Assembly (NCBI GenBank): GCA_012026975.1
Contig: VEPG01000090.1
Span: 1-63,890 of the forward strand
Length of the DNA: 63,890 nt
Direction: 5' to 3'
Source: Desulfuromonas sp.
GTDB taxonomy: Bacteria > Desulfobacterota > Desulfuromonadia > Desulfuromonadales > BM103
Shown: one piece after another, positions 1 through 63,890 of the stretch
Numbering within the stretch: the stretch's first letter is position 1
Layout of the letters: each line of letters begins with the position of its first letter
Program-made: the position numbers and the translations under genes
Notes under the pieces: model-generated
The model's database searches: none
The model's input: the letters and a program-made list of their open reading frames with translations, nothing else
What the model was told of the DNA's origin: nothing

Positions 1-833
1 ATGGTGCCGATCGCCCCGCCCAGCGCCAGGCTGCCGACGTCGCCCATGAACACCTGGGCCGGATAGCTGTTGATCCAGAGGAACCCGAGGCCCGCGCCGG
101 CCATCGCCCCGCACAGGATCGCCAGTTCGCCGGCACCGGGGACGCCGGTGATCTGCAGGTAGTTGGCCAGGTTGGCATGTCCGGCCAGGTAAGCGAAGAG
201 CAGGTAGGTCACGGCGGCGATAATCACCGGGCCGATGGCCAGGCCGTCGAGGCCGTCGGTCAGGTTGACGGCGTTGCTCGCCCCGACGATGACCAGCATG
301 GCAAACGGCACGTAGACCCAGCCGAGATCGGGGCGCAGCGTCTAGAAGAACGGTACGGTCAGGGTGGTCTGGAAACCGGGATAGCGGCACAGGACCAGGC
401 CGACGCCGCAGGCGATCAGCAGCTGCCAGAACATTTTTTGCCGCGCCGACAGCCCGTCGCTGTTCTTCTTGCGGACCTTGAGCAGGTCGTCGGTGAAGCC
501 GATGATCCCGTAGCCGACGATCACCAGCAGGGTCAGCCAGATGTAGAGGTTGGTGAGGTCGGCCCAGAGCAGGGTGGGGATCACGATGGCAGTCAGAATC
601 AGCGCCCCGCCCATCGTCGGCGTCCCCTCCTTCTTGAAGTGCGACTCCGGTCCGAGCTTGCGGATGCTCTGCCCCATCTGCAGCTGCTGCAGCTTCGCGA
701 TCATCCACGGCCCGAGCAGGAAGCTGATCACCAGGGCGGTGATGGTCGCATAGATGGTGCGGAAGGTGATGTACTTGAAGACATTCAGCACCGAGAACTT
801 GGCGGAGAGCGGATAGAGCAGATGATAGAGCAT
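1..833 (-). pseudogene. mraY: mraY, phospho-MurNAc-pentapeptide transferase, with internal TAG; 3' end beyond window
   Basis: MraY moves phospho-MurNAc-pentapeptide from UDP to undecaprenyl phosphate at the inner membrane, making lipid I. From the ATG at 833 the frame reads 163 codons of normal MraY, including the GFTDDLLK motif. It then meets TAG at 344-342, and the same frame resumes with [13 protein letters not shown] and the [13 protein letters not shown] motif down to base 1. Relatives have a lysine at this point (PFFK), so one A-to-T change (AAG to TAG) explains the stop. It starts 12 bp after murF in the dcw operon. The gene is essential in known bacteria, so a sequencing error, a suppressed amber codon or a real lesion are all possible; error is the simplest. 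About 80 C-terminal residues lie outside the window. Confidence 0.9.
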
Positions 834-845
834 ATCGGTCCGTCC

Positions 846-2234
846 TCAGTGTGCTCGGGCCGGTTCGGCCCCGCCCAGCTGCGCGCTGATCCGTTCCATG
901 CGCATGCCGCGGGAGCCCTTGATCAACAGACGATCGCCCGGTTTCAGGATAGGACGCAGCCGGGCAAGCAGTTCCTCGACCGTGTCGGCGGAGACGATCC
1001 GCTCACCGGGCAGGCCGTGCCCGGCGGCACCGGCGGCAATCTCCCTGGCCAGGTCGCCCAGGGTGAACAGCCAGTCGGCCCGTTCGGCGACCAGCACCCC
1101 CACTTCCCGATGCAGGTCGTGTGCCGCCTGGCCGAGCTCGAGCATGTCGCCGAGCACCGCGATCCTCCGTCCCGGGCGGCCGAGGTCGTACAAGGTATCC
1201 AGCGCCGCCCGCATCGACAGCGGGTTGGCGTTGTAGCTGTCTTCGAGCAGCAGCAGGTCACCGGGCAGCTCGACCAGGTCCATCCGGCCCGGGCACGATT
1301 TAAATTCGGCAAGCCCCGCGGCGATGTCGACGGCCGGCACCTCGAGCATCCAGGCCGCGGCCGCAGCCGCCAGCGCATTCTGGACATTGTGCCGCCCGGG
1401 CAGGGGCAGTTGCACGGGAACCCGGGCGTCGGGCAGCTGCAGGGTGAACCCGACCAACCCCTCGTTGACGACGATATCCGCCGCCCGCACCTGTGCCTCG
1501 GCCGCCATGCCGAAGAGCACGCGGCGAACACCGTTGGCCAACGGCAGCTGGCAGACCTGCGGGTCGTCGGCATTGACCACCGCGACACCGCCGGCGGGCA
1601 GGTGGATGAACAGTTCCCCCTTGGCCCGCGCTACGCCGGAAATCCCGCCAAGCTGCTGGAGGTGGCCGGCGCCGACGTTGGTGATGATGCCGATCCGCGG
1701 CGCGGCGATCTGCGCCAGCCGGGCGATCTCGCCACGGGCGCTCATCCCCATCTCGATGACCGCCCATTGATGTTCCGGCTGGAAACCGAACAGGGTCAGC
1801 GGCACCCCGACCAGATTGTTGAAGTTCCCGGCCGACTTCAGCCCCGGGCCGGTGCGCGCGAGGATCGCCGCCAGCATCTCCTTGGTCGTGGTCTTGCCGG
1901 AGGTCCCGGTAATGCCGACCACCGGCCCGGCAAAGCGCTGGCGCACCGCATGAGCCAGGTCGCCGAGGGCCTGCAGGGTATCGCGGACCTGCACCACCGG
2001 GATGTTCAGTCCGACCACCACCTCTTCACTGAGGCTGGCCGCGGCACCGTGACGAACCGCCTGAGCCAGGTAATCGTGGCCATCGAAACGTTCGCCGCGC
2101 AGCGGGATGAACAGGTCTCCCGCCTGCAGCGAGCGGCTGTCGGTGGAGAATCCCTGAATGACCACATCGGCGCCGTTTTGCAGAATCTGGCCGCCGGTCA
2201 CCGCCGCCACCGTGCGCACGTCGAAGCGGATCAT
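846..2234 (-). CDS. murF: MurF, UDP-MurNAc-tripeptide:D-Ala-D-Ala ligase
   Basis: This cytoplasmic ATP-dependent Mur ligase adds D-Ala-D-Ala to UDP-MurNAc-tripeptide, giving the pentapeptide substrate of MraY. The 462-residue protein has the MurF N-terminal substrate domain (residues about 25-75), the P-loop GTSGKTTTKE near residue 110, the central ATPase domain with the conserved VIEMG segment, and a C-terminal ligase domain with EDSYNANP and VLGDMLELG. The length is typical. Its ATG overlaps the murE stop by 4 bp (ATGA), so the two are probably translationally coupled, and mraY follows 12 bp later in the same operon. Nothing looks damaged. Confidence 0.97.
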   Translation of the reverse strand: MIRFDVRTVAAVTGGQILQNGADVVIQGFSTDSRSLQAGDLFIPLRGERFDGHDYLAQAVRHGAAASLSEEVVVGLNIPVVQVRDTLQALGDLAHAVRQRFAGPVVGITGTSGKTTTKEMLAAILARTGPGLKSAGNFNNLVGVPLTLFGFQPEHQWAVIEMGMSARGEIARLAQIAAPRIGIITNVGAGHLQQLGGISGVARAKGELFIHLPAGGVAVVNADDPQVCQLPLANGVRRVLFGMAAEAQVRAADIVVNEGLVGFTLQLPDARVPVQLPLPGRHNVQNALAAAAAAWMLEVPAVDIAAGLAEFKSCPGRMDLVELPGDLLLLEDSYNANPLSMRAALDTLYDLGRPGRRIAVLGDMLELGQAAHDLHREVGVLVAERADWLFTLGDLAREIAAGAAGHGLPGERIVSADTVEELLARLRPILKPGDRLLIKGSRGMRMERISAQLGGAEPARAH

Positions 2235-3745
2235 GCGCCGTCCCCTGTCGCGAAAGCATTGCGCAACTCTTCGCGATCGTCAAAGTGAATGCGTGTGGTG
2301 CCGAGAATCTGGTAGTCCTCATGGCCCTTGCCGGCCACCAGCAGGATATCGTCCTTGCGCAGCAGGCTTACGGCAAAACGGATGGCCTCGCGTCGGTCGG
2401 GGATGACCACGTAGCCGCGGCCGCGACCGGCGGCCGCTTCCTCCCGCGACCATTCCCGCGCATGGACCGCGGCGACCCCTTCGCGGATCCGGGCGATGAT
2501 CTGCAGCGGATCCTCGGTACGGGGATTGTCGGAGGTCACCACCGCGATGTCGGAACGGCGCGCCGTCACTTCGCCCATGACCGGACGCTTGCGCGGGTCG
2601 CGGTCGCCGCCGCAGCCGAACACGGTAATGATTCTGGCGGGCTTGAGCGCCTGCAGCGCCTGCAGGACCCGGTCGAGGGCATCGCCGGTATGGGCATAAT
2701 CGACCAAGGCCACCGCCCCGCGTCGGTTGTCGACCCGCTCAAGACGTCCCGGCACAGCCGCGGCGCGGGCCAGCCCGCGCTCGATCACCGCAACCGGCAG
2801 GCCGAGGGCGACCGCGCCGCCGATGGCGCCGAGCAGGTTCTCGACGTTGTACTCGCCCAGCAGCGGACTGTTCAGGGTGACCGGTCCGGCCGGCGTAGCG
2901 ATCCGGCCCTGAATGCCCTCCAGCGTCACCGTCAGCTGTTCGGGGCGGACCATGGCCTGTGCCGCGCGCCCGCAGGTCAGCGCATCAGGCAGCAGTTCTG
3001 CCAGCCGGCGGCCGTAAGCGTCATCGACGTTGATGACCGCCCGGCCGTTGTTCAAGGGCAGCAACTCCTGAAAGAGCCGCAGCTTGCTGGCGAAGTAGCG
3101 GTCCATGTCCCCATGATAGTCGAGGTGCTCCGGGGTCAGATTGGTGAAGATCCCGACCTGGAAGCGAATGCCATCGGCACGATACTGGTCGAGGGCATGC
3201 GAGGAAACCTCCATGACCAGGGAACGGGCACCGGCCGCGCGGAACTGCGCAACCTGCTCGAGGAGTTCGACCGCCTCGGGGGTGGTATGCGGCGCATTGT
3301 GCGTCTCTTGACCGAACCGATAGTTGACCGTGCCGACCACCGCCGGCGCCAGACGAGCCTCGGCCAGGACGGCCTCGAGCAGATAGGTCGTGGTGGTCTT
3401 GCCGTTGGTGCCGGTGACGCCGATCACCGCCATCTCCCGGGTCGGATCGCCGTGGAAGGCTTGCGCCATGGCGGCCATGGTACGGCGGGAGTCGGCCACC
3501 TGGACAATGGTTGCAGCGAATGCCTGCTCCGGTAGATCTTCGACCACCAGCACCGCGGCACCGCGCGCCACGGCATCGGCAAGGAAGCGGTGACCGTCCT
3601 GCGCCTGGCCGCGCCAGGCGAAAAAAACATCGCCCGGCTGAACCCGGCGCGAATCATAGCGCAACCCGGCGACAGTGACATCGATCGGACCGAGCTGCCG
3701 AAGAACCGGCACCTGCTGGAGCAGTTCGGCGAGATGCATGCTCAT
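2231..3745 (-). CDS. murE: MurE, UDP-MurNAc-L-Ala-D-Glu ligase (probably meso-DAP adding)
   Basis: MurE adds the third amino acid to the peptidoglycan stem peptide in the cytoplasm. The 504-residue protein shows the P-loop GTNGKTTTTYL around residue 115, the substrate segment HNAPHTTPEA, the MEVSSHAL motif, and the C-terminal FGCGGDRDPRKRP segment. The motif DNPRTEDP fits the DNPR signature that marks meso-diaminopimelate-specific MurE, so the product is inferred to be DAP-type peptidoglycan. It overlaps ftsI upstream and murF downstream by 4 bp each, the usual compact dcw arrangement. Confidence 0.97.
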   Translation of the reverse strand: MSMHLAELLQQVPVLRQLGPIDVTVAGLRYDSRRVQPGDVFFAWRGQAQDGHRFLADAVARGAAVLVVEDLPEQAFAATIVQVADSRRTMAAMAQAFHGDPTREMAVIGVTGTNGKTTTTYLLEAVLAEARLAPAVVGTVNYRFGQETHNAPHTTPEAVELLEQVAQFRAAGARSLVMEVSSHALDQYRADGIRFQVGIFTNLTPEHLDYHGDMDRYFASKLRLFQELLPLNNGRAVINVDDAYGRRLAELLPDALTCGRAAQAMVRPEQLTVTLEGIQGRIATPAGPVTLNSPLLGEYNVENLLGAIGGAVALGLPVAVIERGLARAAAVPGRLERVDNRRGAVALVDYAHTGDALDRVLQALQALKPARIITVFGCGGDRDPRKRPVMGEVTARRSDIAVVTSDNPRTEDPLQIIARIREGVAAVHAREWSREEAAAGRGRGYVVIPDRREAIRFAVSLLRKDDILLVAGKGHEDYQILGTTRIHFDDREELRNAFATGDGA

Positions 3746-5847
3746 CCTTTCGACCCGCCGAGGCTGGCGGTCTCCACCTGTCCGGGCGGGGCAAGGCGCA
3801 CCCAGACCGGCGCTCCGTAAGGGATCGCCGCCCCGGGCGCGGGCGACTGTTCGATAACCCGGCCATGGCCGCGCAGGCTCACATTGATCCCGCGGGACTG
3901 CATGATCTCTATCACCTGGCGGTAGCTCATCCCCTTGAAATCGGGCATCTGCGGCCCCATCGGGACGGCAGGCGCCGCGCTGCTCTCCGCAATCACATCC
4001 TCGATTTCGGCAGGATTCGAGCGCTCGGCCGGCGCCTCGGCCGTTTCGGCCTCCGCTGCCTTCTTGGCATCCTTGGCCGCGGCTTCCTGCTCTTTCTTGG
4101 CCTGGGCGAGGATTTCTTCCATCGACGGCAGCGTCTCGCCCGGGGAAAGCGGCTCGGTCGGCGCAACCTTGAGATATTGCAGCGCCTGCGTCGATATGCG
4201 CGAGAAGACCGGCGCTGCCACCAGCCCGCCGTAGACCTGTCCGCGCGGCTCGTCGATCATGACCACGACCACCATCCGCGGGTTTTCTGCGGGGACGAAA
4301 CCAACGAACGAGGCAATGCGCTTGTCCGCGGAGTAGCCGCCGGTGACCGGATCGACCTTCTGGGCGGTGCCGGTCTTGCCGGCGACCCGGTAGCCGGGAA
4401 CCCGCGCCTTGGTCCCCGTCCCGCCATCCTCGGCGGTAACGGTTTCCATCATCCGCGCTACCCGGGCGGCCACTTCGGGTTTCACCACCTGGCGCACGAC
4501 CTTCGGCTGCCGCTCCTCGATCACCTGGCCTTCGCTATCGGTCACCTTCTCGACCAGATACGGCTCCATCAGGTAGCCGCCGTTGGCGATGGCACCAGTC
4601 GCCGCCGCCAACTGCAGCGGCGTGATGCTCACCCCCTGCCCGAAGGAGATGGTAGCCAGGTCGATCTCGAACCAGCGGCTCGGATCGCGCAGAAGACCGT
4701 TCTCCTCACCGGGAAGTTCGAGACCGCTTTTCGCACCGAAGCCGAAATCGCGCAGGTAGCTGTGCAGGCGCTTGCGCTCGAGCATCTTGCCGATCTTGGC
4801 CGAACCGATGTTGGAACTGACCTTGAGGACTTCTTCCGCGGTCAGGATGCCGTGCGGATGGCTGTCATGGATGGTTCGCCCACCGACCCGCCAGGAGCCG
4901 TTTTCGCAATGGATCAGCTGATTCGGTGAAACCACCCCTTCGTTGAGCGCCGAGGCCATCACGAACACCTTCATGGTCGACCCTGGCTCGAAGGTATCAC
5001 TGATCGCCCGGTTGCGCCAATCCTGGGGCTTGTAGCGGGAAAAGGCGTTCGGATTGTAGTCGGGCTGGTTAGCCATGGCCAGGATCCGGCCGCTGTCAGG
5101 TTCGAGGACGATTACCGCCCCGGCCTGCGCGTTGAATTCCTTGACCCCGGCGGCCAGCTCCCGCTCGGCGATATACTGCAGGTTTTCGTCGATGGTCAGG
5201 TGCAGGTCATGCCCGCGGGTCGCTCCTTCGATCACCGGCTCGCCGGAACCGATGCCGCGACCGAGCGCGTCACGCTCCATGACCAGATAACCGCCGCGGC
5301 CCAAAAGCCTCTTGTCGTAGGCCGCCTCGATCCCCGCCAATCCCTTCGGATCAAGCCCGGTAAAGCCGAGGACCTGCGCGCCGATCGTCGAGTTGGGATA
5401 GAAGCGCTGATGCTCCTTGATGGTGCCGACAGCTTCCAGGTTGAGGTTGCGGATCCGTTGGCTCAGGGCCGGCGGAACCTGGCGCTTGAGCCAGATGAAC
5501 CCTTTGTCGCCGCTCAGCTTGGCACGCACCGTGGCCAGCGGCAGATCGAGAATCGGCGCCAGGAGACGCGCCGCATGGTCGCGGTTTTCCAGTTTGCGCG
5601 GCTCGGCATAGATCGAGTCGACCTCCATGCTGAGGGCCAGCGCTTCACCGGTCCGGTCGAAAATCGTCCCCCGTTGGGGAATCAGCGGGATGCTTTTCTG
5701 ATGCTGGCGCTCGGCACGGGCAACCCAATCGCGTTCCTGCAGAACCTGGAGACTGAAGGCCCGCCAGCCAACCAGGGCAAAGGCCACGATGAAGGCCAGC
5801 CCGAGCAGGCGGATGCGGAGGGTAACGCCGCGCTCCAGGGTTGCCAT
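3742..5847 (-). CDS. ftsI: FtsI/PBP3-type division transpeptidase with C-terminal PASTA domain
   Basis: This septal class B penicillin-binding protein cross-links peptidoglycan at the division site. The 701-residue protein has one N-terminal membrane segment (residues about 10-30), a PBP dimerisation domain, and a transpeptidase domain with the active-site motifs STMK, SSN and KTGTAQ in the expected order. A Lys/Glu/Ala-rich charged linker (about residues 585-630) leads to a C-terminal PASTA domain (MPDFKGMSYRQVIEIMQSRG). The PASTA extension is absent from E. coli FtsI but is common in sporulation-type and Desulfuromonadales PBPs. It lies 4 bp after ftsL and overlaps murE by 4 bp. Confidence 0.95.
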   Translation of the reverse strand: MATLERGVTLRIRLLGLAFIVAFALVGWRAFSLQVLQERDWVARAERQHQKSIPLIPQRGTIFDRTGEALALSMEVDSIYAEPRKLENRDHAARLLAPILDLPLATVRAKLSGDKGFIWLKRQVPPALSQRIRNLNLEAVGTIKEHQRFYPNSTIGAQVLGFTGLDPKGLAGIEAAYDKRLLGRGGYLVMERDALGRGIGSGEPVIEGATRGHDLHLTIDENLQYIAERELAAGVKEFNAQAGAVIVLEPDSGRILAMANQPDYNPNAFSRYKPQDWRNRAISDTFEPGSTMKVFVMASALNEGVVSPNQLIHCENGSWRVGGRTIHDSHPHGILTAEEVLKVSSNIGSAKIGKMLERKRLHSYLRDFGFGAKSGLELPGEENGLLRDPSRWFEIDLATISFGQGVSITPLQLAAATGAIANGGYLMEPYLVEKVTDSEGQVIEERQPKVVRQVVKPEVAARVARMMETVTAEDGGTGTKARVPGYRVAGKTGTAQKVDPVTGGYSADKRIASFVGFVPAENPRMVVVVMIDEPRGQVYGGLVAAPVFSRISTQALQYLKVAPTEPLSPGETLPSMEEILAQAKKEQEAAAKDAKKAAEAETAEAPAERSNPAEIEDVIAESSAAPAVPMGPQMPDFKGMSYRQVIEIMQSRGINVSLRGHGRVIEQSPAPGAAIPYGAPVWVRLAPPGQVETASLGGSKG

Positions 5848-5851
5848 CGCC

Positions 5852-6169
5852 TTAGTCGACCGTGTTCACCTGTGCGGGGGTCGGGAAGCGCAGGCCAAGA
5901 TCCTTGAGGGCTACCTGTTCCAGTCGTTGCGGCGTGCCGAGCGTCGCCACCTCGAGACGCAGTTCCACGGTCTCCTGATTGGCTTTGCGCACCGCGCTCT
6001 CCAGGCTGGAGATCTCGTATTCCATGCCGGTGGCCTGGACCCGACACCACACGAAGAGCAGCGACAGGACACTCAGCAGTGCAATAAAGCCGAAGGTCGG
6101 CAGCAGACGCGGCCGGCGCAGGGCAAAGCCGTTGATCTTGGGCAATGCGCCAATGGTGGTTTCGGTCAT
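5852..6169 (-). CDS. ftsL: FtsL-like septum protein
   Basis: This small single-pass division protein of 105 residues is expected to join FtsB/FtsQ and help recruit and activate FtsW/FtsI. A hydrophobic segment of about 20 residues (LPTFGFIALLSVLSLLFVWC) is followed by a periplasmic coiled-coil-like stretch (SLESAVRKANQETVELRLEVATL), the FtsL plan. Sequence conservation in this family is poor, so the call rests mainly on topology, size and place: between rsmH and ftsI, 10 bp after the rsmH stop and 4 bp before ftsI. Confidence 0.85.
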   Translation of the reverse strand: MTETTIGALPKINGFALRRPRLLPTFGFIALLSVLSLLFVWCRVQATGMEYEISSLESAVRKANQETVELRLEVATLGTPQRLEQVALKDLGLRFPTPAQVNTVD

Positions 6170-6179
6170 CTTCGCCTCC

Positions 6180-7127
6180 TCAGGCAGCCAGCTTCTCGAC
6201 CCCCCGCAGCACGGCGCTGCGAGAGCGAGGGTTGGCCATGATTTCAGCCTCGGCGGGGCGTAGCCCGCGCGGGGTCAGGATCTTGACTTCCGCCTTCCGG
6301 CCGCAGACGCAGACCGGCAGGCGCGGGGGACAGCTGCACGGATTGGCCGCTGCCCGGAACCCCTGCTTGACCAGGCGGTCTTCCAGCGAATGAAAACTGA
6401 TGACCGCCAGCCGGCCGCCGGGCCGCAAACTGTGCAAGGCTGCCGTCAATCCCGTCTCCAGTGCTTCGAGCTCGCCATTGACGGCGATGCGCAGGGCCTG
6501 GAAGACGCGGGTCGCCGGGTGGATGCGCTGCGGCACATACCCTCCCGGAACGGCCCGACAGACCAGTTCGGCTAACTGGCGGGTAGTGCACAGCGGCGCC
6601 TCGCCCCGGACGCGCACGATTTCGCGGGCAATCCGCCCGGCCCATCGCTCTTCCCCGTACTCGCGAAAAATCCGCTTCAACTCCTCGGCATCGGCACGGG
6701 CGAGGAGGTCGGCCGCACTGGCCGGGTGGGCCGGGTCCATGCGCATATCCAGCGGCCCATCCTCCCGAAACGAGAAGCCCCGCTCCGGCGTATCCAACTG
6801 ATGCGAGGAAACCCCGAGATCGAACAGAATCCCATCCACCTGATCGATACCAAGGGTTGCGAGTTGACTATCAAGTCCGGCGAAGCTGCCGTGGCAGAGC
6901 GTCACTCGCTCGCCGAAACTCGCCAGTGCCGCGGCGGCCGAGGACAGGGCCGCCGGATCGCGGTCGAAACCGATCAGCCGGCCATCCGGGCTGCTTGCTT
7001 CCAGAATCAGGCGGGCATGCCCGCCACCGCCAACCGTGCCGTCCAGATAGATGCCGCCCGACCGCGGGGCGAGCAGTTCGAGCACCTCTCCGGGCATGAC
7101 CGACAGATGCCGGAAGGCGTCATTCAT
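6180..7127 (-). CDS. rsmH: RsmH (MraW), 16S rRNA C1402 N4-methyltransferase
   Basis: RsmH uses SAM to methylate N4 of C1402 in 16S rRNA, fine-tuning the P site. The 315-residue protein starts [19 protein letters not shown] and has the SAM-binding motif [10 protein letters not shown], the [12 protein letters not shown] motif, [15 protein letters not shown], and the C-terminal [13 protein letters not shown]. All are diagnostic of MraW/RsmH and the length is normal. It sits 6 bp after mraZ and 10 bp before ftsL. Later in the window rsmI encodes the partner enzyme that 2'-O-methylates the same nucleotide. Confidence 0.98.
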
Positions 7128-7133
7128 CGGGGC

Positions 7134-7580
7134 CTACAAACCGAGCTCGAGCCGCCGCGAACGTGCCTGAGCCAGCCGTTGCTCGGCCTCGGCCAACATC
7201 GTCGCGTACTTGGCCTTGTTCCAGATCTGGATCGAACGGTCGGCGCCGACAATGACCACGTCGCGCTCGCCATCGGTATCGAGCTGGCAATTTTCCCGTA
7301 GGGATTGGGGAATCTGGATGCGCCCCTGTTTGTCGAACGAACAGTGGGTCGCGGGCGTGACCGTGGCGAAATAGAGGGCTTCGCGGAATTCGTCGTAGGG
7401 GAGAGCGGCAAAGTTCTGCATGAACTTCGCCCACTCGGCAACCGGGTAGGCCACGATCCCGCCCCGGTCCTGGGTTACGACCAGAGCGTCGTCGCCGTTG
7501 AGCAACTCCCGGAAACGCGCCGGGACACTGGCGCGCCCCTTGGCGTCAATCGAGTTGTAATAGACACCCTGGAAACCCAT
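7134..7580 (-). CDS. mraZ: MraZ, SpoVT/AbrB-like regulator of the dcw cluster
   Basis: MraZ is a ring-forming DNA-binding protein that in E. coli represses its own dcw operon. Two SpoVT/AbrB-type halves are visible: GVYYNSIDAKGRASVPARFRE near the N-terminus and HCSFDKQGRIQIPQSLREN in the second half, each with the family DxxGR core. I chose the ATG at 7580 (148 residues, MGFQGVYY) over a frame opening 7 codons upstream. MraZ proteins start here, and GAGGG lies about 6 nt before this ATG. It is first in the operon, about 43 nt after the predicted transcription start, as expected for an autoregulator. Confidence 0.96.
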   Translation of the reverse strand: MGFQGVYYNSIDAKGRASVPARFRELLNGDDALVVTQDRGGIVAYPVAEWAKFMQNFAALPYDEFREALYFATVTPATHCSFDKQGRIQIPQSLRENCQLDTDGERDVVIVGADRSIQIWNKAKYATMLAEAEQRLAQARSRRLELGL

Positions 7581-7629
7581 TTTGGCCCTCTTTGGCCGCA
7601 AAATACACTATTCACCACCACTTGGGCAG

Positions 7630-7658
7630 AATATAGCGACGGGTCGTCGAGGTGTCAA
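7630..7658 (-). promoter_or_regulatory. Sigma-70-type promoter of the mraZ-led dcw operon
   Basis: On the minus strand TTGACA (7658-7653) and TATATT (7635-7630) are separated by exactly 17 bp, close to a perfect housekeeping promoter. The start would lie near 7623, leaving a leader of about 43 nt before the mraZ ATG. GTGG triplets occur in the leader, but clear TGGG-type MraZ boxes could not be made out. Confidence 0.8.
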
Positions 7659-7707
7659 GAAAAAATTCTTATTTTTCGGGGGTTAAAGAGAGCCTGCGGG
7701 GAGCCCG

Positions 7708-8985
7708 TCAACGGGTCGCTGATGACTCGCCGGGGAGGGTCGGCAACTCGACTTCGATCTCGTCGATGCGCCGGTCCGCCATGCGGCGCACGGTAAAACG
7801 GACCCCTTCGGCTTCGCAGACATCGCCCTCGACCGGGATCCTCCCCAGGGCATTCATCAGGAAGCCGGCCAGGGTCGTGACATGCTCTTCGGAAAGCTCG
7901 AGGGCAAAGCGGTGGTTGACGGCCCGCAGGGTGGCACTGCCGTCGACCATGAAGCGATTCGGCCCCAACGGCCGGATCAGCGCCTCCTCCTCGTCGTACT
8001 CGTCCTGAATTTCACCGACGATCACCTCGAAGATATCCTCCAGGGTGACGATCCCCTCCACACCGCCATATTCGTCGACAACCATGGCCAGGTGCAAATG
8101 CCGACGGCGGAAGGTCTGCAGCAGAGCCTCGATCGGCTTGGCTTCGGGCACGAACAGCGGCGGCCTGGCCAGTCGGCGCAGCGAGAATTCTTCCGGAGAA
8201 TCAAGACAGTCGAGAATCTCCTTGGTGTGGATGACCCCCACCACCCGGTCGAGATCCCCCTCGTAAACCGGGAAGCGTGAATGATGGGTTTCGGCGACGA
8301 CCTTCAAGACTTCGGCAAAGGGCGTATCGGCTTCGATGCCGACGACCTCGTTGCGTGGCACCATGACATCGCGGACGCGGATCTCGCCGAGGTCGAACAC
8401 CCCGTGCAGCATCTTGCGCTTGTCCTTGGCGACCACCCCGGCATGCTCGCCGAATTCGATGAACGAGCGCAGTTCGTCCTCGGAGATCAGCGGACGATGC
8501 TCTTCACCGCGCAGAAATCGGTTCAACAAGGAGGAAATCCCGGCCAATGCCCAGGTGAACGGCTGCAGCAGCCACATGATCAGGCGCATCGGGTGCAGGA
8601 GCAGAAAGCACATCTTTTCCGGGTAGCGGGCGGCGTAGGTCTTCGGCCACGCTTCGGTGAAGACCACCAGCAGCGGGGTCAGGATCAGCACGATCAGCAG
8701 CTCGCCGCGCGGTCCGAACAGTTCGAAAAACAGCGCCGTGGTAAAGACCGAAGCAGCGATGTTGGCCAGGTTGTTGCCGAGCAGAATGGCGCTGAGCAGC
8801 CTTTCCGGATGGGAGAGCAGCGCCTGCAGCTGGCGGGCGCCGGGACGCTCCTTGTCAGCCAGGTAGCGGACCCGCAGCCGGTCGATGGACATCAGGGCCG
8901 TTTCGGCCGCGGAGAAAAACGCCGCCACCATGAACAGGCAGACCAGTCCCGCGATGTGCCACCAATGTTCCGCACCAAGCTGCAT
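7708..8985 (-). CDS. CorC/HlyC-family CNNM-CBS membrane protein
   Basis: This is an integral membrane protein of the CNNM/CorC family, whose members are linked to Mg2+/Co2+ or Na+ efflux. The 425-residue protein has an N-terminal DUF21/CNNM domain with about four membrane segments and the FFSAAETALMSIDRLR motif. A pair of CBS domains follows (about residues 200-325; RVRDVMVPRNEV opens the first, MVVDEYGGVEGIVTLEDI closes the second), then a C-terminal CorC/HlyC transporter-associated domain (about 340-415). It reads away from the dcw promoter and is probably transcribed alone. The ion carried cannot be read from the sequence. Confidence 0.92.
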   Translation of the reverse strand: MQLGAEHWWHIAGLVCLFMVAAFFSAAETALMSIDRLRVRYLADKERPGARQLQALLSHPERLLSAILLGNNLANIAASVFTTALFFELFGPRGELLIVLILTPLLVVFTEAWPKTYAARYPEKMCFLLLHPMRLIMWLLQPFTWALAGISSLLNRFLRGEEHRPLISEDELRSFIEFGEHAGVVAKDKRKMLHGVFDLGEIRVRDVMVPRNEVVGIEADTPFAEVLKVVAETHHSRFPVYEGDLDRVVGVIHTKEILDCLDSPEEFSLRRLARPPLFVPEAKPIEALLQTFRRRHLHLAMVVDEYGGVEGIVTLEDIFEVIVGEIQDEYDEEEALIRPLGPNRFMVDGSATLRAVNHRFALELSEEHVTTLAGFLMNALGRIPVEGDVCEAEGVRFTVRRMADRRIDEIEVELPTLPGESSATR

Positions 8986-9144
8986 TGTTGCCCCTAAAAA
9001 CCCCAGAAATTATTGAAACCATGGGGATTGTACCGGAGAGTCGCCAGCTTGGCAATCCGCCCGAACACTACATTTACGGCCACGATTCCATATGATATAT
9101 AAGTATATTTACTGCAACCACCGTCCTGTCTGGAGTTTCACCTC

Positions 9145-11235
9145 ATGGTCGATGCCGCCATCCGCCAACGCCACGCTGCGCTGTGCGACCAGATTAAACA
9201 CCATAACTACCTCTACTACACCCTCTCGACACATGAAATAACCGACTTTGAATATGATGAACTATTCAAAGAATTAATCCGTCTTGAAAATGAAAACCCT
9301 GAACTCGCAACCCTCGACTCTCCTAGTCAGACAGTTGGCAGTCAGACTCTAGATAAATTTCAGAAGATTGAACATGCTATTCCTATGTTGTCTATAGACA
9401 CAAAAACCCCATCTAAGCTTATTTCAGAAATAAGAAAGAGTTTCATACATTACAAAAATACAATTCCAGAAATTGTAGCAGAGCCTAAAATAGATGGACT
9501 TTCATGCTCTATACGTTATGAAAATCGGAAGTTAGTTAGAGGAGCTACGAGAGGCGACGGTTTTGTAGGTGAAGATATCACTCAAAACGTGATGACAATT
9601 TCAGAAATACCAAAAACACTCCCCCCTGATTCTCCATCAGTTCTTGAAGTACGGGGAGAGGTCTATATGAAAACTCACGACTTTGAATCCATCCGCCAAA
9701 AACAACGCGAAAAGGGCGAACGCCCCTTTGAAAGTGCACGGAATGCAGCTGCGGGGAGCCTTAGACAACTCGACCCCAAGATTACAGCAGAACGACCTCT
9801 TCATTTTGCTGCCTACGCATTAGGAGAAACATCTGAAAGCATCGCCACCACTCAATGGGAAGCTAGAAAAAAACTTAAGTCATGGGGGATTCCCATCACA
9901 AAGCCTGCAGCACTATTATCATCTGAAGCAAAACTAGTTTCTTATTATGAGCGAATAAAAAAATATAGGGACAAACTGAATTTCTCTCTTGATGGAGTTG
10001 TTTTCAAAGTTAACAGCTTTGACTTACAAGGAAGAATAGGGACTACGGCCCGCGCCCCAGGTTGGGCAGCAGCCCAAAAGTTCCCCCCCGAGCAACACGA
10101 AACTGTCTTAGAACGAATAACCATTTCTGTTGGCCGCACAGGCACCCTCACACCGGTTGCCGAACTAAAACCGGTAAAATTTCGCGAAGCGACCATTTCA
10201 AACGCAACCCTTCATAATCAAGACGAAATTGAATGCAAAGATTTCCGAGAAGGTGACACAGTAATCGTTCAAAGAGCAGGAGATGTCATTCCACAGGTAG
10301 TTTCTGTGGTTATAGAAAAAAGAGCCTTGCACTGTAAGCCATACATTTTCCCAAAACACTGCCCAGAATGTGGGAGCAAAGCTGTCAGAAGCGAAAGAGA
10401 AGCTGCAACAAAATGCTCCGGAGGATTAACCTGTCCTGCTCAAGCGCTTGAAAGACTCAAACATTTTGTTTCCAGAGATGCTTTCAACATAGAAGGCCTC
10501 GGAGAAAAAAACATTGAGTTATTTTTCAACAAAGGCTTGATAAAAACACCTGCTGACATTTTCAAGCTAGAACGGCTTCTTTCAGAAGACACATTATGGG
10601 GAAATAATTATGATTTTGAACCATTGTCGAAATGGGATGGCTGGGGGAAAGTCTCAGCGAGGAAATTATTCGAAGCAATAAATGCAAGACGTCATATAAG
10701 TATAAACAGATTTATTTATGCTATTGGGATACCACAGATAGGGGAAAATACTGCTAAACTATTGTCAGAACACTATATTACAATTGATAATTTTATAAAC
10801 AGCTTAAAAAAAGCACAAAACAAAGCCACAGATGAATTCAATATACTGAAGAACATAAATGGAATAGGTGAAACAATCGTCGAAGAGCTTGTTTGTTTTA
10901 TAAATGAAGATCACAACATAAACGCGTTGTCAGATCTTCTTAGTTTAATAAGCATAGAAAGTTACGAGAGCAAAAAAACATTCACCTCGATATTTAGCGG
11001 GAAAACGGTGGTTTTCACAGGAACATTATCCAACAAGAGCAGAAAAGCCGCAAAAATAGAGGCAGAGCGGCTTGGAGCAAAAATAGCAAGCGAAGTATCT
11101 TCCAAAACCGACTTTCTTATCGCAGGCACAGATCCTGGTTCTAAACTTAAACGTGCTCAAGAAATGAATATCAAAATATTAACTGAAACCGAATGGGATG
11201 AAATAACTAAAGAGATTCTTTATGGAAAAAATTAA
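9145..11235 (+). CDS. ligA: LigA, NAD+-dependent DNA ligase (compositionally chimeric)
   Basis: This ligase seals nicks in replication and repair using NAD+. The 696-residue protein has the Ia domain (residues about 1-65), the adenylation domain with AEPKIDG (nucleotidyl lysine K115), the OB fold, the zinc finger (CPECGS then CSGGLTCP), helix-hairpin-helix repeats and a C-terminal BRCT domain (about 615-690). The first 25-30 codons are GC-rich like the host, but the rest is AT-rich (18 G/C in bases 10681-10740). The segment LSKWDGWGKVSARKLFEAI and the wording around it resemble alphaproteobacterial-type LigA more than what I expect in this lineage. A donor of another group is an inference. 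TGGAG lies 9 nt before the ATG. Confidence 0.96.
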   Translation: MVDAAIRQRHAALCDQIKHHNYLYYTLSTHEITDFEYDELFKELIRLENENPELATLDSPSQTVGSQTLDKFQKIEHAIPMLSIDTKTPSKLISEIRKSFIHYKNTIPEIVAEPKIDGLSCSIRYENRKLVRGATRGDGFVGEDITQNVMTISEIPKTLPPDSPSVLEVRGEVYMKTHDFESIRQKQREKGERPFESARNAAAGSLRQLDPKITAERPLHFAAYALGETSESIATTQWEARKKLKSWGIPITKPAALLSSEAKLVSYYERIKKYRDKLNFSLDGVVFKVNSFDLQGRIGTTARAPGWAAAQKFPPEQHETVLERITISVGRTGTLTPVAELKPVKFREATISNATLHNQDEIECKDFREGDTVIVQRAGDVIPQVVSVVIEKRALHCKPYIFPKHCPECGSKAVRSEREAATKCSGGLTCPAQALERLKHFVSRDAFNIEGLGEKNIELFFNKGLIKTPADIFKLERLLSEDTLWGNNYDFEPLSKWDGWGKVSARKLFEAINARRHISINRFIYAIGIPQIGENTAKLLSEHYITIDNFINSLKKAQNKATDEFNILKNINGIGETIVEELVCFINEDHNINALSDLLSLISIESYESKKTFTSIFSGKTVVFTGTLSNKSRKAAKIEAERLGAKIASEVSSKTDFLIAGTDPGSKLKRAQEMNIKILTETEWDEITKEILYGKN

Positions 11236-11734
11236 TTTACGACGAGCAAATAGGCTAATAACCGATTTTGCAGATGGTTTTGCAATAGACTGGTTTATGC
11301 AGGTGAAGGAATGTTTTAAAAGTGAATTGGATATTAAATACACACCAAGGGTTAAAAACAAGATAGTCAGTTATGAATGGACACAAGGGACTTACTACAG
11401 TTTCTCAACAGGCCAAATTATTTATGATAGCAAATTTGCATATGACAGCTGGCGCACTGGATTAGAAAAAATCAACTACGCTTGCCAAATAATAGAAGCC
11501 AAGCCAGATCAACCTATAGCTCAACAAAAAAATAGTAATACAACTAAAGATATAAAGATAAACGGATATGTGAAGTTTATACTATACAAATGCAATAGCA
11601 ATGACAACAAGCTTGATGCTATTGCCTGTTATAATGTCTCACAAACTGAGTTTGTGAACTTTTTAAAAAATGGGGTCATCGGCAATGAAAACTTTAAAAT
11701 TCGCGATCACATCGGCCAGTTGCAATTGCTATGA
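11222..11734 (+). CDS. Hypothetical protein in AT-rich segment
   Basis: A 170-residue protein (MEKINLRRANRLITDFADGF) that I do not recognise. It has no signal peptide or membrane segment and is moderately basic, with many aromatic residues in the middle (YEWTQGTYYSFSTGQIIYDSK). Its ATG overlaps the last four codons of ligA in another frame and its 3' end overlaps the SWIM gene by 50 bp, so the three genes probably share one transcript. Composition is as AT-rich as the ligA body, so it likely arrived with it. The long 3' overlap leaves open a frameshift joining it to the next gene, but the SWIM gene makes a sensible complete protein on its own. Confidence 0.6.
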   Translation: MEKINLRRANRLITDFADGFAIDWFMQVKECFKSELDIKYTPRVKNKIVSYEWTQGTYYSFSTGQIIYDSKFAYDSWRTGLEKINYACQIIEAKPDQPIAQQKNSNTTKDIKINGYVKFILYKCNSNDNKLDAIACYNVSQTEFVNFLKNGVIGNENFKIRDHIGQLQLL

Positions 11735-12017
11735 AATTACATTTAAGAAAAAGGACCAAGGAATCACCTCAAGCTGCACTTGTGCTGCTGGAGAGCATGG
11801 TCAGTTGTGCAAACATCGCCTTGAAATACTACATGGCGACATCTCATCCATCACAAGCGGGAACGAGAGCGAAGCAGCCATTGTGTTGTCTTGGCTAGAA
11901 GGGACCATGGTAGCCGAAGCGCTAAAACAAGTTTCCGAAGCTGAGGTGAGTTACGAAACGGCGAAGAAAAAACTTTTCTCAGCGAAAAGAAATTTATCAA
12001 GGTTGTTAAATGGCTAA
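11685..12017 (+). CDS. Small SWIM-type zinc-finger protein
   Basis: The 110-residue protein carries a SWIM motif, SCTCAAGEHGQLCKHRLEIL (about residues 29-48), with the CxC...CxH zinc ligands. After it comes a helical, Ala/Lys-rich tail (EVSYETAKKKLFSAKRNLSRLL) that could form a coiled coil. SWIM fingers are found in DNA- or protein-binding factors such as SWI2/SNF2 partners and MuDR transposases; stand-alone versions of this size have no firm function. I prefer the internal ATG at 11685 (MKTLKFAITSASCNCYEI) over 11670 because it opens directly into the beta-strand-like domain. It overlaps the previous ORF by 50 bp and acyP by 8 bp. Composition is foreign. Confidence 0.7.
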   Translation: MKTLKFAITSASCNCYEITFKKKDQGITSSCTCAAGEHGQLCKHRLEILHGDISSITSGNESEAAIVLSWLEGTMVAEALKQVSEAEVSYETAKKKLFSAKRNLSRLLNG

Positions 12018-12297
12018 TCACGAACTAAAGCGAGCACGTATCAGGGTGACCGGCCGGGTACAGGGGGTCTTCTACCGCCAGTCGACCGTGGAGATGGTGG
12101 GACCGCTCGGTCTCAGCGGCTGGGTGCGCAACCTGCCCGACGGTAGCGTCGAGGCCCTGTTCGAAGGAGAGCGGACGGCGATCGAGCAGGCCATCGCCTG
12201 GTGCCGGCAGGGGCCGCCACGGGCGGCGGTCGATGCGGTTGCAGTCGAGTGGCTGGACGGGCCGGCGGAGTGCAGCGGGTTCGCGACCCGTCACTGA
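12010..12297 (+). CDS. acyP: Acylphosphatase
   Basis: A small cytosolic enzyme that hydrolyses acyl phosphates such as acetyl or carbamoyl phosphate. The 95-residue protein has the family signature GRVQGVFYRQST (residues about 14-25, with the catalytic Arg) and LSGWVRNLPDGSVEALFEG, containing the catalytic Asn. Its start overlaps the SWIM gene by 8 bp. Only its first dozen codons are AT-rich; from ATCAGGGTGACCGG on it is host-like. The right edge of the foreign segment therefore falls inside this gene without breaking it. A ligA-acyP pairing before the replacement is plausible but not shown. Confidence 0.93.
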   Translation: MANHELKRARIRVTGRVQGVFYRQSTVEMVGPLGLSGWVRNLPDGSVEALFEGERTAIEQAIAWCRQGPPRAAVDAVAVEWLDGPAECSGFATRH

Positions 12298-12680
12298 CCC
12301 TTGCCGGCATCCGCCAGCAGTCGCTCAACTGTATCGAGGACCTCCCGAGCCAGGAACGGCTTGGTCATGAACCCCTCGGCACCGACCTTTCGACCGGTCT
12401 CCAGATCGTCCTCGGCACCGCGCGCGGTCAGAAAAACGACTGGAATCCTGGCCGTCTCCGGCTGCCCCTTGAGATACTGGCAGACCTTGAAGCCGTCGAT
12501 TTCCGGCATCATCACATCGAGCAGGATCAGGTCGGGCTGCTCCTGGCGTGCCATGGCCATCCCCAGCTGCCCGTTCTCCGCATACAGCAGCTCATATCCC
12601 TTCAGCTTGAGGATCGCCTCCAGCAGCCGCAGCACCGTGCGATGATCATCAATCAGCAGGATTTTTGCCTTTGTCGTCAT
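12291..12680 (-). CDS. Stand-alone response regulator receiver protein
   Basis: A 129-residue CheY-like receiver without an output domain. The acidic pair D11/D12, phospho-acceptor D55 (LILLDVMMPE), the conserved Thr (FLTARG) and the Lys of MTKPF are all present. Such proteins act by binding partners, for example in chemotaxis or a phosphorelay. The start overlaps the stop of rsmI by 4 bp, so the two are co-transcribed, a linkage that does not reveal its partner. It converges on acyP and the two coding regions overlap by 7 bp. Confidence 0.9.
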   Translation of the reverse strand: MTTKAKILLIDDHRTVLRLLEAILKLKGYELLYAENGQLGMAMARQEQPDLILLDVMMPEIDGFKVCQYLKGQPETARIPVVFLTARGAEDDLETGRKVGAEGFMTKPFLAREVLDTVERLLADAGKGQ

Positions 12681-13528
12681 TCCGACTCCTTCTCCCCCTC
12701 GCTTCGATCGATCTCCAGACTGATCCGGTAAACCTCGCTGCGCGGCACGCCAAACTCCTTCGCCACCTGTTTGACCGCCTCCTTGCGCGACAGCCGCCGG
12801 ACTCCCATGAGTTCGCCAAGGACCATCGTCAGGTCGCGCTCCGGCGCAATCGCGGCAAACGGCGGCAGCACCAGCACCAGTTCGCCGCGCACCCGTTCCG
12901 TGCCGAAATGCTCTTGTGCCTGCCCGACCGTCCCCCGGAACAGCTCTTCGTGCAGCTTGGTCAGTTCACGCGCCACCACCAGCGGCCGGTCGCCCCCCCA
13001 GACTGCGGCGATTGCCGCCAGGGTGGCCAGCAGCCGGTGCGGGGTTTCATAGCAGACCACTGTGCGCGGCTCGTCGCGTATCGCGCGCAAGGACTCCTCC
13101 CGTGCGGCCGCCCGGGTTGGCAGGAACCCTTCGAAGACAAAGCGGTCGGTCGGTTCACCGGCAGCGCTCAGGGCGGCCAGCAGGGCTGATGCCCCCGGCA
13201 CCGGCGAGACCGGCACACCTGCCGCGTGGCAGGCGCGCACCAGCCGATAGCCGGGATCGGCAATCGCCGGCGTGCCGGCGTCGCTGATCAGGGCGATACT
13301 CTCGCCGCCCGACAGCCGGCCGAGCAGCTTCTCCTGGCGCTGCTGCTCGTTATGCTCGTGATAGGAAACCAGCGGCGTGCGAATGCCGAAGTGGTTGAGC
13401 AGCTTGCGGCTGTGCCGGGTGTCCTCGGCGGCGATCAGGGACACCTCGCGCAGGATGCGCAGGGCACGGGCGGTGATGTCCTCGAGATTGCCGATCGGCG
13501 TGGCAACGACGTAAAGGGTACCGGGCAT
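12677..13528 (-). CDS. rsmI: RsmI, 16S rRNA C1402 2'-O-methyltransferase
   Basis: RsmI methylates the ribose of C1402 in 16S rRNA, the nucleotide whose base RsmH modifies. The protein (about 283 residues) opens with PGTLYVVATPIGNLEDIT and contains AEDTRHSRKLLNHF, ISDAGTPAIADPG (the SAM-binding tetrapyrrole-methylase-type fold) and PVPGASALLAAL, all diagnostic. I use the ATG at 13528; a GTG three codons upstream (13537) is possible. The C-terminus has a small basic helical region (LSRKEAVKQVAKEFG). It is co-transcribed with the response regulator that overlaps its stop. Confidence 0.96.
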   Translation of the reverse strand: MPGTLYVVATPIGNLEDITARALRILREVSLIAAEDTRHSRKLLNHFGIRTPLVSYHEHNEQQRQEKLLGRLSGGESIALISDAGTPAIADPGYRLVRACHAAGVPVSPVPGASALLAALSAAGEPTDRFVFEGFLPTRAAAREESLRAIRDEPRTVVCYETPHRLLATLAAIAAVWGGDRPLVVARELTKLHEELFRGTVGQAQEHFGTERVRGELVLVLPPFAAIAPERDLTMVLGELMGVRRLSRKEAVKQVAKEFGVPRSEVYRISLEIDRSEGEKESE

Positions 13529-13561
13529 ATTTTCCACAAGAAACAGTTGTAGTTAGGTTTT

Positions 13562-13608
13562 GTAGGGGCGCATGGCATGCGCCCAGGGCGGACGCCGTCC
13601 GCCCCTAC
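13562..13608. repeat. Short palindromic repeat with GTAGGGGCG ends, containing the nadE stop codon
   Basis: The 47-bp element begins GTAGGGGCG and ends with its reverse complement CGCCCCTAC. Inside are two smaller dyads: GGGCGCATG/CATGCGCCC-like, and GGGCGGAC/GTCCGCCC. On the minus strand the final GTAG supplies the TAG stop of nadE. It resembles REP-type interspersed repeats with GTAGGGGCG termini. Copy number elsewhere cannot be judged here. Confidence 0.75.
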
Positions 13609-15551
13609 GTTTCCTGTTCCAGATCCGCCAGCCACAAGGCAACGCTGGCATCGCTCGGCATGCGCCAGTCGCCGCGCGGCGACAGCGCCACGCTGCCGAC
13701 CTTCGGCCCGTCCGGCAGACAGGAGCGTTTGAACTGCTGGGCGAAGAAGCGCTGCAGGAAGAGCTTCAGCCAGCGGCACAGTTCCTCGTCGGCATAGTCG
13801 CCGCCGAATGCCTGACGGGCCAGTTGCAGCACCTTGCGCGGCGCGAAGTGGCAGCGCACCACCTGGTAAAGAAAGAAGTCGTGGAGTTCGTAGGGACCGA
13901 CATGGTCCTCGGTCTGCTGGCTGATGCTGCCGTCGGGGTGCGGCGGCAGCAATTCGGGGGAGACCGGCGTGGCGCAGACGTCGTGCAGAACCGTCGCCGT
14001 CCTGCCGCTGAACTCGGCTTCCGCGCACCAGTCGATCAGGTAGCGCACCAGCGTCTTCGGCACCGCCGCGTTGACCGCGTACATCGACATGTGGTCGCCG
14101 TTATAGGTGCACCAGCCGAGGGCCAGCTCCGAAAGGTCGCCGGTGCCGATTACCAGCCCCCGCACCTGGTTGGCGACATCCATCAGGATCTGGGTGCGCT
14201 CGCGAGCCTGGGCATTCTCGAAGGTGATGTCGTGCCGCGCGGGATCGTGGCCGATATCGCGGAAGTGCTGGTTGACCGCGGCATCAATGGCGATGGTGCG
14301 CAGGGTGACGCCCAACTCTTCGGCCAGCGCCTCGGCGTTGCCGCGGGTGCGGGTGGTGGTGCCGAAGCCGGGCATGGTCACCGCCTGAATCCCGGCGCGC
14401 GCCAAGCCAAGCCGGTCGAAGGCCTTGACCGTGACCAGCAGGGCCAGGGTTGAATCGAGCCCCCCGGAGATGCCGAGCACCACCTGGCGACTGCCGGTGT
14501 GGCGCAGCCTGGTCATCAGCCCGGTGGTCTGAATGGCGAAGATTTCCCGACAGCGGGCTTCGCGCTCATCGGTCCGGGCAGGGACGAACGGCGTGCGCGG
14601 AACCGGGCGCTGGAGCCTTGCCGTCGTGGTGTCGCCCACCGCGATCGGCACCGACCGGTACTGCCGTCGCGGCCGACTGGCCGCGAAGCTGCTCTGCCGC
14701 TGGCGTTCGACCATCAGGCGCTGCAGGTCGAGATCGGCGACGGCCAGGGATGATTCGAAGCGGAAACGTTCGGTCTCGGCCAGTACCTGTCCGTACTCGG
14801 CGATCAGCGAATGGCCTGAGAAGACCAGGTCGGTGCTCGATTCGCCGGGACCGGCCGAGGCGTAGAGATAGGCGGCCAGGCAACGCGCCGACTGCGCCTC
14901 GACCAGGGCACGGCGGTAGGCGCACTTGCCGAGGATTTCCGGGCTGGCGGAGAGGTTAATCAGCAGCGTCGCCCCGGCCACGGCCAGATCGCCGCTCGGC
15001 GGGTTGGCCACCCAGGCATCCTCGCAGACTTCGATGCCGAGCACGCATTCGGGGAAGTCGATGGCGGGAAAGAGCAGGTCGGTGCCGAACGGCACCTCCC
15101 TGCCGGCAAAATGCACATGATCCGCCGTGGCCTCGTCAGCCGGAGCGAACCAGCGCCGTTCGTAGAATTCCTGGCTGTTGGGGAGGAAGGTTTTCGGCAC
15201 GATGCCGCAGATCTGCCCGCCGCTCAGCACGAAGGCCGCATTGAACAGGCGCCCGCCCTGGCGCAGCGGCGCGCCGACCACCAGGGCGACGCCGAGCCGG
15301 CCGCTGGCCGCGGCTAGCCGCAAGATGGCGGCTTCGGCCTGCGCCAGCAGCAATGGCTGGCCGAACAGGTCGCCGCAACTGTAGCCGGTGACGGCCAGTT
15401 CGGGGAAGACTGCCAGGCGCACCCCATCCTTCGCCGCCTGCGCGGCGGCGGTCTCGATGGCCGCCGCATTGAAGGCAACGTCGGCAACCTTCAGTTCGGG
15501 GGTAACGGCGGCCACCCGCAGCATCCCCAGGCTCCGCAAGGAAACGGACAC
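13605..15551 (-). CDS. nadE: NadE, glutamine-dependent NAD+ synthetase
   Basis: NadE makes NAD+ from deamido-NAD+, ATP and glutamine. The N-terminal nitrilase-type glutaminase domain (about residues 10-270) shows the catalytic Glu ([16 protein letters not shown]), Lys and the Cys of [10 protein letters not shown]. The C-terminal synthetase domain has the P-loop [12 protein letters not shown] chose the GTG at 15551 because a strong GGAGGAGG-type ribosome site lies 5-6 nt before it, giving about 648 residues; an ATG at 15524 ([11 protein letters not shown]) is the other candidate. A frame opening further upstream lacks support. Its stop codon lies in the palindromic repeat at 13562-13608. Confidence 0.95.
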
Positions 15552-15631
15552 CTTGACCTCCTCCGTCTGCAAATTCAAATGGGTTTTAATTGTACGGCGG
15601 GAAACGCAAAAAGGCAAACAAACGCGGAAGG

Positions 15632-15994
15632 TTAGAGTCCAAAGGCATTCGGGATGTGGGCGATGGTCGGTTCACCCTGGTCGACGAGGACCGAAATCAC
15701 GTCGAAACGCGGCTGCAGCTCGGGATGGCGATGGGAACCGAGATACCACTGGGCCGTCCGCAGGATCTGCCTTTGTTTATGCGCGCCGACCGCTTCGGCC
15801 GGGGCGCCGAAGGCCGTGCCGCGCCGGGTCTTGACCTCGACGAAGAGCAGAAACCGCCGGTCGCGGGCCACGATGTCGAGCTCGCCGACCGGCGTCCGGT
15901 AGTTGCGGGCGAGGATCGTGAAGCCGCGCTGTTCGAGATGGCGGGCGGCCACTTCCTCCCCCTGTTTGCCGAGACTCAGCCGCGCCTGGGTCAC
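15632..15994 (-). CDS. YraN/UPF0102 family nuclease-like protein
   Basis: The 120-residue protein belongs to UPF0102 (YraN), which has a restriction-endonuclease-like fold of uncertain role. Key segments are [36 protein letters not shown] and [11 protein letters not shown]; the ELD and EVK residues match the PD-(D/E)XK catalytic pattern. The start is the GTG at 15994 (MTQARLSLG), which overlaps the rnhB stop as GTGA. The longer open frame running back into rnhB is not used. Pairing with rnhB directly upstream is common in bacteria and suggests a nucleic-acid role. Confidence 0.9.
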
Positions 15995-16632
15995 GGGCAA
16001 TGCTCGCGCACCCCGCCGAAGGTGCGGCGGTGGCAGGGCGAAGGGCCGAGGCTGGCGATGGCGGCGAGATGGGCAGCGCTGCCGTACCCCTTGTGGCCGG
16101 CGAGACCATAGCCGGGATGCAGGCGATCGAGGGAACACATGATCCGATCGCGTACCACCTTGGCCACCACCGAGGCGGCGGCGATCGACAGGGAACGGGA
16201 GTCGCCCTTGACCAGCGTCTGCTGCGGCAGGGGGAGCGGCACCGGCACATTGCCGTCGATCAGCAGAAAGTCGGGAGGGAGATTGAGTCGGCCGACCGCG
16301 CGCTGCATGCCGAGCAGGGTGGCCTGGAGAATGTTGATCCGGTCGATCTCCTCGGCGCGGGCCACGCCGATCCCCACCGCCAGAGCCTGGGCGCGGATCA
16401 GCGGGTAGAGCCGCTCGCGGGCCTTTTGACTGAGCTGCTTGGAATCGGTCAGCCCGGGAAGATCGAATTCATCGGGGAGGATGACGGCGGCGGCCACCAC
16501 CGGACCGGCCAGCGGCCCGCGCCCGGCCTCGTCGACCCCGGCCACGGCGCGGAAGCCGCGCGAGCGCGCCTGCTGCTCGAAGTGCAGCGTCGAGAGGGGT
16601 TCGCTGGTGAAGAGTTCAGACTGGGCGGCCAT
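15991..16632 (-). CDS. rnhB: RNase HII
   Basis: RNase HII cuts the RNA strand of RNA-DNA hybrids and removes single ribonucleotides from DNA. The 213-residue protein (from the ATG at 16632) has the signature [20 protein letters not shown] with the first catalytic Asp/Glu pair, then [14 protein letters not shown] and [14 protein letters not shown], supplying the remaining acidic residues. A TTG at 16671 would add 13 residues but begins right after the rplS terminator and has no ribosome site. It is coupled to yraN by a GTGA overlap. Confidence 0.95.
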
Positions 16633-16673
16633 GGCGACGGCGATTATGCCACCGTTTTGAGGCAACGCCAAAG

Positions 16674-16701
16674 CAAAAAGCCCCGGCGGATGCCGGGGCT
16701 T
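16674..16701 (-). terminator. Rho-independent terminator after rplS
   Basis: On the minus strand a 9-bp stem AGCCCCGGC/GCCGGGGCT with a 4-nt loop is followed by TTTTT. It lies 23 bp after the rplS stop and ends the ffh-rpsP-rimM-trmD-rplS transcript. rnhB and yraN behind it would need read-through or their own promoter. Confidence 0.85.
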
Positions 16702-16723
16702 TGAACGTTTCGCTGGTGGTAAA

Positions 16724-17071
16724 TTACTTCTTGCGCAGCTCGCGGATGCGGGCGGCTTTCCCCTGCAGGTTGCGCAGGTAGTAGAGCTTGGCGCGACGAA
16801 CGCGGCCGATGGTCAGCACTTCGATCTTCTCGACGGTCGGGGCATGCAGCGGGAAAACGCGCTCGACGCCGACACCGTTGGAAACCTTGCGAACCATGAA
16901 CGAGGAACCGGCGCCCTTGTTGTGGCGGGCGATGCAGACCCCCTGGAACAGCTGGATGCGTTGTTTGTCACCTTCGGTGATGCGCACGTGAACCTTCAGG
17001 GTATCTCCGGCCTTGAAGACGGGGATGTCCTTGCGCATCTGCTCCATACCAATACGATCGACGATGTTCAT
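16724..17071 (-). CDS. rplS: Ribosomal protein bL19
   Basis: bL19 lies at the 30S-50S interface of the ribosome. The 115-residue protein has the family segments [34 protein letters not shown] and [17 protein letters not shown], and ends in the basic tail [12 protein letters not shown]. Length and composition are typical. It is the last gene of the ffh-rpsP-rimM-trmD-rplS cluster. A 227-bp spacer separates it from trmD and holds a nested hairpin (17203-17289), an unusual gap inside a normally tight operon. A strong terminator follows. Confidence 0.98.
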
Positions 17072-17202
17072 CGTAGTTCCTCCTCAAATTCGGCGAATTG
17101 CTTACTTACAACAGTAGACAAGTCAAGTCAAGGGGAAAATGCGGGGGCACCCCGCCCGGCATACTGGTCAAGAGCTGAGAGGGAACCCCGACCAGCCAAG
17201 TG

Positions 17203-17289
17203 GCAGGCAGCGGGTGCGGCGATGCAAGCGGACAAACTGTCTGAGCGCAGCGAGTTTTTGTCCGCCAAATCGACGGACCCGCTGCCTGC
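17203..17289. repeat. Nested inverted repeat in the trmD-rplS spacer
   Basis: Outer arms GCAGGCAGCGGGT (17203-17215) and ACCCGCTGCCTGC (17277-17289) pair perfectly over 13 bp. Inside, GCGGACAAACT (17228-17238) pairs with AGTTTTTGTCCGC except for a 2-nt bulge, around a small CTG/CAG hairpin. The result is a long cruciform-like structure 9 bp from the trmD stop. It is probably a REP-like element rather than a terminator, because no T-tract follows on either strand. Confidence 0.7.
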
Positions 17290-17298
17290 AACCCCCGG

Positions 17299-18039
17299 CT
17301 AAACCTCAGCCTCCAACTCACCTCGCAACTCCTCCAACACCTTCAGATCGGCCTTGCTCAGTGCGGCATGCTCCAGCAGGTCGGGGCGGCGCTGCAAGGT
17401 GCGGCGCAGCTGCTCGCGGCGGCGCCAGTCGGCAATCGCCTTGTGATTGCCGGAAAGGAGTACGTCGGGCACCCGCATCTCCTCGAACTCGACCGGCCGG
17501 GTGTACTGCGGATACTCAAGCAGGCCGTCGCTGAAGCTGTCGTGCTCGGCACTGCCGGCGGCGCCCAGAACCCCCGGCAGCAGCCGGGCGATGGCGTCGA
17601 TCATCGTCAGCGCCGCCGGCTCGCCGCCGGTCAGGATGAAGTCGCCGAGGGACAACTCCTCGTCGACCAGGGTGCGCACCCGCTCGTCGAACCCCTCATA
17701 ACGTCCGCAGACGAAAACCAGTCCCGGCTCGCGGCTCAGCCGCACGGCATCGGCCTGGCGGAAGGTTTTGCCCTGCGGCGACATCAGCAATACCCGCGCC
17801 CCCGGATTGCGCTCGCGCAACTCATGCAGGGCACGCGCAATCGGGTCGACCTTCATGACCATGCCGTCGCCGCCACCGCAGGGGGTATCGTCGGTCACCT
17901 GGTGCCGACCCTCGGCCCAGTCGCGCAGGTAATGGACACCGACCTCGATCAGCCCGGCGCCCTGGGCCTTGCCGAGAATGCTCTCGGCCAGTGGCGCCTG
18001 GAGCATGGCAGGGAAGAGGGTCAGGACGTCAAAGCGCAT
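17299..18039 (-). CDS. trmD: TrmD, tRNA (guanine-37 N1)-methyltransferase
   Basis: TrmD uses SAM to make m1G37 next to the anticodon, preventing +1 frameshifting. The 246-residue protein starts MRFDVLTLFPAML and contains the SPOUT trefoil-knot motifs VFVCGRYEGFDERV and LGDFILTGGEPAAL, with the substrate segment DDTPCGGGDGMVMK. Its start overlaps the rimM end by 11 bp. The TAG stop lies 9 bp from the nested repeat downstream. Length and motifs are typical. Confidence 0.98.
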   Translation of the reverse strand: MRFDVLTLFPAMLQAPLAESILGKAQGAGLIEVGVHYLRDWAEGRHQVTDDTPCGGGDGMVMKVDPIARALHELRERNPGARVLLMSPQGKTFRQADAVRLSREPGLVFVCGRYEGFDERVRTLVDEELSLGDFILTGGEPAALTMIDAIARLLPGVLGAAGSAEHDSFSDGLLEYPQYTRPVEFEEMRVPDVLLSGNHKAIADWRRREQLRRTLQRRPDLLEHAALSKADLKVLEELRGELEAEV

Positions 18040-18568
18040 CGTCGCCGGGGACCAAACCGTCGGGGAGATCGACCTGCAGCTCCCTGGCGGCGAGGTCGGT
18101 CTTCAGCACAAATTGCGGAATGAAGGGGATCAGGACTTCGCCGTACTCGCCCTCGACGGTGAGGATGTCGTGGGCGCCGGTGGCAAAAAGACCGATGACG
18201 CGACCGAGTGGACCGCGACGCTTGTCGATCACGGTTAACCCTTCGAGTTCGAACCAGTAATTCGTGCCGGGAGGATGAGCGGGAAGATCCTGGCAGCGCG
18301 CCAACGCAGTCTGGCCGACCAGGGGCTGGACGGCATCCAGACTCTCCAGGCCGGCCAGGCGGACCAGCTGATGTTGTTTGTGCGGCTTGCTTTGCAGGAT
18401 GCGGTGCAGCGTGAGACTGCCGTCCGGCGCCTGCAGATACAGCTCGCACAGATGTGGCAGTGCCGGCGCGGCGGTTGGCAGTGCTCGAAGCTTCAGATCA
18501 CCACGCAGCCCGTGAGTGCCGGCAACCACTCCCACCGCCATCAAATCAGCGGGTGCCGGATGCGTCAT
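18029..18568 (-). CDS. rimM: RimM, 16S rRNA processing / 30S maturation factor
   Basis: RimM binds S19 and helps mature the 30S head. The 179-residue protein has the RimM N-terminal domain opening LMAVGVVAGTHGLRGDLKLRAL and a C-terminal PRC-barrel (LIPFIPQFVLKTDL). I place the start at the ATG at 18568 (MTHPAPADLMAVG), where a GGAA sits 8 nt upstream. The frame continues open toward rpsP but that stretch reads as rpsP shadow. It overlaps trmD by 11 bp. The small KH-domain gene often found between rpsP and rimM is absent here. Confidence 0.96.
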   Translation of the reverse strand: MTHPAPADLMAVGVVAGTHGLRGDLKLRALPTAAPALPHLCELYLQAPDGSLTLHRILQSKPHKQHQLVRLAGLESLDAVQPLVGQTALARCQDLPAHPPGTNYWFELEGLTVIDKRRGPLGRVIGLFATGAHDILTVEGEYGEVLIPFIPQFVLKTDLAARELQVDLPDGLVPGDDAL

Positions 18569-18602
18569 ATGAAGGTTCCGCCGCGCAGTCGACGCGGCCG
18601 GA

Positions 18603-18863
18603 TCAGGCCTGCTGGAGCTTGGCCAGGATCCCTTTGTCGCGCAACAGGTTACGGACCGTCGCGGTCGGCTGGGCACCCTTCTTCAGCCACTCGAGGGTCA
18701 GCTCTTCCTTGAGGTTGACCATCGGCGGGTTCTGTTTCGGGTCATACTGGCCGAGGTTTTCGATGAAGCGGCCGTCGCGGGGATAGCGCTCGTCGGCAAC
18801 CACCACCTGGTAGAAGGGTTTCTTCTTGGCGCCGCCACGGGCCAGCCTGATTTTCACTGCCAT
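18603..18863 (-). CDS. rpsP: Ribosomal protein bS16
   Basis: bS16 is a small-subunit assembly protein. The 86-residue sequence begins [35 protein letters not shown], with the invariant RLARGG and PFY segments, and ends with the usual [14 protein letters not shown]. It follows ffh in the operon after a 238-bp spacer that contains an inverted-repeat element, and precedes rimM by 34 bp. Confidence 0.98.
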
Positions 18864-18920
18864 AATCGTTGCTCCTTCGTTCTATGTGCTTGACGCTTGA
18901 TCGGGTCGCCCCGGTTGATA

Positions 18921-19104
18921 AGAACTAGTTCGCAAATAACCCTTGCGATCTCGCATTCCGTCTTCACGCCATCTTTGCCCGTGCCTCAATCACCAAATCC
19001 TCAACGTAGCTCTGCTACGCCTGCGGTTTGGCTCAATCGGCCCAGACAAACCTAGCGCAAATCCGGGCGCGATCTCTTGCAACGTTATCTGCGGACTAGT
19101 TCTA
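18921..19104. repeat. MITE-like inverted-repeat element A at the ffh stop codon
   Basis: Twenty-base ends (18921-18940 and 19084-19103 in reverse complement) match at 17 positions, sharing AGAACTAGT-CGCA-ATAAC. Partly paired internal arms (CTTGCGATCTCGC against GCGCGATCTCTTGC) extend the dyad. The core has the CTACGCCTGCGG-type text that also occurs in element B near polA. No coding frame is present. The right end supplies the last two bases of the ffh TAG stop. Confidence 0.7.
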
Positions 19105-20454
19105 GAACGGCAGACCGCCGCCCTTCCCCATCAGCCCGCGCAGCCCCTTGGGCCCGAGCTTCTGCATCCGTTTCATCATGGTCTGCGCCTCGGTGAACTG
19201 CTTGAGCAGCTGGTTCACGTCCTGGACGCGGGTGCCGCTCCCCTTGGCGATGCGCAAGCGCCGCGAGCCGTTGATCAGCCGGTGGTCGCGCCGCTCCTGG
19301 GGGGTCATCGAGCTGATGATCGCCTCGATCCGCTGGAACTCCTTCTCCGGCATCTGCATCCCCTGCATCTGCTTGAGCGCCTTGCCGGCGCCGGGGATCA
19401 TGCCGAGCAGCGATTCCATGGAGCCCATCTTCTTGATTGCCTTGAGCTGATCGCGGAAGGTCTCCAGCGTGAACCCTTCCTTGCGCAGCTGCTGGGCCAT
19501 TTCGGCGGCCTGGTCGCGATCGAAGGTGGCTTCGGCCTTCTCGATCAGCGACAGGACATCGCCCATGCCGAGGATGCGCTGGGCCATCCGCTCGGGATGG
19601 AACGCTTCCAGGGCATCGAGTTTTTCGCCAACGCCGACCAGCTTGATCGGCTTGCCGGTCACCGAACGGATCGACAGTGCCGCGCCGCCGCGGGCATCAC
19701 CGTCAAGCTTGGTGAGGATCACCCCGGTCAACCCGAGCCGTTCGTTGAAGGCGGTGGCGACATTGACCGCGTCCTGGCCGGTCATGGCGTCGGCCACCAG
19801 CAAAATCTCGCGCGGCTCGACGACCTCCTTGATCCGCTCCAGCTCCTGCATCAGCGCATCGTCGATGTGCAGGCGGCCGGCGGTATCAAGGATCAGTGTA
19901 TCGTAGCCGTTGCGGTCGGCGAATGCGTGCGCGTCCCGGCAGATCGCTACCGGATCCTGATCGACGCGGCTGTCATAAACCGGGATGTCAAGCTGACGGC
20001 CGAGCACCTTGAGCTGCTCGATCGCCGCCGGCCGGTAGACGTCGGCCGGGACCAGCAACGGTGAGCGCTTCTCCTTGCGCAGCTTGAGCGCCAGCTTGCC
20101 GCAGGTGGTGGTCTTGCCGGCGCCCTGCAGGCCGCAGAGCATGATCCCCACCGGCGGCCGCGCGGCCAGGTCGAGGCGGTTCTCCTCCCCGGTACCCATG
20201 AGCAGCGCCAGCTCGTCGCGCACCACGCGGATCACCTGCTGGCCGGGAGTGAGGCTTTGCAGCACATCCTGGCCGACGGCCCGCTCGCGCACCGCGGCGA
20301 CGAAATCCTTGACGACCTTGAAGTTGACGTCGGCTTCGAGCAGCGCGAGGCGCACCTCGCGCATCGCCACCTGGACGTCTTCCTCGGTCAGCCGCCCGCG
20401 CCCGCGCAGCTTCTTGAAAACCGCGTCGAGTTTTTCGCTCAGGGTATCGAACAT
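19102..20454 (-). CDS. ffh: Ffh, signal recognition particle GTPase (SRP54)
   Basis: Ffh binds signal sequences on ribosomes and, with 4.5S RNA and FtsY, delivers membrane proteins to the translocon. The 450-residue protein has the N domain, the G domain with P-loop GLQGAGKTTTCGKLA (about residues 108-122), DTAGR and TKLDGDARGGAA, and the methionine-rich M domain (GSMESLLGMIPG, MTPQERRDH, MKRMQKLGPKGLRGLMG). Length is typical. It heads the rpsP-rimM-trmD-rplS cluster. A candidate promoter lies in the 80-bp gap behind it. Its stop codon touches repeat element A. Confidence 0.98.
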   Translation of the reverse strand: MFDTLSEKLDAVFKKLRGRGRLTEEDVQVAMREVRLALLEADVNFKVVKDFVAAVRERAVGQDVLQSLTPGQQVIRVVRDELALLMGTGEENRLDLAARPPVGIMLCGLQGAGKTTTCGKLALKLRKEKRSPLLVPADVYRPAAIEQLKVLGRQLDIPVYDSRVDQDPVAICRDAHAFADRNGYDTLILDTAGRLHIDDALMQELERIKEVVEPREILLVADAMTGQDAVNVATAFNERLGLTGVILTKLDGDARGGAALSIRSVTGKPIKLVGVGEKLDALEAFHPERMAQRILGMGDVLSLIEKAEATFDRDQAAEMAQQLRKEGFTLETFRDQLKAIKKMGSMESLLGMIPGAGKALKQMQGMQMPEKEFQRIEAIISSMTPQERRDHRLINGSRRLRIAKGSGTRVQDVNQLLKQFTEAQTMMKRMQKLGPKGLRGLMGKGGGLPF

Positions 20455-20487
20455 GGCGGAATAAAGCGGCTCCTTGACAGAAGGAGC

Positions 20488-20517
20488 ACTTTAGTGAAGC
20501 AGGTCAAGGAATGTCAA
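20488..20517 (-). promoter_or_regulatory. Candidate sigma-70 promoter for the ffh operon
   Basis: On the minus strand TTGACA (20517-20512) is followed after 18 bp by TAAAGT (20493-20488), 33 bp before the ffh ATG. A 6-bp hairpin CTCCTT/AAGGAG (20470-20486) in the leader contains the only purine-rich ribosome-site candidate. Confidence 0.5.
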
Positions 20518-20534
20518 GAGAAAACAAGGGGAAT

Positions 20535-20810
20535 TCAGGCGATGCCGACCGTTGCGGGATCGATCGCAACGTATTCTCCGGTGCGCAGCTGGTAGAGTTC
20601 CGGGGGGAGCAGGCCGGCCTCGGCGAGGAGGACATAGACCGCCGCCAGGTGTTCCGGGGCGATGCGCAGGGCCAGCCCGCAGTCCGAGGTCAGCTTGCGC
20701 GGCACCGGGATCAGCAGGAAGGCCGCCTTGTGCTGCTTGAGCAACTGCTCCGCGCGCAGCACGCGGTGGATCGAATGAAAGATGGCGACGTAGTCCTGGT
20801 CGTTGACCAT
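20535..20810 (-). CDS. DUF3343 protein (putative Se/S carrier-like)
   Basis: The 91-residue protein matches the DUF3343 pattern: DYVAIFHSIHRVLRAEQLLK followed by LLIPVPRKLTSDCGLALRI, with the conserved cysteine in SDCG that has led to the putative Se/S carrier label. There is no signal peptide. The reaction is unknown; related proteins lie near selenium or sulfur-transfer genes, but here it is upstream of ffh on the same strand, 80 bp away, with a ribosome site GGGGTAAAGG. Confidence 0.75.
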   Translation of the reverse strand: MVNDQDYVAIFHSIHRVLRAEQLLKQHKAAFLLIPVPRKLTSDCGLALRIAPEHLAAVYVLLAEAGLLPPELYQLRTGEYVAIDPATVGIA

Positions 20811-20944
20811 TGCCTTTACCCCGAACGAAAGTGGCGCGCATCATGCCACGGCCGAAGCCCGAGAGCAAGTCGGCTGCGCAACAATCCGTCCGCTGTGTCA
20901 GCGGCACCGCATGAACTTTTGCGTCAAATTGTCTTCAACCGTTG

Positions 20945-21073
20945 TTGCATAAATGCAAAACGCCTTCTCGAAACCTGTCACCTCCCGCAACATGCCAATC
21001 TAAAGTATGTTTTTTGCGCAGCACCATATCACTTCCACGCCAACCGGCTCACGTTTTTTGCAATAATGCAAAA
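20945..21073. promoter_or_regulatory. Two TTGCA-N4-TGCAA palindromes, candidate activator sites
   Basis: Site A (20945-20958) reads TTGCA-TAAA-TGCAA. Site B (21054-21073) reads TTTTTTGCA-ATAA-TGCAAAA. Their centres are about 222 and 109 bp upstream of the -12 GC of the sigma-54 promoter at 21159-21173, the distance range of NtrC-type enhancer sites. The rest of the 20811-21158 gap is AT-rich and shows no gene. Confidence 0.7.
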
Positions 21074-21158
21074 GACCTGTGTCGGCCTGATGGTGGAGCA
21101 AAATCCCAAGTAACCGAAACTAAAGATATAAATTTCATGTCCGAATATTTTAAAACAT

Positions 21159-21173
21159 TGGTATAGCCTTTGC
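21159..21173 (+). promoter_or_regulatory. Sigma-54 (-24/-12) promoter for the alpha/beta-hydrolase-like gene
   Basis: TGGTATAGCCTTTGC has the GG and GC elements with exact sigma-54 spacing (TGG, four variable bases, TTGC). The transcript would begin near 21185, about 30 nt before the ATG at 21215. Confidence 0.75.
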
Positions 21174-21214
21174 TTGAACAAATGCCATCTTCTCCCATCG
21201 AAAGGATTTCTCAT

Positions 21215-21808
21215 ATGACTGCACATATCCAGGGGAATGACCTTCATTTCGACCAGGGCGGCACGGGACCGACGGTCCTCTTCCTCCACGACGACCCGGC
21301 AAAACAGGCGGCCCTGTTCCGGGATTGCTCCCCCCTGGTCGCGTCGAATCTGCGGGTGGTGGTCTCGTTGATTGCGGCTGACAGCGGCAGCCATCAGGTC
21401 GTCGCCTTGCTGAAGCAGCTCGGCATCGGCCGCGCCGTGGTCATCGCCATCGGCCAGGCCAACCACACCCTGATCGATCTGCTTGAACAGCACCCGGACC
21501 GGGTTGCGGCAGCCAGTTTCGTGGCCGACAAAGCTCTGGCCAGGGAACTGCGCAACCGCACCGACAATCCGCATATCCATGCGCTGCTCCGCAGCGGCCG
21601 CCAGGCGAGCGTCGCCAAGGCGGTGGCCCGAACCCGCAAACCCGCATCGGCCTACGGCGCGGTTCAGGCGTGGTCCACGCGCCTGGTCGACAGCTGTCGC
21701 GCCGGCATCAAAAACTGCGCGGGGCTACTCGCCCGCCTCGAACTCCCCGGCCTGATCCAGCTCGACGACGGCGAAGATGACGAGGAAATCGTGGCCGAGA
21801 CCCTGTAA
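21215..21808 (+). CDS. Alpha/beta-hydrolase-like protein lacking the catalytic nucleophile
   Basis: The 197-residue protein follows the alpha/beta-hydrolase plan: NDLHFDQGGTGPTVLFLHDDP at the N-terminus, then LLKQLGIGRAVVIAIGQANH, where family members have the GxSxG nucleophile elbow. Here the elbow reads AIGQANH, so the serine is missing, the oxyanion HG is HD, and no clear C-terminal catalytic His is seen. It looks like a pseudoenzyme, perhaps a ligand-binding or regulatory protein. I start at ATG 21215 (MTAHIQGND), with AAAGGA upstream, because the sigma-54 start lies after an earlier in-frame ATG at 21170. A strong terminator follows. Function unknown. Confidence 0.75.
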   Translation: MTAHIQGNDLHFDQGGTGPTVLFLHDDPAKQAALFRDCSPLVASNLRVVVSLIAADSGSHQVVALLKQLGIGRAVVIAIGQANHTLIDLLEQHPDRVAAASFVADKALARELRNRTDNPHIHALLRSGRQASVAKAVARTRKPASAYGAVQAWSTRLVDSCRAGIKNCAGLLARLELPGLIQLDDGEDDEEIVAETL

Positions 21809-21831
21809 ACCAACAACCGGACTCAATAAAA

Positions 21832-21866
21832 AAAAGACCGGACTGAATCTTCAGTCCGGTCTTTTG
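21832..21866 (+). terminator. Terminator of the alpha/beta-hydrolase-like gene
   Basis: A 15-bp stem (21832-21846 with 21851-21865, core GACCGGACTGA/TCAGTCCGGTC) around ATCT ends in TTTT. A-rich bases on the other side could allow function on the opposite strand after polA as well. Confidence 0.85.
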
Positions 21867-21882
21867 TCTGGTGGTAGCCTGT

Positions 21883-22046
21883 TAGTGTCCCGTGCGGCTA
21901 ATTCTATCCTTTCAAATCGTGGTTCTTTCGGCCTCTGGCTACGTTGCGGCTCCTCGGCGTAGTCCCACTATGCCTGCGTCACCGCGTCTTGCCAGAAACC
22001 GAAAGCCCTCACAATTTGTGCAGGGAACTAACCGCACTGGACACTA
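21883..22046. repeat. MITE-like inverted-repeat element B at the polA stop codon
   Basis: The 22-base ends (21883-21904 and reverse complement of 22025-22046) share TAGTGTCC-GTGCGG-TA-TTC with three mismatches. The interior contains CTACGTTGCGG...CTATGCCTGCG text related to element A. The first TAG of the right end is the polA stop codon. There is no coding frame. Confidence 0.75.
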
Positions 22047-24716
22047 GTGCGCCTCGCGCCAGTTCTTGCCGACCCCGATCTCCACCGCCAGCGGCACCGA
22101 CAGCTCAACCGCCCCTTCCATGCCGTCACGGACCACTTCACGCATCACGTCAACCTCCGCCTCCGGCACCTCGAAAACCAGTTCGTCATGGACCTGCAGC
22201 ACCATTTTCGAAGTCAGCCGCTCATCAAACAGCCGCCGCTGGATATTGACCATGGCCACCTTGATGATGTCGGCCGCCGAACCCTGCATCGGGTAGTTGA
22301 TGGCGTTGCGCTCGGCATAGCCGCGGATCGCACCGTTCTGGCTGTGGATTTCGGGGACCGCGCAGCGCCGGCCGAGGATCGTGGTGACATACAGCTTCTC
22401 GCGGGCCTCGGCAATTTTCGCGTCCATGAACGCCTGAATGCCGGGGTAGTGGGCAAAGTAGGCGTCGATGAAGGCCTGCGCCTCACGCCGGCCGATCGTG
22501 AGCTGCTTCGCCAGCCCGAAGGCACTCATCCCGTAGATCACCCCGAAGTTGATGGTCTTGGCCTGGCGGCGCTGCTCATCCGAAACCATCTCCGGGAAGA
22601 CGCCGAAGACCTCGCTGGCGGTGCGCCGGTGGATATCCTCGCCACGGGCGAACGCCTCCTTGAGCGCCGGCACGTCGGCCAGATGGGCGAGGATGCGCAG
22701 TTCCACCTGGGAATAGTCCGCCGACAGCAGGACACAGCCGTCGGCGGGGATGAACCCTTCGCGGATGCGCCGCCCCTCCTCGGAACGGATCGGGATGTTC
22801 TGCAGGTTGGGATCGGAGGAGGAGAGCCGTCCGGTAGCGGTCACCGCCTGGTTGAAGGAGGTGTGAATGCGCCCGGTGGCGGGGTTGATCAGCTTCGGCA
22901 GGGCGTCGGTGTAGGTCCCTTTGAGCTTGGCCAGCGAGCGGTGGTCGAGGATCAGGGCGGCCACCGGATGCTCGTCGGCGAGGCTGGCCAGCACCTCGCT
23001 GTCCGTCGACCAGCCGGTCTTGGTCTTGCGTCCGCGCGACAGCTTCAGCCGCTCGAACAGTACTTCGCCGAGCTGTTTGGGGGAAGCGATATTGAACGGC
23101 CCGCCGGCAAGCCGATGGATCTCTTGCTCGAGAGCGGCAAGCTTCCCTTCCATCTCCTTGGAGAGCCCGCCGAGAAAAACCGGGTCGACCCGGACTCCGG
23201 TGCGTTCCATGGCGGTCAGGATCGCCACCAGCGGCATCTCCACATCATGGAACAGTCGCTCCTGGCCGGTCGCGGCCACCATCGGCAACAGCTTTTCCGC
23301 CAGGCGCAGGGTGATGTCGGCATCCTCGGCGGCATAAACCGTGGCCTTCTCGATCGCGACCTGGTCGAAGGTGACCTGGTGCTTGCCGCTGCCGGTCACC
23401 TCCGCGTAGCTGATGGCTCGGTAGCCGAGCAGCTCGCTGGCCAGGGCATCCATGCCGTGCGACTTGGCGGCCGGCTGGGCCAGGTAGCTGGCGATCATGG
23501 TGTCGGTCTCGATCCCCTGCAGTTCGATGCCGGCATGGGCCAGCACCAGGGCGTCGAACTTGATGTTCTGGCCGATCTTCTTGAGTTGTGGATTTTCCAG
23601 CAGCGGCCGCAGGGTGTCGATCACCAACTGGCGCGGCAGCTGCGCGGGGACGCCGAGATAATGGTGCCCGACGGGGAGATACCACCCCTCGCCGGCCTTG
23701 ACCGCAAAGGAGAGACCGACCATCTCGGCGCGCAGCGGATCGAGACCGGTGGTTTCGGTGTCGAAGGCAAAGCGGCCGGCCGCCTGAAGCGCCTCGACCA
23801 GGGCGGCCAGCTCCTCGCGCGTCAGCACGCAGCGATACCCTTCGCCGCTGGCCTGCTGTTCGCTGGAGAATTCCTGCAGCAGCTTGTGAAACTCCAACTC
23901 CTTGAAGAGCGCCGTCAGTGCCGCGCGGTCGGGGGGGGAGAGGGCGAAACTCGTGTAATCGAGATCGAGCGACACGTCGTCGTGCAGTTTGACCAACTGC
24001 CAGGAGAGGCGCGCCTGGTCGGCAAAGGCTTCGAGATTCTCGCGGCGCTTTCCCTTGACCCGGTCGAGGTTGGCCAGCAGATTCTCGACGCTGCCGAACT
24101 CGCGAATCAGCTCCACCGCGGTCTTCTCGCCGATCCCCGGCACGCCGGGGACGTTGTCCGAACTGTCGCCGGAAAGGGCCTGCACCTCGATGACCTGCGC
24201 CGGGGTGCCGCCGAAGCGCGCGGCAACCTCCTCCAGCCCGGAGGTCTGATCCTTCATGGTATCGAGCAGGCGGACCCGCTCGGAAACGACCTGCATCAGA
24301 TCCTTGTCGCCGGTGACGACCGTGACCTCCATCCCTTCGGCGGCAAAGCGCTTCGCCAGCGTGGCGATAATGTCGTCGGCTTCGAACCCGGGCAGCTCGA
24401 TGGCCGGCATGTTGAAGGCGCGCACTACGTCCTTGATCACCGGCACCTGCGGCACCAGGTCATCGTGCATGGCGGCACGGTTGGCCTTGTACTGCGGGTA
24501 GAGCTGGTGGCGGAAGGTCGGGCCCTTGCTGTCGAAGATCACGGCGAGGTGATCGGGCTGCTGCTCACGCACCACCTTGAGGAGCATGTTGACGAAGCCG
24601 TAGACCGCATTGGTCGCCACCCCCTTGGAGTTGGAGAGGTGACGGATGGCGAAATAGGCCCGGTAGATGTAGCCGGAACCGTCGATCAGAAAGAGTCGCT
24701 GGGGCGTGTCGGACAT
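22044..24716 (-). CDS. polA: DNA polymerase I
   Basis: Pol I fills gaps and removes RNA primers in replication and repair. From the ATG at 24716 (MSDTPQRLFLIDGSGYIYRAY) the protein has 890 residues. The 5'-3' exonuclease domain (1-290) includes GFEADDIIATLAKR and GDKDLMQVV. An active-looking 3'-5' exonuclease domain (about 310-490) has FDTETTGLDP. The polymerase domain has DYSQVELRILAHL, QAKTINFGVIYGMSAFGL and LQVHDELVFEVPE. A GAGG lies about 9 nt before the chosen ATG. The open frame further upstream lacks support. The TAG stop is part of repeat element B. It is divergent from lon. Confidence 0.98.
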   Translation of the reverse strand: MSDTPQRLFLIDGSGYIYRAYFAIRHLSNSKGVATNAVYGFVNMLLKVVREQQPDHLAVIFDSKGPTFRHQLYPQYKANRAAMHDDLVPQVPVIKDVVRAFNMPAIELPGFEADDIIATLAKRFAAEGMEVTVVTGDKDLMQVVSERVRLLDTMKDQTSGLEEVAARFGGTPAQVIEVQALSGDSSDNVPGVPGIGEKTAVELIREFGSVENLLANLDRVKGKRRENLEAFADQARLSWQLVKLHDDVSLDLDYTSFALSPPDRAALTALFKELEFHKLLQEFSSEQQASGEGYRCVLTREELAALVEALQAAGRFAFDTETTGLDPLRAEMVGLSFAVKAGEGWYLPVGHHYLGVPAQLPRQLVIDTLRPLLENPQLKKIGQNIKFDALVLAHAGIELQGIETDTMIASYLAQPAAKSHGMDALASELLGYRAISYAEVTGSGKHQVTFDQVAIEKATVYAAEDADITLRLAEKLLPMVAATGQERLFHDVEMPLVAILTAMERTGVRVDPVFLGGLSKEMEGKLAALEQEIHRLAGGPFNIASPKQLGEVLFERLKLSRGRKTKTGWSTDSEVLASLADEHPVAALILDHRSLAKLKGTYTDALPKLINPATGRIHTSFNQAVTATGRLSSSDPNLQNIPIRSEEGRRIREGFIPADGCVLLSADYSQVELRILAHLADVPALKEAFARGEDIHRRTASEVFGVFPEMVSDEQRRQAKTINFGVIYGMSAFGLAKQLTIGRREAQAFIDAYFAHYPGIQAFMDAKIAEAREKLYVTTILGRRCAVPEIHSQNGAIRGYAERNAINYPMQGSAADIIKVAMVNIQRRLFDERLTSKMVLQVHDELVFEVPEAEVDVMREVVRDGMEGAVELSVPLAVEIGVGKNWREAH

Positions 24717-24941
24717 GCAAAAAGGCCTCGTCTGGTCATGACTGGCAAGGAGCCGGAGTTGAATCCTGCCCGTGGATTGGTCCGTCACAAATATCACAGC
24801 CGACAAACCTGGCCAACCCCCGCGACGGTTGACAAGCACGGGGCAAGATGATTAGCTTTCGGTATACGCTTGACCCTTGCCACTAAGCGTGCGGATTGTT
24901 TTGGCAAATCCTCTTGAACAGGAACCCGGGAGCCCCCATAG

Positions 24942-27389
24942 ATGCCAGATGACAGCGAGAAAATCGTCGAACCGGAAGTGACCGTGGAACAGGACGAGGT
25001 GGCGCAGCCGGCCGAAACCGCCGAGGGTTTGGTGCTGGCCGCCGATGTCCTGCCGAACCAGCTGCCGATCATCCCGCTGCGGCCCCGTCCGTGCTTCCCT
25101 TCCCTACTGGTGCCGCTGGCCGCCAACGGTCCGCAGCAGATGGCGGCGGTGCGCCAGGCTGCCGAGCGCCCTTCGCGGGCCATCGGCCTGGTCATGGTGC
25201 GCGCCGTCGACGCCAAGGACACCCCGGACAATCTCCATGCCGTCGGCGTTGCCGCCAAAATCCTCAAGGTGCTGCATACCGACGACGAGAGCATCCACGT
25301 CATGGTCAACTGTCTGGAGCGCTTCGTCATCGAGGAAGTGATCCCCAGCCGGCGGATGCTGGCGGCCCGGGTACGCTACCAGTACACGCCGGAGTTGTCG
25401 GTCAACCCGGAGCTCAAGGCCTATTCGATCGCGATCATCGCCACCCTCAAGGAACTGGTGCAGATCAACCCGCTCTACTCCGAGGAGATCAAGCTGTTCC
25501 TCAATCGCTCGAGCATGGACGACCCCGGGCGCCTGGCCGACTTCGCCGCCAACCTGACCTCCGCCGACGGCCTTGAGCTGCAGCGCATCCTCGAAACCTT
25601 CGATGTGCGCAAGCGCATCGACATGGTGCTGGTGCTCCTGAAGAAGGAGCTGGAAGTGTCGCGCCTGCAGAGCAAGATCTCCAAGAGCATCGAGGAGAAG
25701 GTCTCCGCCCAGCAGCGTGAGTTCTTCCTGCGCGAGCAGCTCAAGGCGATCAAGAAGGAGCTCGGCCTGGAGAAGGAGGGGAAGGATACCGAGCTGGAGA
25801 AATACGAGAAGCGGCTGAAAAAGCTCAAGCTCAACCCCGAGGCGCAGAAGGCGGTTGACGACGAGATGGAGAAGCTGTCGCTGATCGAACCGCACTCGCC
25901 GGAATACACGGTCAGCCGCAACTACCTCGACTGGCTGACCAGCGTGCCATGGGGGGTGTACAGCCGCGACAGCTACAATCTCCCCCGCGCCCGGCGCATC
26001 CTCGACCGCGACCACTACGGGCTCAAGGACGTCAAGGAACGGATCCTCGAGTTCATCGCCGTCGGCAAGATGAAGGGGGACATCTCCGGCTCGATCCTCT
26101 GCCTGGTCGGTCCGCCGGGGGTCGGCAAAACTTCCGTCGGCCACAGCATTGCCGCCGCCCTGAATCGGCGCTTCTTCCGCTTCTCGCTGGGAGGGATGCG
26201 CGACGAGGCCGAAATCAAGGGGCACCGCCGCACCTACATCGGCGCCATGCCCGGCAAGTTCATCCAAGCGCTGAAGACCGCCGGCACCGCCAACCCGGTG
26301 CTGATGCTCGACGAGATCGACAAGATTGGCGCCTCCTTCCAGGGGGATCCGGCTTCGGCCCTGCTCGAGGTGCTCGATCCCGAGCAGAACTTCAGTTTCC
26401 GCGACCACTATCTCGATGTGCCGTTCGATCTCTCCAACGTGATGTTCATCGCCACGGCCAACCAGCTCGACACCATTCCGCGGCCCCTGCTCGACCGCAT
26501 GGAGGTGATCTTCCTCTCCGGCTACATCCTCGAGGAGAAGCTGGAGATCGCCCGCCGCTACCTGATCCCCAAGGCCCTCAAGAACCACGGCCTGAAGCAC
26601 AGCCAGGTGGCTATCCACAAAGCCGCGCTGGTCAAGATCATCGATGGCTATGCCCGCGAGGCCGGGGTGCGCAACCTGGAAAACCAGATCAAGAAGATCA
26701 TGCGCCGCGCCGCCATGGCGTTTGCGGAAAACGGCCAGACGGAGCGGATCGTCATCGGCCCCAAAGAGGTCGAAACGTTCCTGGAGAAGCCGGTGTTCAC
26801 CGCCGAAGAAATTTTCGAGGGAACCCCCGGAGTGGTCACCGGGCTGGCCTGGACCAGCATGGGCGGCGCCACCCTGCAGATCGAGGCCACCGCCATGCCG
26901 AGCCAGGCCAAGGGGTTCAAGCAGACCGGCCAACTCGGCAACGTCATGGTCGAAAGCTCGGAGATCGCCTACTCCTACGTCATGGCCCACCTCAAGGATT
27001 ACGGTGCCGCCGAGGACTTCTTCGACAAGCACTTCGTCCACTTGCACGTCCCGGCCGGGGCCACCCCGAAGGACGGCCCCTCGGCCGGGGTAACCATGAC
27101 CACCGCCCTGCTCTCCATGATCCTCGGCAAATCAGTGGCGAAAAAACTCGGCATGACCGGCGAACTGACCCTGACCGGGCATGTCCTGCCGATCGGCGGC
27201 GTCAAGGAGAAGATCATCGCCTCCCGCCGGGCCGGCCTGAAGACACTGATCTTCCCCGAGGACAACCGCAAGGACTTCGAGGAACTGCCGGATTATCTCA
27301 AGGAAGGGCTGACCGTCCACTTCGCCGCCACCTATCCCGAGGTCTACCGGGTGGCGTTCGGCGACAAGCCGAAAGGCCGGCGCAAGTAG
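24942..27389 (+). CDS. lon: Lon ATP-dependent protease
   Basis: Lon degrades misfolded and regulatory proteins in the cytoplasm. The 815-residue protein has the N-terminal substrate-binding LON domain after an acidic leader (EVTVEQDEVAQPAET), a coiled-coil region around residue 250-300, an AAA+ module with GPPGVGKTSVGHS and MLDEIDKIG, and the protease domain with catalytic S714 in PKDGPSAGVTM and the Lys of GGVKEKIIAS. It begins with ATG 24942; GGGAG lies about 10 nt upstream. It ends with TAG. A perfect palindrome separates it from trpS. Confidence 0.98.
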   Translation: MPDDSEKIVEPEVTVEQDEVAQPAETAEGLVLAADVLPNQLPIIPLRPRPCFPSLLVPLAANGPQQMAAVRQAAERPSRAIGLVMVRAVDAKDTPDNLHAVGVAAKILKVLHTDDESIHVMVNCLERFVIEEVIPSRRMLAARVRYQYTPELSVNPELKAYSIAIIATLKELVQINPLYSEEIKLFLNRSSMDDPGRLADFAANLTSADGLELQRILETFDVRKRIDMVLVLLKKELEVSRLQSKISKSIEEKVSAQQREFFLREQLKAIKKELGLEKEGKDTELEKYEKRLKKLKLNPEAQKAVDDEMEKLSLIEPHSPEYTVSRNYLDWLTSVPWGVYSRDSYNLPRARRILDRDHYGLKDVKERILEFIAVGKMKGDISGSILCLVGPPGVGKTSVGHSIAAALNRRFFRFSLGGMRDEAEIKGHRRTYIGAMPGKFIQALKTAGTANPVLMLDEIDKIGASFQGDPASALLEVLDPEQNFSFRDHYLDVPFDLSNVMFIATANQLDTIPRPLLDRMEVIFLSGYILEEKLEIARRYLIPKALKNHGLKHSQVAIHKAALVKIIDGYAREAGVRNLENQIKKIMRRAAMAFAENGQTERIVIGPKEVETFLEKPVFTAEEIFEGTPGVVTGLAWTSMGGATLQIEATAMPSQAKGFKQTGQLGNVMVESSEIAYSYVMAHLKDYGAAEDFFDKHFVHLHVPAGATPKDGPSAGVTMTTALLSMILGKSVAKKLGMTGELTLTGHVLPIGGVKEKIIASRRAGLKTLIFPEDNRKDFEELPDYLKEGLTVHFAATYPEVYRVAFGDKPKGRRK

Positions 27390-27413
27390 ACCACGGGGCG
27401 AACCCTGTCGGAA

Positions 27414-27460
27414 CTAGCAGAAATGGGGACAGAATTGAATTCTGTCCCCATTTCTGCTAG
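27414..27460. repeat. Perfect 23-bp inverted repeat between lon and trpS
   Basis: Arms 27414-27436 and 27438-27460 are exact reverse complements around a single G, with ends CTAGCAG and core GGGGACAGAATT. A GGGACCCTGTCCC dyad follows at once (27463-27475). The GGGGACAGAATT core is familiar from REP-like elements spread by RAYT-type transposases. No T-tract follows, so terminator activity is doubtful. Confidence 0.85.
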
Positions 27461-27503
27461 AAGGGACCCTGTCCCAATTTGATTATCCAAAGGAAACAGT
27501 CCC

Positions 27504-28469
27504 ATGCGCATTCTGTCCGGCATCCAGCCTTCGGGTTCCCTGCACCTCGGCAACTACTTCGGCATGATGAAAAAGATGATCGAGTACCAGGAACACGAGG
27601 ATCTCTTCTGCTTCATCGCCAACTACCATGCCCAGACCTCGCTCTCCGACGGCAAGGCCCTGGCTAAAGGAACCTTGGAAGCGGCGGCCAACTTCCTCGC
27701 CCTTGGCATGGATCCTGAGAAGAGTACCTTCTGGGTACAGTCGGACGTCGTCGAGGTGCAGGAGCTGACCTGGGTCCTCTCCAACTTCACGCCGATGGGC
27801 CTTCTGGAGCGCTGCCACAGCTACAAGGACAAGGTCACCAAGGGGATCGCCGCCAATCACGGCCTCTTTGCCTACCCGGTACTGATGGCCGCCGACATCC
27901 TCCTCTTCCAGAGCAACAAGGTGCCGGTCGGCAAGGACCAGAAACAGCACGTCGAGGTGGCGCGCGACATCGCCATCAAGTTCAACAACGAGTACGGGGA
28001 GATCTTCACCATCCCCGAGCCGGAGATCGACGAGGAGGTCGCCACCGTCCCCGGCCTCGACGGCCAGAAGATGAGCAAGAGCTACGGCAACACCATCGAC
28101 CTGTTCGCCGAGGACAATGCCCTGCGCAAGCAGGTGATGCGTATCGTCACCGACCCGACGCCGGTGGAGGAGCCAAAGGATCCGGACAAATGCAACGTCT
28201 ATAAAATTTACCGGCTGTTCCTGGACAAGGCCCGGGACGAGGCGCTGCGGAAGCGCTATCTGGCTGGTGGCCTGGCCTACGGCGCGGTCAAGCAGGAGCT
28301 GTTCGAAATCGTGCGCGACCATTTTGCCCCGCATGCGGCACGGCGCAAGGAACTGCTGGCCGATCCGGACGGGTTGCGCCGGATTCTCGCCCAGGGGGCG
28401 GCCAAAGCCCGCCATGCCGGTGCGAAAACCCTGCAGAAGGTGCGCAAGAAGACCGGCTTGGCTTATTGA
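27504..28469 (+). CDS. trpS: Tryptophanyl-tRNA synthetase
   Basis: This class I synthetase charges tRNA-Trp. The 321-residue protein has the HIGH-type motif in SGIQPSGSLHLGNYFG (residues about 4-19) and KMSKS in LDGQKMSKSYGN near residue 190, on a Rossmann fold. Length is normal. The ribosome site AAAGGAAA lies close before the ATG. The lon-trpS spacer carries the long palindrome, so transcription may be independent of lon. Confidence 0.97.
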   Translation: MRILSGIQPSGSLHLGNYFGMMKKMIEYQEHEDLFCFIANYHAQTSLSDGKALAKGTLEAAANFLALGMDPEKSTFWVQSDVVEVQELTWVLSNFTPMGLLERCHSYKDKVTKGIAANHGLFAYPVLMAADILLFQSNKVPVGKDQKQHVEVARDIAIKFNNEYGEIFTIPEPEIDEEVATVPGLDGQKMSKSYGNTIDLFAEDNALRKQVMRIVTDPTPVEEPKDPDKCNVYKIYRLFLDKARDEALRKRYLAGGLAYGAVKQELFEIVRDHFAPHAARRKELLADPDGLRRILAQGAAKARHAGAKTLQKVRKKTGLAY

Positions 28470-28574
28470 GGGTTGCCGTCAGGCAATCGCCTGTCATAAT
28501 CGATTGCAGACTCTCGGATTTCAGCCAGCTGTTGAAATAGGCAACAAGGGAAGGGAACGGACGAGGAGGTCGCC

Positions 28575-28754
28575 ATGATTGTCGAACGTACCTGGTTCTG
28601 CACCTGCACCGGAAAAGCGCGGGAGCTGGTGGTCGTGGACGCGGGCGAAGACGAGGCGGGAGAACCGACCTGTCCGCGCTGCGGTGCCTCACCCTCCAGC
28701 GACCCGAAACACACGGTCGGCTATCGGGATGAGGAACGGCCGCGCAGTGTCTAG
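28575..28754 (+). CDS. 59-residue zinc-ribbon-like small protein
   Basis: ATG 28575 is preceded by a strong GAGGAGGT 4 nt upstream and opens a 59-codon frame ending in TAG at 28752-28754. The product (MIVERTWFCTCTGKARELVV) has two cysteine pairs, C9/C11 and C33/C36 (TCPRCGA), spaced like a zinc ribbon, and an acidic linker between them. I recognise no family. It follows trpS by about 105 bp. The ribosome site and paired cysteines argue that it is real; the short length keeps confidence moderate. Confidence 0.6.
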   Translation: MIVERTWFCTCTGKARELVVVDAGEDEAGEPTCPRCGASPSSDPKHTVGYRDEERPRSV

Positions 28755-28757
28755 CTG

Positions 28758-28940
28758 TCAGGCCGGCGGCTGATCGCTTCGCGTAAAAAAGACGAAGGCC
28801 ATCGACGGCCGCTTGCTCGCCTCGCGCACCACGAACTGCAGACTGTCGAACTGCCACCCCTGCCCGATCCACTGGTTGAGCACAGCTTCGATCGCTTCGT
28901 CGGTGACAATCGGGATTTCGACGACTTTGTAGATGAGCAT
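28758..28940 (-). CDS. DUF4177 small protein
   Basis: The 60-residue protein MLIYKVVEIPIVTDEAIEAV...WIGQGWQFDSLQFV fits the DUF4177 pattern: an N-terminal YKVVEIP strand, then the Gly-Trp segment and a final beta strand. Function is unknown. I start at the ATG at 28940; the frame runs further upstream through the REP-like element but without a supporting ribosome site. It converges with the zinc-ribbon-like gene, the two stops being 3 bp apart. Confidence 0.7.
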   Translation of the reverse strand: MLIYKVVEIPIVTDEAIEAVLNQWIGQGWQFDSLQFVVREASKRPSMAFVFFTRSDQPPA

Positions 28941-28962
28941 GGCAAATCCTGGTCCTATGAAT

Positions 28963-29033
28963 GTAGGCCGGAATAAGCATAGCGTTTCCGGCGAATGTCC
29001 GCCGGGAACGGCTGGCGCCTTATCCCGGCCTAC
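28963..29033. repeat. REP-like palindrome with GTAGGCCGG ends
   Basis: The 71-bp element has ends GTAGGCCGGAATAAG and CTTATCCCGGCCTAC, complementary apart from one position. An inner dyad CCGGCG/CGCCGG flanks AATGTC. This is the layout of REP/BIME sequences. It occupies the divergent gap between the DUF4177 gene and the 89-residue gene. Confidence 0.75.
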
Positions 29034-29074
29034 CAACTGTCAATAATTTTCCCTTTGGATCGGACAGGTGAACC

Positions 29075-29340
29075 ATGGCGATAGCCGGCAGTCCCAAGAA
29101 GATGGCCCAGGACGTCGCTGACGGTTTCCTGATGTTTTCCCCGCCGATGCTGCGCACCTATACCCCGGCCGACATCAAGATCGTGCTCGCCAACCTCGCC
29201 CTGGTCACCCGCGAAATCCGTTCGGAGCAGATCCCGCTCGACGACATCATGGCCCTCAAGGCGCGCAACATGAAGCTGACGCGCATGAACCAGGCGGAGG
29301 TCGTGATCCGCGCCTACTGCCAGAAGAAGCGCATCCCCAT

Positions 29341-29344
<4 letters not shown>
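29075..29344 (+). CDS. Hypothetical 89-residue protein
   Basis: The protein MAIAGSPKKMAQDVADGFLMFSPPMLRTYTPADIK is soluble, helical by appearance and basic at its C-terminus (KLTRMNQAEVVIRAYCQKKRIPI). I recognise no domain. An AGGTG precedes the ATG by 5 nt and the coding sequence matches host composition. Its TAA overlaps the asnS stop on the other strand by two bases, a tight convergent arrangement. A small DNA- or RNA-associated protein is possible but unsupported. Confidence 0.65.
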
Positions 29345-30756
<1,412 letters not shown>

Positions 30757-30788
30757 GGCCTTTTCCCTCCGTGTCGTGACCGGGCCGG

Positions 30789-32375
30789 CTATTGATGCTC
30801 GCGGGTCTTGGCGAAGACGATCTCCGGCCACTGCTCCGCGACGTAGCCAAGGCGCCATTCGCTCGGCGCCAGAAACGCCAGCCCGCCATCCGCGTCACGG
30901 GCCAGGTGGGCCTGGTTCTTGCGTTCGAATTCGGCAAATTTTTTCGGGTCATTGCAGCCCACCCAGCGGGCCGTGGCATAGTCAACCGATTCGTAAATGG
31001 CATCGACGCCGTATTCGGTGCGCAGCCGGTCCATGGTCACGTCGAACTGCAGCACCCCGACCGCACCGACGATGTAGTCGTTGCCGAGCAACGGCCGGAA
31101 CACCTGGATTGCCCCCTCCTCGGCCAGCTGGGTCAGCCCTTTCTCCAACTGCTTCGATTTCAGCGGGTTCTTCAACCGCACCCGGCGGAAATGCTCGGCG
31201 GCGAAGCTGGGAATGCCGGTGAATTTCAGTGGCTCCTTGTCGCTGAAAGTATCGCCGACCTTGATGGTGCCGTGATTGTGCAGGCCGATGATGTCGCCCG
31301 GGTAGGCCTCCTCGACATGCGCCCGGTCCTGGGCCATGAAGATGGTGGCATTGGACAGGCTGACGTCTTTGCCGATGCGGTGATGGCGCACCTTCATGCC
31401 GCGGGTGAATTTCCCCGAACAGATGCGCAGAAAAGCGATGCGATCACGGTGCATAGGGTCCATGTTCGCCTGGATTTTGAAGACGAAACCGGAAAAGGCT
31501 TCCTCCTCGGGCGCCACCTCGCGGGTCTGGGTGGCGCGCGGGCCGGGGGCCGGGGCCAGGTCGGCGAGAGCGTCGAGCAGTTCCTCGATACCGAAGTTGT
31601 TGACGGCGCTGCCGAAGAAAACCGGCGTCTGGTTCCCCTTCAGGTATTCGGTCAGTTCAAAGGGGTTGGCCGCCCCTTCGAGCAGTTCGATGTCCGCGCG
31701 CAGCTCGTCGGCCTGGCTGCCGAGGAGTTCGTCAAGTTGCGGATCGTTCAGGTCGTTGATGACCACCGCATCGCTCTGGCGGGTGCCGCCGCCGGGGGTG
31801 AACAGCCTGATCTCCTTGCGGTAGAGGTTGTAGACCCCTTTGAAGCGCTTGCCCATGCCGATCGGCCACGACATCGGCGCACACTCGATCTGCAGCTTTT
31901 CCTCGACATCGTGCAGCAGGTCGAGCGGCTCGCGCCCCTCGCGGTCAAGCTTGTTGATGAAGGTGATCACCGGGGTATTGCGCATCCGGCAGACCGCCAT
32001 CAGCTTTTCGGTCTGGGTCTCGACCCCCTTGGCGCTGTCGATGACCATCAGCGCACTGTCGACGGCGGTCAGCACCCGGTAGGTATCTTCGGAGAAGTCC
32101 TGGTGCCCCGGGGTGTCGAGCAGATTGATTTCGCAGTCGCGGTGACCGAACTTCATGACCGAGGTGGTCACCGAAATGCCGCGCTCCTGCTCGACCTTCA
32201 GCCAGTCGCTGGTCGCGTGACGCGCCGCCTTGCGCGCCTTGATCGCTCCGGCCATCTGGATGGCGCCGCCGAAGAGCAGCAGCTTTTCCGTGAGGGTGGT
32301 CTTGCCGGCATCCGGATGGCTGATAATGCCGAAGGTACGACGACGTTTGATTTCGTCGAGAAACTGTCGATCCAA
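30789..32375 (-). CDS. prfC: Peptide chain release factor 3
   Basis: RF3 is the GTPase that recycles RF1/RF2 after termination. The 528-residue protein has the G1 motif [15 protein letters not shown], the switch region [34 protein letters not shown] and RF3-type C-terminal domains ([26 protein letters not shown]). The frame opens with a TTG start codon ([13 protein letters not shown]), unusual but matching the known RF3 N-terminus. asnS follows after 32 bp. Confidence 0.96.
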
Positions 32376-32406
32376 AGGGGTAACCTGCCTTTAACGTGGT
32401 GTGCTG

Positions 32407-32433
32407 CAAAAGAAAACGGGCTGAGACAGCCCG
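32407..32433 (-). terminator. Terminator after the PAS sensor kinase gene
   Basis: On the minus strand a 7-bp stem CGGGCTG/CAGCCCG with a 3-nt loop is followed by TTTTCTTTT. It lies about 85 bp after the kinase stop and before prfC. Confidence 0.75.
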
Positions 32434-32516
32434 CTTTGAACAAATAGTAAACGAAACCGGCCGGCATGGTCAATGACGCAGCAGCTTGCCAGGGTCCCGC
32501 GCGGTCAGAGCAAAGA

Positions 32517-34364
32517 CTAGACCGAGGGGGTCAGCGGCAGATCGACATGAATGGTCGTGCCGATGCCGGGCTGGCTCTCGACCCGGATCTCACCCTGATG
32601 GGCCAGGATGATATGGCGGACAATGCTCATCCCCAGGCCGACACCGTGCACCGCCGTATTCGATGAATCAGCCCGGTAGAACTTGTCGAACATATGTTCG
32701 ACCTGGTCGGCGGTCATGCCGATCCCCTGATCGGCAACGCTCAGTCGGCAGCGTCCGCCGCCGTTCCCCAGAGTTACCTTGATCAGGCCGCCTTGCGGCG
32801 AATACTTGACGGCATTGCTGATCAGGTTGTTGAACACCTGCCGGATGCGCCCTATGTCCGCCGCAATCTGCGTTTGCGCCGAGGAAAAGTGCAGTTCGAA
32901 ACGATGGCGCTGGCTCTTTTCCTGATAGGGACGGATCACTTCGCGCAACACCTCGTCCAACCGCACCGGCTCATAATCAAGGATCAGCGGTTGTCCGGCC
33001 TCGACCCGGCTGATATCAAGCAGATCGTCGACCAGGCGGGACAGTTCCAGGGCCTTGTTGTGGATCAGCTTCGCATATTCTCCCTGCTGTTCCGGCGTAA
33101 CCGGACGCGCGTCGTCCTCGAACGCGAGAAGCTCACTGAACCCGAGGATGGCCGCCAACGGGGTATTCAGTTCGTGGGCCGCCATACCGAGGAAGGCATT
33201 TTTCATTCGATCCAGTTCGCGCTCCCTGGTCACATCCTGGATCAGCAACACGGCACCCGACTGCTCCGCGTCGGATTCCAGGCGTGAAATGCGGGTCTGG
33301 TAGACACGAGGATGCTTGGGATCCACACCGGGCAATTCAAAATCGAAGGAGGCGGTCGTGCTGGTGCCGACCAGCATGCCGCGGACCTTCTCCGGGAGGC
33401 TTGCCATTCCCCCCAGGCGATCGAGCGGCTGGCCGAGGGCCTTTTCAAACGGTACGCCGAGCAGCTTCTCCGCCACCGAATTCATGTGCAGCACGGCGAG
33501 CTGATGGTCGGCGACGACCAGCCCGTCACCGACGGAACGCAGGATGCCGTCGAGCTTTTCCCGGTCGCGCCGGGAATCCTCGAGGGCCTGGCTGAGCGCC
33601 ATCTGTGCCAAGGTCCGCTCGGCAATTTCACTGGTCAGGTGTGCGTTGGCGGCAGATAGTTCGGCGGTGCGCTCGACGACCCGCGTTTCCAGTTCGTCGT
33701 TGACCTGCCGCAGCGCCGTTTCCGCCCGGCTTCGCTCCTCGAGGGAAACCTTGGCCTTGTTGAGTGCGAACACCATCAGCACCAGAAAGCCGAGCGAGAG
33801 CAACACCAGGATCATCGTGGTGCGCACGGTCAGGGCATTGAACTTGGCAACCCGCTTGGTGATATCGTAGTAAACCTCGATCGCCCCGCCAAACCGTCCC
33901 GCCGCCATGAACGGCACATAGGTTTCAACCACATCGAGCTTTGTGATCACACCATCGGCAGTCTGGTGATCCTTTTCGACGACCTTGGAAAAAACCTTCC
34001 CCTTGGCCACGATATTGCGGAAGTAATCGCTGCTGTTGGCCTTGCCGACCTCGGTCGAATCGGTTGAAAAAATAATCTCCCCATCCGGCGAGAAAACGCG
34101 CAGCTTGATCAGATGGCGGTCATCTCTGATCGCCTTGACCTGCTCCGCGAGAGCCACCGGCAGGGTGTCACGCTCGAGACGGATACCTTCAAGATGCAGG
34201 ACTTTTACCAGATTGGTGGCAAAGCGGGTCGATTCATCTTCGGTCTCATGGACCAGCTGTTCATGATAGGCGGGATGCAGAATCAAGAGGGCATAGAGCG
34301 GCATGCAGGCAACCATCACCAGCACGAGCAACAACAGATTCCTGAGAAACGGGATCCGAAGCAT
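32517..34364 (-). CDS. PAS-containing membrane sensor histidine kinase
   Basis: An inner-membrane kinase of 615 residues. A first membrane segment (FLRNLLLLVLVMVACMPLYA) and a second (TTMILVLLSLGFLVLMVFA) enclose a periplasmic sensor of about 150 residues (KLRVFSPDGEIIFSTDSTEVG, Cache-like). A coiled coil, a PAS domain (SVGDGLVVADHQLAVLHMNS), HisKA with H397 in GMAAHELNTPLAAI and HATPase (NNLISNAVKYS, DQGIGM, GVGLGMSI) follow. I start at ATG 34364 (MLRIPFLRN), with GGGGG upstream. No receiver gene is adjacent, so its partner is unknown. Divergent from malQ. Confidence 0.9.
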   Translation of the reverse strand: MLRIPFLRNLLLLVLVMVACMPLYALLILHPAYHEQLVHETEDESTRFATNLVKVLHLEGIRLERDTLPVALAEQVKAIRDDRHLIKLRVFSPDGEIIFSTDSTEVGKANSSDYFRNIVAKGKVFSKVVEKDHQTADGVITKLDVVETYVPFMAAGRFGGAIEVYYDITKRVAKFNALTVRTTMILVLLSLGFLVLMVFALNKAKVSLEERSRAETALRQVNDELETRVVERTAELSAANAHLTSEIAERTLAQMALSQALEDSRRDREKLDGILRSVGDGLVVADHQLAVLHMNSVAEKLLGVPFEKALGQPLDRLGGMASLPEKVRGMLVGTSTTASFDFELPGVDPKHPRVYQTRISRLESDAEQSGAVLLIQDVTRERELDRMKNAFLGMAAHELNTPLAAILGFSELLAFEDDARPVTPEQQGEYAKLIHNKALELSRLVDDLLDISRVEAGQPLILDYEPVRLDEVLREVIRPYQEKSQRHRFELHFSSAQTQIAADIGRIRQVFNNLISNAVKYSPQGGLIKVTLGNGGGRCRLSVADQGIGMTADQVEHMFDKFYRADSSNTAVHGVGLGMSIVRHIILAHQGEIRVESQPGIGTTIHVDLPLTPSV

Positions 34365-34525
34365 GAGCATCCCCCATAAAAGTGAAAACCGAAATATAGT
34401 AATCCAATTCTTGCCGATGTTGAACCATTTAATTCCAGGCTGACGTTCTCGGGTTGCCCCTTCCTGCCGTTGTGGCATAATGCCCTGCAGGCAAATCTCG
34501 TCTTACGATCAGGACCTTTCCAACC

Positions 34526-36040
34526 ATGGATATTCCGCGCTCCAGCGGCGTTCTCCTCCACCCCACGGCGCTCCCCGGAGCCCACGGCATCGGTGCGCTC
34601 GGCGCTGAAGCCAGGGGTTTCATCGATTTTCTGGCCGCTGCCGGGCAGAGCATCTGGCAAACGCTGCCGCTCGGGCCAACCGGTTTGGGCGACTCGCCGT
34701 ACAACGCGCTCTCGGCGTTTGCCGGCAACCCGCTGCTGATCGATCTGCCGACCCTGGCGGCCTGGGGCGACCTGGACCCCCCGGAACTGTCGGAAGAGCG
34801 TAGCACTGTCGGCCGGGTCGACTTCCCCGCCGTGCGTCGCTTCAAGGAAGAACGGCTCGGCCGCGCCGCGGCCAATTTTTTCGCCCGGGCCGACGCCGGT
34901 CGACGCCAGGCCTTCGCCGCCTATTGCCGTGAACAGGCCTTCTGGCTTGACGACTATGCACTGTTCGTCGCCATCCGCGGCCATTTTGACGGTCAATCCT
35001 GGCAGGAATGGCCGGCATCGCTGCGACGACGCGACCCGGCCGCGCTCGAGGAATGGCGGTTGCGCCTGGGCACGGCGATTGCCGCCGAACAGTACCGCCA
35101 ATACGCCTTCGCCACCCAATGGGACAGCCTCAAGAGTTATGCCAACCAGCGGGACGTCCGGTTCTTCGGCGACCTGCCGATCTTCGTAGCGCTCGACTCC
35201 GCCGACGTCTGGGCCAATCAGCGCCTGTTCCGGCTCGACCCTGAAGGCCGCCCGATGGAGGTAGCCGGCGTCCCTCCGGATTATTTCAGCGTCACCGGTC
35301 AGCGCTGGGGGAATCCCCTCTACCGCTGGGACGCCCATGAGGCGGAAGGCTTTGCCTGGTGGCTGCGGCGTTTCCGGGCCGAATTGCAGCGCGCAGATCT
35401 GGTGAGGATCGATCATTTCCGCGGGTTTCAGGCGTGCTGGGTCATCCCCGCGACAGAGCCGACCGCGGTCAACGGCCGCTGGGAAGTATCGCCGGGGCGC
35501 GCCCTGTTCCATGCGTTACGCTCCGGCGCCGCCGACTTGCCGATCATCGCCGAGGATCTTGGCGTGATTACCCCGCAGGTTGAAGCACTGCGCCGCGAAT
35601 TCGGGTTCCCCGGCATGAAGATCCTGCAGTTCGCATTCGACTCCGGAGCGGACAACCCTTATTTGCCACACAATTACGAGGCCGATTGCGCGGTTTATAC
35701 CGGCACCCACGACAACGCCACCACGCTCGGCTGGTGGGAGCAGCTCAACCCTGAACAGCGCGCGCCTGTCGAGGATTACCTTGGCCATTCTCCCGCCGAC
35801 ATCCCCTGGGATCTGGTGCGACTGGCAATGGCCAGCGTTGCCCGGTTGTGCATTCTCCCCTGTCAGGACCTGCTCGGGCTTGGCGATACCGCCCGCTTCA
35901 ACCGTCCGGGACAAGCCGGCGGCAACTGGTCCTGGCGGCTCACGCCCGGCCAATTGCCGCCGGAACTGGCTGAACGGCTGCATATCCTGACGGCGACCTA
36001 TGGCCGCTGCCGCCCGAAATCAGCCGGACGACAGCCTTGA
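34526..36040 (+). CDS. malQ: 4-alpha-glucanotransferase (amylomaltase, GH77)
   Basis: MalQ disproportionates alpha-1,4-glucans, linking maltodextrin or glycogen to glucose. The 504-residue protein starts MDIPRSSGVLLHPTALPGAHGIG and has GH77 landmarks: WQTLPLGPTGLGDSPYNALSAFAGNP, FFGDLPIFVALDSADVW, the nucleophile region RIDHFRGFQACW, the acid/base IAEDLGVI and the TGTHDNATTLGWW segment. Length fits the short bacterial type. It stands alone between a divergent kinase and a lipoprotein gene. Confidence 0.97.
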   Translation: MDIPRSSGVLLHPTALPGAHGIGALGAEARGFIDFLAAAGQSIWQTLPLGPTGLGDSPYNALSAFAGNPLLIDLPTLAAWGDLDPPELSEERSTVGRVDFPAVRRFKEERLGRAAANFFARADAGRRQAFAAYCREQAFWLDDYALFVAIRGHFDGQSWQEWPASLRRRDPAALEEWRLRLGTAIAAEQYRQYAFATQWDSLKSYANQRDVRFFGDLPIFVALDSADVWANQRLFRLDPEGRPMEVAGVPPDYFSVTGQRWGNPLYRWDAHEAEGFAWWLRRFRAELQRADLVRIDHFRGFQACWVIPATEPTAVNGRWEVSPGRALFHALRSGAADLPIIAEDLGVITPQVEALRREFGFPGMKILQFAFDSGADNPYLPHNYEADCAVYTGTHDNATTLGWWEQLNPEQRAPVEDYLGHSPADIPWDLVRLAMASVARLCILPCQDLLGLGDTARFNRPGQAGGNWSWRLTPGQLPPELAERLHILTATYGRCRPKSAGRQP

Positions 36041-36153
36041 GAAGCTCCCCCTTGCCGGCTTCCATGAGGCTATGCTATAAATTCAAATTGGTGTCGCAAC
36101 ACCTACAACTCACCCGTCGGGATCTTTTCCCGCAGAAGATGGAGGAACATCCT

Positions 36154-36972
36154 GTGAAACGACTGTTCGCCCTGTTGAGTATTGTCTGTCTGACCCTCTC
36201 CCTGCTGACCGCCTGCGGTGGCCAGGAAAAAGCTCCCGAAGTGACCAAACCCTCGGCCCAGCCCGCTCCTGCTGCAACTCCCGCCGCAGCACCGGCCGCC
36301 TCGCCCGGAAAAACCGGCAAGGTGACGGAAACGATGAACGCTGCCGGCTACACCTACGTACAGGTCGACACCGGCAAGGAGAAGTTCTGGGCCGCCGCCC
36401 CCCAGGTTCAGGTCAAGGTTGGCGACAGCGTCGCGGTTCCGGAAGGGATGCCGATGCCGAACTACGAAAGCAAGACTCTCAACCGCAAATTTGACCTGGT
36501 TTACTTCGTCCCCTCCCTTCTGGTGAACGGCGCCGCTCCGGCGGGCGCTGCCGGCGCCATGCCGGAAGGGCATCCGCCGACCGCCGGGATGCCGGCCGGG
36601 ATGCCGGGGATGCCCGGCGCGACGGGCGCCCCCAAGGTCACCGCACCGGCTGACATCGATCTCAAGGGGATCAAGAAAGCCGAGCAGACCGTAGCCGACA
36701 TCTTTGCCCAGAAAACCGCGCTGGCCGGCAAACCGGTGAAGATTCGCGGCAAGGTGGTCAAGTTCAGCCCGGAAATCATGGGCAAGAACTGGCTGCACAT
36801 CCAGGATGGCAGCGGCAAGGATGGCACCAATGACCTGACCGTCAACACCAGTTCGGTGGCCAAGGTCGGCGACACCGTGGTGGTCAGCGGCAAACTGACG
36901 GTTGCCAAGGACTTCGGTTACGGCTACCAGTACGACGTCATCATCGAGGACGCACAGGTCGCCAAGGAATAA
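36154..36972 (+). CDS. Lipoprotein with NrfJ-like OB-fold domain
   Basis: A 272-residue exported lipoprotein. The signal peptide (VKRLFALLSIVCLTLSLLTAC) ends in the lipobox LTAC, followed by an Ala/Pro-rich linker. A first domain (KVTETMNAAGYTYVQVDTGKE) comes next, then a Gly/Met/Pro-rich low-complexity linker (about residues 128-160) and a second OB-fold domain (KPVKIRGKVVKFSPEIMGKNWLHIQDG) like those in NrfJ-type proteins near nitrite-reductase genes. I start at the GTG at 36154 because GGAGGA lies 7 nt upstream; the frame upstream overlaps malQ. A strong terminator follows. The ligand is unknown. Confidence 0.85.
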   Translation: MKRLFALLSIVCLTLSLLTACGGQEKAPEVTKPSAQPAPAATPAAAPAASPGKTGKVTETMNAAGYTYVQVDTGKEKFWAAAPQVQVKVGDSVAVPEGMPMPNYESKTLNRKFDLVYFVPSLLVNGAAPAGAAGAMPEGHPPTAGMPAGMPGMPGATGAPKVTAPADIDLKGIKKAEQTVADIFAQKTALAGKPVKIRGKVVKFSPEIMGKNWLHIQDGSGKDGTNDLTVNTSSVAKVGDTVVVSGKLTVAKDFGYGYQYDVIIEDAQVAKE

Positions 36973-36994
36973 CAACGGCCTATTGCCAGATCGA

Positions 36995-37024
36995 GGCCCC
37001 CGGAGAAAATCCGGGGGCCTTTTT
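36995..37024 (+). terminator. Terminator of the lipoprotein gene
   Basis: A 9-bp stem GGCCCCCGG/CCGGGGGCC with a 7-nt loop is followed by TTTTT, 22 bp after the stop. It ends 22 bp before the next ATG. Confidence 0.9.
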
Positions 37025-37046
37025 GTTCCGCAGCCGGGATGGCGTC

Positions 37047-38177
37047 ATGACTCTGTTTGCCATCAGCTTTCTCCTGATCTACGCCCTCATGCACCTGATG
37101 GTGTGGCTGGGCGTGCGGTCGCTCATCCCCGCCGACCGCCGGCTCCGCATCGGCCTGGCTGTCTTTGGCGCCATGATGATCGTGGCCCCGGTACTGACGC
37201 GACTGCTCGAGCGCGCCGACTTCGAGACGGGCGCCCGCGCCATGGCCTGGATCGGCTATCTGTGGATGGGCTTCCTCTGGCTGGCCTTCGCGCTGTTTAC
37301 CGCCCAGGGCGCGTGGAACGGGATGGTGCGGATCGTAGGCCGGTTTCGACCCGGACTGCGGGGGTGGCTGCTGGTCGGCCCCCGCCCGGCACTGTTCTCC
37401 CTGTCGGTCGTCGCCCTTGCCGGCACCTGGGCATTTTTCGAGGCCGCCCAGCCGCGAGTCGAGCGGGTCCAACTGACGGTTGCCAACCTCCCCGCGGAAC
37501 GGCCGAGGGTGCGGATCGTCCAGATCTCCGATCTGCATCTCGGGTTGATCAATCGCGGCGACCTGCTCGGCAGGGTTGTCGACCAGGTGCGTCAGCTCCA
37601 CCCCGACCTGCTGGTGGTGACCGGCGATCTGCTCGATGCCCAGCGCAATCACCTGGAAGGGCTGACCGATCCCTGGCGGGAACTGTCACCACCGCTCGGT
37701 AAATTTGCCGTGGTGGGCAATCACGAAGTCTATGCCGGACGCAGCAACTCCCTGGAGTATCTGGAGGCTGCGGGTTTTCGGGTGCTCATCAACGAAGTGG
37801 TCGCAGTCGGAGGGATTCAGCTCGCAGGGGTTCCCGATCCGGCCTGGGGCGAACAGAAGGGTGACGCCGAAGTTTTGAAGGCTGCCGACCCGGCGCGCCC
37901 GACCATTCTGCTCAAACATCGACCCTGGGTCGAACCGGCGGCTGTCGACCGCTTCATCCTGCAGCTCTCCGGGCATGCCCACCGCGGCCAGATCTTCCCC
38001 TTCAACTTCATCACCGGCCTGGCCTATCCGATGCAGGATGGCCTCTACCGGCTGGCCGGCGGCAACTGGCTTTACACCAGCCGCGGCACCGGCAGTTGGG
38101 GACCGCCGATGCGACTCTTTGCCCCACCGGAGCTGACCCTCATCGAACTGGCGGCGGCAGACTCCTCCAAGCAATAA
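37047..38177 (+). CDS. Membrane-anchored metallophosphoesterase (YkuE/YaeI type)
   Basis: The 376-residue protein has about four N-terminal membrane segments (residues 1-140). A calcineurin-like phosphoesterase domain follows with the metal-ligand series ISDLHLG, TGDLLD, VGNHEVY and SGHAHRGQ in order. This group includes YkuE and YaeI-like enzymes acting on lipid-linked or UDP-linked substrates, but the substrate cannot be told here. The last motif has Ala-Arg where most members have Thr-Gly (GHTHGGQ); the metal-binding His residues are kept. I use the ATG at 37047, after the terminator. Converges on uvrC. Confidence 0.85.
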   Translation: MTLFAISFLLIYALMHLMVWLGVRSLIPADRRLRIGLAVFGAMMIVAPVLTRLLERADFETGARAMAWIGYLWMGFLWLAFALFTAQGAWNGMVRIVGRFRPGLRGWLLVGPRPALFSLSVVALAGTWAFFEAAQPRVERVQLTVANLPAERPRVRIVQISDLHLGLINRGDLLGRVVDQVRQLHPDLLVVTGDLLDAQRNHLEGLTDPWRELSPPLGKFAVVGNHEVYAGRSNSLEYLEAAGFRVLINEVVAVGGIQLAGVPDPAWGEQKGDAEVLKAADPARPTILLKHRPWVEPAAVDRFILQLSGHAHRGQIFPFNFITGLAYPMQDGLYRLAGGNWLYTSRGTGSWGPPMRLFAPPELTLIELAAADSSKQ

Positions 38178-38186
38178 CCGCTACCG

Positions 38187-40040
38187 TCAGGCCTTCGGCA
38201 CATCTGCACCAGCGGTATCATGGAAATGGCGGTAAAGCTGTTGCGCCACGACCTCGGGCAGCCCCGGCGTTGCCCGCAGTTCCTCGAAGGTTGCCGCCCG
38301 CAACCGGCCGATGCTGCCGAAATGGCGCAACAGGGCCTTGCGGCGCTGGGGTCCGACACCGGGGATGGCGGTCAGCGCCGAAGCCTCCTGATCACGGCCG
38401 CGTAGCTTGCGGTGGTAAGCGACGGCAAAGCGGTGGGCCTCGTCACGCAGCCGCTCCAGCAGAAAAAGCGCCGGCGAGCCGTGCGGCAGGAGCACCGGGT
38501 TGCTGCGTCCCGGCAGGAAGAACCGCTCTTCGCTCCGCTCCACGACCTTGCCGCGGACGTTGGCCCTGACCCGGCTCTTGGCAATCCCGGCAGCATCGAT
38601 CGCCCCCGCCAGCCCCAGTTCCTCCAACAGAGCGCCAAGCACCCCGAGTTGGCCACGACCGCCGTCGATCAGGATGAAATCGGGGAGGGACTGCTCCGCC
38701 ACTCCTCGCTTGAGCCGCCGCCCCAATACTTCGCGCAAGGCTGCGTAATCATCCGTACCGGCGATGGTCCGCAGCCGAAAGTGCCGGTATTCCGCCGTTG
38801 CCGGCTCGCCGTTTACGATCACGGTCATGCTCCCGACCGTCGACCGGCCTTGCAGCGTGGAGATGTCGAAACATTCCATGCGCCGGGGGAGGCGGGACAA
38901 GTGCAGACGCCGGCGCAGATCTTCCAGCAGTTCTTCACGCGCCTCGCTCCGGCTCCCGCGCTCCCGCCAGGATTCCTCGGCATTGCGTGCCGCCAGGGCA
39001 AGCAGTTCGACCCGTTCGCCGCGGCGCGGCGCCAGAAGCCGAACCCGACGGCCGCGCCGCTCGCTCAGCCAGTCGGTCAGCGCCGCCGCCCCTTCAATCG
39101 GCAGCGGCAGCAGCACCTCGTCCGGGACCGGCACGTCACGCCCGTAGTAGCGCAGCAGAAACTCTTCCAACAGCCGGTCTTCCTCGACCAGCCAATCGAG
39201 GTTGTAGCTGCGCCGCCCGGCCAGCCGCCCCTGGCGGAAGAACAGCACGGCAATCTCGACCTCGCCGCCGACACGATGCAGACCGATCACATCCTGATCG
39301 GCTGCCCCGTAACGTATCGCCTTCTGCCGCTCGACGGTCTGTTCGATCGCCCGCACCTGGTCGCGCAAACGGGCGGCCGCTTCATAATGAAGAGCGGCGG
39401 ACTCCTCCGCCATGCGCCGGCGCAGCAGGCCGACCACTTCGGCCTCGCGCCCCTCGAGCAGGGCGATGGCGCCATCGACCAGAGCGCGATAGCCTGCGCG
39501 GCTGATCAGGCCATGACATGGGGCACTGCACTGACCGACCTGGTGAAACAGGCAGGGCCGCGACCGGCGGCGACAGCGCGCCATCGGGTAGCGCCGCAAC
39601 GGAAAGACCCGGTGGATCTCCTTGAGCGTGTCGCGCACCGCCGACGCCGAGGTGAACGGTCCGAAATAACGGGCGCCATCCGCCCGCACCCGGCGGACCA
39701 TCTCGAACGCCGGAAATTCTTCGTTCAGGTCAAGGCGCAGGGAGATGAAGGTTTTGTCGTCGCGCAGCTCGATGTTGTAGCGCGGGCGATGCTCCTTGAT
39801 CAGGGTATTTTCGAGGAGCAGGGCTTCTTTCTCGGTATCGGTGACGATGGTTTCGACACGGTCCGCCCGCTCGAGCAGGAAGCGGATCTGCGCCCGGCCG
39901 TCGCCCCCGGCCTGCAGGTAGCTGCGCAGACGCTTGCGCAGATCCTTGGCCTTGCCGACATAAAGGACCGTCCCCGCGGTATCCTTCATCAGGTAGACAC
40001 CGGGGGCGGATGGCTGGCGGTAAAGGTCAAAACTCAGCAC
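38187..40040 (-). CDS. uvrC: UvrC, excinuclease ABC subunit C
   Basis: UvrC makes the two incisions in nucleotide excision repair. The 617-residue protein has the N-terminal GIY-YIG nuclease domain (GVYLMKDTAGTVLYVGKA), the UVR motif region near residues 200-235, the C-terminal RNase H-like nuclease domain (MECFDISTLQG, FILIDGGRGQL) and terminal helix-hairpin-helix motifs (LTAIPGVGPQRRKALLRHFG). It starts with GTG at 40040 behind AAGGAA. Length is normal. Divergent from the methyltransferase gene. Confidence 0.97.
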   Translation of the reverse strand: MLSFDLYRQPSAPGVYLMKDTAGTVLYVGKAKDLRKRLRSYLQAGGDGRAQIRFLLERADRVETIVTDTEKEALLLENTLIKEHRPRYNIELRDDKTFISLRLDLNEEFPAFEMVRRVRADGARYFGPFTSASAVRDTLKEIHRVFPLRRYPMARCRRRSRPCLFHQVGQCSAPCHGLISRAGYRALVDGAIALLEGREAEVVGLLRRRMAEESAALHYEAAARLRDQVRAIEQTVERQKAIRYGAADQDVIGLHRVGGEVEIAVLFFRQGRLAGRRSYNLDWLVEEDRLLEEFLLRYYGRDVPVPDEVLLPLPIEGAAALTDWLSERRGRRVRLLAPRRGERVELLALAARNAEESWRERGSRSEAREELLEDLRRRLHLSRLPRRMECFDISTLQGRSTVGSMTVIVNGEPATAEYRHFRLRTIAGTDDYAALREVLGRRLKRGVAEQSLPDFILIDGGRGQLGVLGALLEELGLAGAIDAAGIAKSRVRANVRGKVVERSEERFFLPGRSNPVLLPHGSPALFLLERLRDEAHRFAVAYHRKLRGRDQEASALTAIPGVGPQRRKALLRHFGSIGRLRAATFEELRATPGLPEVVAQQLYRHFHDTAGADVPKA

Positions 40041-40160
40041 ACAAAGTTCCTTGCTACTCGGTAAATTATCAATTATCCTTGATTTTGCCGAGTATCTACA
40101 AGCAGTTTGACAGGACCATCGTCTCTTGAGTTACGTTAGCGATCACCCCCCGGGGAGTCA

Positions 40161-41312
40161 ATGCCCCGGCCATGCAGCCATTATCCCGTGACTGATTTCA
40201 CTTATTTCGCCACCGCCGCCAAAGGTCTGGAAGAGGTTCTGGCCGGGGAGTTGCGCGCCCTGGGTACCGATGAGGTTGCGCCGGTATCCGGCGGTGTACA
40301 CTTCCGGGGCGGTCGCGCCGACGGCTACCGCGCCTGCCTCTGGCTGCGCACTGCCAACCGCGTCCTGCAGCCCGTGGCCACCTTTCCGTGTCATTCGGCC
40401 GAGCAGCTCTACGAGGGGGTTCGCAGCTGTCCCTGGGAAGAATTCCTCAACCCCGGGATGACCCTCGCCCTGGATGCCAGTGTCCGCGATTCGGTCCTGA
40501 CCCACTCCCGCTTTGCGGCCCTCAAGGGGAAAGATGCCATTGTCGACCGCCTGCGCGACCATTACGGGCAACGCCCCGACATCGACACCGTCGCCCCCGA
40601 TCTCCCGGTCAACCTGCACATTCATAAAAATCATTGCACAGTCAGCCTCGATCTGGCCGGCGAGGGGCTGCACCGTCGCGGCTACCGCCTGGAACGTACC
40701 GCTGCGCCACTGCGTGAAACCCTTGCCGCCGGCCTGCTGTTGCTCAGCGACTGGGATGGTTCGACCCCGTTCGTCGACCCGATGTGCGGCTCCGGCACGC
40801 TACCGATCGAGGCTGCGTTGCTGGCAACCAGAACCGCGCCGGGGCTCGCACGCACATTTGCCTTCCAGAAATGGCCGGGGTTCGACGCCCGTGCCTGGCA
40901 GGCCTTGCGCGACGAAGCCCATCAGTTGCGCCGCCCGGCCGCCGCAATGATCGTCGGCGCCGACCGTGATCCACGCGCCCTGGTTGCCGCCCGCGACAAC
41001 GCCTCGCGGCAGCAGGCGGCCGGCGGCATCATCTGGGACCGCAGCGACTTCTCCAGGCTGACACCGCCTCCCGCTCCCGGCGTACTGTTCTGCAACCCCC
41101 CTTACGGTGAACGGCTTAAAGACGACGGCGCGCTCGACACCCTTTACCGGAGCATGGGCGACACCCTCAAACAGCGTTGGACCGGTTGGACCGCCTGGCT
41201 CCTTACCGGCAACCTCGATGCCGCCAAGCGTATCGGCCTGAAGGCCACCCGGCGCATCCCGTTATGGAACGGGCCGCTTGAATGCCGCCTGCTGAAATAT
41301 GAACTCTACTGA
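40161..41312 (+). CDS. THUMP-domain rRNA guanine-N2 methyltransferase (RlmL N-terminal-half type)
   Basis: The 383-residue protein has a THUMP-type RNA-binding region (residues about 10-160; YFATAAKGLEEVLAGELRALG) and a Rossmann SAM domain with VDPMCGSGTLPIEAAL (SAM motif I) and FCNPPYGERL, the N6/N2-methyltransferase catalytic motif. This is the plan of the N-terminal half of E. coli RlmL, which makes m2G2445 in 23S rRNA; the second, RlmK-like half is absent, as in many bacteria. I use ATG 40161 with GGGGAG just upstream. It stands alone. Confidence 0.92.
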   Translation: MPRPCSHYPVTDFTYFATAAKGLEEVLAGELRALGTDEVAPVSGGVHFRGGRADGYRACLWLRTANRVLQPVATFPCHSAEQLYEGVRSCPWEEFLNPGMTLALDASVRDSVLTHSRFAALKGKDAIVDRLRDHYGQRPDIDTVAPDLPVNLHIHKNHCTVSLDLAGEGLHRRGYRLERTAAPLRETLAAGLLLLSDWDGSTPFVDPMCGSGTLPIEAALLATRTAPGLARTFAFQKWPGFDARAWQALRDEAHQLRRPAAAMIVGADRDPRALVAARDNASRQQAAGGIIWDRSDFSRLTPPPAPGVLFCNPPYGERLKDDGALDTLYRSMGDTLKQRWTGWTAWLLTGNLDAAKRIGLKATRRIPLWNGPLECRLLKYELY

Positions 41313-41387
41313 TCAACCTCTGCATCTCCTTGCTTTTGCGCCGGACTAATCGCATAATTTGGAACTTTTTCATCTTCTCGGAGCGTC

Positions 41388-43349
41388 ATGAGCCGGCACC
41401 TGTTCCGATTCGTCAATAACCTGCAGATCCGCTGGAAGCTGCTAGTGGTCGTCCTGCCGCTGGTGCTCATTCCGCTGTTTGTGGTCGGCTCGGTCGTCGG
41501 CTGGATCGCCTACCGCCAGGCACAGCTCGGCATTACCCAGGCAAGCATGGCCGACCTCGACCATCTTGCCTATTTTACCGTTGACCTGTTCGATTCCCAT
41601 CGCCGCCAGTTCGAGGTCTACCGCGAAGACAAGAAGCAGACCATCCAGAAGGAACTGGCCACGCTTTCCAACCTTGCCTACAACCTGGTCGAAAATCAGT
41701 ACCGCCAGCAGCAGGCGGGGCTGATCTACCAGGACAGCGCCCAGGATGTCGCCCGCCGGACCCTGAAACGGGTTCAGGTCGGCGAGACCGGTTATATCTA
41801 TGCCATGACCACCCGCGGCGACCTGAAGGTACACATCGCCCGCGAGGGGGAGAATGTCTACGACCAGCGCGCCGAAGACGGCCAGTACTTCATTCGGGCC
41901 ATGTGCCAGGCGGCCAAGACCGCGGCCCCCGGGCAGGTGCTCACCATCATCTACCCGTGGCGCAACCCGGAACTCGACGTCAAAGCCCGCCCGAAAATGG
42001 TAGCTTACCGTTACTTTGCCCCGTGGGACTGGATCGTCGCCGCCGGCAGCTACATTGATGAAACCTATGACGACCCGGCCGTCGAAGCCAAGGCCTTTGC
42101 CGCGCTGAAAGAACGACTCAAGGCAAAGAAGGTCGGGAAGACCGGCTACATCTATGCCATGGACCGCAAGGGGACGCTGACCATTCACCCCGAGGCGGAA
42201 GGCCATAACATCTACGCTTCCCGTGACAGCGACGGCACCCCATTCATTCAGCAGATGTGCGAACAGCGCGAAGGATGGATCCACTACCCCTGGCAGAATC
42301 CCGGAGAAGCCAGTCCGCGGCGCAAAATCGTGCGCTACCTGTATTACAAACCGTGGGACTGGATCGTGGCGGTCGGTTCCTACGAAGACGAGTTCTACCA
42401 CGAAACCAACCTGATCAAGGGACGCATCTTCAAAAGCCTCGGCTGGATCTCCCTCGGCGTCGGCCTGCTCGCCACCCTGCTGGTGTTTCTGGCCGCCAAG
42501 GTACTGTCCGACCCGCTGCGGCATATGACAGCGACGATCCGCGCCATCAAGCGCGGACAGACCAATCGGCAGATGCAAGTCGACAGCCGCGACGAGCTCG
42601 GCGAATTGGCCACCGCCTTCAACCGCATGACCAGCATCCTGCAGCGCAACCGCGAACTTGAGGCCAACCTCGCCCAGCAGGGGAAAATGGCTTCCCTCGG
42701 GGTGCTCTCTTCGGGGGTGGCGCACGAAATCAACAACCCGCTCGGGGTTATCCTTGGCTACGCCGCCTACCTGGAGAAGAAACTTGCCGAGGACGATCCC
42801 AACTACCACTACATCCATGAGATCAAGCGCGAGAGCAAGCGCTGCAAGAAGATTGTTCAGGATCTGCTCAGCTACGCGCGCACGCCGCAGCCGGAACTGG
42901 CGCCGACCGACCTCAACCATCTGCTCGGCCAGATCGTCGACTTTGCCGCCAATCACACCGACCTGTTCGGCGTGAAGATCATCCGCGATTTCGATCCGGA
43001 GCTGCCGCCGGCACCGATTGACGGCGACCAGATCCGCCAGGTGGCGATCAACCTGATTCTCAACGCCGGCTCGGCAATGAACGGCAAAGGGGTCCTCACC
43101 GTAAGCACATCCCGTGAGGAGGGCTTCGCCGTGCTGACCGTTGCCGACACCGGCTGCGGCATCACGGAAGAAGATCTCTCACGTATCTTCGAACCATTCT
43201 TCACCACCAAGGAACGTGGTACCGGCCTCGGCCTGGCCATTACCAAGCAGCTGATCGAACTCCATCATGGAACGATCCGCATTGCCAGTTCCCCTGGCGA
43301 GGGGACGACAGTGACCGTCCGGTTGCCGCTGACCAGAGAGGACCTCTGA
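41388..43349 (+). CDS. Double-Cache membrane sensor histidine kinase, partner of the NtrC-type regulator
   Basis: A 653-residue inner-membrane kinase. One membrane segment (about 18-42) leads into two successive sCache_2-type sensor modules, each with the text TGYIYAM followed about 70-90 residues later by PWDWIVA(A/V)GSY (about 138-235 and 247-340). A second membrane segment (about 351-375), a HAMP linker, HisKA with H446 (SSGVAHEINNPLGVI) and HATPase (NLILNAGSAM, DTGCGI, GTGLGLA) follow. sCache_2 domains of known ligand bind small carboxylates such as acetate and propionate. The stop overlaps the regulator's start (TGATG). I infer a short-chain acid sensor. Confidence 0.92.
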   Translation: MSRHLFRFVNNLQIRWKLLVVVLPLVLIPLFVVGSVVGWIAYRQAQLGITQASMADLDHLAYFTVDLFDSHRRQFEVYREDKKQTIQKELATLSNLAYNLVENQYRQQQAGLIYQDSAQDVARRTLKRVQVGETGYIYAMTTRGDLKVHIAREGENVYDQRAEDGQYFIRAMCQAAKTAAPGQVLTIIYPWRNPELDVKARPKMVAYRYFAPWDWIVAAGSYIDETYDDPAVEAKAFAALKERLKAKKVGKTGYIYAMDRKGTLTIHPEAEGHNIYASRDSDGTPFIQQMCEQREGWIHYPWQNPGEASPRRKIVRYLYYKPWDWIVAVGSYEDEFYHETNLIKGRIFKSLGWISLGVGLLATLLVFLAAKVLSDPLRHMTATIRAIKRGQTNRQMQVDSRDELGELATAFNRMTSILQRNRELEANLAQQGKMASLGVLSSGVAHEINNPLGVILGYAAYLEKKLAEDDPNYHYIHEIKRESKRCKKIVQDLLSYARTPQPELAPTDLNHLLGQIVDFAANHTDLFGVKIIRDFDPELPPAPIDGDQIRQVAINLILNAGSAMNGKGVLTVSTSREEGFAVLTVADTGCGITEEDLSRIFEPFFTTKERGTGLGLAITKQLIELHHGTIRIASSPGEGTTVTVRLPLTREDL

Positions 43350-44716
43350 TGCCTGCTGCCCGTCTCATGCTGATCGACAACGAGGCCGGCCTTTGCCGAA
43401 TGATGGAGGCCGTGCTGCGCGACCAGGGCTACCTGGTCAAGACTTATACCAACCCGGTGCAGGCGGTGGCCGATTTCACCGCCGGAAGTTTCGACCTGGC
43501 GGTCACCGACATCAAGATGCCGGAAATGGATGGCCTGGAGGTGCTCCAGCACCTGCGCCGGCGCGACCCCGAGATTCCGGTGATCATGATCACCGCCTTC
43601 GCCACCGTGGAGATGTCGATCCAGGCCCTGCGGCGCGGCGCCTACGACATGCTGACCAAGCCGTTCGAACCGGATGAACTGATCTACCGGGTGAAGAATG
43701 CCCTGCAGCACCACGCCCTGGTCGAGGAGAACCGTGAACTGAAGGAGGAACTGACCGGAAAGTTTCGCTTCGACCGGATCATCGGCGCTTCGGCAGGGAT
43801 TCAGACCCTCCTGGAGAGGGTCGCCAAAGTGGCGGTGCGCGACACCGGCGTGCTGATCACCGGCGAATCGGGAACCGGCAAGGAACTGATCGCCCAGGCC
43901 ATTCACCACAACTCGGCACGGCGCGATCGCAAGTTTGTCGCCGTCAACTGCGGGGCCCTTCCCGAGAACATTCTCGAGAGCGAACTGTTCGGCTACCGCA
44001 AGGGGGCTTTTACCGGCGCCACCGAGAACCGCCAGGGCCTGCTCGAAGCCGCCGACGGCGGCACCCTGTTTCTCGACGAAGTTGGCAACCTGCCGCTCAA
44101 CGTGCAGAAAACCTTGCTGCGCTTCCTGCAGGAGCAGGAGTTCCGGCGCCTGGGAGATACCAATCCGACCAAGGTCGACGTCCGCCTGATCTCGGCCACG
44201 AATTCCGACCTGACCGCCGAAGTCGTCAAAGGAACGTTCCGCGAAGATCTGTTCTACCGGCTCAACGTCATCAATCTGCATCTGCCGCCGCTGCGCGAGC
44301 GACGGGATGACATTCCGCTGCTGGTGGCACATTTCATCCGCGAGCAGAACGACAAGTTCGGCACCTCGTGCAAAGGGCTGACCCCCGAGGCGATGGAGGC
44401 GGCCTGTTCGTACAGTTGGCCGGGAAATATCCGTCAATTGCGTAATGTGATCGAGGCGGCGATGACCATCGAGAGCGGTGCATATCTCGGCCTGCCGGTT
44501 CTTTCTCAGTTTATCGTCACCGACCAGACCGGACCCTTGCCCTCCCAGGCCGACTACGAAGCCGCCTTGACCCGTTTTGAAACCGAATATCTCACCCGAC
44601 TGCTGCGCAAACATGGCGGCAATGTCGAAGCGGCATCCGCCGAGGCCGGCATGAACATGGCGACCATTTATCGCAAGCTGAAAAAATACGGGATCCGCAA
44701 GAAGGATGTGGACTAG
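43349..44716 (+). CDS. NtrC-family sigma-54 response regulator
   Basis: The 455-residue protein has a receiver domain with phospho-acceptor D54 (LAVTDIKMPE), an AAA+ domain with Walker A GESGTGKE, the sigma-54 contact loop GAFTGA and Walker B LFLDEV, and a C-terminal Fis-type helix-turn-helix (NVEAASAEAGMNMATIYRKL). All motifs for activating sigma-54 RNA polymerase are intact. It is coupled to the kinase by a one-base overlap. Seventeen bases after its stop begins the palindrome cluster of the next gene, whose sigma-54 promoter is the most obvious target. Confidence 0.96.
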   Translation: MPAARLMLIDNEAGLCRMMEAVLRDQGYLVKTYTNPVQAVADFTAGSFDLAVTDIKMPEMDGLEVLQHLRRRDPEIPVIMITAFATVEMSIQALRRGAYDMLTKPFEPDELIYRVKNALQHHALVEENRELKEELTGKFRFDRIIGASAGIQTLLERVAKVAVRDTGVLITGESGTGKELIAQAIHHNSARRDRKFVAVNCGALPENILESELFGYRKGAFTGATENRQGLLEAADGGTLFLDEVGNLPLNVQKTLLRFLQEQEFRRLGDTNPTKVDVRLISATNSDLTAEVVKGTFREDLFYRLNVINLHLPPLRERRDDIPLLVAHFIREQNDKFGTSCKGLTPEAMEAACSYSWPGNIRQLRNVIEAAMTIESGAYLGLPVLSQFIVTDQTGPLPSQADYEAALTRFETEYLTRLLRKHGGNVEAASAEAGMNMATIYRKLKKYGIRKKDVD

Positions 44717-44732
44717 GCGTTACCCCTTGTAA

Positions 44733-44899
44733 TTGCAGGAATGCGAATTGCGGTTTTGCATTTCTGCAAGAATGCAAATTTACCGAAAATTTCACATAAC
44801 TATTTGTTATCAAATGATTTTATAAAGATACATGGTATTCTGCTCCTGTCTCTGCAGCTTGCGCTTTTCCTTTCCCGCCGGTTTTTTGCATTTCTGCAA
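44733..44899. promoter_or_regulatory. Cluster of TTGCA-N4-TGCAA palindromes upstream of the acetate-permease-like gene
   Basis: The first copy (44733-44746) is TTGCA-GGAA-TGCGA with one mismatch. The second (44754-44778) is a chain of three half sites, TTTTGCA-TTTC-TGCA-AGAA-TGCAAA. The third (44883-44899) is TTTTTTGCA-TTTC-TGCAA. The last two centre about 250 and 122 bp upstream of the -12 GC at 45013-45014. The remaining bases of the 44717-45103 gap are AT-rich and hold no gene. Confidence 0.8.
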
Positions 44900-44999
44900 G
44901 TCTAAATCGTCCAACCAATCCGCAGCCATAACCGCATAAATTTTATAAGCACCTGTTATTATTGGTTTTTATAATTTAAGAGCGACTTCGTCTCTTGAT

Positions 45000-45014
45000 T
45001 GGTACGGCGCTTGC
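45000..45014 (+). promoter_or_regulatory. Sigma-54 (-24/-12) promoter for the acetate-permease-like gene
   Basis: TGGTACGGCGCTTGC has TGG and TTGC with exact sigma-54 spacing, followed by T. The transcript would start near 45025, giving a leader of about 79 nt. Confidence 0.8.
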
Positions 45015-45042
45015 TGAAGCAAGAAGTGACACTCCTTGTTGA

Positions 45043-45082
45043 GGAACCCGGTCCAAACGTCCCCCCATGAGGGCCGGGTTCC
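45043..45082 (+). promoter_or_regulatory. Hairpin in the 5' leader of the acetate-permease-like mRNA
   Basis: GGAACCCGG (45043-45051) and CCGGGTTCC (45074-45082) form a 9-bp stem with a 22-nt loop, ending 11 bp before the GGAGG ribosome site. It could affect mRNA stability or translation. No known riboswitch class is recognised. Confidence 0.45.
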
Positions 45083-45103
45083 ACTGTCCATACGGAGGCT
45101 GCG

Positions 45104-45901
45104 ATGAACAACCGGACTGTTTGCCCATATTACGGCTGCGACGAAGAAGTCTGCGATGTCGGCTGCGGCTACATCTCGCCGCACGATGCCAAGATGATCA
45201 TCAAGTTTTGCTCGGCCCAGTATAATGATTGCCACAAGTACCATGAACTGGCCGATCGCCTTGGCGAGCAGATGCCGGTCGCGGCGAGCATCTCGGCCAC
45301 CTGGATTGAACCTGCCCAGAGCGATCCACGCGCAACCCATGTCCCGGCGCTTGGACTCTTCTGCTTTGGCATCACCGCCGTCCTGTTTGCCTTCAAACAG
45401 CTCCCGGTACCGCAACCCGACATTTACCTTCTCAGTCTGATGATGATCGCCGCCTCGCTCGGCCAGATCATCACCGGCCTGACCGCCCTGCGCATCAACC
45501 CCATGCGCGCCGTGGCCTTTACCGGTTTCGGCCTGTTCTGGCTGTCACTGCTGGCTGTCGAACTGCTGCCGACCGCCGGTTACGGCAAACTCCCCGGTCC
45601 GCTGCCGCAGGGAGGCTATTTCGCCATGTGGGGGGTGTTCAGCCTGATCCTCGTCCAGAACTCCGGCAGCCTCAACCGTAGCTGCCAACTGGTGTTTTCC
45701 CTGCTTGCGCCGTTTCTTCTGATGTTGGCCCTGTCCCACATTACCGGCAGCGTGGCCCTGAAACATACGGCGGCGGTTCTCGGTTTTGCCTGCAGCCTGC
45801 CGGCGCTGTTATGCGGCGTGCGTCAGAGTTGGCAGGAACTGCGCGACCTGCTGACCCCCGGCCGCACCCAACAGGCCCACCAGGCCCAGCGGATTCGCTG
45901 A
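45104..45901 (+). CDS. GPR1/FUN34/YaaH (acetate permease)-like protein with Cys-rich N-terminus
   Basis: The 265-residue protein has an unusual soluble N-terminal module of about 55 residues with six cysteines (C7, C12, C17, C21, C36, C43; CPYYGCDEEVCDVGCGYISP). About six membrane segments of the acetate-transporter family follow (LGLFCFGITAVLFAF, SLGQIITGLTALR, FTGFGLFWLSLLAV). YaaH/SatP relatives carry acetate or succinate with protons. The Cys-rich part may bind metal or act as a redox switch. It has a GGAGG ribosome site and is driven by a sigma-54 promoter with upstream palindromes next to the sensor pair, pointing to carboxylate-induced uptake. Family call moderate. Confidence 0.75.
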   Translation: MNNRTVCPYYGCDEEVCDVGCGYISPHDAKMIIKFCSAQYNDCHKYHELADRLGEQMPVAASISATWIEPAQSDPRATHVPALGLFCFGITAVLFAFKQLPVPQPDIYLLSLMMIAASLGQIITGLTALRINPMRAVAFTGFGLFWLSLLAVELLPTAGYGKLPGPLPQGGYFAMWGVFSLILVQNSGSLNRSCQLVFSLLAPFLLMLALSHITGSVALKHTAAVLGFACSLPALLCGVRQSWQELRDLLTPGRTQQAHQAQRIR

Positions 45902-45949
45902 GCAGGCAAACACTTTGGCAATTCACGGGAAATGGCGTCCTGCCGAAAC

Positions 45950-45979
45950 TTGACAGAGACAGGTTTGTCCCTTTAGAAT
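45950..45979 (+). promoter_or_regulatory. Sigma-70 promoter for the 128-residue membrane protein
   Basis: TTGACA (45950-45955) and TAGAAT (45974-45979) are 18 bp apart, with a start near 45986 and a leader of about 28 nt. Confidence 0.6.
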
Positions 45980-46013
45980 TCCTCAAAGAGCTATTGAATC
46001 GACCAAGGGGATC

Positions 46014-46400
46014 ATGAACGCGAAACTCAGCCTGCAAATGACACTGCTCGGACTCGGCGTCATGGTTTTTTACGCCGGGCTGATCGTTACCGGCCAGGTG
46101 TCGATGGAGATTCTTCCGCATTATGCCATCTCCGCGGTCATTTTCCTCTGCTCGGGAAGGATCATGCGGCAAATGGCCGCAAAGCTCCCGCCCCGCGAGG
46201 AGGGAGCGCCGGTTCCTTTCCGGTTGATCCCCGACTGGTCGATGCGCACGGCCATGCTCAACTGGGTGGCCGCCAGCGTTCTGGTCAGCATCATGGCGGT
46301 TTTCCTGGTCAAGCCTGACGGCATGACCTTCACCGAGATGCTGCAGTTCACCGCCGCCGGCATGGATGAAATGCCAACGCCGCCATTGCCGATGCCCTGA
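46014..46400 (+). CDS. Hypothetical 128-residue membrane protein
   Basis: Three hydrophobic stretches are visible: LSLQMTLLGLGVMVFYAGLIVTG, ILPHYAISAVIFLCSG and MLNWVAASVLVSIMAVFLV. A charged, Pro-rich loop lies between the second and third, and the tail is Pro/Met-rich. I recognise no family. It has its own sigma-70 promoter and a bidirectional terminator after it, so it is a single-gene unit between the acetate-permease-like gene and a convergent sensor kinase. Confidence 0.7.
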   Translation: MNAKLSLQMTLLGLGVMVFYAGLIVTGQVSMEILPHYAISAVIFLCSGRIMRQMAAKLPPREEGAPVPFRLIPDWSMRTAMLNWVAASVLVSIMAVFLVKPDGMTFTEMLQFTAAGMDEMPTPPLPMP

Positions 46401-46426
46401 GTCCAAAACCTGTCCGAAATATAAAT

Positions 46427-46456
46427 AACGGCCGCTCCCCAAAGGGAGCGGCCGTT
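46427..46456. terminator. Bidirectional terminator between convergent genes
   Basis: A perfect 13-bp stem AACGGCCGCTCCC/GGGAGCGGCCGTT around a 4-nt loop lies between the membrane-protein gene (plus) and the PAS kinase (minus). T-rich bases follow on the minus strand (ATTTATATTT); the plus side is weaker. Confidence 0.75.
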
Positions 46457-46493
46457 CCTGTTTGTACGACCTCGTGAAAGCCAGCCTGCTGTT

Positions 46494-48266
46494 TCAATCC
46501 GTTGCCTGCACCGGCAGGAGCACCGTCACCGTGGTGCCCCGGCCGAGGGCACTGGCCATGCGCACCTCACCGTGATGGGCCTCGATGATCGACCTGGCAA
46601 TGAACAAGCCCAGACCGGTGCCAGCAGGCGCCTTACTGGTCACATTCGCGCGATAGAACTTGTCGAACACGTGGGCGAGTTGTTCGGGCGACATGCCGAC
46701 CCCCTCGTCGCGAATGATGATGCCACAGCGATCTCCGACAATGTTGGCACTGACATGGACGGAGCTCCCAGCGCCGGAATATTTGACGGCATTGCTGAGA
46801 AAATTCTCGATCGCCTGGGGGAGCCGTTTGCAGTCGGCCTGAATCTCCAGCGGCACGGCGGACGGTTCGAAATGAAAATGATGCGTCGCCACGCGCTTGC
46901 GGAAGCCGTCGACAACTTCCGCGAGCAATCCGGAAACATCGCATTTCTCCCTCTCGACGGTCATTTTCCGGCCGCTTTCCAGACGCGCCAGCTCGAGCAG
47001 TTCATCGACCATTTGCGAGAGGGTTTCCGCCTTGCGAATTATTGTCTTCAGCGCCTCCGCACGGTCATTTTCCTCAAGCGCGTTGGCCTGCAGCATTTCA
47101 CCAAAACCCAGAATGGCCGCCAGCGGCGTCTGGAACTCGTGAGCCACCGTGGAAACAAATTCGCTTTTCATGCGGCTGGCCTCACGCTGCGGACTCACAT
47201 CATGCATGACGCCGATAATCCCCGCCGGCTGGCCGTCCTCGTCACGGAACAACGTCTTGTGGAAGACGATATCATGCCGTTTGCCATCGACACCGGTCAC
47301 GGCATGTTCGTAGACGACGGAACGCTCCTCCCGCAGGGCTTCAGCATCCTTGCTCCGGTGCAGACTGGCGTCTTCCGGGGGATAGAGTTCCGCGGCGCTG
47401 CGACCGACAATCTCGCCGACGCCTTTCCCCCAGAAATCAGCGAACGCCCGGTTGCAGCCGAGCATCTTCCCCCCGGCATCCTTGTAGAAGACCGGCACCG
47501 GCAGATCATCCATCAGTACCTGGAGGAAATTCACCTGGGCCGCCAGACGCTTCTCTACCTGATGTACGTCGGTGGTCATCTGGTTGAAGGCATCGTTGAG
47601 CGCGCCGATCTCGTCGCGACGGTCGACCGGGAGTTGCAGGTCGCGACGCCCCTTGGACATGCCGTTGATCGCTCGCGTCAGGAGGGTAAGCGGGCGGGCA
47701 ATGGCCTGGGCCGCCGGCAGGGTCAGAGCAAAGGCAAGGATGCCGATCAGCAGGATGCCCACGAGGATTTCCCGAATGAGCGTGTTGACCGCCGTGTTGA
47801 TCGGCTCGGCCGAGATACCGATCCGCAAACTGCCGATGCGGCCGTCAAGCACCGGCACGGCAATGTCATAGATGAACTCACTACCGGTATCCAGACGCTT
47901 GACGACGGCTTCCTCGCCGCCGACGTAACGGTTCACCGTTGTCAGTTCGGCAGGGAAGTTCGTGCCGAACGAGTGGGCGAGCAACCCGCCGTCACGATCG
48001 ACCATCAAAATGTAGCGGATGTCAGCTTCCGCGGTTTGGTGTTCGTGAGCAAGGTATTGGAGGTGCAGATGGTTGTGTTCGATGAAATCTTCGGTGCTAA
48101 GCTCGGCAATGTGCCGGGCGATCGAGATTCCGCGTTTAAGCAGTTCGTTGCTGAGATCGCTGGACACGCGGGCGGCCACATAGAAACCGATGGCCGCACC
48201 GAAACAGACCACGACCGAAAGGGTCAGGGCAAGCAGCTTGAAACGCAACGGGAGATTGACGCCCAT
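46494..48266 (-). CDS. PAS-domain sensor histidine kinase paired with a PhnD-like lipoprotein
   Basis: A 590-residue membrane kinase with a first membrane segment (LLALTLSVVVCFGAAIGFYVAA), a periplasmic sensor of about 130 residues, a second segment (LVGILLIGILAFALTLPAAQA), HAMP, PAS (LMDDLPVPVFYKDAGGKMLG), HisKA with H376 (TVAHEFQTPLAAI) and HATPase (ENFLSNAVKYS, DEGVGM, GTGLGLFIA). It starts 5 bp after the binding-protein gene, so the two form an operon. This suggests that the lipoprotein presents a ligand to the kinase. No regulator gene is beside it. Confidence 0.9.
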   Translation of the reverse strand: MGVNLPLRFKLLALTLSVVVCFGAAIGFYVAARVSSDLSNELLKRGISIARHIAELSTEDFIEHNHLHLQYLAHEHQTAEADIRYILMVDRDGGLLAHSFGTNFPAELTTVNRYVGGEEAVVKRLDTGSEFIYDIAVPVLDGRIGSLRIGISAEPINTAVNTLIREILVGILLIGILAFALTLPAAQAIARPLTLLTRAINGMSKGRRDLQLPVDRRDEIGALNDAFNQMTTDVHQVEKRLAAQVNFLQVLMDDLPVPVFYKDAGGKMLGCNRAFADFWGKGVGEIVGRSAAELYPPEDASLHRSKDAEALREERSVVYEHAVTGVDGKRHDIVFHKTLFRDEDGQPAGIIGVMHDVSPQREASRMKSEFVSTVAHEFQTPLAAILGFGEMLQANALEENDRAEALKTIIRKAETLSQMVDELLELARLESGRKMTVEREKCDVSGLLAEVVDGFRKRVATHHFHFEPSAVPLEIQADCKRLPQAIENFLSNAVKYSGAGSSVHVSANIVGDRCGIIIRDEGVGMSPEQLAHVFDKFYRANVTSKAPAGTGLGLFIARSIIEAHHGEVRMASALGRGTTVTVLLPVQATD

Positions 48267-48271
48267 AAGGG

Positions 48272-49207
48272 TCAGCGATGGCTTTTGCTGTTGATGAAGT
48301 CGCGCATCTCGCGAATCGTCCCATAGGCGGCATCACTTGCCGGCACGAAGCGGCGGAGCATCATTCCCTGCAGGATCAGGGACCCTTCGGGATCCTCATG
48401 CATGGACAGCAGCGTCGTGCGCAAACGTTCACGCAACGGGGCCGGGATATTGGGACGCACCACCACGGGGGGAATGCCATAGGGGGCGGAGCGGGACAGG
48501 ATCCTGATTTTCTTGGCCAACTGCGGATCCTTGCGGATCAGGTACTCGTAGATCAGGCTGTCCACCGCGGCCCCGTCGACTTCCCCCTCGGCCACTGCGC
48601 GGATCGACTTGTCGTGGGCGGAGGTATAGATGACCATGCCAAAAAAGTGCTCCGCAGTCTCCCCCCGCTGTGCCAGCATGTATTCCGGCACCAGCTTGCC
48701 GCTGTTCGACAACGGATCGGTAAAGGCGAAGTTCCGGCCGCGCAGATCCTCGAGACTCTTCGCCGGGCTCTTGACCGGGACGATCATGTACGAATAGTAG
48801 ACCGTCTCTCCGGAGAGGGTTTCCGGCATGACCAACAGTTCCAGACCAAAGTTGTCCTTCCCCTCGACGTAGGGCCCGCCGCAGACAAAGGCCAGATCCA
48901 GTTCACCATCCTTGAGCAGCTGATTGAACTCTTGGTAGCTCCCCCGGTCGACGGTCATGACCGGGGTGGTCAGGTGCTTCTCGAGGTATTCCACCAGCCG
49001 TTGGTAGTAGATGTAGCCTTCCTTGGGGGTAATCATCGAACCGATGCCGAGGGTGATCTGCGTCGGGGCTGCCACGGGTTTTGCGATGGTCGAGGAAGAC
49101 GTGCGCTTGTCGAGATCGACCCGGACCGCCTCGCCACCTTCATTGCAGGCAAGCAGGCCAAACAGCAGGACCATCGCAACAGGGATTCTGGCAAGAAATA
49201 CAGGCAT
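48272..49207 (-). CDS. PhnD-type substrate-binding lipoprotein
   Basis: The 311-residue protein has a signal peptide ending in a lipobox (VAMVLLFGLLAC), then a periplasmic-binding-protein fold of the PhnD/phosphate-phosphonate group: LGIGSMITPKEGYIYYQRLVEYL, GELDLAFVCGGPYV, DLRGRNFAFTDPLSNSG and AEGEVDGAAVDSLIYEYL. It lacks ABC permease and ATPase genes nearby and is followed at 5 bp by a sensor kinase. It probably serves sensing rather than transport. PhnD-type proteins bind oxyanions such as phosphonate, phosphite or phosphate; the ligand here is unknown. Confidence 0.88.
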   Translation of the reverse strand: MPVFLARIPVAMVLLFGLLACNEGGEAVRVDLDKRTSSSTIAKPVAAPTQITLGIGSMITPKEGYIYYQRLVEYLEKHLTTPVMTVDRGSYQEFNQLLKDGELDLAFVCGGPYVEGKDNFGLELLVMPETLSGETVYYSYMIVPVKSPAKSLEDLRGRNFAFTDPLSNSGKLVPEYMLAQRGETAEHFFGMVIYTSAHDKSIRAVAEGEVDGAAVDSLIYEYLIRKDPQLAKKIRILSRSAPYGIPPVVVRPNIPAPLRERLRTTLLSMHEDPEGSLILQGMMLRRFVPASDAAYGTIREMRDFINSKSHR

Positions 49208-49254
49208 GGTTACCTCTCATTCCGACTGCGGGAAATTGCAGCCGGTCGGCAACC

Positions 49255-49282
49255 ATTATAGAGAAAATTAATCTTAAGGCAA
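49255..49282 (-). promoter_or_regulatory. Sigma-70 promoter of the PhnD-like/kinase operon
   Basis: On the minus strand TTGCCT (49282-49277) and a perfect TATAAT (49260-49255) are 16 bp apart. The start would fall near 49248, about 40 nt before the ATG. Confidence 0.65.
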
Positions 49283-49293
49283 GCGGCTTGCTT

Positions 49294-49722
49294 CTAGCGG
49301 GTCAGCTCTTGCAGTTTCGCCTTCAGTTCCCTTTCCCGTTCCCACTGTGCGGTGACATCCCGCAGGATCGCGGCGAACCCCTGAACCTTGCCGCACTCAT
49401 CCTTGATCATGACAATGGAAAATTCCGAAGAGAACTGGTTGCCGTCATGCCGGATGGCGGGAACGCGCAGCAGTTCCTTGCTGTAGCGGCTCTCCCCGGT
49501 CTGCACGACCTTGTGCCAACCGTCCCAATGCCGTTGCCGCAGCTTCTCCGGAATGATCAGGTCCAGCGACTGGCCGATGGCCTCGGCGGCGGCCACCCCG
49601 AAGATGCGTTCGGCGCCGCGATTCCACAGTCGGATGATGCCGCCGCCGTCGGCAAAAAGGATGGCATCGGGTGCTTGTTCGACAATGATGCACTGCAAAT
49701 CCGGTTGTTCATTCACGCTCAT
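49294..49722 (-). CDS. Stand-alone PAS-domain protein
   Basis: The 142-residue protein is essentially one PAS domain: EQAPDAILFADGGGIIRLWN, GAERIFGVAAAEAIGQSLDLIIPE, then the PAC-like end (VQGFAAILRDVTAQW) and a short coiled-coil tail. No output or membrane domain follows. PAS domains bind flavin, haem or small ligands; which one cannot be read. It is the last gene of the DUF1858/Fe-S/hemerythrin cassette, 29 bp after the hemerythrin gene, so a redox or gas sensing role is likely. Confidence 0.85.
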   Translation of the reverse strand: MSVNEQPDLQCIIVEQAPDAILFADGGGIIRLWNRGAERIFGVAAAEAIGQSLDLIIPEKLRQRHWDGWHKVVQTGESRYSKELLRVPAIRHDGNQFSSEFSIVMIKDECGKVQGFAAILRDVTAQWERERELKAKLQELTR

Positions 49723-49751
49723 GATGCGGCTCCTTGGCGGGCAACGTCACG

Positions 49752-50306
49752 TCAGGCGGCGACCTGCCGTTCGTAGCGGGCAACCATCTCCTGATACCTG
49801 ATCTCGAGTCCCGGGGTTGCGGCTGCCGCCTGTCGGTAGGCGGTCAGCATATCGGCGCGCACTTCCTGCGGCAGGATCCGCTCGGCAAGCGGGTAGAGAA
49901 TGTGATCTTCCTTGTCGATATGGCTGCGCAGCAGCTGCGCGTAGCCTTTGGCATGCGCGGCGAGCACGGGAATTTCCCCGACAGCGCCGGCCAGCGCCTG
50001 CCGTGCCGCGATCTCCAGAGCGCGCACATGCGCCCGCCCCTGCTCATGCTCGATCTGCATCGCTTCGATCGGCGACTGCTTGGCCGGCATACCGTTATTT
50101 ACCAGGGCCTTGAAGAGCACATCCTCCTCCTTGGCATGATGGAAACGGTCAGCATAGTTACGAATAAAGTCTACGGCATCGAGAAAAAACCGCCAGTCGC
50201 GGAATTTTCCCTGCTCCAGCAGGGCGGTGTTCTGCTCCACCAGTGTGATCATGCGCAGGATCAGCTGGTGCTCATCCATCATGACCCGGGTCACGTCGGT
50301 TTTCAT
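49752..50306 (-). CDS. Hemerythrin HHE-domain protein
   Basis: A 184-residue cytosolic protein with the hemerythrin-type di-iron four-helix fold. The ligand pattern is visible as MMDEHQLILRM, NYADRFHHAKEEDVLFKAL, QIEHEQGRAHV and RSHIDKEDHILYPLAE. Such proteins bind O2 or NO or take part in repair of Fe-S clusters (YtfE/ScdA-like). It follows the Fe-S protein gene by one base in the same operon behind an FNR-type promoter, fitting nitrosative or oxidative stress defence in an anaerobe. Confidence 0.93.
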   Translation of the reverse strand: MKTDVTRVMMDEHQLILRMITLVEQNTALLEQGKFRDWRFFLDAVDFIRNYADRFHHAKEEDVLFKALVNNGMPAKQSPIEAMQIEHEQGRAHVRALEIAARQALAGAVGEIPVLAAHAKGYAQLLRSHIDKEDHILYPLAERILPQEVRADMLTAYRQAAAATPGLEIRYQEMVARYERQVAA

Positions 50307-50307
50307 G

Positions 50308-50766
50308 TCAGCTTCTCCTCTCGCCGTTGATGCCGATTACCGCAATCTCCAGCGCCACATCCCTCCCCGAGCGCTTGATGGCCTCCTGAGCCAGCATGGC
50401 CAGACCACGGCAGCAGGGCACTTCCATAATGGTGACCGTAACCGAACGGATCTCGTTCTGGGCAATGATCGCGGCAAGCTTGTCCACGTAGGGGCTGGTG
50501 TCATCCAGCTTGGGGCAGGCATTGACCAACACGCGCCCCTTGATGAAATCGCGGTGAAACTCGGCATAGGCGAAGGGCACGCAGTCCGCGGCGATCAGCA
50601 GGTCGGCATTCTGCAGATATGGTGCGGAGGGCGGCACCAGGTGCAACTGGGTCGGCCACTGGCGCAGTTCCGAGGTCAGGCGACCGGATGGCGCGGCGGA
50701 TTCATTGGCGGGACGTTCCACGGTACGGGCTTGGGCGCCGGGGCAGCCACAGGCAAATGTGCTCAT
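50308..50766 (-). CDS. Putative Fe-S/redox protein
   Basis: A 152-residue protein with cysteines at the N-terminus (ACGCPGAQ) and later (ADCVPF, NACPKLDD, VPCCRGL), in the arrangement seen in small iron-sulfur-associated proteins that accompany DUF1858/hemerythrin genes. The central part QNADLLIAADCVPFAYAEFHRDFIKGRVLVNACPKLDD is the conserved core, here given in pieces. Its role is unknown; electron transfer or Fe-S handling is the best guess. It overlaps the DUF1858 gene by 4 bp and is followed by the hemerythrin gene. Confidence 0.75.
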   Translation of the reverse strand: MSTFACGCPGAQARTVERPANESAAPSGRLTSELRQWPTQLHLVPPSAPYLQNADLLIAADCVPFAYAEFHRDFIKGRVLVNACPKLDDTSPYVDKLAAIIAQNEIRSVTVTIMEVPCCRGLAMLAQEAIKRSGRDVALEIAVIGINGERRS

Positions 50767-51011
50767 GATTTTTCTCCTTCCGGTTGGTTGATGTTATCGG
50801 TACGGGACAGGTAGCTGATAATTTCCGCTTCAATTTTCTGCTCGATCTCTTCACCCAGGGCGTGGATGGAAACGACGTCCTTCACCAGACAGATGCCGAC
50901 GCCGCACGTCACGCAGCCGAAGTCGTACATGCCGAGGATTTCTCCGATTGCCGGGTGCTGCTCGATCACCCGGTTGATCGCCTGGTCACCAATTTCCCGA
51001 GGCAGTTTCAT
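50763..51011 (-). CDS. DUF1858 (hybrid-cluster-associated disulfide-type) protein
   Basis: The 82-residue protein matches DUF1858: INRVIEQHPAIGEILGMYDFGCVTCGVGICLVKDVVSIHAL, with the conserved CxxC (C33/C36 region, GCVTCG) that in family names is called a hybrid-cluster-associated redox disulfide. It leads a four-gene minus-strand operon (DUF1858, Fe-S protein, hemerythrin, PAS). The promoter upstream has an FNR/HcpR-like dyad at -41.5, so induction under low oxygen or NO is expected. Confidence 0.88.
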   Translation of the reverse strand: MKLPREIGDQAINRVIEQHPAIGEILGMYDFGCVTCGVGICLVKDVVSIHALGEEIEQKIEAEIISYLSRTDNINQPEGEKS

Positions 51012-51047
51012 AAGCTTCGCTCCCTTTCTCCCTCAATCGTTGACTAG

Positions 51048-51089
51048 AGAATAGGCGAACCACGGCTGGCAAAACATGATCGAAGTCAA
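51048..51089 (-). promoter_or_regulatory. FNR/HcpR-type class II promoter of the DUF1858 operon
   Basis: On the minus strand the dyad TTGAC-TTCG-ATCAT (51089-51076) is followed by a -10 TATTCT (51053-51048). With a start near 51041 the dyad centre lies at about -41.5, the standard place for activation by CRP/FNR-family proteins. No -35 element is needed in this class. Confidence 0.55.
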
Positions 51090-51298
51090 AATATCTGACT
51101 GTATTGATAAATTATTTATCGTCGTGGCGCTCCGTCTCTCCCGGAGGCAGTAACATGCATGCTCCGCGAATTTTATTGACGTCCTGTCCGGCAGGAAATA
51201 TCCTTAAAAAAATCTCACGCAAAATGCTCTGCGCCGTCAAACTGTCCGTCCCCGCCGAAACGCTTGTACAAGGATCGATCCGCCAGGAGGTCACAACC

Positions 51299-53473
51299 AT
51301 GCAGATAAAAATGAAAATCGCCGGTTTGGTACTGGTCCTCGTCCTGTTTACGGCACTCTCCATTGTCGGCATCGCGCTCCTCCAAAAAACGGTTCTCGGC
51401 AAGGACCTCGGCAGGGAAATCGATCGCCTGGCTGTCGACGAAGCCGGCCAAACGGCCCAGGATGTCTATCTGATGTGCGAGGCGATGCGCGAATCGGTCG
51501 AACAGTCGGTCGGCTACAGTCTCAAGATTGCCGACGACATCCTCAAACGGACCGGCGTCGTCTCCTTCAGCAAGGAAATGGTTGCCTGGACCGCTACCAA
51601 TCAATTCAACAATGAGCGCCGTGCCGTCGCCCTTAACAAGATGATGGTCGGCAGCCAGTGGCTCGGCCAGAACTCCGACGCCAAGGTGTCAAGCCCGGTG
51701 GTCGATGAAGTCAAGCGCCTGGCCGGGAGCACCTGCACCATCTTCCAGCGGATGAACGAGGATGGCGACATGCTGCGGGTATCAACCAACGTCGAGAAAC
51801 TCGACGGCACCCGCGCCATCGGCACCTACATCCCCCGCCTCAACCCCGATGGCAAACCCAATCCCGTGATCGCCAGCGTCCTCCGCGGCGAAACCTTCAA
51901 GGGCCGCGCCTTCGTGGTGAACGCCTGGTATGTCACTGCCTACCAGCCGATCTGGAACCAGTCCCGCAGCCGGGTGGAAGGGGTTCTTTATGTCGGCATC
52001 AAGCAGGAGAACGTCGAGAGTCTGCGCAAGGGGATCATGGACATCGTCGTCGGCAAGACCGGGCGGGTTTTCGTGCTGGGGGGGACCGGCGACCAGAAAG
52101 GCCGCTTCCTCGTCGCTCCGCGGGGGACCGAACTGGAGCTGCAGGCCGCGGCGAATCAGGATCATATCCAGGAGATTGTCGCCAAGGCCCTGGCGCTGAA
52201 AAGCGAGGGGGAATCGATCCCCGTCGAGACGGTACGCTATGCCGCCGCCGGGGGCAAGGGAGGCGATTCCGGAGACCGGTTTGCAGTCTTCACCTATTTC
52301 AAGCCGTGGGACTGGATCATTGTCGCCGACTTCCCTGAAGCGGACTTCATGGATTCGCGCACCCTCGTCGCCAGTGGTCTGAACAATATGATCGGCTGGA
52401 TTCTGCTGATTGCCGCCGTCGTCACCTGCCTGGCCCTGTTCTTCGGCTATCTGCTCGCCAGAGGGATCAGCACCCCCCTTCGCCAGACGGTTGACATGCT
52501 CGAGGGGATGGGCCGCGGCGAACTTGACCGACGCCTCAATCTCCAAGGGAAGGACGAAGTCGGCCGACTGGCCGTTGCCATGGACGCCTTCGCCGACAAC
52601 CTGCAAAGTGAAATTCTCACGGCTTTCAAAAAACTTGCCGAAGGGGATTTCACCTTTAAGGCCACCGGCCTGATCCGCGAGCCGCTGGCCCAGTCAAACG
52701 AGCGACTGACCCAACTGGTCGGTCACATTCGGGGTGCCAGCGAGCAGGTCGCCGAGAAGAGCCAGGCCGTCAGCGATAATGCCACCCGGCAATCGCGGGG
52801 AGCGATCGAACAGGCTTCGAGCGTTGAGGAGGTTTCCTCAAGCATCGTCGAGATGACCGCCAATATTCGTCGGAATACCGAAAATGCGTTGGAAACCGAG
52901 AAGATTGCCGTCAAGGCCGCGGTCGATGCCCGGGAAGGCGGCGCGGCCATGAATGAAACGATCCGGGCCCTGGAGGAAATTTCCAAGAAGATCGGGATCA
53001 TCAACGAAATTGCCCGGCAGACCAATCTGCTGGCATTGACCGCCTCCCTCGAAGCCGCCCGGGCCGGGGAGCACGGCAAGGGTTATGCCGAGGTGGCCGG
53101 TGAGGTGCGCAAGCTTGCCGAGCGGAGCCAGGCCGCGGCCCAGGACATCAACGCTCTGTCGGTCAACAGCATCGATGTCGCCGCCAAAACGGCCAATGTG
53201 CTCGGCATCATGGTGCCAAACATCCAGCGCACCGCCGAACTGGTGCAGGAAATTGCCGCCGCCAGCCGGGAGCAGGACACCGGCGCCGAACAGATCAGCA
53301 ACGCCATGCAACAGCTTGACCTGGTGATTCAACACAACGCCGCCTTTGCCGAGGAGATGGCCGGCACGGCCGAGGAACTGTCCGCGCAGGCCGAGCAGTT
53401 GCAGGCCGTGATTGCAGCACTCAAAACCTCGGCACAGGATCAGCTCTCCTTTGTTGCGCAGGAAGAGCGTTAA
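51299..53473 (+). CDS. Methyl-accepting chemotaxis protein with Cache sensor
   Basis: The 724-residue chemoreceptor starts at ATG 51299 behind AGGAGG; the open frame upstream is not used. A membrane segment ([22 protein letters not shown]) is followed by a long periplasmic Cache region (about 35-360, Cache_3/Cache_2-like: [40 protein letters not shown]). Then come a second membrane segment ([21 protein letters not shown]), HAMP and the signalling domain with the hairpin [20 protein letters not shown]. No methylesterase-binding pentapeptide is seen at the C-terminus. The PWDWI motif also appears in the Cache modules of the kinase at 41388. Confidence 0.93.
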
Positions 53474-53512
53474 ATCCGGCCTCGGACCGGGCCGGATCAT
53501 GACCTGAAGCCA

Positions 53513-53554
53513 GAACAGCAATGGCCCCGCGTTTCCGCGGGGCCATTGCTGTTC
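53513..53554. terminator. Long hairpin between convergent MCP and OFA genes
   Basis: A perfect 19-bp stem (53513-53531 with 53536-53554; core GGCCCCGCG/CGCGGGGCC) around TTTC lies between the two converging stop codons. T-tracts are weak on both sides, but stem strength and position favour a bidirectional terminator. Confidence 0.75.
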
Positions 53555-53579
53555 AATCAAACGCTGATGGAGCAGGTAA

Positions 53580-54887
53580 TCACTCGGCCTTGACCGACTC
53601 CAGAACCAATTCTTCTTCCAGTGCGACCGGCACGGAGGCGGTCTTCTCGGCGGCCTTGGGACGCAGCGAGTTGGCCAGCATTGCACCGATCATCAGCAGT
53701 ACGCCGGCGACCACGAACGACATGGTGAAGTTGCCGGTTTTGGCCTTCAGGATCTCGGCAACCTTGACCAGCGCGAAGGCGCCGACGCCCCAGGCGGTGA
53801 AGAGCACGCCGTAGTTCATTCCGTAGTTCTTGACCCCCCAGAGATCCTTGGCAAAGGAGGGGAAGAGCGACAGATTGGTGCCGTAGTTGAAGACCATGAA
53901 GGTGACCATGAGGACCAGCACCAGGGCGTTGGAGTAGGTGCCGTCGACCACCGGGATGGCAGCGAACATCAGGGCGGCCTGGAAGACCAGCATGATCACC
54001 AGGGTGTTGGCGCGGCCAATCTTGTCGGAGACCACGCCGGCGATGATCCGGCCGGCGGCGTTACCGATCGACATGACCGCGACGACCAGGAAGGCCCATT
54101 CGCCAAGGCTGGCCTTGGCCATGCCGGTGGCGCTGCCGATGACCATCAGGCCGGCGCCGGCGCCGATGAAGAAGCAAACCCACAGGGTGTAGAAGCTGCC
54201 GGTTTTCAGGATTTGCGAAGGGGTCTTGTCTTCCACCGCCGACTTCTTGGCGACCGCCTTGGCGTTCGGATCGGCCACATAGCCGGCCGGTGGGTTGCTC
54301 AGCAGCATGCCGAAGGCGCAGACGATGATGCCAAAGGCGATGCCGAGGATCAGCATCGACTGCAGAATCCCGAACGATTTCAGCAGATAGTTAGAGAGCG
54401 GGGCAATGTAGACCGGGGCCAGACCGAAGCCGGAGACGACGATCCCGGCGATCAGGCCGGTCTTGGCCGGCGGGAACCAGCGCAGCGCCGGCGGGGTGGC
54501 GGCGGAGTAGCCGAAACCCATCCCCAGACCGACCAGCACGCCGAAGCCGACGATCCACATCCAGTAGTTGGTGCTCGTCGAAGCGACCAGAAAGCCGCTG
54601 GCGACAAACAGGCCGCCGATGATGCAGGTGGCGCGGGGGCCGATCTTGTCCTGCATGCGCCCGGCGATGATCATCGAGAAGGCGAAGGCCAGACAGGCCA
54701 GGGCATAGGGGTCGTTGACCGATGCCTTGTCCCAGGTGAAGGCCCCTTCACCACCAGCCTTGATCGAATCGGTGATCGCACCCTTGAAGATGCTCCAGGC
54801 GTACAGAACGCCCAGCGCCAGATTGATGGCCGTGCCGGAGAGGGCCACGGTCCAGCCGCGACGATAGGAAATACTGGTCGTGCTCAT
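53580..54887 (-). CDS. OFA-family MFS transporter
   Basis: The 435-residue protein has 12 predicted membrane segments of the major facilitator fold, with OFA (oxalate/formate antiporter) landmarks: GWTVALSGTAINLALGVLYAWSIFKG at the N-terminus, GFGYSAATPPALRWFPPAKTGLIAGIVVSGFG, and AAGRIIAGVVSDKIGR in the second half. Known family members move oxalate, formate, lactate or other monocarboxylates. I start at ATG 54887 (MSTTSISYRRG) with AGGAGG upstream; the ATGA overlaps the stop of a short leader ORF. Expression is inferred from a sigma-54 promoter with three palindromic upstream sites. Confidence 0.92.
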   Translation of the reverse strand: MSTTSISYRRGWTVALSGTAINLALGVLYAWSIFKGAITDSIKAGGEGAFTWDKASVNDPYALACLAFAFSMIIAGRMQDKIGPRATCIIGGLFVASGFLVASTSTNYWMWIVGFGVLVGLGMGFGYSAATPPALRWFPPAKTGLIAGIVVSGFGLAPVYIAPLSNYLLKSFGILQSMLILGIAFGIIVCAFGMLLSNPPAGYVADPNAKAVAKKSAVEDKTPSQILKTGSFYTLWVCFFIGAGAGLMVIGSATGMAKASLGEWAFLVVAVMSIGNAAGRIIAGVVSDKIGRANTLVIMLVFQAALMFAAIPVVDGTYSNALVLVLMVTFMVFNYGTNLSLFPSFAKDLWGVKNYGMNYGVLFTAWGVGAFALVKVAEILKAKTGNFTMSFVVAGVLLMIGAMLANSLRPKAAEKTASVPVALEEELVLESVKAE

Positions 54888-55024
54888 GATTGCCTCCTTG
54901 AGATCGGGGTAGCTAAAGTCAAACCCGGAATGGTCAACATCCTTACCCGGAATACCAACGGCCACTTTGCATTGAAATCGATGACGGCCGGTTCACTCTG
55001 TCCTTTTTTCCCGAATGCCATCAT
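54884..55024 (-). CDS. 46-codon leader ORF overlapping the OFA transporter start
   Basis: Within the 5' leader of the predicted sigma-54 transcript, GGGAGG lies 5 nt before a double ATG (55024 and 55021). This opens a 46-codon frame (MMAFGKKGQSEPAVIDFNAK) whose TGA overlaps the transporter ATG as ATGA. The layout is that of translational coupling or a leader peptide. No family is recognised and the peptide has no membrane segment. It may be a chance frame, but the strong ribosome site and exact overlap are notable. Confidence 0.45.
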   Translation of the reverse strand: MMAFGKKGQSEPAVIDFNAKWPLVFRVRMLTIPGLTLATPISRRQS

Positions 55025-55087
55025 CGTCGCCTCCCGTTTGCTCCGGTGCCCGGCACCCGACGTGCCGTGCGTTGATCATTTCCCTTC

Positions 55088-55102
55088 GCAACCGGCATAC
55101 CA
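55088..55102 (-). promoter_or_regulatory. Sigma-54 (-24/-12) promoter for the OFA transporter
   Basis: On the minus strand TGGTATGCCGGTTGC shows TGG and TTGC with exact sigma-54 spacing. The transcript would start near 55076, giving a leader of about 190 nt that includes the short ORF. Confidence 0.75.
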
Positions 55103-55198
55103 ATGTTCTAGCTTTTGCAGAAATATTTTTTTATCAATAATTTCAATTGCTTAAAAAGGAATAGCAGAAGGATTGACTGGAGGATGATGAAGGGCTGA

Positions 55199-55387
55199 TT
55201 TGCATAAATGCAAAACAGGAGACAGGACAAGAACCTCACGTTCAGTTTCGCTGAATACCGTTCAATTTGGATAAACCCGCTTTGGTAGCGAATTTACGAG
55301 GCACGGCCCAGGGCCCTGTCGGCGTTTCGGCGAACGGATTTGCACCGATGCAACCTTTAACAAAGCTTTTTGCAGGAATGCAAAAAA
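55199..55387. promoter_or_regulatory. Three TTGCA-N4-TGCAA palindromes upstream of the OFA promoter
   Basis: The sites are TTTGCA-TAAA-TGCAAAA (55199-55215), TTTGCA-CCGA-TGCAA (55339-55353) and TTTTTGCA-GGAA-TGCAAAAAAA (55367-55387). The nearest centres about 118 bp from the -12 GC. The distal pair centres lie 30 bp apart, three helical turns. The last one shares its A-tract with the efpL terminator. The rest of the 54888-55565 gap shows no gene apart from the leader ORF. Confidence 0.8.
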
Positions 55388-55418
55388 ATCACGCGCCACC
55401 CGAAGAGGGTGGCGCGTG
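55382..55418 (-). terminator. Terminator downstream of efpL
   Basis: On the minus strand a 12-bp stem CACGCGCCACCC/GGGTGGCGCGTG with a 5-nt loop is followed by A and seven T. It lies about 150 bp after the efpL stop; the spacer holds nothing recognisable. Its T-tract is the A-tract of a regulatory palindrome read the other way. Confidence 0.8.
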
Positions 55419-55565
55419 AGGGTTCTTTATCTTCACAGACTGTATCGACATGCGGCGGAGAAGCGCGAGAACCGCCGGATTGTTTGAAGCGCGGCAACTT
55501 TCCGGCGGTGTCGCGAAGCTCCGCGGTGTGCCGATGTCCAGCTATTTCGACCCGTCAATGTTGAC

Positions 55566-56129
55566 TCAAGCGCGAGAAACGAACCGGCCTTCGCGGGTGT
55601 CGACCCTGATTTTTGCTCCAGACTCCAGGTAGGCCGGCACCTGGATGGCCAGACCGGTCTCCAGGATCGCCTCCTTGGTCTGCGCCTGGGCGGTGGCGTT
55701 CTTGATGGCCGGCGCGGTATCGGTGACCAGCAGTTCGACCACCATCGGCGCCTCGACGCTGACCACCCGTCCCTCGAACAGGCCGAGGGTCACCTCCATT
55801 CCTTCAAGCAGATAGCCCTTGATCGGCTCGTACAGTTCCGCGCCGAGTTCGTACTGCTCGTAGCTCTCCAGATCCATGAACACCGCGCCCTCACCGGAGG
55901 GGTAGAGGAACTGCCCCTTGCGCTTCTCGAAATCGGCCTCGTCAACCCGGTCGCCGGCCTTGAAGGCCTTCTCCAACACCTGACCGGTGAGCAGGTTGCG
56001 GTATCTGGTCTTGACCAGGGTGGCCCCGCCGCGCGCCGATGGCGACTGGGTGGTGAATTCGAGAATCAGACAGGGGGCGCCGTCGAGTTGAATGACCAGG
56101 CCGCGCTTGAAATCGTTGGTGGCAATCAT
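55566..56129 (-). CDS. EF-P paralogue of the EfpL/YeiP type
   Basis: The 187-residue protein has the three beta-barrel domains of EF-P: an N-terminal KOW-like domain (NDFKRGLVIQLDGAPCLILEF), and a middle and a C-terminal OB domain (VTDTAPAIKNATAQAQTKEA). The loop that reaches the peptidyl-transferase centre reads SPSARGGATLVKTRYRNL with Arg at the tip (R33), as in EfpL/YeiP, where the Lys modified in EF-P is replaced. It would relieve ribosome stalling without lysylation. It is divergent from efp with a 171-bp shared upstream region, an informative pairing. Confidence 0.85.
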   Translation of the reverse strand: MIATNDFKRGLVIQLDGAPCLILEFTTQSPSARGGATLVKTRYRNLLTGQVLEKAFKAGDRVDEADFEKRKGQFLYPSGEGAVFMDLESYEQYELGAELYEPIKGYLLEGMEVTLGLFEGRVVSVEAPMVVELLVTDTAPAIKNATAQAQTKEAILETGLAIQVPAYLESGAKIRVDTREGRFVSRA

Positions 56130-56300
56130 GGAAGACCCTCACTATGTCGTGGATATTGCGGCCTCGCCGCAAAGCGGCGTGACTATAGCATCAAGGGTCG
56201 GGGTGCTCAACGATTTTCCGGTGACATCCGTCACAACTTATGCTTAAATGACGCGCCTTTTCAGCCGTTAACCCGACGCGATCTCCAAGGAGCAACCACC

Positions 56301-56864
56301 ATGTACAGCTGTGCCGACCTGAAAAAAGGTCTCAAACTGATCATCGACGGCGACCCGCACCTCATCGTGCAGTTCGACTTCACCAAGCCCGGCAAGGGGC
56401 AGGCTCTCTACAAATGCAAGCTGCGCAACATGCTGAACGGTTCGCTGTTCGAGCGCACCTACCGCTCCGGCGAGAGCTTTGAACCGGCGCAACTGGAAGA
56501 GCGCGACATGCAGTACCTCTACAAGGACGAGAGCGGCTACGTTTTCATGGACCAGAAGAACTACGAGCAGGTCACCATTGCCGAGGACGTCCTCGGCGAT
56601 GATCACTACTTCCTGGTCGACAACATGCAGGTCAAGGTCCTGCTCTTCAACGAGCGCGGCATCGGCGTGACTCTCCCCAACTTCGTCAACCTGCGCGTCG
56701 TACAGGCCGACCCCTGGGTCAAGGGCGACACCGCCGCCGGCAACAACAAGCCGGCCACCGTCGAGGGCGGCTACACCCTGCAGGTGCCGTCCTTCGTCGA
56801 AGAAGGCGATCTGATCCAGATCGACACCCGCACCGGCGAGTATTACACGCGCGTCAAGGAGTAG
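56301..56864 (+). CDS. efp: Elongation factor P (lysine-modified type)
   Basis: EF-P rescues ribosomes stalled on consecutive prolines. The 187-residue protein begins MYSCADLKKGLKLIIDGDPH; the tip loop KPGKGQALYKCKLRN has K32 at the site that EpmA/EpmB modify with beta-lysine. The C-terminal domain ends YTLQVPSFVEEGDLIQIDTRTGEYYTRV. I use the ATG at 56301, with an AAGGAG site upstream; the open frame before it is unsupported. epmA starts one base after its stop, so the factor and its modifying enzyme are co-transcribed. Confidence 0.97.
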   Translation: MYSCADLKKGLKLIIDGDPHLIVQFDFTKPGKGQALYKCKLRNMLNGSLFERTYRSGESFEPAQLEERDMQYLYKDESGYVFMDQKNYEQVTIAEDVLGDDHYFLVDNMQVKVLLFNERGIGVTLPNFVNLRVVQADPWVKGDTAAGNNKPATVEGGYTLQVPSFVEEGDLIQIDTRTGEYYTRVKE

Positions 56865-56865
56865 G

Positions 56866-57777
56866 ATGAGCGAGCGCAACTGGCAGCTTGCCCGCAAGCA
56901 GCAGCGTCTCGAACAGAGAGCCCGGATCCTCCAGCAGGTCCGGGCCTTTTTCGTCGAGCGCGGACTGCTCGAGGTTGAAACACCGCAGCGGATACCGGCC
57001 AATGCCCCCGAATTGCATATCGATGCGACCGAGGCCGGCGAGGCTGTCTTGCAGACTTCTCCGGAACTGGCGATGAAGCGCCTCCTCGCCGCCGGCTACC
57101 CCGACTTGTTCCAACTCTGCCGGGTCTGGCGCAGTGGCGAGCGCGGCGGCCGTCATCTCCCCGAATTCACCATGCTCGAATGGTATCGCCGCGACGCCGA
57201 CTACACCACGTTGATGAACGACTGTGAAGCGCTGCTGCTGCGCCTCGTCCCGGCCGGATGCCTCGTCTGGCAAGGATCGAGCATCGACCTGACGCCGCCC
57301 TGGCCGCGGCTGAGCGTGGCCGAGGCCTTCCGCCGTCATGCTTCATGCACCGTCGACGAAGCTTTGGCCACGGAGCGCTTCGACGAGATCCTGATCGTCG
57401 AGGTCGAGCCGCGGCTTGGCCCCGGCCCGCTCTTTCTGACCGACTACCCGGCGCCCCTGGCCGCCCTGGCCCGCCTCAAGCCGGACAATCCGTCGACCGC
57501 CGAGCGCGTCGAGCTGTATCTCGGCGGATTGGAGCTGGCCAACGGCTTCTCCGAGCTGACCGACCCGGTCGAGCAGCGGGCACGCTTCGTGGCCGAAGAG
57601 ACGGCGCGGCGCACCGCCGGCAAACCACCGCGCCCCCTGCCGGAGCCCTACCTTGCCGAACTGGCCAACCTCCCCTCGTGTGCCGGCATCGCCCTCGGCA
57701 TCGATCGCCTGGTGATGCTGCTGACCGATGCGCCGACGATCGACGCGGTGGTGGCCTTCACCCCGGAGCAGTTGTGA
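56866..57777 (+). CDS. epmA: EpmA (GenX/PoxA), EF-P lysyl ligase
   Basis: EpmA is a lysyl-tRNA-synthetase-like enzyme without the anticodon domain that attaches (R)-beta-lysine to EF-P. The 303-residue protein has class II motifs: LLEVETPQRIP, LQTSPELAMKRLLAAGYPDLFQLCRVWRSGERG (motif 2 region, quoted in part here), HLPEFTMLEWYR and the C-terminal GIALGIDRLVMLL (motif 3). Length matches the family and no anticodon-binding domain precedes the catalytic core. Operon with efp (1-bp gap) and with the following membrane gene (GTGA overlap). epmB is at the right edge of the window. Confidence 0.95.
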   Translation: MSERNWQLARKQQRLEQRARILQQVRAFFVERGLLEVETPQRIPANAPELHIDATEAGEAVLQTSPELAMKRLLAAGYPDLFQLCRVWRSGERGGRHLPEFTMLEWYRRDADYTTLMNDCEALLLRLVPAGCLVWQGSSIDLTPPWPRLSVAEAFRRHASCTVDEALATERFDEILIVEVEPRLGPGPLFLTDYPAPLAALARLKPDNPSTAERVELYLGGLELANGFSELTDPVEQRARFVAEETARRTAGKPPRPLPEPYLAELANLPSCAGIALGIDRLVMLLTDAPTIDAVVAFTPEQL

Positions 57778-58751
57778 GCATCCCCTGGTTGCGCGATCTT
57801 TTCACCCTGCTCGGCGAGTGCCTGCGCCAGGCGGTCAAGACCAGTCATGCGCTGTTCCGCATCATCGTACCGATCGCCATTGGCGTGCGCCTGTTGGAAT
57901 TGGCCGGGGTCATAGACCTGTTCGGACGGCTGCTGGCACCGGTCATGGCCCTGGTCGGCCTGCCGGGGAGCATGGGGCTGGTCTGGGCGACCACGCTGGT
58001 GACCAATATTTACGGGGGGATGGTGGTCTTTGCCGGGGTGGCCCCCGGCGCCGGGCTGACCGTCGCCCAGGTCACGGTGCTGGCCACCATGATGCTGATC
58101 GCCCACGCGATTCCCGTGGAGGCGAGCATCGCCCGCCAGGCCGGCACCAGTTTCCGCGCCATGGCTGTCCTGCGCATCGGCGGCGCCCTGGTTGCAGGAT
58201 TCCTTCTCAACCTCGCCTATCTTGCCGGCAACACGCTGCAACAACCCAACACCGCCCTGTGGACCCCGCCGCCGCGCGACCCGAGCTGGCTCGGCTGGGC
58301 TGGTGGCGAAGCACGTAACCTGGTCTACATCTTTCTGATCATCCTCACCCTGTTGATCCTGATGCGCTTGCTGGAACGAATCGGCATCATCACCGGGCTG
58401 ACCCGCCTGCTGCGACCGGTGCTGACACTGTTGGGGATCAGCGACCGCGCCGCGCCGCTGGCGATCGTCGGCATGACCCTGGGACTGACCTACGGCGGCG
58501 GGCTGATCATTCAGGAAGCCCGTGCCGGGCAGCTCTCCCGCCATGACGTCTTCTGTGCTCTGGCGCTGCTGGGGCTGTGCCACAGCTTCATCGAGGATAC
58601 GCTGCTGATGCTGGTGATCGGCGGCCATCTCTCCGGCACCCTGGCCGGACGCACCGCTTTCGCCCTGACGGCAACCTACCTGATTGCACGCCTGCTGCGC
58701 CGGCTGCCGGAACCGGTGCTCGAGCGCTGGTTTTTCGGCCGGCGGCCATAG
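57774..58751 (+). CDS. Nucleoside-recognition/gate-domain membrane protein (SpmA/SpmB-like)
   Basis: The 325-residue integral membrane protein has two copies of a gate-like module: LRQAVKTSHALFRIIVPIAIGVRLLELAGVIDLFG with TTLVTNIYGGMVVF, and later LVYIFLIILTLLILMRLLERIG with MTLGLTYGGGLIIQEA and LCHSFIEDTLL. Eight or more hydrophobic segments are visible. Related spore-maturation and ferrous-iron-gate proteins have no agreed substrate. It starts with GTG overlapping the epmA stop, so it is translated from the efp-epmA transcript; the reason for the linkage is unclear. Confidence 0.8.
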   Translation: MSIPWLRDLFTLLGECLRQAVKTSHALFRIIVPIAIGVRLLELAGVIDLFGRLLAPVMALVGLPGSMGLVWATTLVTNIYGGMVVFAGVAPGAGLTVAQVTVLATMMLIAHAIPVEASIARQAGTSFRAMAVLRIGGALVAGFLLNLAYLAGNTLQQPNTALWTPPPRDPSWLGWAGGEARNLVYIFLIILTLLILMRLLERIGIITGLTRLLRPVLTLLGISDRAAPLAIVGMTLGLTYGGGLIIQEARAGQLSRHDVFCALALLGLCHSFIEDTLLMLVIGGHLSGTLAGRTAFALTATYLIARLLRRLPEPVLERWFFGRRP

Positions 58752-58814
58752 CCCCTTGTCTTTGCAGGCCCGGAACAGGTATAAAAAAAGTGGGGCCAAG
58801 GGGAGCCTCATTTC

Positions 58815-59549
58815 ATGCCACCTGTTCAATTCGTCCTGCTCGATGCCTGTCGCACGCTGTTCGGCGAGGGGGTCAATCTCGGCCCGGAATTTCTCGCCTA
58901 CCTGCAGCCTAGCGGGGCGAAGGTTGCCTTTCGCACCCAGGCGAAAAGGCACCACCCGGATTGCTTCGCCGGCGCGCCCCCAGAGGTAAAAACACTTCAG
59001 ACCGAGCGGTTCCGCGAGATCCACCAGGCCTATCATCTGCTCAACAGATATCTTGAACAGCGCCGTCTCCCCCGGCTCCCCGCGCCGCCGCCCAAAACAC
59101 CGCCGCGTGCTTCCCGGCAGCAGCCGCACCGCACCGCACCGCCTCGTCCCGAAGCACACAACGTACCACCGCTGCCGATGGAGTTCGGCCTTTTTGCCTA
59201 TTACCATGGAAAGATCGACTACCGCGACTTGATCGACGCCCTGGTCTGGCAGCGCCGCCAGCGTCCGGCCATCGGCGCCATCGCCTGCCGGTGGGGATGG
59301 TTGAACGATGCCAGGGTACGGCAGATTCTCGGCCACCGCGGTCACAGCAGCCGCTTCGGCCGCAAGGCGGTGGAACTGGGGATGCTCTCGCCGCTGCAGG
59401 TAGAAGCCCTGCTCCGCCACCAGCGCTCCCGCCAGCAGCGTCTGGGCCAGTATTTCATCGATAGCGGCCTGTTGACCGTTATCGAGGCCGACCAACTCGC
59501 TCGTGATCTTGAGCGTCACAACGCCCGCTACTCCGGCGGGCGAAGATAA
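58815..59549 (+). CDS. J-domain protein with C-terminal winged-helix-like module
   Basis: The 244-residue protein has a divergent J domain (about residues 24-80) in which the HPD tripeptide that stimulates DnaK is kept (KRHHPDCFAG), with the helix IV text ERFREIHQAYHLLNRYL. A Pro/Arg-rich linker of about 40 residues leads to a C-terminal region with two related segments, IGAIACRWGWLNDARVRQIL and FGRKAVELGMLSPLQVEALL, like the MshE/GspE N-terminal fold. A local co-chaperone is inferred; the client is unknown. It follows the membrane gene by 63 bp. Confidence 0.75.
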   Translation: MPPVQFVLLDACRTLFGEGVNLGPEFLAYLQPSGAKVAFRTQAKRHHPDCFAGAPPEVKTLQTERFREIHQAYHLLNRYLEQRRLPRLPAPPPKTPPRASRQQPHRTAPPRPEAHNVPPLPMEFGLFAYYHGKIDYRDLIDALVWQRRQRPAIGAIACRWGWLNDARVRQILGHRGHSSRFGRKAVELGMLSPLQVEALLRHQRSRQQRLGQYFIDSGLLTVIEADQLARDLERHNARYSGGRR

Positions 59550-59778
59550 ATCCCCTCCCCTTCTCCTGCTGAAATTGTGTCGCAAATGACTCCGCCGGGC
59601 GCCTGCGCCAGGGTGCGGCATCCCTCGGCCTTTCGCTCGGGCTTTGCATGCAACCCTTCGAATAATCTCGAAATTCCCTTGTGTGCTATGATGGACATGC
59701 AGGAGCAAAGCAACTGATCAGACAGTTAATGGCGCAACGTTGCGGTCCAGCGACATCGCGCCGGGGAAGGAGTGGGCC

Positions 59779-60279
59779 ATGGGAATCATGCAAGTTGCAA
59801 AAGAGATCGATCTGAGTGCACGAAATTTTTACCGGGAGATGGCCGCGCGCACGCATAATCCCGGGGTCAGAAGGATTTTCGAGCTGCTTGCCGACGATGA
59901 AAGCGAGCTGTTGAATCGGCATGTCGCCCGGGCCGCCAAAGACGAAGCCGTCGATGCGCAAGCGCTTGACGTGAGTGTCAACGTGTTCGAGCAGTTGAGG
60001 GGGCAGGAGGATCGGTTGACCGTGGAGGATGACGTTGCGGCCTATCGTCTGGCCCTTGATGCCGAGCGGCAGCTTCTGCGGCGATACCAGAGCGCAGCGG
60101 AAGCGGAGAAGCAGCCGGTCGCAAAACAACTTCTCGCCGACGTGGCCAGGGATGAGCAGCAGCACGTGGAGGAACTGGAAAGTCTCTACGACTTCGCCAA
60201 CGCCCCCAACCATTATCTGGCGTGGGGAGAATTCAGCAACCAGGGCGACTTCCGTAACTTCGGGCGCGATATCGTCTGA
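59779..60279 (+). CDS. Ferritin-like (rubrerythrin-type) di-iron protein
   Basis: The 166-residue protein is a helical ferritin-like protein with di-iron ligand patterns: EIDLSARNFYREMAART, FELLADDESELLNRHVA, DAERQLLRRYQSAAEAE and DEQQHVEELESLYDF. No rubredoxin-type CxxC domain is present, so it is not a full rubrerythrin. Such proteins reduce peroxide or hold iron. I start at ATG 59779 behind AAGGAG. The 229-bp upstream gap contains a TGTGCTATGAT extended -10-like element at 59682-59692 but no good -35. Confidence 0.8.
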   Translation: MGIMQVAKEIDLSARNFYREMAARTHNPGVRRIFELLADDESELLNRHVARAAKDEAVDAQALDVSVNVFEQLRGQEDRLTVEDDVAAYRLALDAERQLLRRYQSAAEAEKQPVAKQLLADVARDEQQHVEELESLYDFANAPNHYLAWGEFSNQGDFRNFGRDIV

Positions 60280-60374
60280 AATTCACGGGGAATGAAAGGG
60301 CTGCGCCGGGCGGGAGAAGTTGCCAATGCGGGAGGAGGTGCTACAGTCGAAGAAACCCGCAAAGGAATTCAGCC

Positions 60375-62312
60375 ATGCCACAGAATCTGACCCGAAAAAT
60401 CCTGGCCGCCCATCTGGTCGAAGGGCAATTGACCCCGGGTGAAGAGATCGGCATTCGCATCGACCATACCCTGTTGCAGGACGCGACGGGGACGATGGCC
60501 ATGCTCGAGTTCGAAGCGCTCGGTCTCGAGCAGGTCAAGGCACAGCTCGCCGCCCAGTATGTCGATCACAACCTGCTGCAGACAGACTTCAAGAACGCCG
60601 ACGACCACCGTTACCTGCAGACCGCCTGCGCCCGCTTCGGCATTCACTTCTCGCGTCCCGGCAACGGCGTCTCCCATCAAGTGCACATGGAGCGTTTCGG
60701 CCGTCCCGGCCTGACCATGCTCGGGGCCGACAGCCACACCCCCGGTGCGGCCGGCGTGTCGATGCTGGCCATCGGCGCCGGCGGTCTGGATGTCGCCCTG
60801 GCGATGGCCGGCCATCCCTACTATCTCCCCTGCCCCAAGGTATTCGGGGTGATGCTGACCGGCAGCCTCCCCGAATGGGTGAGCGCCAAGGATGTGATTC
60901 TCGAAATGCTGCGCCGCTACGATGTCAAGGGGTGCGTCGGCAAGGTGATCGAGTACTACGGTCCGGGGGTGCCGACCCTCTCAGCGACAGACCGGGAAAC
61001 GATCGGCAACATGGGGACCGAACTGGGCGCCACCAGCACCGTCTTCCCGTCCGATGCCCGTACCCGCGAGTATCTGACGGCCCAGGGACGCGGCGGCGCA
61101 TGGCGGGAACTGCAGGCGGATGCCGGGTGTGCCTACGACGAGCATGCCGATCTCGATCTGAGCACGGTCGAGCCGCTGATTGCCTGCCCCACCTCGCCCG
61201 GCAACGTCAAGACGGTGCGCGAGGTGGCCGGCACCCGTGTCGACCAGGTCATCATCGGTTCGAGCGTCAACTCCTCGTTCCGCGACCTGATGGTCACGGC
61301 CAGGATCGTCGAAGGACGGCATGCCCACCCCGGCGTGGCCTTCCATATCAACCCCGGCAGCCGGCAGGTACTGGAAAACGTGGCTGATCAGGGCGGGGTG
61401 ATGGCACTGCTGCTGGCCGGGGCGCGCATCCACCAGAGCGGCTGCCTCGGCTGCATCGGCATGGGACAGGCGCCGGGGACCGGCCAGGTCAGCCTGCGCA
61501 CCTTCCCGCGTAACTTCCCGGGGCGTTCCGGCACCGAGGATGATCAGGTCTACCTCTGTTCGCCGGAGACCGGCGCCGCGGCGGCCCTGAAGGGTGTGAT
61601 CACCGACCCCCGCGAACTGGGTGGGGAGATGGCCTATCCACGCATCGTAGATCCGACGACCTATCTGGTCGACGAAGGTTCGATCATTTTCCCCAGCGAC
61701 GAACTGCGCCGGACCGAAATCTTCCGCGGACCGAACATCAGGCCGTTGCCGGAGTTTGCGCCGTTGCCGGACACCCTGGTGGCCGACGTGGCCATCAAGG
61801 TCGGCGACAACATCTCCACCGATGGCATCATGCCGGCCGGCAACAAGGTGCTGCCGCTGCGTTCCAACATCGCGGCGATCAGCGAATTTGTCTTCAACCT
61901 GGTCGATCCGGAGTTCGTCGGCCGGATCAAGGGGATGGAGAATGCCATCGTGGTTGGCGGCGACAACTACGGGCAGGGGTCGAGCCGCGAGCATGCCGCG
62001 CTGGCACCGCGTTTTCTCGGGGTCCGCGCCAAGCTCGTCAAGAGCTTCGGCCGCATTCACAAGGCCAACCTGTGCAATTTCGGCATTCTGCCGCTGACCT
62101 TTAAAAACCCGCGGGATTACGACTCCATCAATCCCGGCGACCGGGTGGCGCTGCCGGAGATCAGACAGCGACTGATGGCCGGGGACAGCGAAATCCCGGT
62201 CGAAATCGGCGGGCGGCGGATCCTAACCTTGCTGCAGGTATCCAAGCGGGAGCGGCAGCACCTGCTGGCGGGAGGCACCCTGAATTTTGTCCGGCAGTCC
62301 CTGAAGGGCTGA
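60375..62312 (+). CDS. Aconitate hydratase, short Aquifex-like type
   Basis: Aconitase interconverts citrate and isocitrate in the TCA cycle. The 645-residue protein has the substrate motif MLGADSHTPGAAGVSMLAIG, the Fe-S region HQSGCLGCIGMGQAPGTG, and the swivel domain with GGDNYGQGSSREHAALAPR. It is shorter than AcnA of E. coli (891 residues) and AcnB and fits the compact group. The segment that usually carries the first cluster cysteine (GSCTN) reads GSSVNSSFRDL, so one of the three ligands appears to be serine. TCA use would fit acetate oxidation inferred elsewhere in the window. Confidence 0.92.
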   Translation: MPQNLTRKILAAHLVEGQLTPGEEIGIRIDHTLLQDATGTMAMLEFEALGLEQVKAQLAAQYVDHNLLQTDFKNADDHRYLQTACARFGIHFSRPGNGVSHQVHMERFGRPGLTMLGADSHTPGAAGVSMLAIGAGGLDVALAMAGHPYYLPCPKVFGVMLTGSLPEWVSAKDVILEMLRRYDVKGCVGKVIEYYGPGVPTLSATDRETIGNMGTELGATSTVFPSDARTREYLTAQGRGGAWRELQADAGCAYDEHADLDLSTVEPLIACPTSPGNVKTVREVAGTRVDQVIIGSSVNSSFRDLMVTARIVEGRHAHPGVAFHINPGSRQVLENVADQGGVMALLLAGARIHQSGCLGCIGMGQAPGTGQVSLRTFPRNFPGRSGTEDDQVYLCSPETGAAAALKGVITDPRELGGEMAYPRIVDPTTYLVDEGSIIFPSDELRRTEIFRGPNIRPLPEFAPLPDTLVADVAIKVGDNISTDGIMPAGNKVLPLRSNIAAISEFVFNLVDPEFVGRIKGMENAIVVGGDNYGQGSSREHAALAPRFLGVRAKLVKSFGRIHKANLCNFGILPLTFKNPRDYDSINPGDRVALPEIRQRLMAGDSEIPVEIGGRRILTLLQVSKRERQHLLAGGTLNFVRQSLKG

Positions 62313-62466
62313 TCCGGCTAGCCGTTGCGGGAGAAAAACCACGGCGCGGCGGGCCTTCCACCACCTCCGGGAAGGGCGCCGGTCATGAGAGCACATTTTG
62401 CGGCTTGATGAAATCTACTACTTTCGTGATAGACTCTTAAGAAACATGTTGATCCGAGGCCGCACC

Positions 62467-62880
62467 ATGAAAATTCTGGTTGTCGATGACGATCCCGCAA
62501 TCTGCGACATGCTGCGGATCATTTTGTCCGCAAAGGGACATCAGGTCGACACCTACCTGGACCCGACCGCCACTCCGATCATCAAGGACTTGGAGTGCGA
62601 TTGCCCGAAGGGTCCTCACTGCGCCGACGTGATGCTGATCGATTATTTCATGCCGAACATGAACGGCCTCGAGTTCCTGAAACTTCTGGAAGAGCACGGT
62701 TGCGGGGCGATCAAGGGGAACAAGGCGATCATCACCGCCTATGGCTCGAACGAACTGCAGCAGGAACTGGAGCAGCTCGGCGTGAAGTATTTCAAGAAAC
62801 CGTTCAGGCTCCCTGAAATCAGCAAATGGCTGGAGGATTGTTCCACCCGGGTGGCTCTGGAGGGTGGGGCGCCGGCCTAA
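62467..62880 (+). CDS. Receiver-domain protein with Cys-rich insert
   Basis: A 137-residue CheY-like receiver without output domain, started at ATG 62467 (MKILVVDDDPAICDM) behind GAGG. Acidic residues D7-D9, phospho-acceptor D59 (VMLIDYFMPN), the conserved Thr (AIITAYGS) and Lys (KYFKKPF) are present. Between beta-2 and the phospho-site lies an inserted loop IIKDLECDCPKGPHCADV with C44, C46 and C52, which could bind metal or sense redox state. No kinase is adjacent. It stands between aconitase and epmB. Confidence 0.85.
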   Translation: MKILVVDDDPAICDMLRIILSAKGHQVDTYLDPTATPIIKDLECDCPKGPHCADVMLIDYFMPNMNGLEFLKLLEEHGCGAIKGNKAIITAYGSNELQQELEQLGVKYFKKPFRLPEISKWLEDCSTRVALEGGAPA

Positions 62881-62912
62881 AGACCATCGCTGAACAGCCG
62901 GACCAACCGCCC

Positions 62913-63890
62913 TCAGCCGTTCGGCACCGCGACCGTTTCATCCCCTGCCAGGCGAATCACCGCCGTTGACCCCAGACTGACAATGCGTTCCGGCGTCAGC
63001 GCCACCTTGCCGCGCCCCCCCGGCAGATCGAGGATATAGTGCGGCACCGCCAACCCCGAAACCTTCTCGCGCAGCACTCCAACCAACTGCAATCCACGCT
63101 CGATCGTCACGCGAAAGTGCCCGGTGCCGCGTACCGGGTCGAGCTGGTGCAGGTAGTAGGGGCGTACCCGTAGTCGCAGCAGGCCGGCGCACAGGGCGAC
63201 CAGGGTGTCGGCATCGTCATTGACGCCGCGCAGCAGCACGGTCTGGTTGGCCAGCGGGATACCCGCGCCGGCCAGCCGGGCACAAGCCTCGGCGGCTTCG
63301 GAAGTCAGCTCGCGCGGGTGATTGAAGTGGGTCGTCAGATACAGTGGCGCATAACGGCCGAGCAGGCCGGCCAGCGCTGGCGTGATCCGCTCGGGGAGCG
63401 CGGTGAGTGTCCGGGTGGCGATGCGCAGCACATCGAGGTGCGAAATACTGCGCAGTCGGCCGAGCAGCTCGGCGAGAGCCTCGTCGGGCAACAATAACGG
63501 GTCGCCGCCGGAGATGATGACTTCGTTGATTTCCGGGTGCCCGGCGATGTAGTCCACCCCCTTGAGCAATTCGGCAAACGGCAGGTTGAACGCCGCGCAG
63601 CCGACCCGGCGCTTGCGCGTGCAGAAACGGCAGTAGGCGGCACAGCTGTTGCCGGCCAGGAGCAGTACCCGCGAGGGGTAGCGGTGAACGATGGCCGGCA
63701 GCGGAGCGAGCCGGCCTTCGGCGAGGGGATCATCCGGCAGTCCGTCGTCGGCCAACTCCAGCGGATCGGGGAGGAACTGCCGGCCGAGGGGATCGTCGGG
63801 CCGGTCGATCAGGGCCAGCAGATGCGGGGTGAGCCGGAGGGGGTAGCGGGCGGCAGCCTTCGCCACGGCGGCCGGGTCGCGCCCGACACG
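62913..63890 (-). CDS. epmB: EpmB, EF-P beta-lysylation radical SAM aminomutase (KamA family), 5' end beyond window
   Basis: EpmB converts L-lysine to (R)-beta-lysine for EF-P. The 326 visible residues include the radical SAM motif CAAYCRFC (CxxxCxxC), EVIISGGDPLLLPDEAL, THFNHPRELTSEA, NQTVLLRGVNDD (PLP-lysine region nearby) and the C-terminal VPHYILDLPGGRGKV, all KamA/EpmB type. The frame stays open to the last base, and residues before VAKAAARYPLRLTPHLL read as family sequence, so the gene is probably cut by the window edge rather than starting at the GTG at 63866. EF-P and EpmA about 6 kb away favour EpmB over a catabolic lysine aminomutase. Confidence 0.9.
   Translation of the reverse strand, partial: RVGRDPAAVAKAAARYPLRLTPHLLALIDRPDDPLGRQFLPDPLELADDGLPDDPLAEGRLAPLPAIVHRYPSRVLLLAGNSCAAYCRFCTRKRRVGCAAFNLPFAELLKGVDYIAGHPEINEVIISGGDPLLLPDEALAELLGRLRSISHLDVLRIATRTLTALPERITPALAGLLGRYAPLYLTTHFNHPRELTSEAAEACARLAGAGIPLANQTVLLRGVNDDADTLVALCAGLLRLRVRPYYLHQLDPVRGTGHFRVTIERGLQLVGVLREKVSGLAVPHYILDLPGGRGKVALTPERIVSLGSTAVIRLAGDETVAVPNG

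Follow-up and report, generated by a model that had tools for sequence, protein, structure and literature searches.

We propose that a 197-residue protein encoded in the window (the whole 63,890-nucleotide stretch of Desulfuromonas DNA that was analysed; Table 1) is a non-catalytic accessory protein, with a binding or regulatory function, of a regulon for the uptake of short-chain carboxylates, a reading to which we give a probability of roughly 0.6. Comparison of sequences supports both the architecture of the regulon and the loss of the active site well, and the binding or regulatory role is what these features together suggest. Within its order, the co-regulated family to which the protein belongs has lost catalysis repeatedly, and the protein is one such case.

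Table 1. Coordinates of the features of the proposed regulon in the window.
Feature	Position	Strand	Basis or remark
Alpha/beta-hydrolase-fold ORF, 197 aa, without nucleophile, Asp or His	21215-21808	+	alignment, Foldseek, VIA-align
AIGQANH codons, at the position of the GxSxG nucleophile elbow	21446-21466	+	sequence and alignment
Sigma-54 -24/-12 promoter of the 197-aa gene, TGGTATAGCCTTTGC	21159-21173	+	pattern match; conserved in L003
Distal enhancer-like palindrome, GTTGCATAAATGCAAA, 1 mismatch	20944-20959	.	centred 207 bp ahead of the -24 element
Proximal enhancer-like palindrome, TTTGCAATAATGCAAA, exact	21057-21072	.	centred 94 bp ahead of the -24 element
Terminator, a perfect hairpin with 16-nt arms and a 2-nt loop, separating the 197-aa gene from convergent polA	21832-21865	.	
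AtoS/ZraS-like histidine kinase with dCache_2/sCache_2 sensor region	41388-43349	+	family scans
AtoC-like sigma-54 response regulator, putative activator of the regulon	43349-44716	+	
Palindromes of the SatP promoter, at 44755, 44763 (overlapping) and 44885	44755-44900	.	
Sigma-54 promoter of the SatP-like gene, TGGTACGGCGCTTGC	45000-45014	+	
Acetate uptake transporter, SatP-like (GPR1/FUN34/YaaH, NF038013), with a Cys-rich domain at its N-terminus	45104-45901	+	
L-lactate-family (SfMCT, NF049980) MFS transporter, starting with the ATG at 54887	53580-54887	-	
Sigma-54 promoter of the MFS gene, TGGTATGCCGGTTGC	55088-55102	-	
Palindromes of the MFS promoter, at 55199, 55339 and 55369	55199-55384	.	

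A hydrolase-fold protein without catalytic residues

The first-pass annotation had described the 197-aa protein as having an alpha/beta-hydrolase layout with AIGQANH at the nucleophile elbow and as being catalytically dead, and both statements were borne out. Alignment set its IAIGQANH against the CGISMGGY of an intact homologue (L010), with Gly in the Ser column, and the G-x-Nu-x-G elbow with Ser, Asp or Cys as nucleophile is absent (AIGQA versus GISMG). The beta-7 strand, LELPGLIQL, is retained and is followed by the terminal stretch DDGEDDEEIVAETL; since the chain stops after beta-7, it has no Asp loop, no beta-8 and no His loop. An acidic tail follows beta-7 in place of the catalytic acid, and the column of the His that normally follows beta-8 is gapped. 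The Ser, Asp and His elements are all missing by alignment, which supports the conclusion that the protein would be unable to act as a Ser-Asp-His hydrolase.

A Pfam scan of the protein returned 0 families, and its fold assignment therefore rests on homologues and structure. PF00561 reached its cut-off in four homologues (L010, L018, L020 and L006), full-length ones among them, and in an unlinked paralogue (L002), fell below it in L007 and L013, and was absent in L005 and in the 197-aa protein, whose NCBIfam signal was a weak one of 21 bits to a haloalkane dehalogenase model over residues 3-50. The structure model was built from a two-row alignment (the protein and L003) and had a mean pLDDT of 52, being best in residues 1-120. 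The central sheet with alternating helices was present, mainly in the N-terminal part of this low-confidence model; no usable pocket could be obtained from it. The top Foldseek matches were haloalkane dehalogenases and epoxide hydrolases, and the best VIA-align Z was 11.4 over 147 residues, although PDB families beyond those matched may exist.

The gene has ffh and polA as its neighbours, and the interval between these also holds a 91-codon ORF on the minus strand (20535-20810); ffh and polA likewise flank the counterpart of the gene in two more species of the genus (L088, L089). A recent frameshift or point lesion was ruled out because three congeneric species, whose proteins are 69-79% identical, have the same state, which is also met repeatedly elsewhere in the order; the intact-triad homologues are about 30% identical to the protein. 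Even inside the genus the elbow differs (Q/K/G, N/S). The same genome also encodes an intact GMSMGG paralogue (L002; G000, contig C68:35415-36179), which is without the regulon promoter.

Promoter, palindromes and terminator

The sigma-54 promoter previously assigned to the 197-aa gene was found again, with the -24 GG and -12 GC elements, as part of one of three exact matches in the genome to TTGGTATN5TTGCT, and the predicted transcription start of about 21185 agrees. Both palindromes that had been noted upstream also stand; they correspond to a 16-bp consensus, TTTGCA-N4-TGCAAA. These activator-like sites have a conserved spacing. The distal palindrome is at 208 and 210 bp in two other species of the genus, and the nearer one lies 93-108 bp before the -24 element at most SatP, MFS and hydrolase promoters in the loci scanned. 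Both palindromes and the -24/-12 block are conserved in the relative L003. Allowing at most 1 mismatch, we found the palindrome at 12 places in the genome (2.83 Mb), compared with 1 for the reversed-pattern control. Eight of the 12, including all three exact ones, are in the 63.9-kb contig and mark three promoters, those of the 197-aa gene, the SatP-like gene and the SfMCT-like gene.

The strong terminator of the first-pass annotation is the perfect hairpin in Table 1, just outside the interval described there. A hairpin of unlike sequence follows the L003 ORF and is, by eye, its positional counterpart. The hairpin is separated from the stop codon of polA by a dispersed repeat of about 165-178 bp (21885-22062), found at 8 places of at least 145 bp in the genome at 83-100% identity, itself included, along with partial copies; by eye, it is absent at the corresponding position of L003.

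A sensor pair and two carboxylate transporters

The promoter design of the 197-aa gene is the same as that of the two carboxylate transporter genes in the window, in agreement with the earlier suggestion of control shared with a carboxylate response. The SatP-like protein exceeded the cut-off of NF038013 (88.8 versus 50 bits) and fell below that of the E. coli-type model NF007941 (73.8 versus 297). The MFS protein, scanned with a start two codons longer than the ATG, exceeded that of NF049980 (405.6 versus 320 bits). In the part of the source available, SfMCT is described as transporting L-lactate, not pyruvate (PMC6573034).

The kinase and response regulator genes lie just ahead of the SatP-like gene. 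Cache sensor regions, such as that of the kinase, often bind small carboxylates. A second kinase (sCache_3, PAS), adjoining a PhnD-like substrate-binding protein, is encoded convergently to the SatP gene (46494-49207), and a Cache_3-Cache_2 chemoreceptor is encoded convergently to the MFS gene (51299-53473). No palindrome with 1 mismatch or fewer was found in front of the second kinase or the chemoreceptor gene.

Distribution of the regulon

The exact palindrome was present in 45 of 58 related genomes (124 sites versus 6 control sites, table summed), and 45 genomes likewise had one close orthologue of the regulator. The two occurred together in 42 genomes, the palindrome only in 3, the regulator only in 3 and neither in 10 (Fisher p 1.3e-6, in a test that ignores kinship). 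Orthologues of the kinase and regulator, about 60-80% identical outside the genus, adjoin the SatP gene at five loci (L108, L111, L112, L113 and L122) and the MFS gene at L120; at L118 the regulator alone is beside the SatP gene, the locus being cut by the contig end. We infer the pairing of regulator and palindrome from this co-occurrence and adjacency only.

Across the class, 108 of 277 genomes had the palindrome and promoter at fixed spacing, and the control gave 0 matches. A chance origin of the palindromes was ruled out by the controls in this genome, in the 58 genomes and class-wide. We surveyed what lies downstream at 40 hand-chosen class-wide places, 32 of them outside the order, which gave 42 pattern hits with two places counted twice. 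A SatP- or MFS-like ORF followed 27 of the 42 hits. After 11 others, the downstream sequence resembled the SatP-like protein at its Cys-rich N-terminus only and was, where readable, a short ORF of about 62-64 codons. The remainder were one repeat of a counted place and three hits without a match, one of which had 59 bases left. A hydrolase followed the palindrome and promoter at none of the 40 places. The same promoter design is found at transporters across the class and at hydrolase homologues within the order. Because no hydrolase was found at the surveyed places, the transporters look like the original targets of an old regulon, and the hydrolase would be a recruit of this order.

In the available parts of the literature searched, the regulon was not described, and nothing relevant was found there in the Geobacter and Pelobacter genome papers or in a sigma-54 survey (PMC12316311). 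In G. sulfurreducens, which is outside the order, the oxalate-formate antiporter gene GSU2490 was scored as RpoD-dependent in the available part of one study (PMC2725144), which counts against our reading.

Recurrent loss of the active site in the hydrolase family

When 136 genomes of the order were searched with a profile and duplicates by genome were removed, the matches listed gave 76 sequences for a tree; weaker matches lie outside this set, so shrunken members may be missed. Among these, 25 unlinked paralogues formed one well-supported side (99/97) and 51 sequences were linked to the regulon: 40 by a promoter with a palindrome of 1 mismatch or fewer, six by a SatP gene directly upstream and five by tree position or partial evidence (L014, L015, L018, L141 and L152). 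The six with the SatP-then-hydrolase order belong to families f6, f12 and f20 (L017, L032, L169, L183, L024 and L197, in G026, G046, G131, G133, G032 and G040, respectively), and there the SatP-like gene and the hydrolase gene directly downstream are probably one operon. One of them, L169, was first labelled unlinked in the tree run and was reassigned from its upstream SatP gene.

By a hand table of the matches listed, a linked hydrolase and the response regulator occurred together in 31 of the 58 genomes, the hydrolase only in 1, the regulator only in 14 and neither in 12 (Fisher p 1e-4, kinship ignored). In one genome, G005 (88% complete), a linked hydrolase was detected and the regulator orthologue was not found.

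The elbow Ser was lost in 25 of the 51 linked homologues and kept in 26, and the full triad was present in 20 and lacking in 31, whereas all 25 unlinked paralogues kept Ser, Asp and His (all counts among the matches listed). When the five members with weaker evidence were left out, Ser was lost in 22 of 46 and the full triad was present in 18 of 46 of the matches listed. Because 26 linked members keep Ser and 20 the full triad, the ancestral function may have been catalytic, which counts against our reading. The tree, from which the catalytic columns had been left out, requires no fewer than 8 changes of Ser state; this number holds for this tree, in which some forks are unresolved and L197 and L014 have long branches. 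The interpretation in the first-pass annotation was supported in part, as to the absence of Ser-Asp-His catalysis and the promoter design shared with the carboxylate transporters, and is widened here to a recurrent loss of catalysis.

The linked members form a graded series, in which column assignment is uncertain in the smallest members and in L179. At one end are full triads (e.g., L010 and L020). Others have Ser replaced by Gly (L018, L030, L174, L177, L178, L184 and L017) or by Ala (L144) with Asp and His kept, and seven Ser-to-Gly members of one subclade remain full length (270-275 aa). The Asp and His segments are gone in L006, L008, L009 and the genus of the 197-aa protein, and likewise in L007, but there with Ser. 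The shortest forms, of 137-165 aa (L193-L197), include four with the linked promoter and a fifth (L197) behind SatP. Read from this series, the probable order of loss was Ser first and then the Asp and His elements.

The linked proteins also have characteristic C-terminal tails: a [VA]A-type peptide in 24 of 50, an acidic stretch in 17 of 50 and either in 41 of 50, compared with 0 of 25 unlinked paralogues (among the matches listed). The tail expressions were picked after looking at the sequences, and L183, cut by a contig end, was left out of the tail count. The acidic tail is present in the genus of the 197-aa protein though the preceding segment is gone.

Selection on Ser-less members

Members without Ser are under purifying selection. 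NG86 dN/dS was 0.12-0.40 across eight pairs of such members, and all six bootstrapped pairs stayed below 1. The values were 0.12 in two full-length pairs, 0.14 (0.08-0.22) in a 137-aa pair, 0.16-0.18 in the L006/L008/L009 pairs, and 0.22, 0.34 and 0.40 in the genus of the 197-aa protein (bootstrap ranges together 0.14-0.61). Seven intact pairs gave about 0.03-0.25, comprising four linked pairs (0.034, 0.035, 0.127 and 0.178, where the value of 0.178 comes from few changes) and three unlinked pairs (0.148, 0.167 and 0.253). The dead members are therefore mostly inside the intact range, with the genus at or beyond its loose end. Constraint was weakest at the C-terminus of one pair, L004/L005, where dN/dS over the last 34 codons (residues 161-194) was 0.84. 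YN00 gave 0.10-0.11 for two genus pairs.

Proposed role and alternatives

The repeated loss of the active site in relatives within the order makes a role other than catalysis probable and, with catalysis lost in about half of the family while constraint persists, binding is our best guess for that role. If the protein does work without catalysis, loss of Ser and then of Asp and His would have been tolerated many times. We envisage that the Cache-domain kinase senses a carboxylate and phosphorylates the AtoC-like activator, which would then bind the palindromic sites that precede the -24 element by about 94-107 bp and open the sigma-54 promoters of the SatP-like, lactate-type MFS and 197-aa protein genes. 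Import of acetate and lactate would in this way be switched on together with the 197-aa protein, which may bind a ligand or a partner (a transporter, the kinase or a metabolic enzyme). Any ligand of the protein may be a carboxylate or acyl compound.

A bolder version of this proposal, which we regard as tentative, is that the hydrolase, once recruited to an ancient carboxylate-transporter regulon, repeatedly became a non-catalytic adaptor within the order by losing first the nucleophile and then the second half of its fold, down to a 137-aa half-domain with a recurring C-terminal peptide, and that it tunes the transporters or the sensor as a minimal subunit derived from a hydrolase. The C-terminal peptide (..RVA/..LAA, or an acidic DEE-type stretch) could then be a docking site or a degradation tag.

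The main and serious alternative, which we judge unlikely but not negligibly so, is that the ancestral protein was an ester or thioester hydrolase of carboxylate uptake that became dispensable in many lineages, the 197-aa copy being a slowly decaying remnant of no important function. Repeated loss of Ser and truncation to 137-198 aa would be expected of such decay, and the loose dN/dS of the genus (0.22-0.40) speaks for a slow form of it. The 14 of 58 genomes that have the regulator with no linked hydrolase detected, among the matches listed, also favor this explanation and count against an accessory role. However, the frame, the two palindromes and the promoter are kept in three species, dN/dS is below 1 in every bootstrapped dead pair, even that of 137 aa, and the seven Ser-to-Gly proteins of one subclade have not been shortened.

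We think it improbable that the 197-aa protein has remained catalytic, whether through another nucleophile or through some other chemistry in the same cleft. Hydrolase folds do accommodate varied chemistry, and Asp and His are kept in eight Ser-less homologues (L017, L018, L030, L174, L177, L178, L184 and L144), but the genus lacks both Ser and the segment for Asp and His, and its elbow is variable. It is more doubtful still, and very unlikely in our view, that the promoter is the functional item, with its sites titrating the activator and the protein a passenger: the two sites are far from the transporter genes, as titration would allow, yet purifying selection acts at the protein level.

Returning to the accessory role, pseudoenzymes are usually met singly, whereas here intact, Ser-less and half-deleted versions coexist in one order, and this co-regulated series is natural material for testing the job of the fold once catalysis is gone. 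The sensor pair, the acetate and lactate transporters and a 16-bp site at fixed spacing also make up a testable control circuit for carboxylate uptake. The class includes metal reducers, for which acetate is a main electron donor.

Comparison with known systems

Reuse of the hydrolase fold without catalysis is familiar from GID1, neuroligin and NDRG-type proteins. Those are different families, whereas here the loss recurs inside a single co-regulated family of bacteria and is accompanied by deletion of part of the fold. For L010, L018, L020 and the unlinked L002, the best NCBIfam models were those of PcaD-like hydrolases (TIGR02427/NF051488), with scores far below the cut-offs; compared with PcaD-like proteins (PF00561), the 197-aa protein is without nucleophile and without beta-8. 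RsbQ, KAI2 and D14 are hydrolase-fold proteins that serve signalling, and their likeness to the 197-aa protein, by description, is one of fold; KAI2, DAD2 and RsbQ are described, in the available part of the source, with a Ser-His-Asp triad (PMC3548789).

E. coli AtoSC was the best NCBIfam match of the window kinase and regulator, although the scores were below the equivalog cut-offs (443/714 bits for the regulator and 246/646 bits for the kinase), and the three window promoters drive the SatP, MFS and 197-aa genes. LurSR of Desulfovibrio, compared by description, is also a two-component system with a sigma-54 activator and several 16-bp sites upstream of a lactate operon; it controls lactate oxidation genes, and the word "hydrolase" is absent from the main text as far as available (PMC6456213).

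A portable Cys-rich module

The SatP-like transporter carries a Cys-rich module of about 55-60 aa, VCP[FY]..CDVGCGYIS..D....I..[FY]C (45104-45300 in the window), which in other families forms part of the MFS lactate transporter. At 11 places in other orders of the class, a small protein consisting of the module alone is encoded immediately after the same promoter, and further loci with the module are L234, L236, L239, L240, L242 and L262, and L120, L121, L258 and L263-L265. The module is a portable part of the carboxylate regulon.

Follow-up and report, generated by a model that had tools for sequence, protein, structure and literature searches.

A candidate sigma-54 regulon for small-monocarboxylate transport, marked by palindrome pairs, in Desulfuromonas and related sediment bacteria

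The organization of a 63,890-nt stretch of Desulfuromonas sp. DNA (GCA_012026975.1, contig VEPG01000090.1; referred to as the window) indicates that a two-component system next to paired TTGCA-N4-TGCAA palindromes very probably switches the transport of small acids in this group of sediment bacteria. Its sensor has two intact acetate/pyruvate-type pockets, and in dozens of relatives the palindromes recur at the promoters of one small set of genes, chiefly those for an acetate channel and a lactate-type transporter. The circuit that we consider likely is a sigma-54 regulon for small monocarboxylates, in which a double-Cache kinase acts through an NtrC-type regulator and palindrome pairs on carriers and a hydrolase-like protein. 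The kinase (41388-43349) would bind acetate, pyruvate or, less likely, another C2/C3 acid on its periplasmic side and phosphorylate the NtrC-type regulator (43349-44716). This protein would then bind the palindrome pairs, whose near site is placed some 112 bp upstream of the -24 box and whose far site, single or double, lies at around 210-290 bp. An IHF-like bend midway would bring the bound regulator into contact with RNA polymerase-sigma-54 at the -24/-12 box, where it would open the promoter and thus activate rather than repress. Three genes are the predicted targets, one for a SatP-type acetate channel that bears a Cys-rich domain, one for a carrier of the OFA/lactate type and one for an alpha/beta-hydrolase-like protein.

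Exact palindromes were found in the window at starts 20945, 21058, 44756, 44886, 55200, 55340 and 55370, and sites with one mismatch at 44733 and 44764. The original prediction had placed palindromes and -24/-12 promoters ahead of three genes starting at 21215, 45104 and 54887, and the sites, boxes and spacings were all recovered. At 45104 (target 1), the promoter TGGTACGGCGCTTGC (45000..45014, + strand) is preceded by an exact proximal palindrome (44886..44899), whose start lies 114 bp from the TGG of the promoter, and by an overlapping distal cluster that had not been noticed before. This cluster comprises TTGCAGGAATGCGA (44733..44746), which has one mismatch, is located 267 bp from the TGG and is conserved in two loci of the same genus (L075 and L076), the exact site TTGCATTTCTGCAA (44756..44769) at 244 bp, which was recovered in the pattern counts of window and genome and in the ortholog loci, and the overlapping one-mismatch site CTGCAAGAATGCAA (44764..44777), 31 bp from the 44733 site. 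As predicted, the first palindrome begins 17 bp past the stop of the regulator gene (44716). The pattern search placed the palindromes of 21215 (target 3) at 20945..20958 (distal) and 21058..21071 (proximal), 214 and 101 bp from the TGG of the promoter TGGTATAGCCTTTGC (21159..21173, +). The promoter of 54887 (target 2), TGGTATGCCGGTTGC (55088..55102, -), turned out to have three palindromes instead of two, namely a proximal one (55200..55213), a distal one (55340..55353) and a second distal one 30 bp from the latter (55370..55383), at 111, 251 and 281 bp from the TGG. In the relatives, the median distance from the start of the proximal palindrome to the TGG is 112 bp, and the distal palindromes cluster 210-290 bp before the TGG, often as pairs 29-33 bp apart.

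Between palindromes and promoter a further conserved element was identified de novo. The motif TAAnTnnYTGAAAT was learned on half of the promoters and scored on the held-out half, where it reached 11.5 bits compared to 2.8 in shuffles; in both halves it occurs 53-56 bp upstream of the TGG of the -24 box in some 80-90% of the promoters. Its letters are similar to the consensus for IHF, YAAN4TTGATW. When the E. coli form of that consensus was itself scanned, the signal was weak and the enrichment modest (25/82 promoters at 8/9 or better versus 7.7 in shuffles), and the de novo motif was put in its place. By this motif, IHF-like elements are present at target 1 (TAAGCACCTGTTAT, 44946..44959, +, between enhancer and promoter), target 3 (CAAGTAACCGAAAC, 21107..21120, +) and target 2 (TAAGCAATTGAAAT, 55140..55153, -). 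The predicted promoter layout is that of an enhancer, an IHF-like bend and a promoter. A weaker IHF-like copy occurs between the distal and proximal palindromes of target 1 at 44796-44825, a 70% identical repeat of 44945-44974.

Two of the three targets had been predicted to be carboxylate-type carriers, and both scored above the NCBIfam cut-offs for such families. Target 1 (45104..45901, +) joins a Cys-rich N-terminal domain, about 66 aa long, to an acetate channel of the SatP/AceTr family (AceTr_1, an acetate uptake transporter family; 88.8 bits, cut-off 50). The AlphaFold core of the protein has a pLDDT >90, and its best PDB matches are the SatP structures 5ys3 and 5zug, with TM-scores of 0.79-0.82 by target length and 30% identity. 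The SatP/AceTr family is marked by the signature NPAPLGL. The corresponding region reads VPALGLFCFG in target 1, where the signature is partly kept, and NPAPLGLLGFG in the copy of a relative (L195); because much of the SatP N-terminal signature is lost, the substrate of target 1 is less certain. A small membrane-type ORF of 128 aa (46014..46400, +), which matched no Pfam family, occupies a conserved position after target 1 in most relatives and is likely part of one operon with it. Target 2 (53580..54887, -) is an OFA-family MFS carrier of the L-lactate type (SfMCT, 405.6 bits, cut-off 320). As a point against the proposed regulon, one oxalate-formate antiporter of G. sulfurreducens (GSU2490) was mapped to an RpoD promoter (PMC2725144).

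The region between the two carriers also encodes a hemerythrin-domain protein with ORFs of about 152 aa and 82 aa (49752-51011, -) and a chemoreceptor with a Cache_3-Cache_2 sensor (51104-53473, +), possibly another small-acid sensor. At 46494-49207 (-) a PhnD-like periplasmic binding protein adjoins a PAS/sCache_3 histidine kinase, perhaps as a separate sensing unit. Elsewhere in the window, ligA, which encodes the NAD-dependent DNA ligase, forms together with the two ORFs after it (9145-12017) an island of 33-46% GC within 62% GC; its third-position GC of 0.34, compared to about 0.8, suggests recent acquisition.

Target 3 (21215..21808, +), an alpha/beta-hydrolase-like protein of 197 aa, had been left open in the original prediction and was found to be a conserved regulon member that is not a carrier. 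Its homologs occur under the palindrome module in many genomes, and as relatives repeat the module before an alpha/beta hydrolase, the gene is a regular member and not an outlier. In the alignment the protein carries GQANH where the nucleophile elbow GxSxG is expected, and it also lacks the C-terminal Asp/His region, so that the features of an active alpha/beta hydrolase are missing. Many relatives keep GxSxG; the nucleophile motif was lost in the genus of the window and diverged in others, with degradation in at least two lineages (window 21215-21808 and L279-L281), while the promoter module was retained. A convergent DNA polymerase I gene lies after target 3.

The Cys-rich domain of target 1 (45104-45304) represents a stretch of about 63 aa with five invariant cysteines (C7-x9-C17-DVG-C21-GYI...C36-x6-C43) that had no match in Pfam or NCBIfam and a predicted structure with pLDDT 44-74; a relative's example is found at L165:8013-8201. 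It is fused to SatP here and to OFA in other lineages (L222, L224 and several more genomes), and occurs as a free-standing protein in Geobacter-type genomes, and all three arrangements were found in the palindrome regulon. In the Geobacter-type loci (L184:14341-15390 and neighbours) the palindrome-controlled operon comprises the free Cys-rich protein, an 83-aa ORF and a membrane-type protein of about 349 aa that belongs to no known family. In the Citrifermentans bremense locus (L184) this operon is followed by a DUF485-ActP acetate symporter pair. Direct control of this pair was considered and is not claimed, because no clear palindrome or sigma-54 box precedes it: all palindromes there have at least two mismatches and no sigma-54 box is well placed. 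The Cys-rich domain and the hydrolase-like protein without catalytic residues are the unusual parts of the system. We tentatively suggest, as a possibility rather than an expectation, that the domain is a new carrier-control module gating small-acid transport by metal or redox state and that the hydrolase-like protein works as a non-enzyme.

A scan of relatives for the palindrome together with a sigma-54 promoter, as the original prediction had proposed, led to the gene families of the window again, in many families of the order. A composite module pattern (palindrome, 83-112 bp, -24/-12 box) gave 96 matches in the genomes of 98 relatives compared to none for the reversed pattern. The stretches around module matches outside the ortholog loci were retrieved, yielding 92 unique copies in all, 81 of which are located directly upstream of an OFA, SatP, alpha/beta hydrolase or Cys-rich protein gene. 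One copy precedes a succinyl-CoA:acetate CoA-transferase-like gene (L270, genome G072), which is cut by the contig end, and the other ten appeared chance-like and mostly occurred in kinase-less genomes or coding DNA. In most ortholog loci, and across many families, the palindromes are situated between the regulator and SatP (or the Cys-rich protein in its free-standing form); they also precede OFA, beside elongation factor P, wherever this gene is in range. Outside the order the background of the module was about 0.06 per genome (roughly 17 matching genomes among about 285), most of it chance-like; genomes with the kinase from other orders of the class may contribute genuine matches to it.

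These target families leave the direction of transport to be considered. The same circuit might serve export, overflow or redox balancing, with the kinase sensing accumulating acetate or pyruvate and SatP and OFA releasing the acids. Sequence does not fix the direction, because SatP is a channel and the OFA family includes antiporters, and the carrier-fused Cys-rich domain could report a metal or redox state, as would suit such a role. However, the module precedes an acetate-activating CoA-transferase-like gene in one relative, SfMCT is named as a lactate transporter and the lineage includes acetate oxidisers. Taken together, we regard export as unlikely, if the most serious of the alternatives, and net uptake as the probable outcome of the proposed monocarboxylate circuit.

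The sensor histidine kinase (41388..43349, +) contains a dCache_2 region, HAMP, HisKA and HATPase domains. Two sCache_2-type sensors had been predicted, and Pfam indeed assigned dCache_2 (194.8 bits) with two sCache_2-like stretches (sCache_2, 173.2 bits). The closest PDB sequences are 2qhk/4exo, 4k08 and 5g4y, and the crystals of the nearest sensors with a solved structure contained acetate (4k08), pyruvate (4exo) or propionate (PscD) (PMC3831638, PMC5062169, PMC12415202). The carboxylate pocket is formed, in PscD numbering, by Tyr90, His103, Tyr143, Trp145 and Lys156, and Adeh_3718, PscD, McpP and 4EXO share the contact pattern Y..H..Y-x-W..K (with Phe at one Tyr in 4EXO). Both modules of the kinase have this pocket complete (Y136/H149/Y189/W191/K203 in module 1 and Y254/H267/Y300/W302/K313 in module 2), and its residues were invariant in 22 aligned orthologs and kept in 80/80 named relatives except for one W191G. 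Whereas the sensors listed are single-Cache chemoreceptors, two tandem modules are here placed on a kinase. In sCache_2 sensors for L-lactate, Leu replaces the pocket His (PMC12415202); this His was kept in both modules in 80/80 named relatives, so that the mark of the L-lactate subtype is missing, and acetate or pyruvate is favoured over L-lactate. The earlier assignment to a sensor class that binds small carboxylates was confirmed, and the pocket residues point to C2/C3 carboxylates, with acetate or pyruvate as the most likely ligand. One ortholog of the sensor each was present in 74/98 genomes of the order, and in a named collection it is encoded by at least 161 relatives, including Geobacter, Geomonas, Geotalea, Citrifermentans, Oryzomonas, Desulfuromonas and Desulfuromusa.

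It is conceivable that the same circuit responds to a signal other than a C2/C3 acid, such as another small ligand or an envelope or starvation state, as single residues can change Cache ligands, and in the same study histidine kinase domains were given ligands far less often than chemoreceptors (PMC12415202). The retention of the carboxylate contacts in both modules throughout the 80 named orthologs, one W excepted, and target functions that suit C2/C3 acids make such a signal rather unlikely, somewhat more so than export.

The response regulator (43349..44716, +) is of the NtrC type, with a receiver (Response_reg), a sigma-54 AAA+ domain (Sigma54_activat, 241 bits) with the GAFTGA loop at residue 219 and a Fis-type HTH (HTH_8). 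Among NCBIfam models, those of AtoS/AtoC came closest to the kinase core and the regulator; membership was rejected because the scores are far below the cut-offs (245.8 versus 646 for the kinase and 443.4 versus 714 for the regulator). The recognition helix GMNMATIYRKLK is nearly invariant among orthologs, which keep the string MNMATIYRK; in genomes without the kinase, the most similar NtrC proteins do not have it. The palindrome/promoter module was present in 57/74 genomes with the kinase but only in 4/24 without it (Fisher P 2e-7, a value that is too small because the genomes are related). Seventeen kinase-bearing genomes, with fragmented assemblies or diverged sites, had no exact module match, and one genome scored as kinase-absent (G038) has the regulator at a contig edge. 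OFA homologs occurred in only 2/24 kinase-less genomes, and neither a palindrome nor a σ54 box was found before the OFA genes of these two.

Each genome encodes tens of NtrC-like candidates, and a regulator encoded elsewhere might bind the palindrome, in which case the adjoining two-component pair would be linked to it by gene order only. This appears very unlikely, as the module co-occurs with the kinase, the sites directly follow the regulator gene in most ortholog loci, the recognition helix is conserved, and sites and OFA are lost together where the kinase is absent. These patterns provide strong co-evolution evidence for a pairing of the regulator with the palindromes, to which we infer that it binds.

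The palindromes are closely confined to the three promoters. The window contains nine sites with at most one mismatch where 2.08 +/- 1.70 were expected, and none of 100 shuffles reached nine. The original prediction had noted no other palindrome pair in 64 kb; in the whole 2.83-Mb assembly, all seven exact palindromes are located at the three named σ54 promoters, compared to a single exact match for the reversed pattern. A palindrome equally frequent away from sigma-54 promoters had been named as evidence against the regulon, and every exact site of the genome is found at such a promoter. One-mismatch sites in the rest of the genome correspond to background (55, compared to 46 with the pattern reversed). 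The reversed-pattern controls would allow lone sites about once per genome, but an origin of the palindromes by chance in AT-rich intergenic sequence is refuted by the window shuffles, the genome counts, the module of the relatives, the downstream gene families and the IHF-like element, and a terminator origin was likewise ruled out by genome-wide counts and conservation.

Several described systems are similar in kind. MctS/MctR of Rhizobium likewise pairs a Cache_2 histidine kinase and a response regulator with an adjacent monocarboxylate transporter gene, mctP (PMC9100948). By description, however, this transporter belongs to a different family (MctP), and neither sigma-54 nor NtrC is mentioned for the pair, nor is a palindrome regulon of this kind reported (PMC9100948). 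DVU3023 (LurR-type) of Desulfovibrio vulgaris is described as a sigma-54-dependent NtrC-family response regulator with a conserved binding motif as well, but with different targets, a lactate-pyruvate oxidation operon and lactate permeases, again compared by description (PMC3333781, PMC4641369). CrbS/CrbR (MxtR/ErdR) also exerts two-component control of acetate use, with actP, acs and scpC as studied genes, but CrbS senses through an SLC5/STAC transporter-like domain instead of Cache (PMC9927547, PMC5715377); its targets differ from the regulon described here except for the scpC-like gene in one relative. RpuS/RpuR of Sinorhizobium controls a pyruvate symporter, with RpuS being an SLC5/STAC kinase (PMC9100948). 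The original prediction had called the regulon not obviously described before: in the literature outside subscription journals, the motif string appeared in no paper found and no description of the palindrome regulon was encountered, and the searched passages of a G. sulfurreducens RpoN study name no such regulon. The kind of system is already known from MctSR, LurR and CrbSR, whereas the regulon itself was not found described.

Iron- and sulfur-reducing bacteria of sediments and electrodes have acetate and lactate among their main fuels. In Geobacter, the genes for acetate symporters react when acetate becomes limiting (Risso et al., 2008, cited in PMC13194489), and our literature search found no described regulator. 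The proposed regulon brings together a sensor, a candidate regulator, the DNA word of its sites, the layout of its promoters and a few predicted targets, and its analysis brought to light an uncharacterised Cys-rich domain that is tied to small-acid carriers. As the set of sensor, sites and targets recurs in a large part of the order, named species of Geobacter, Geomonas, Geotalea and Citrifermentans included, the proposed control of small-acid transport can be tested in culturable strains.
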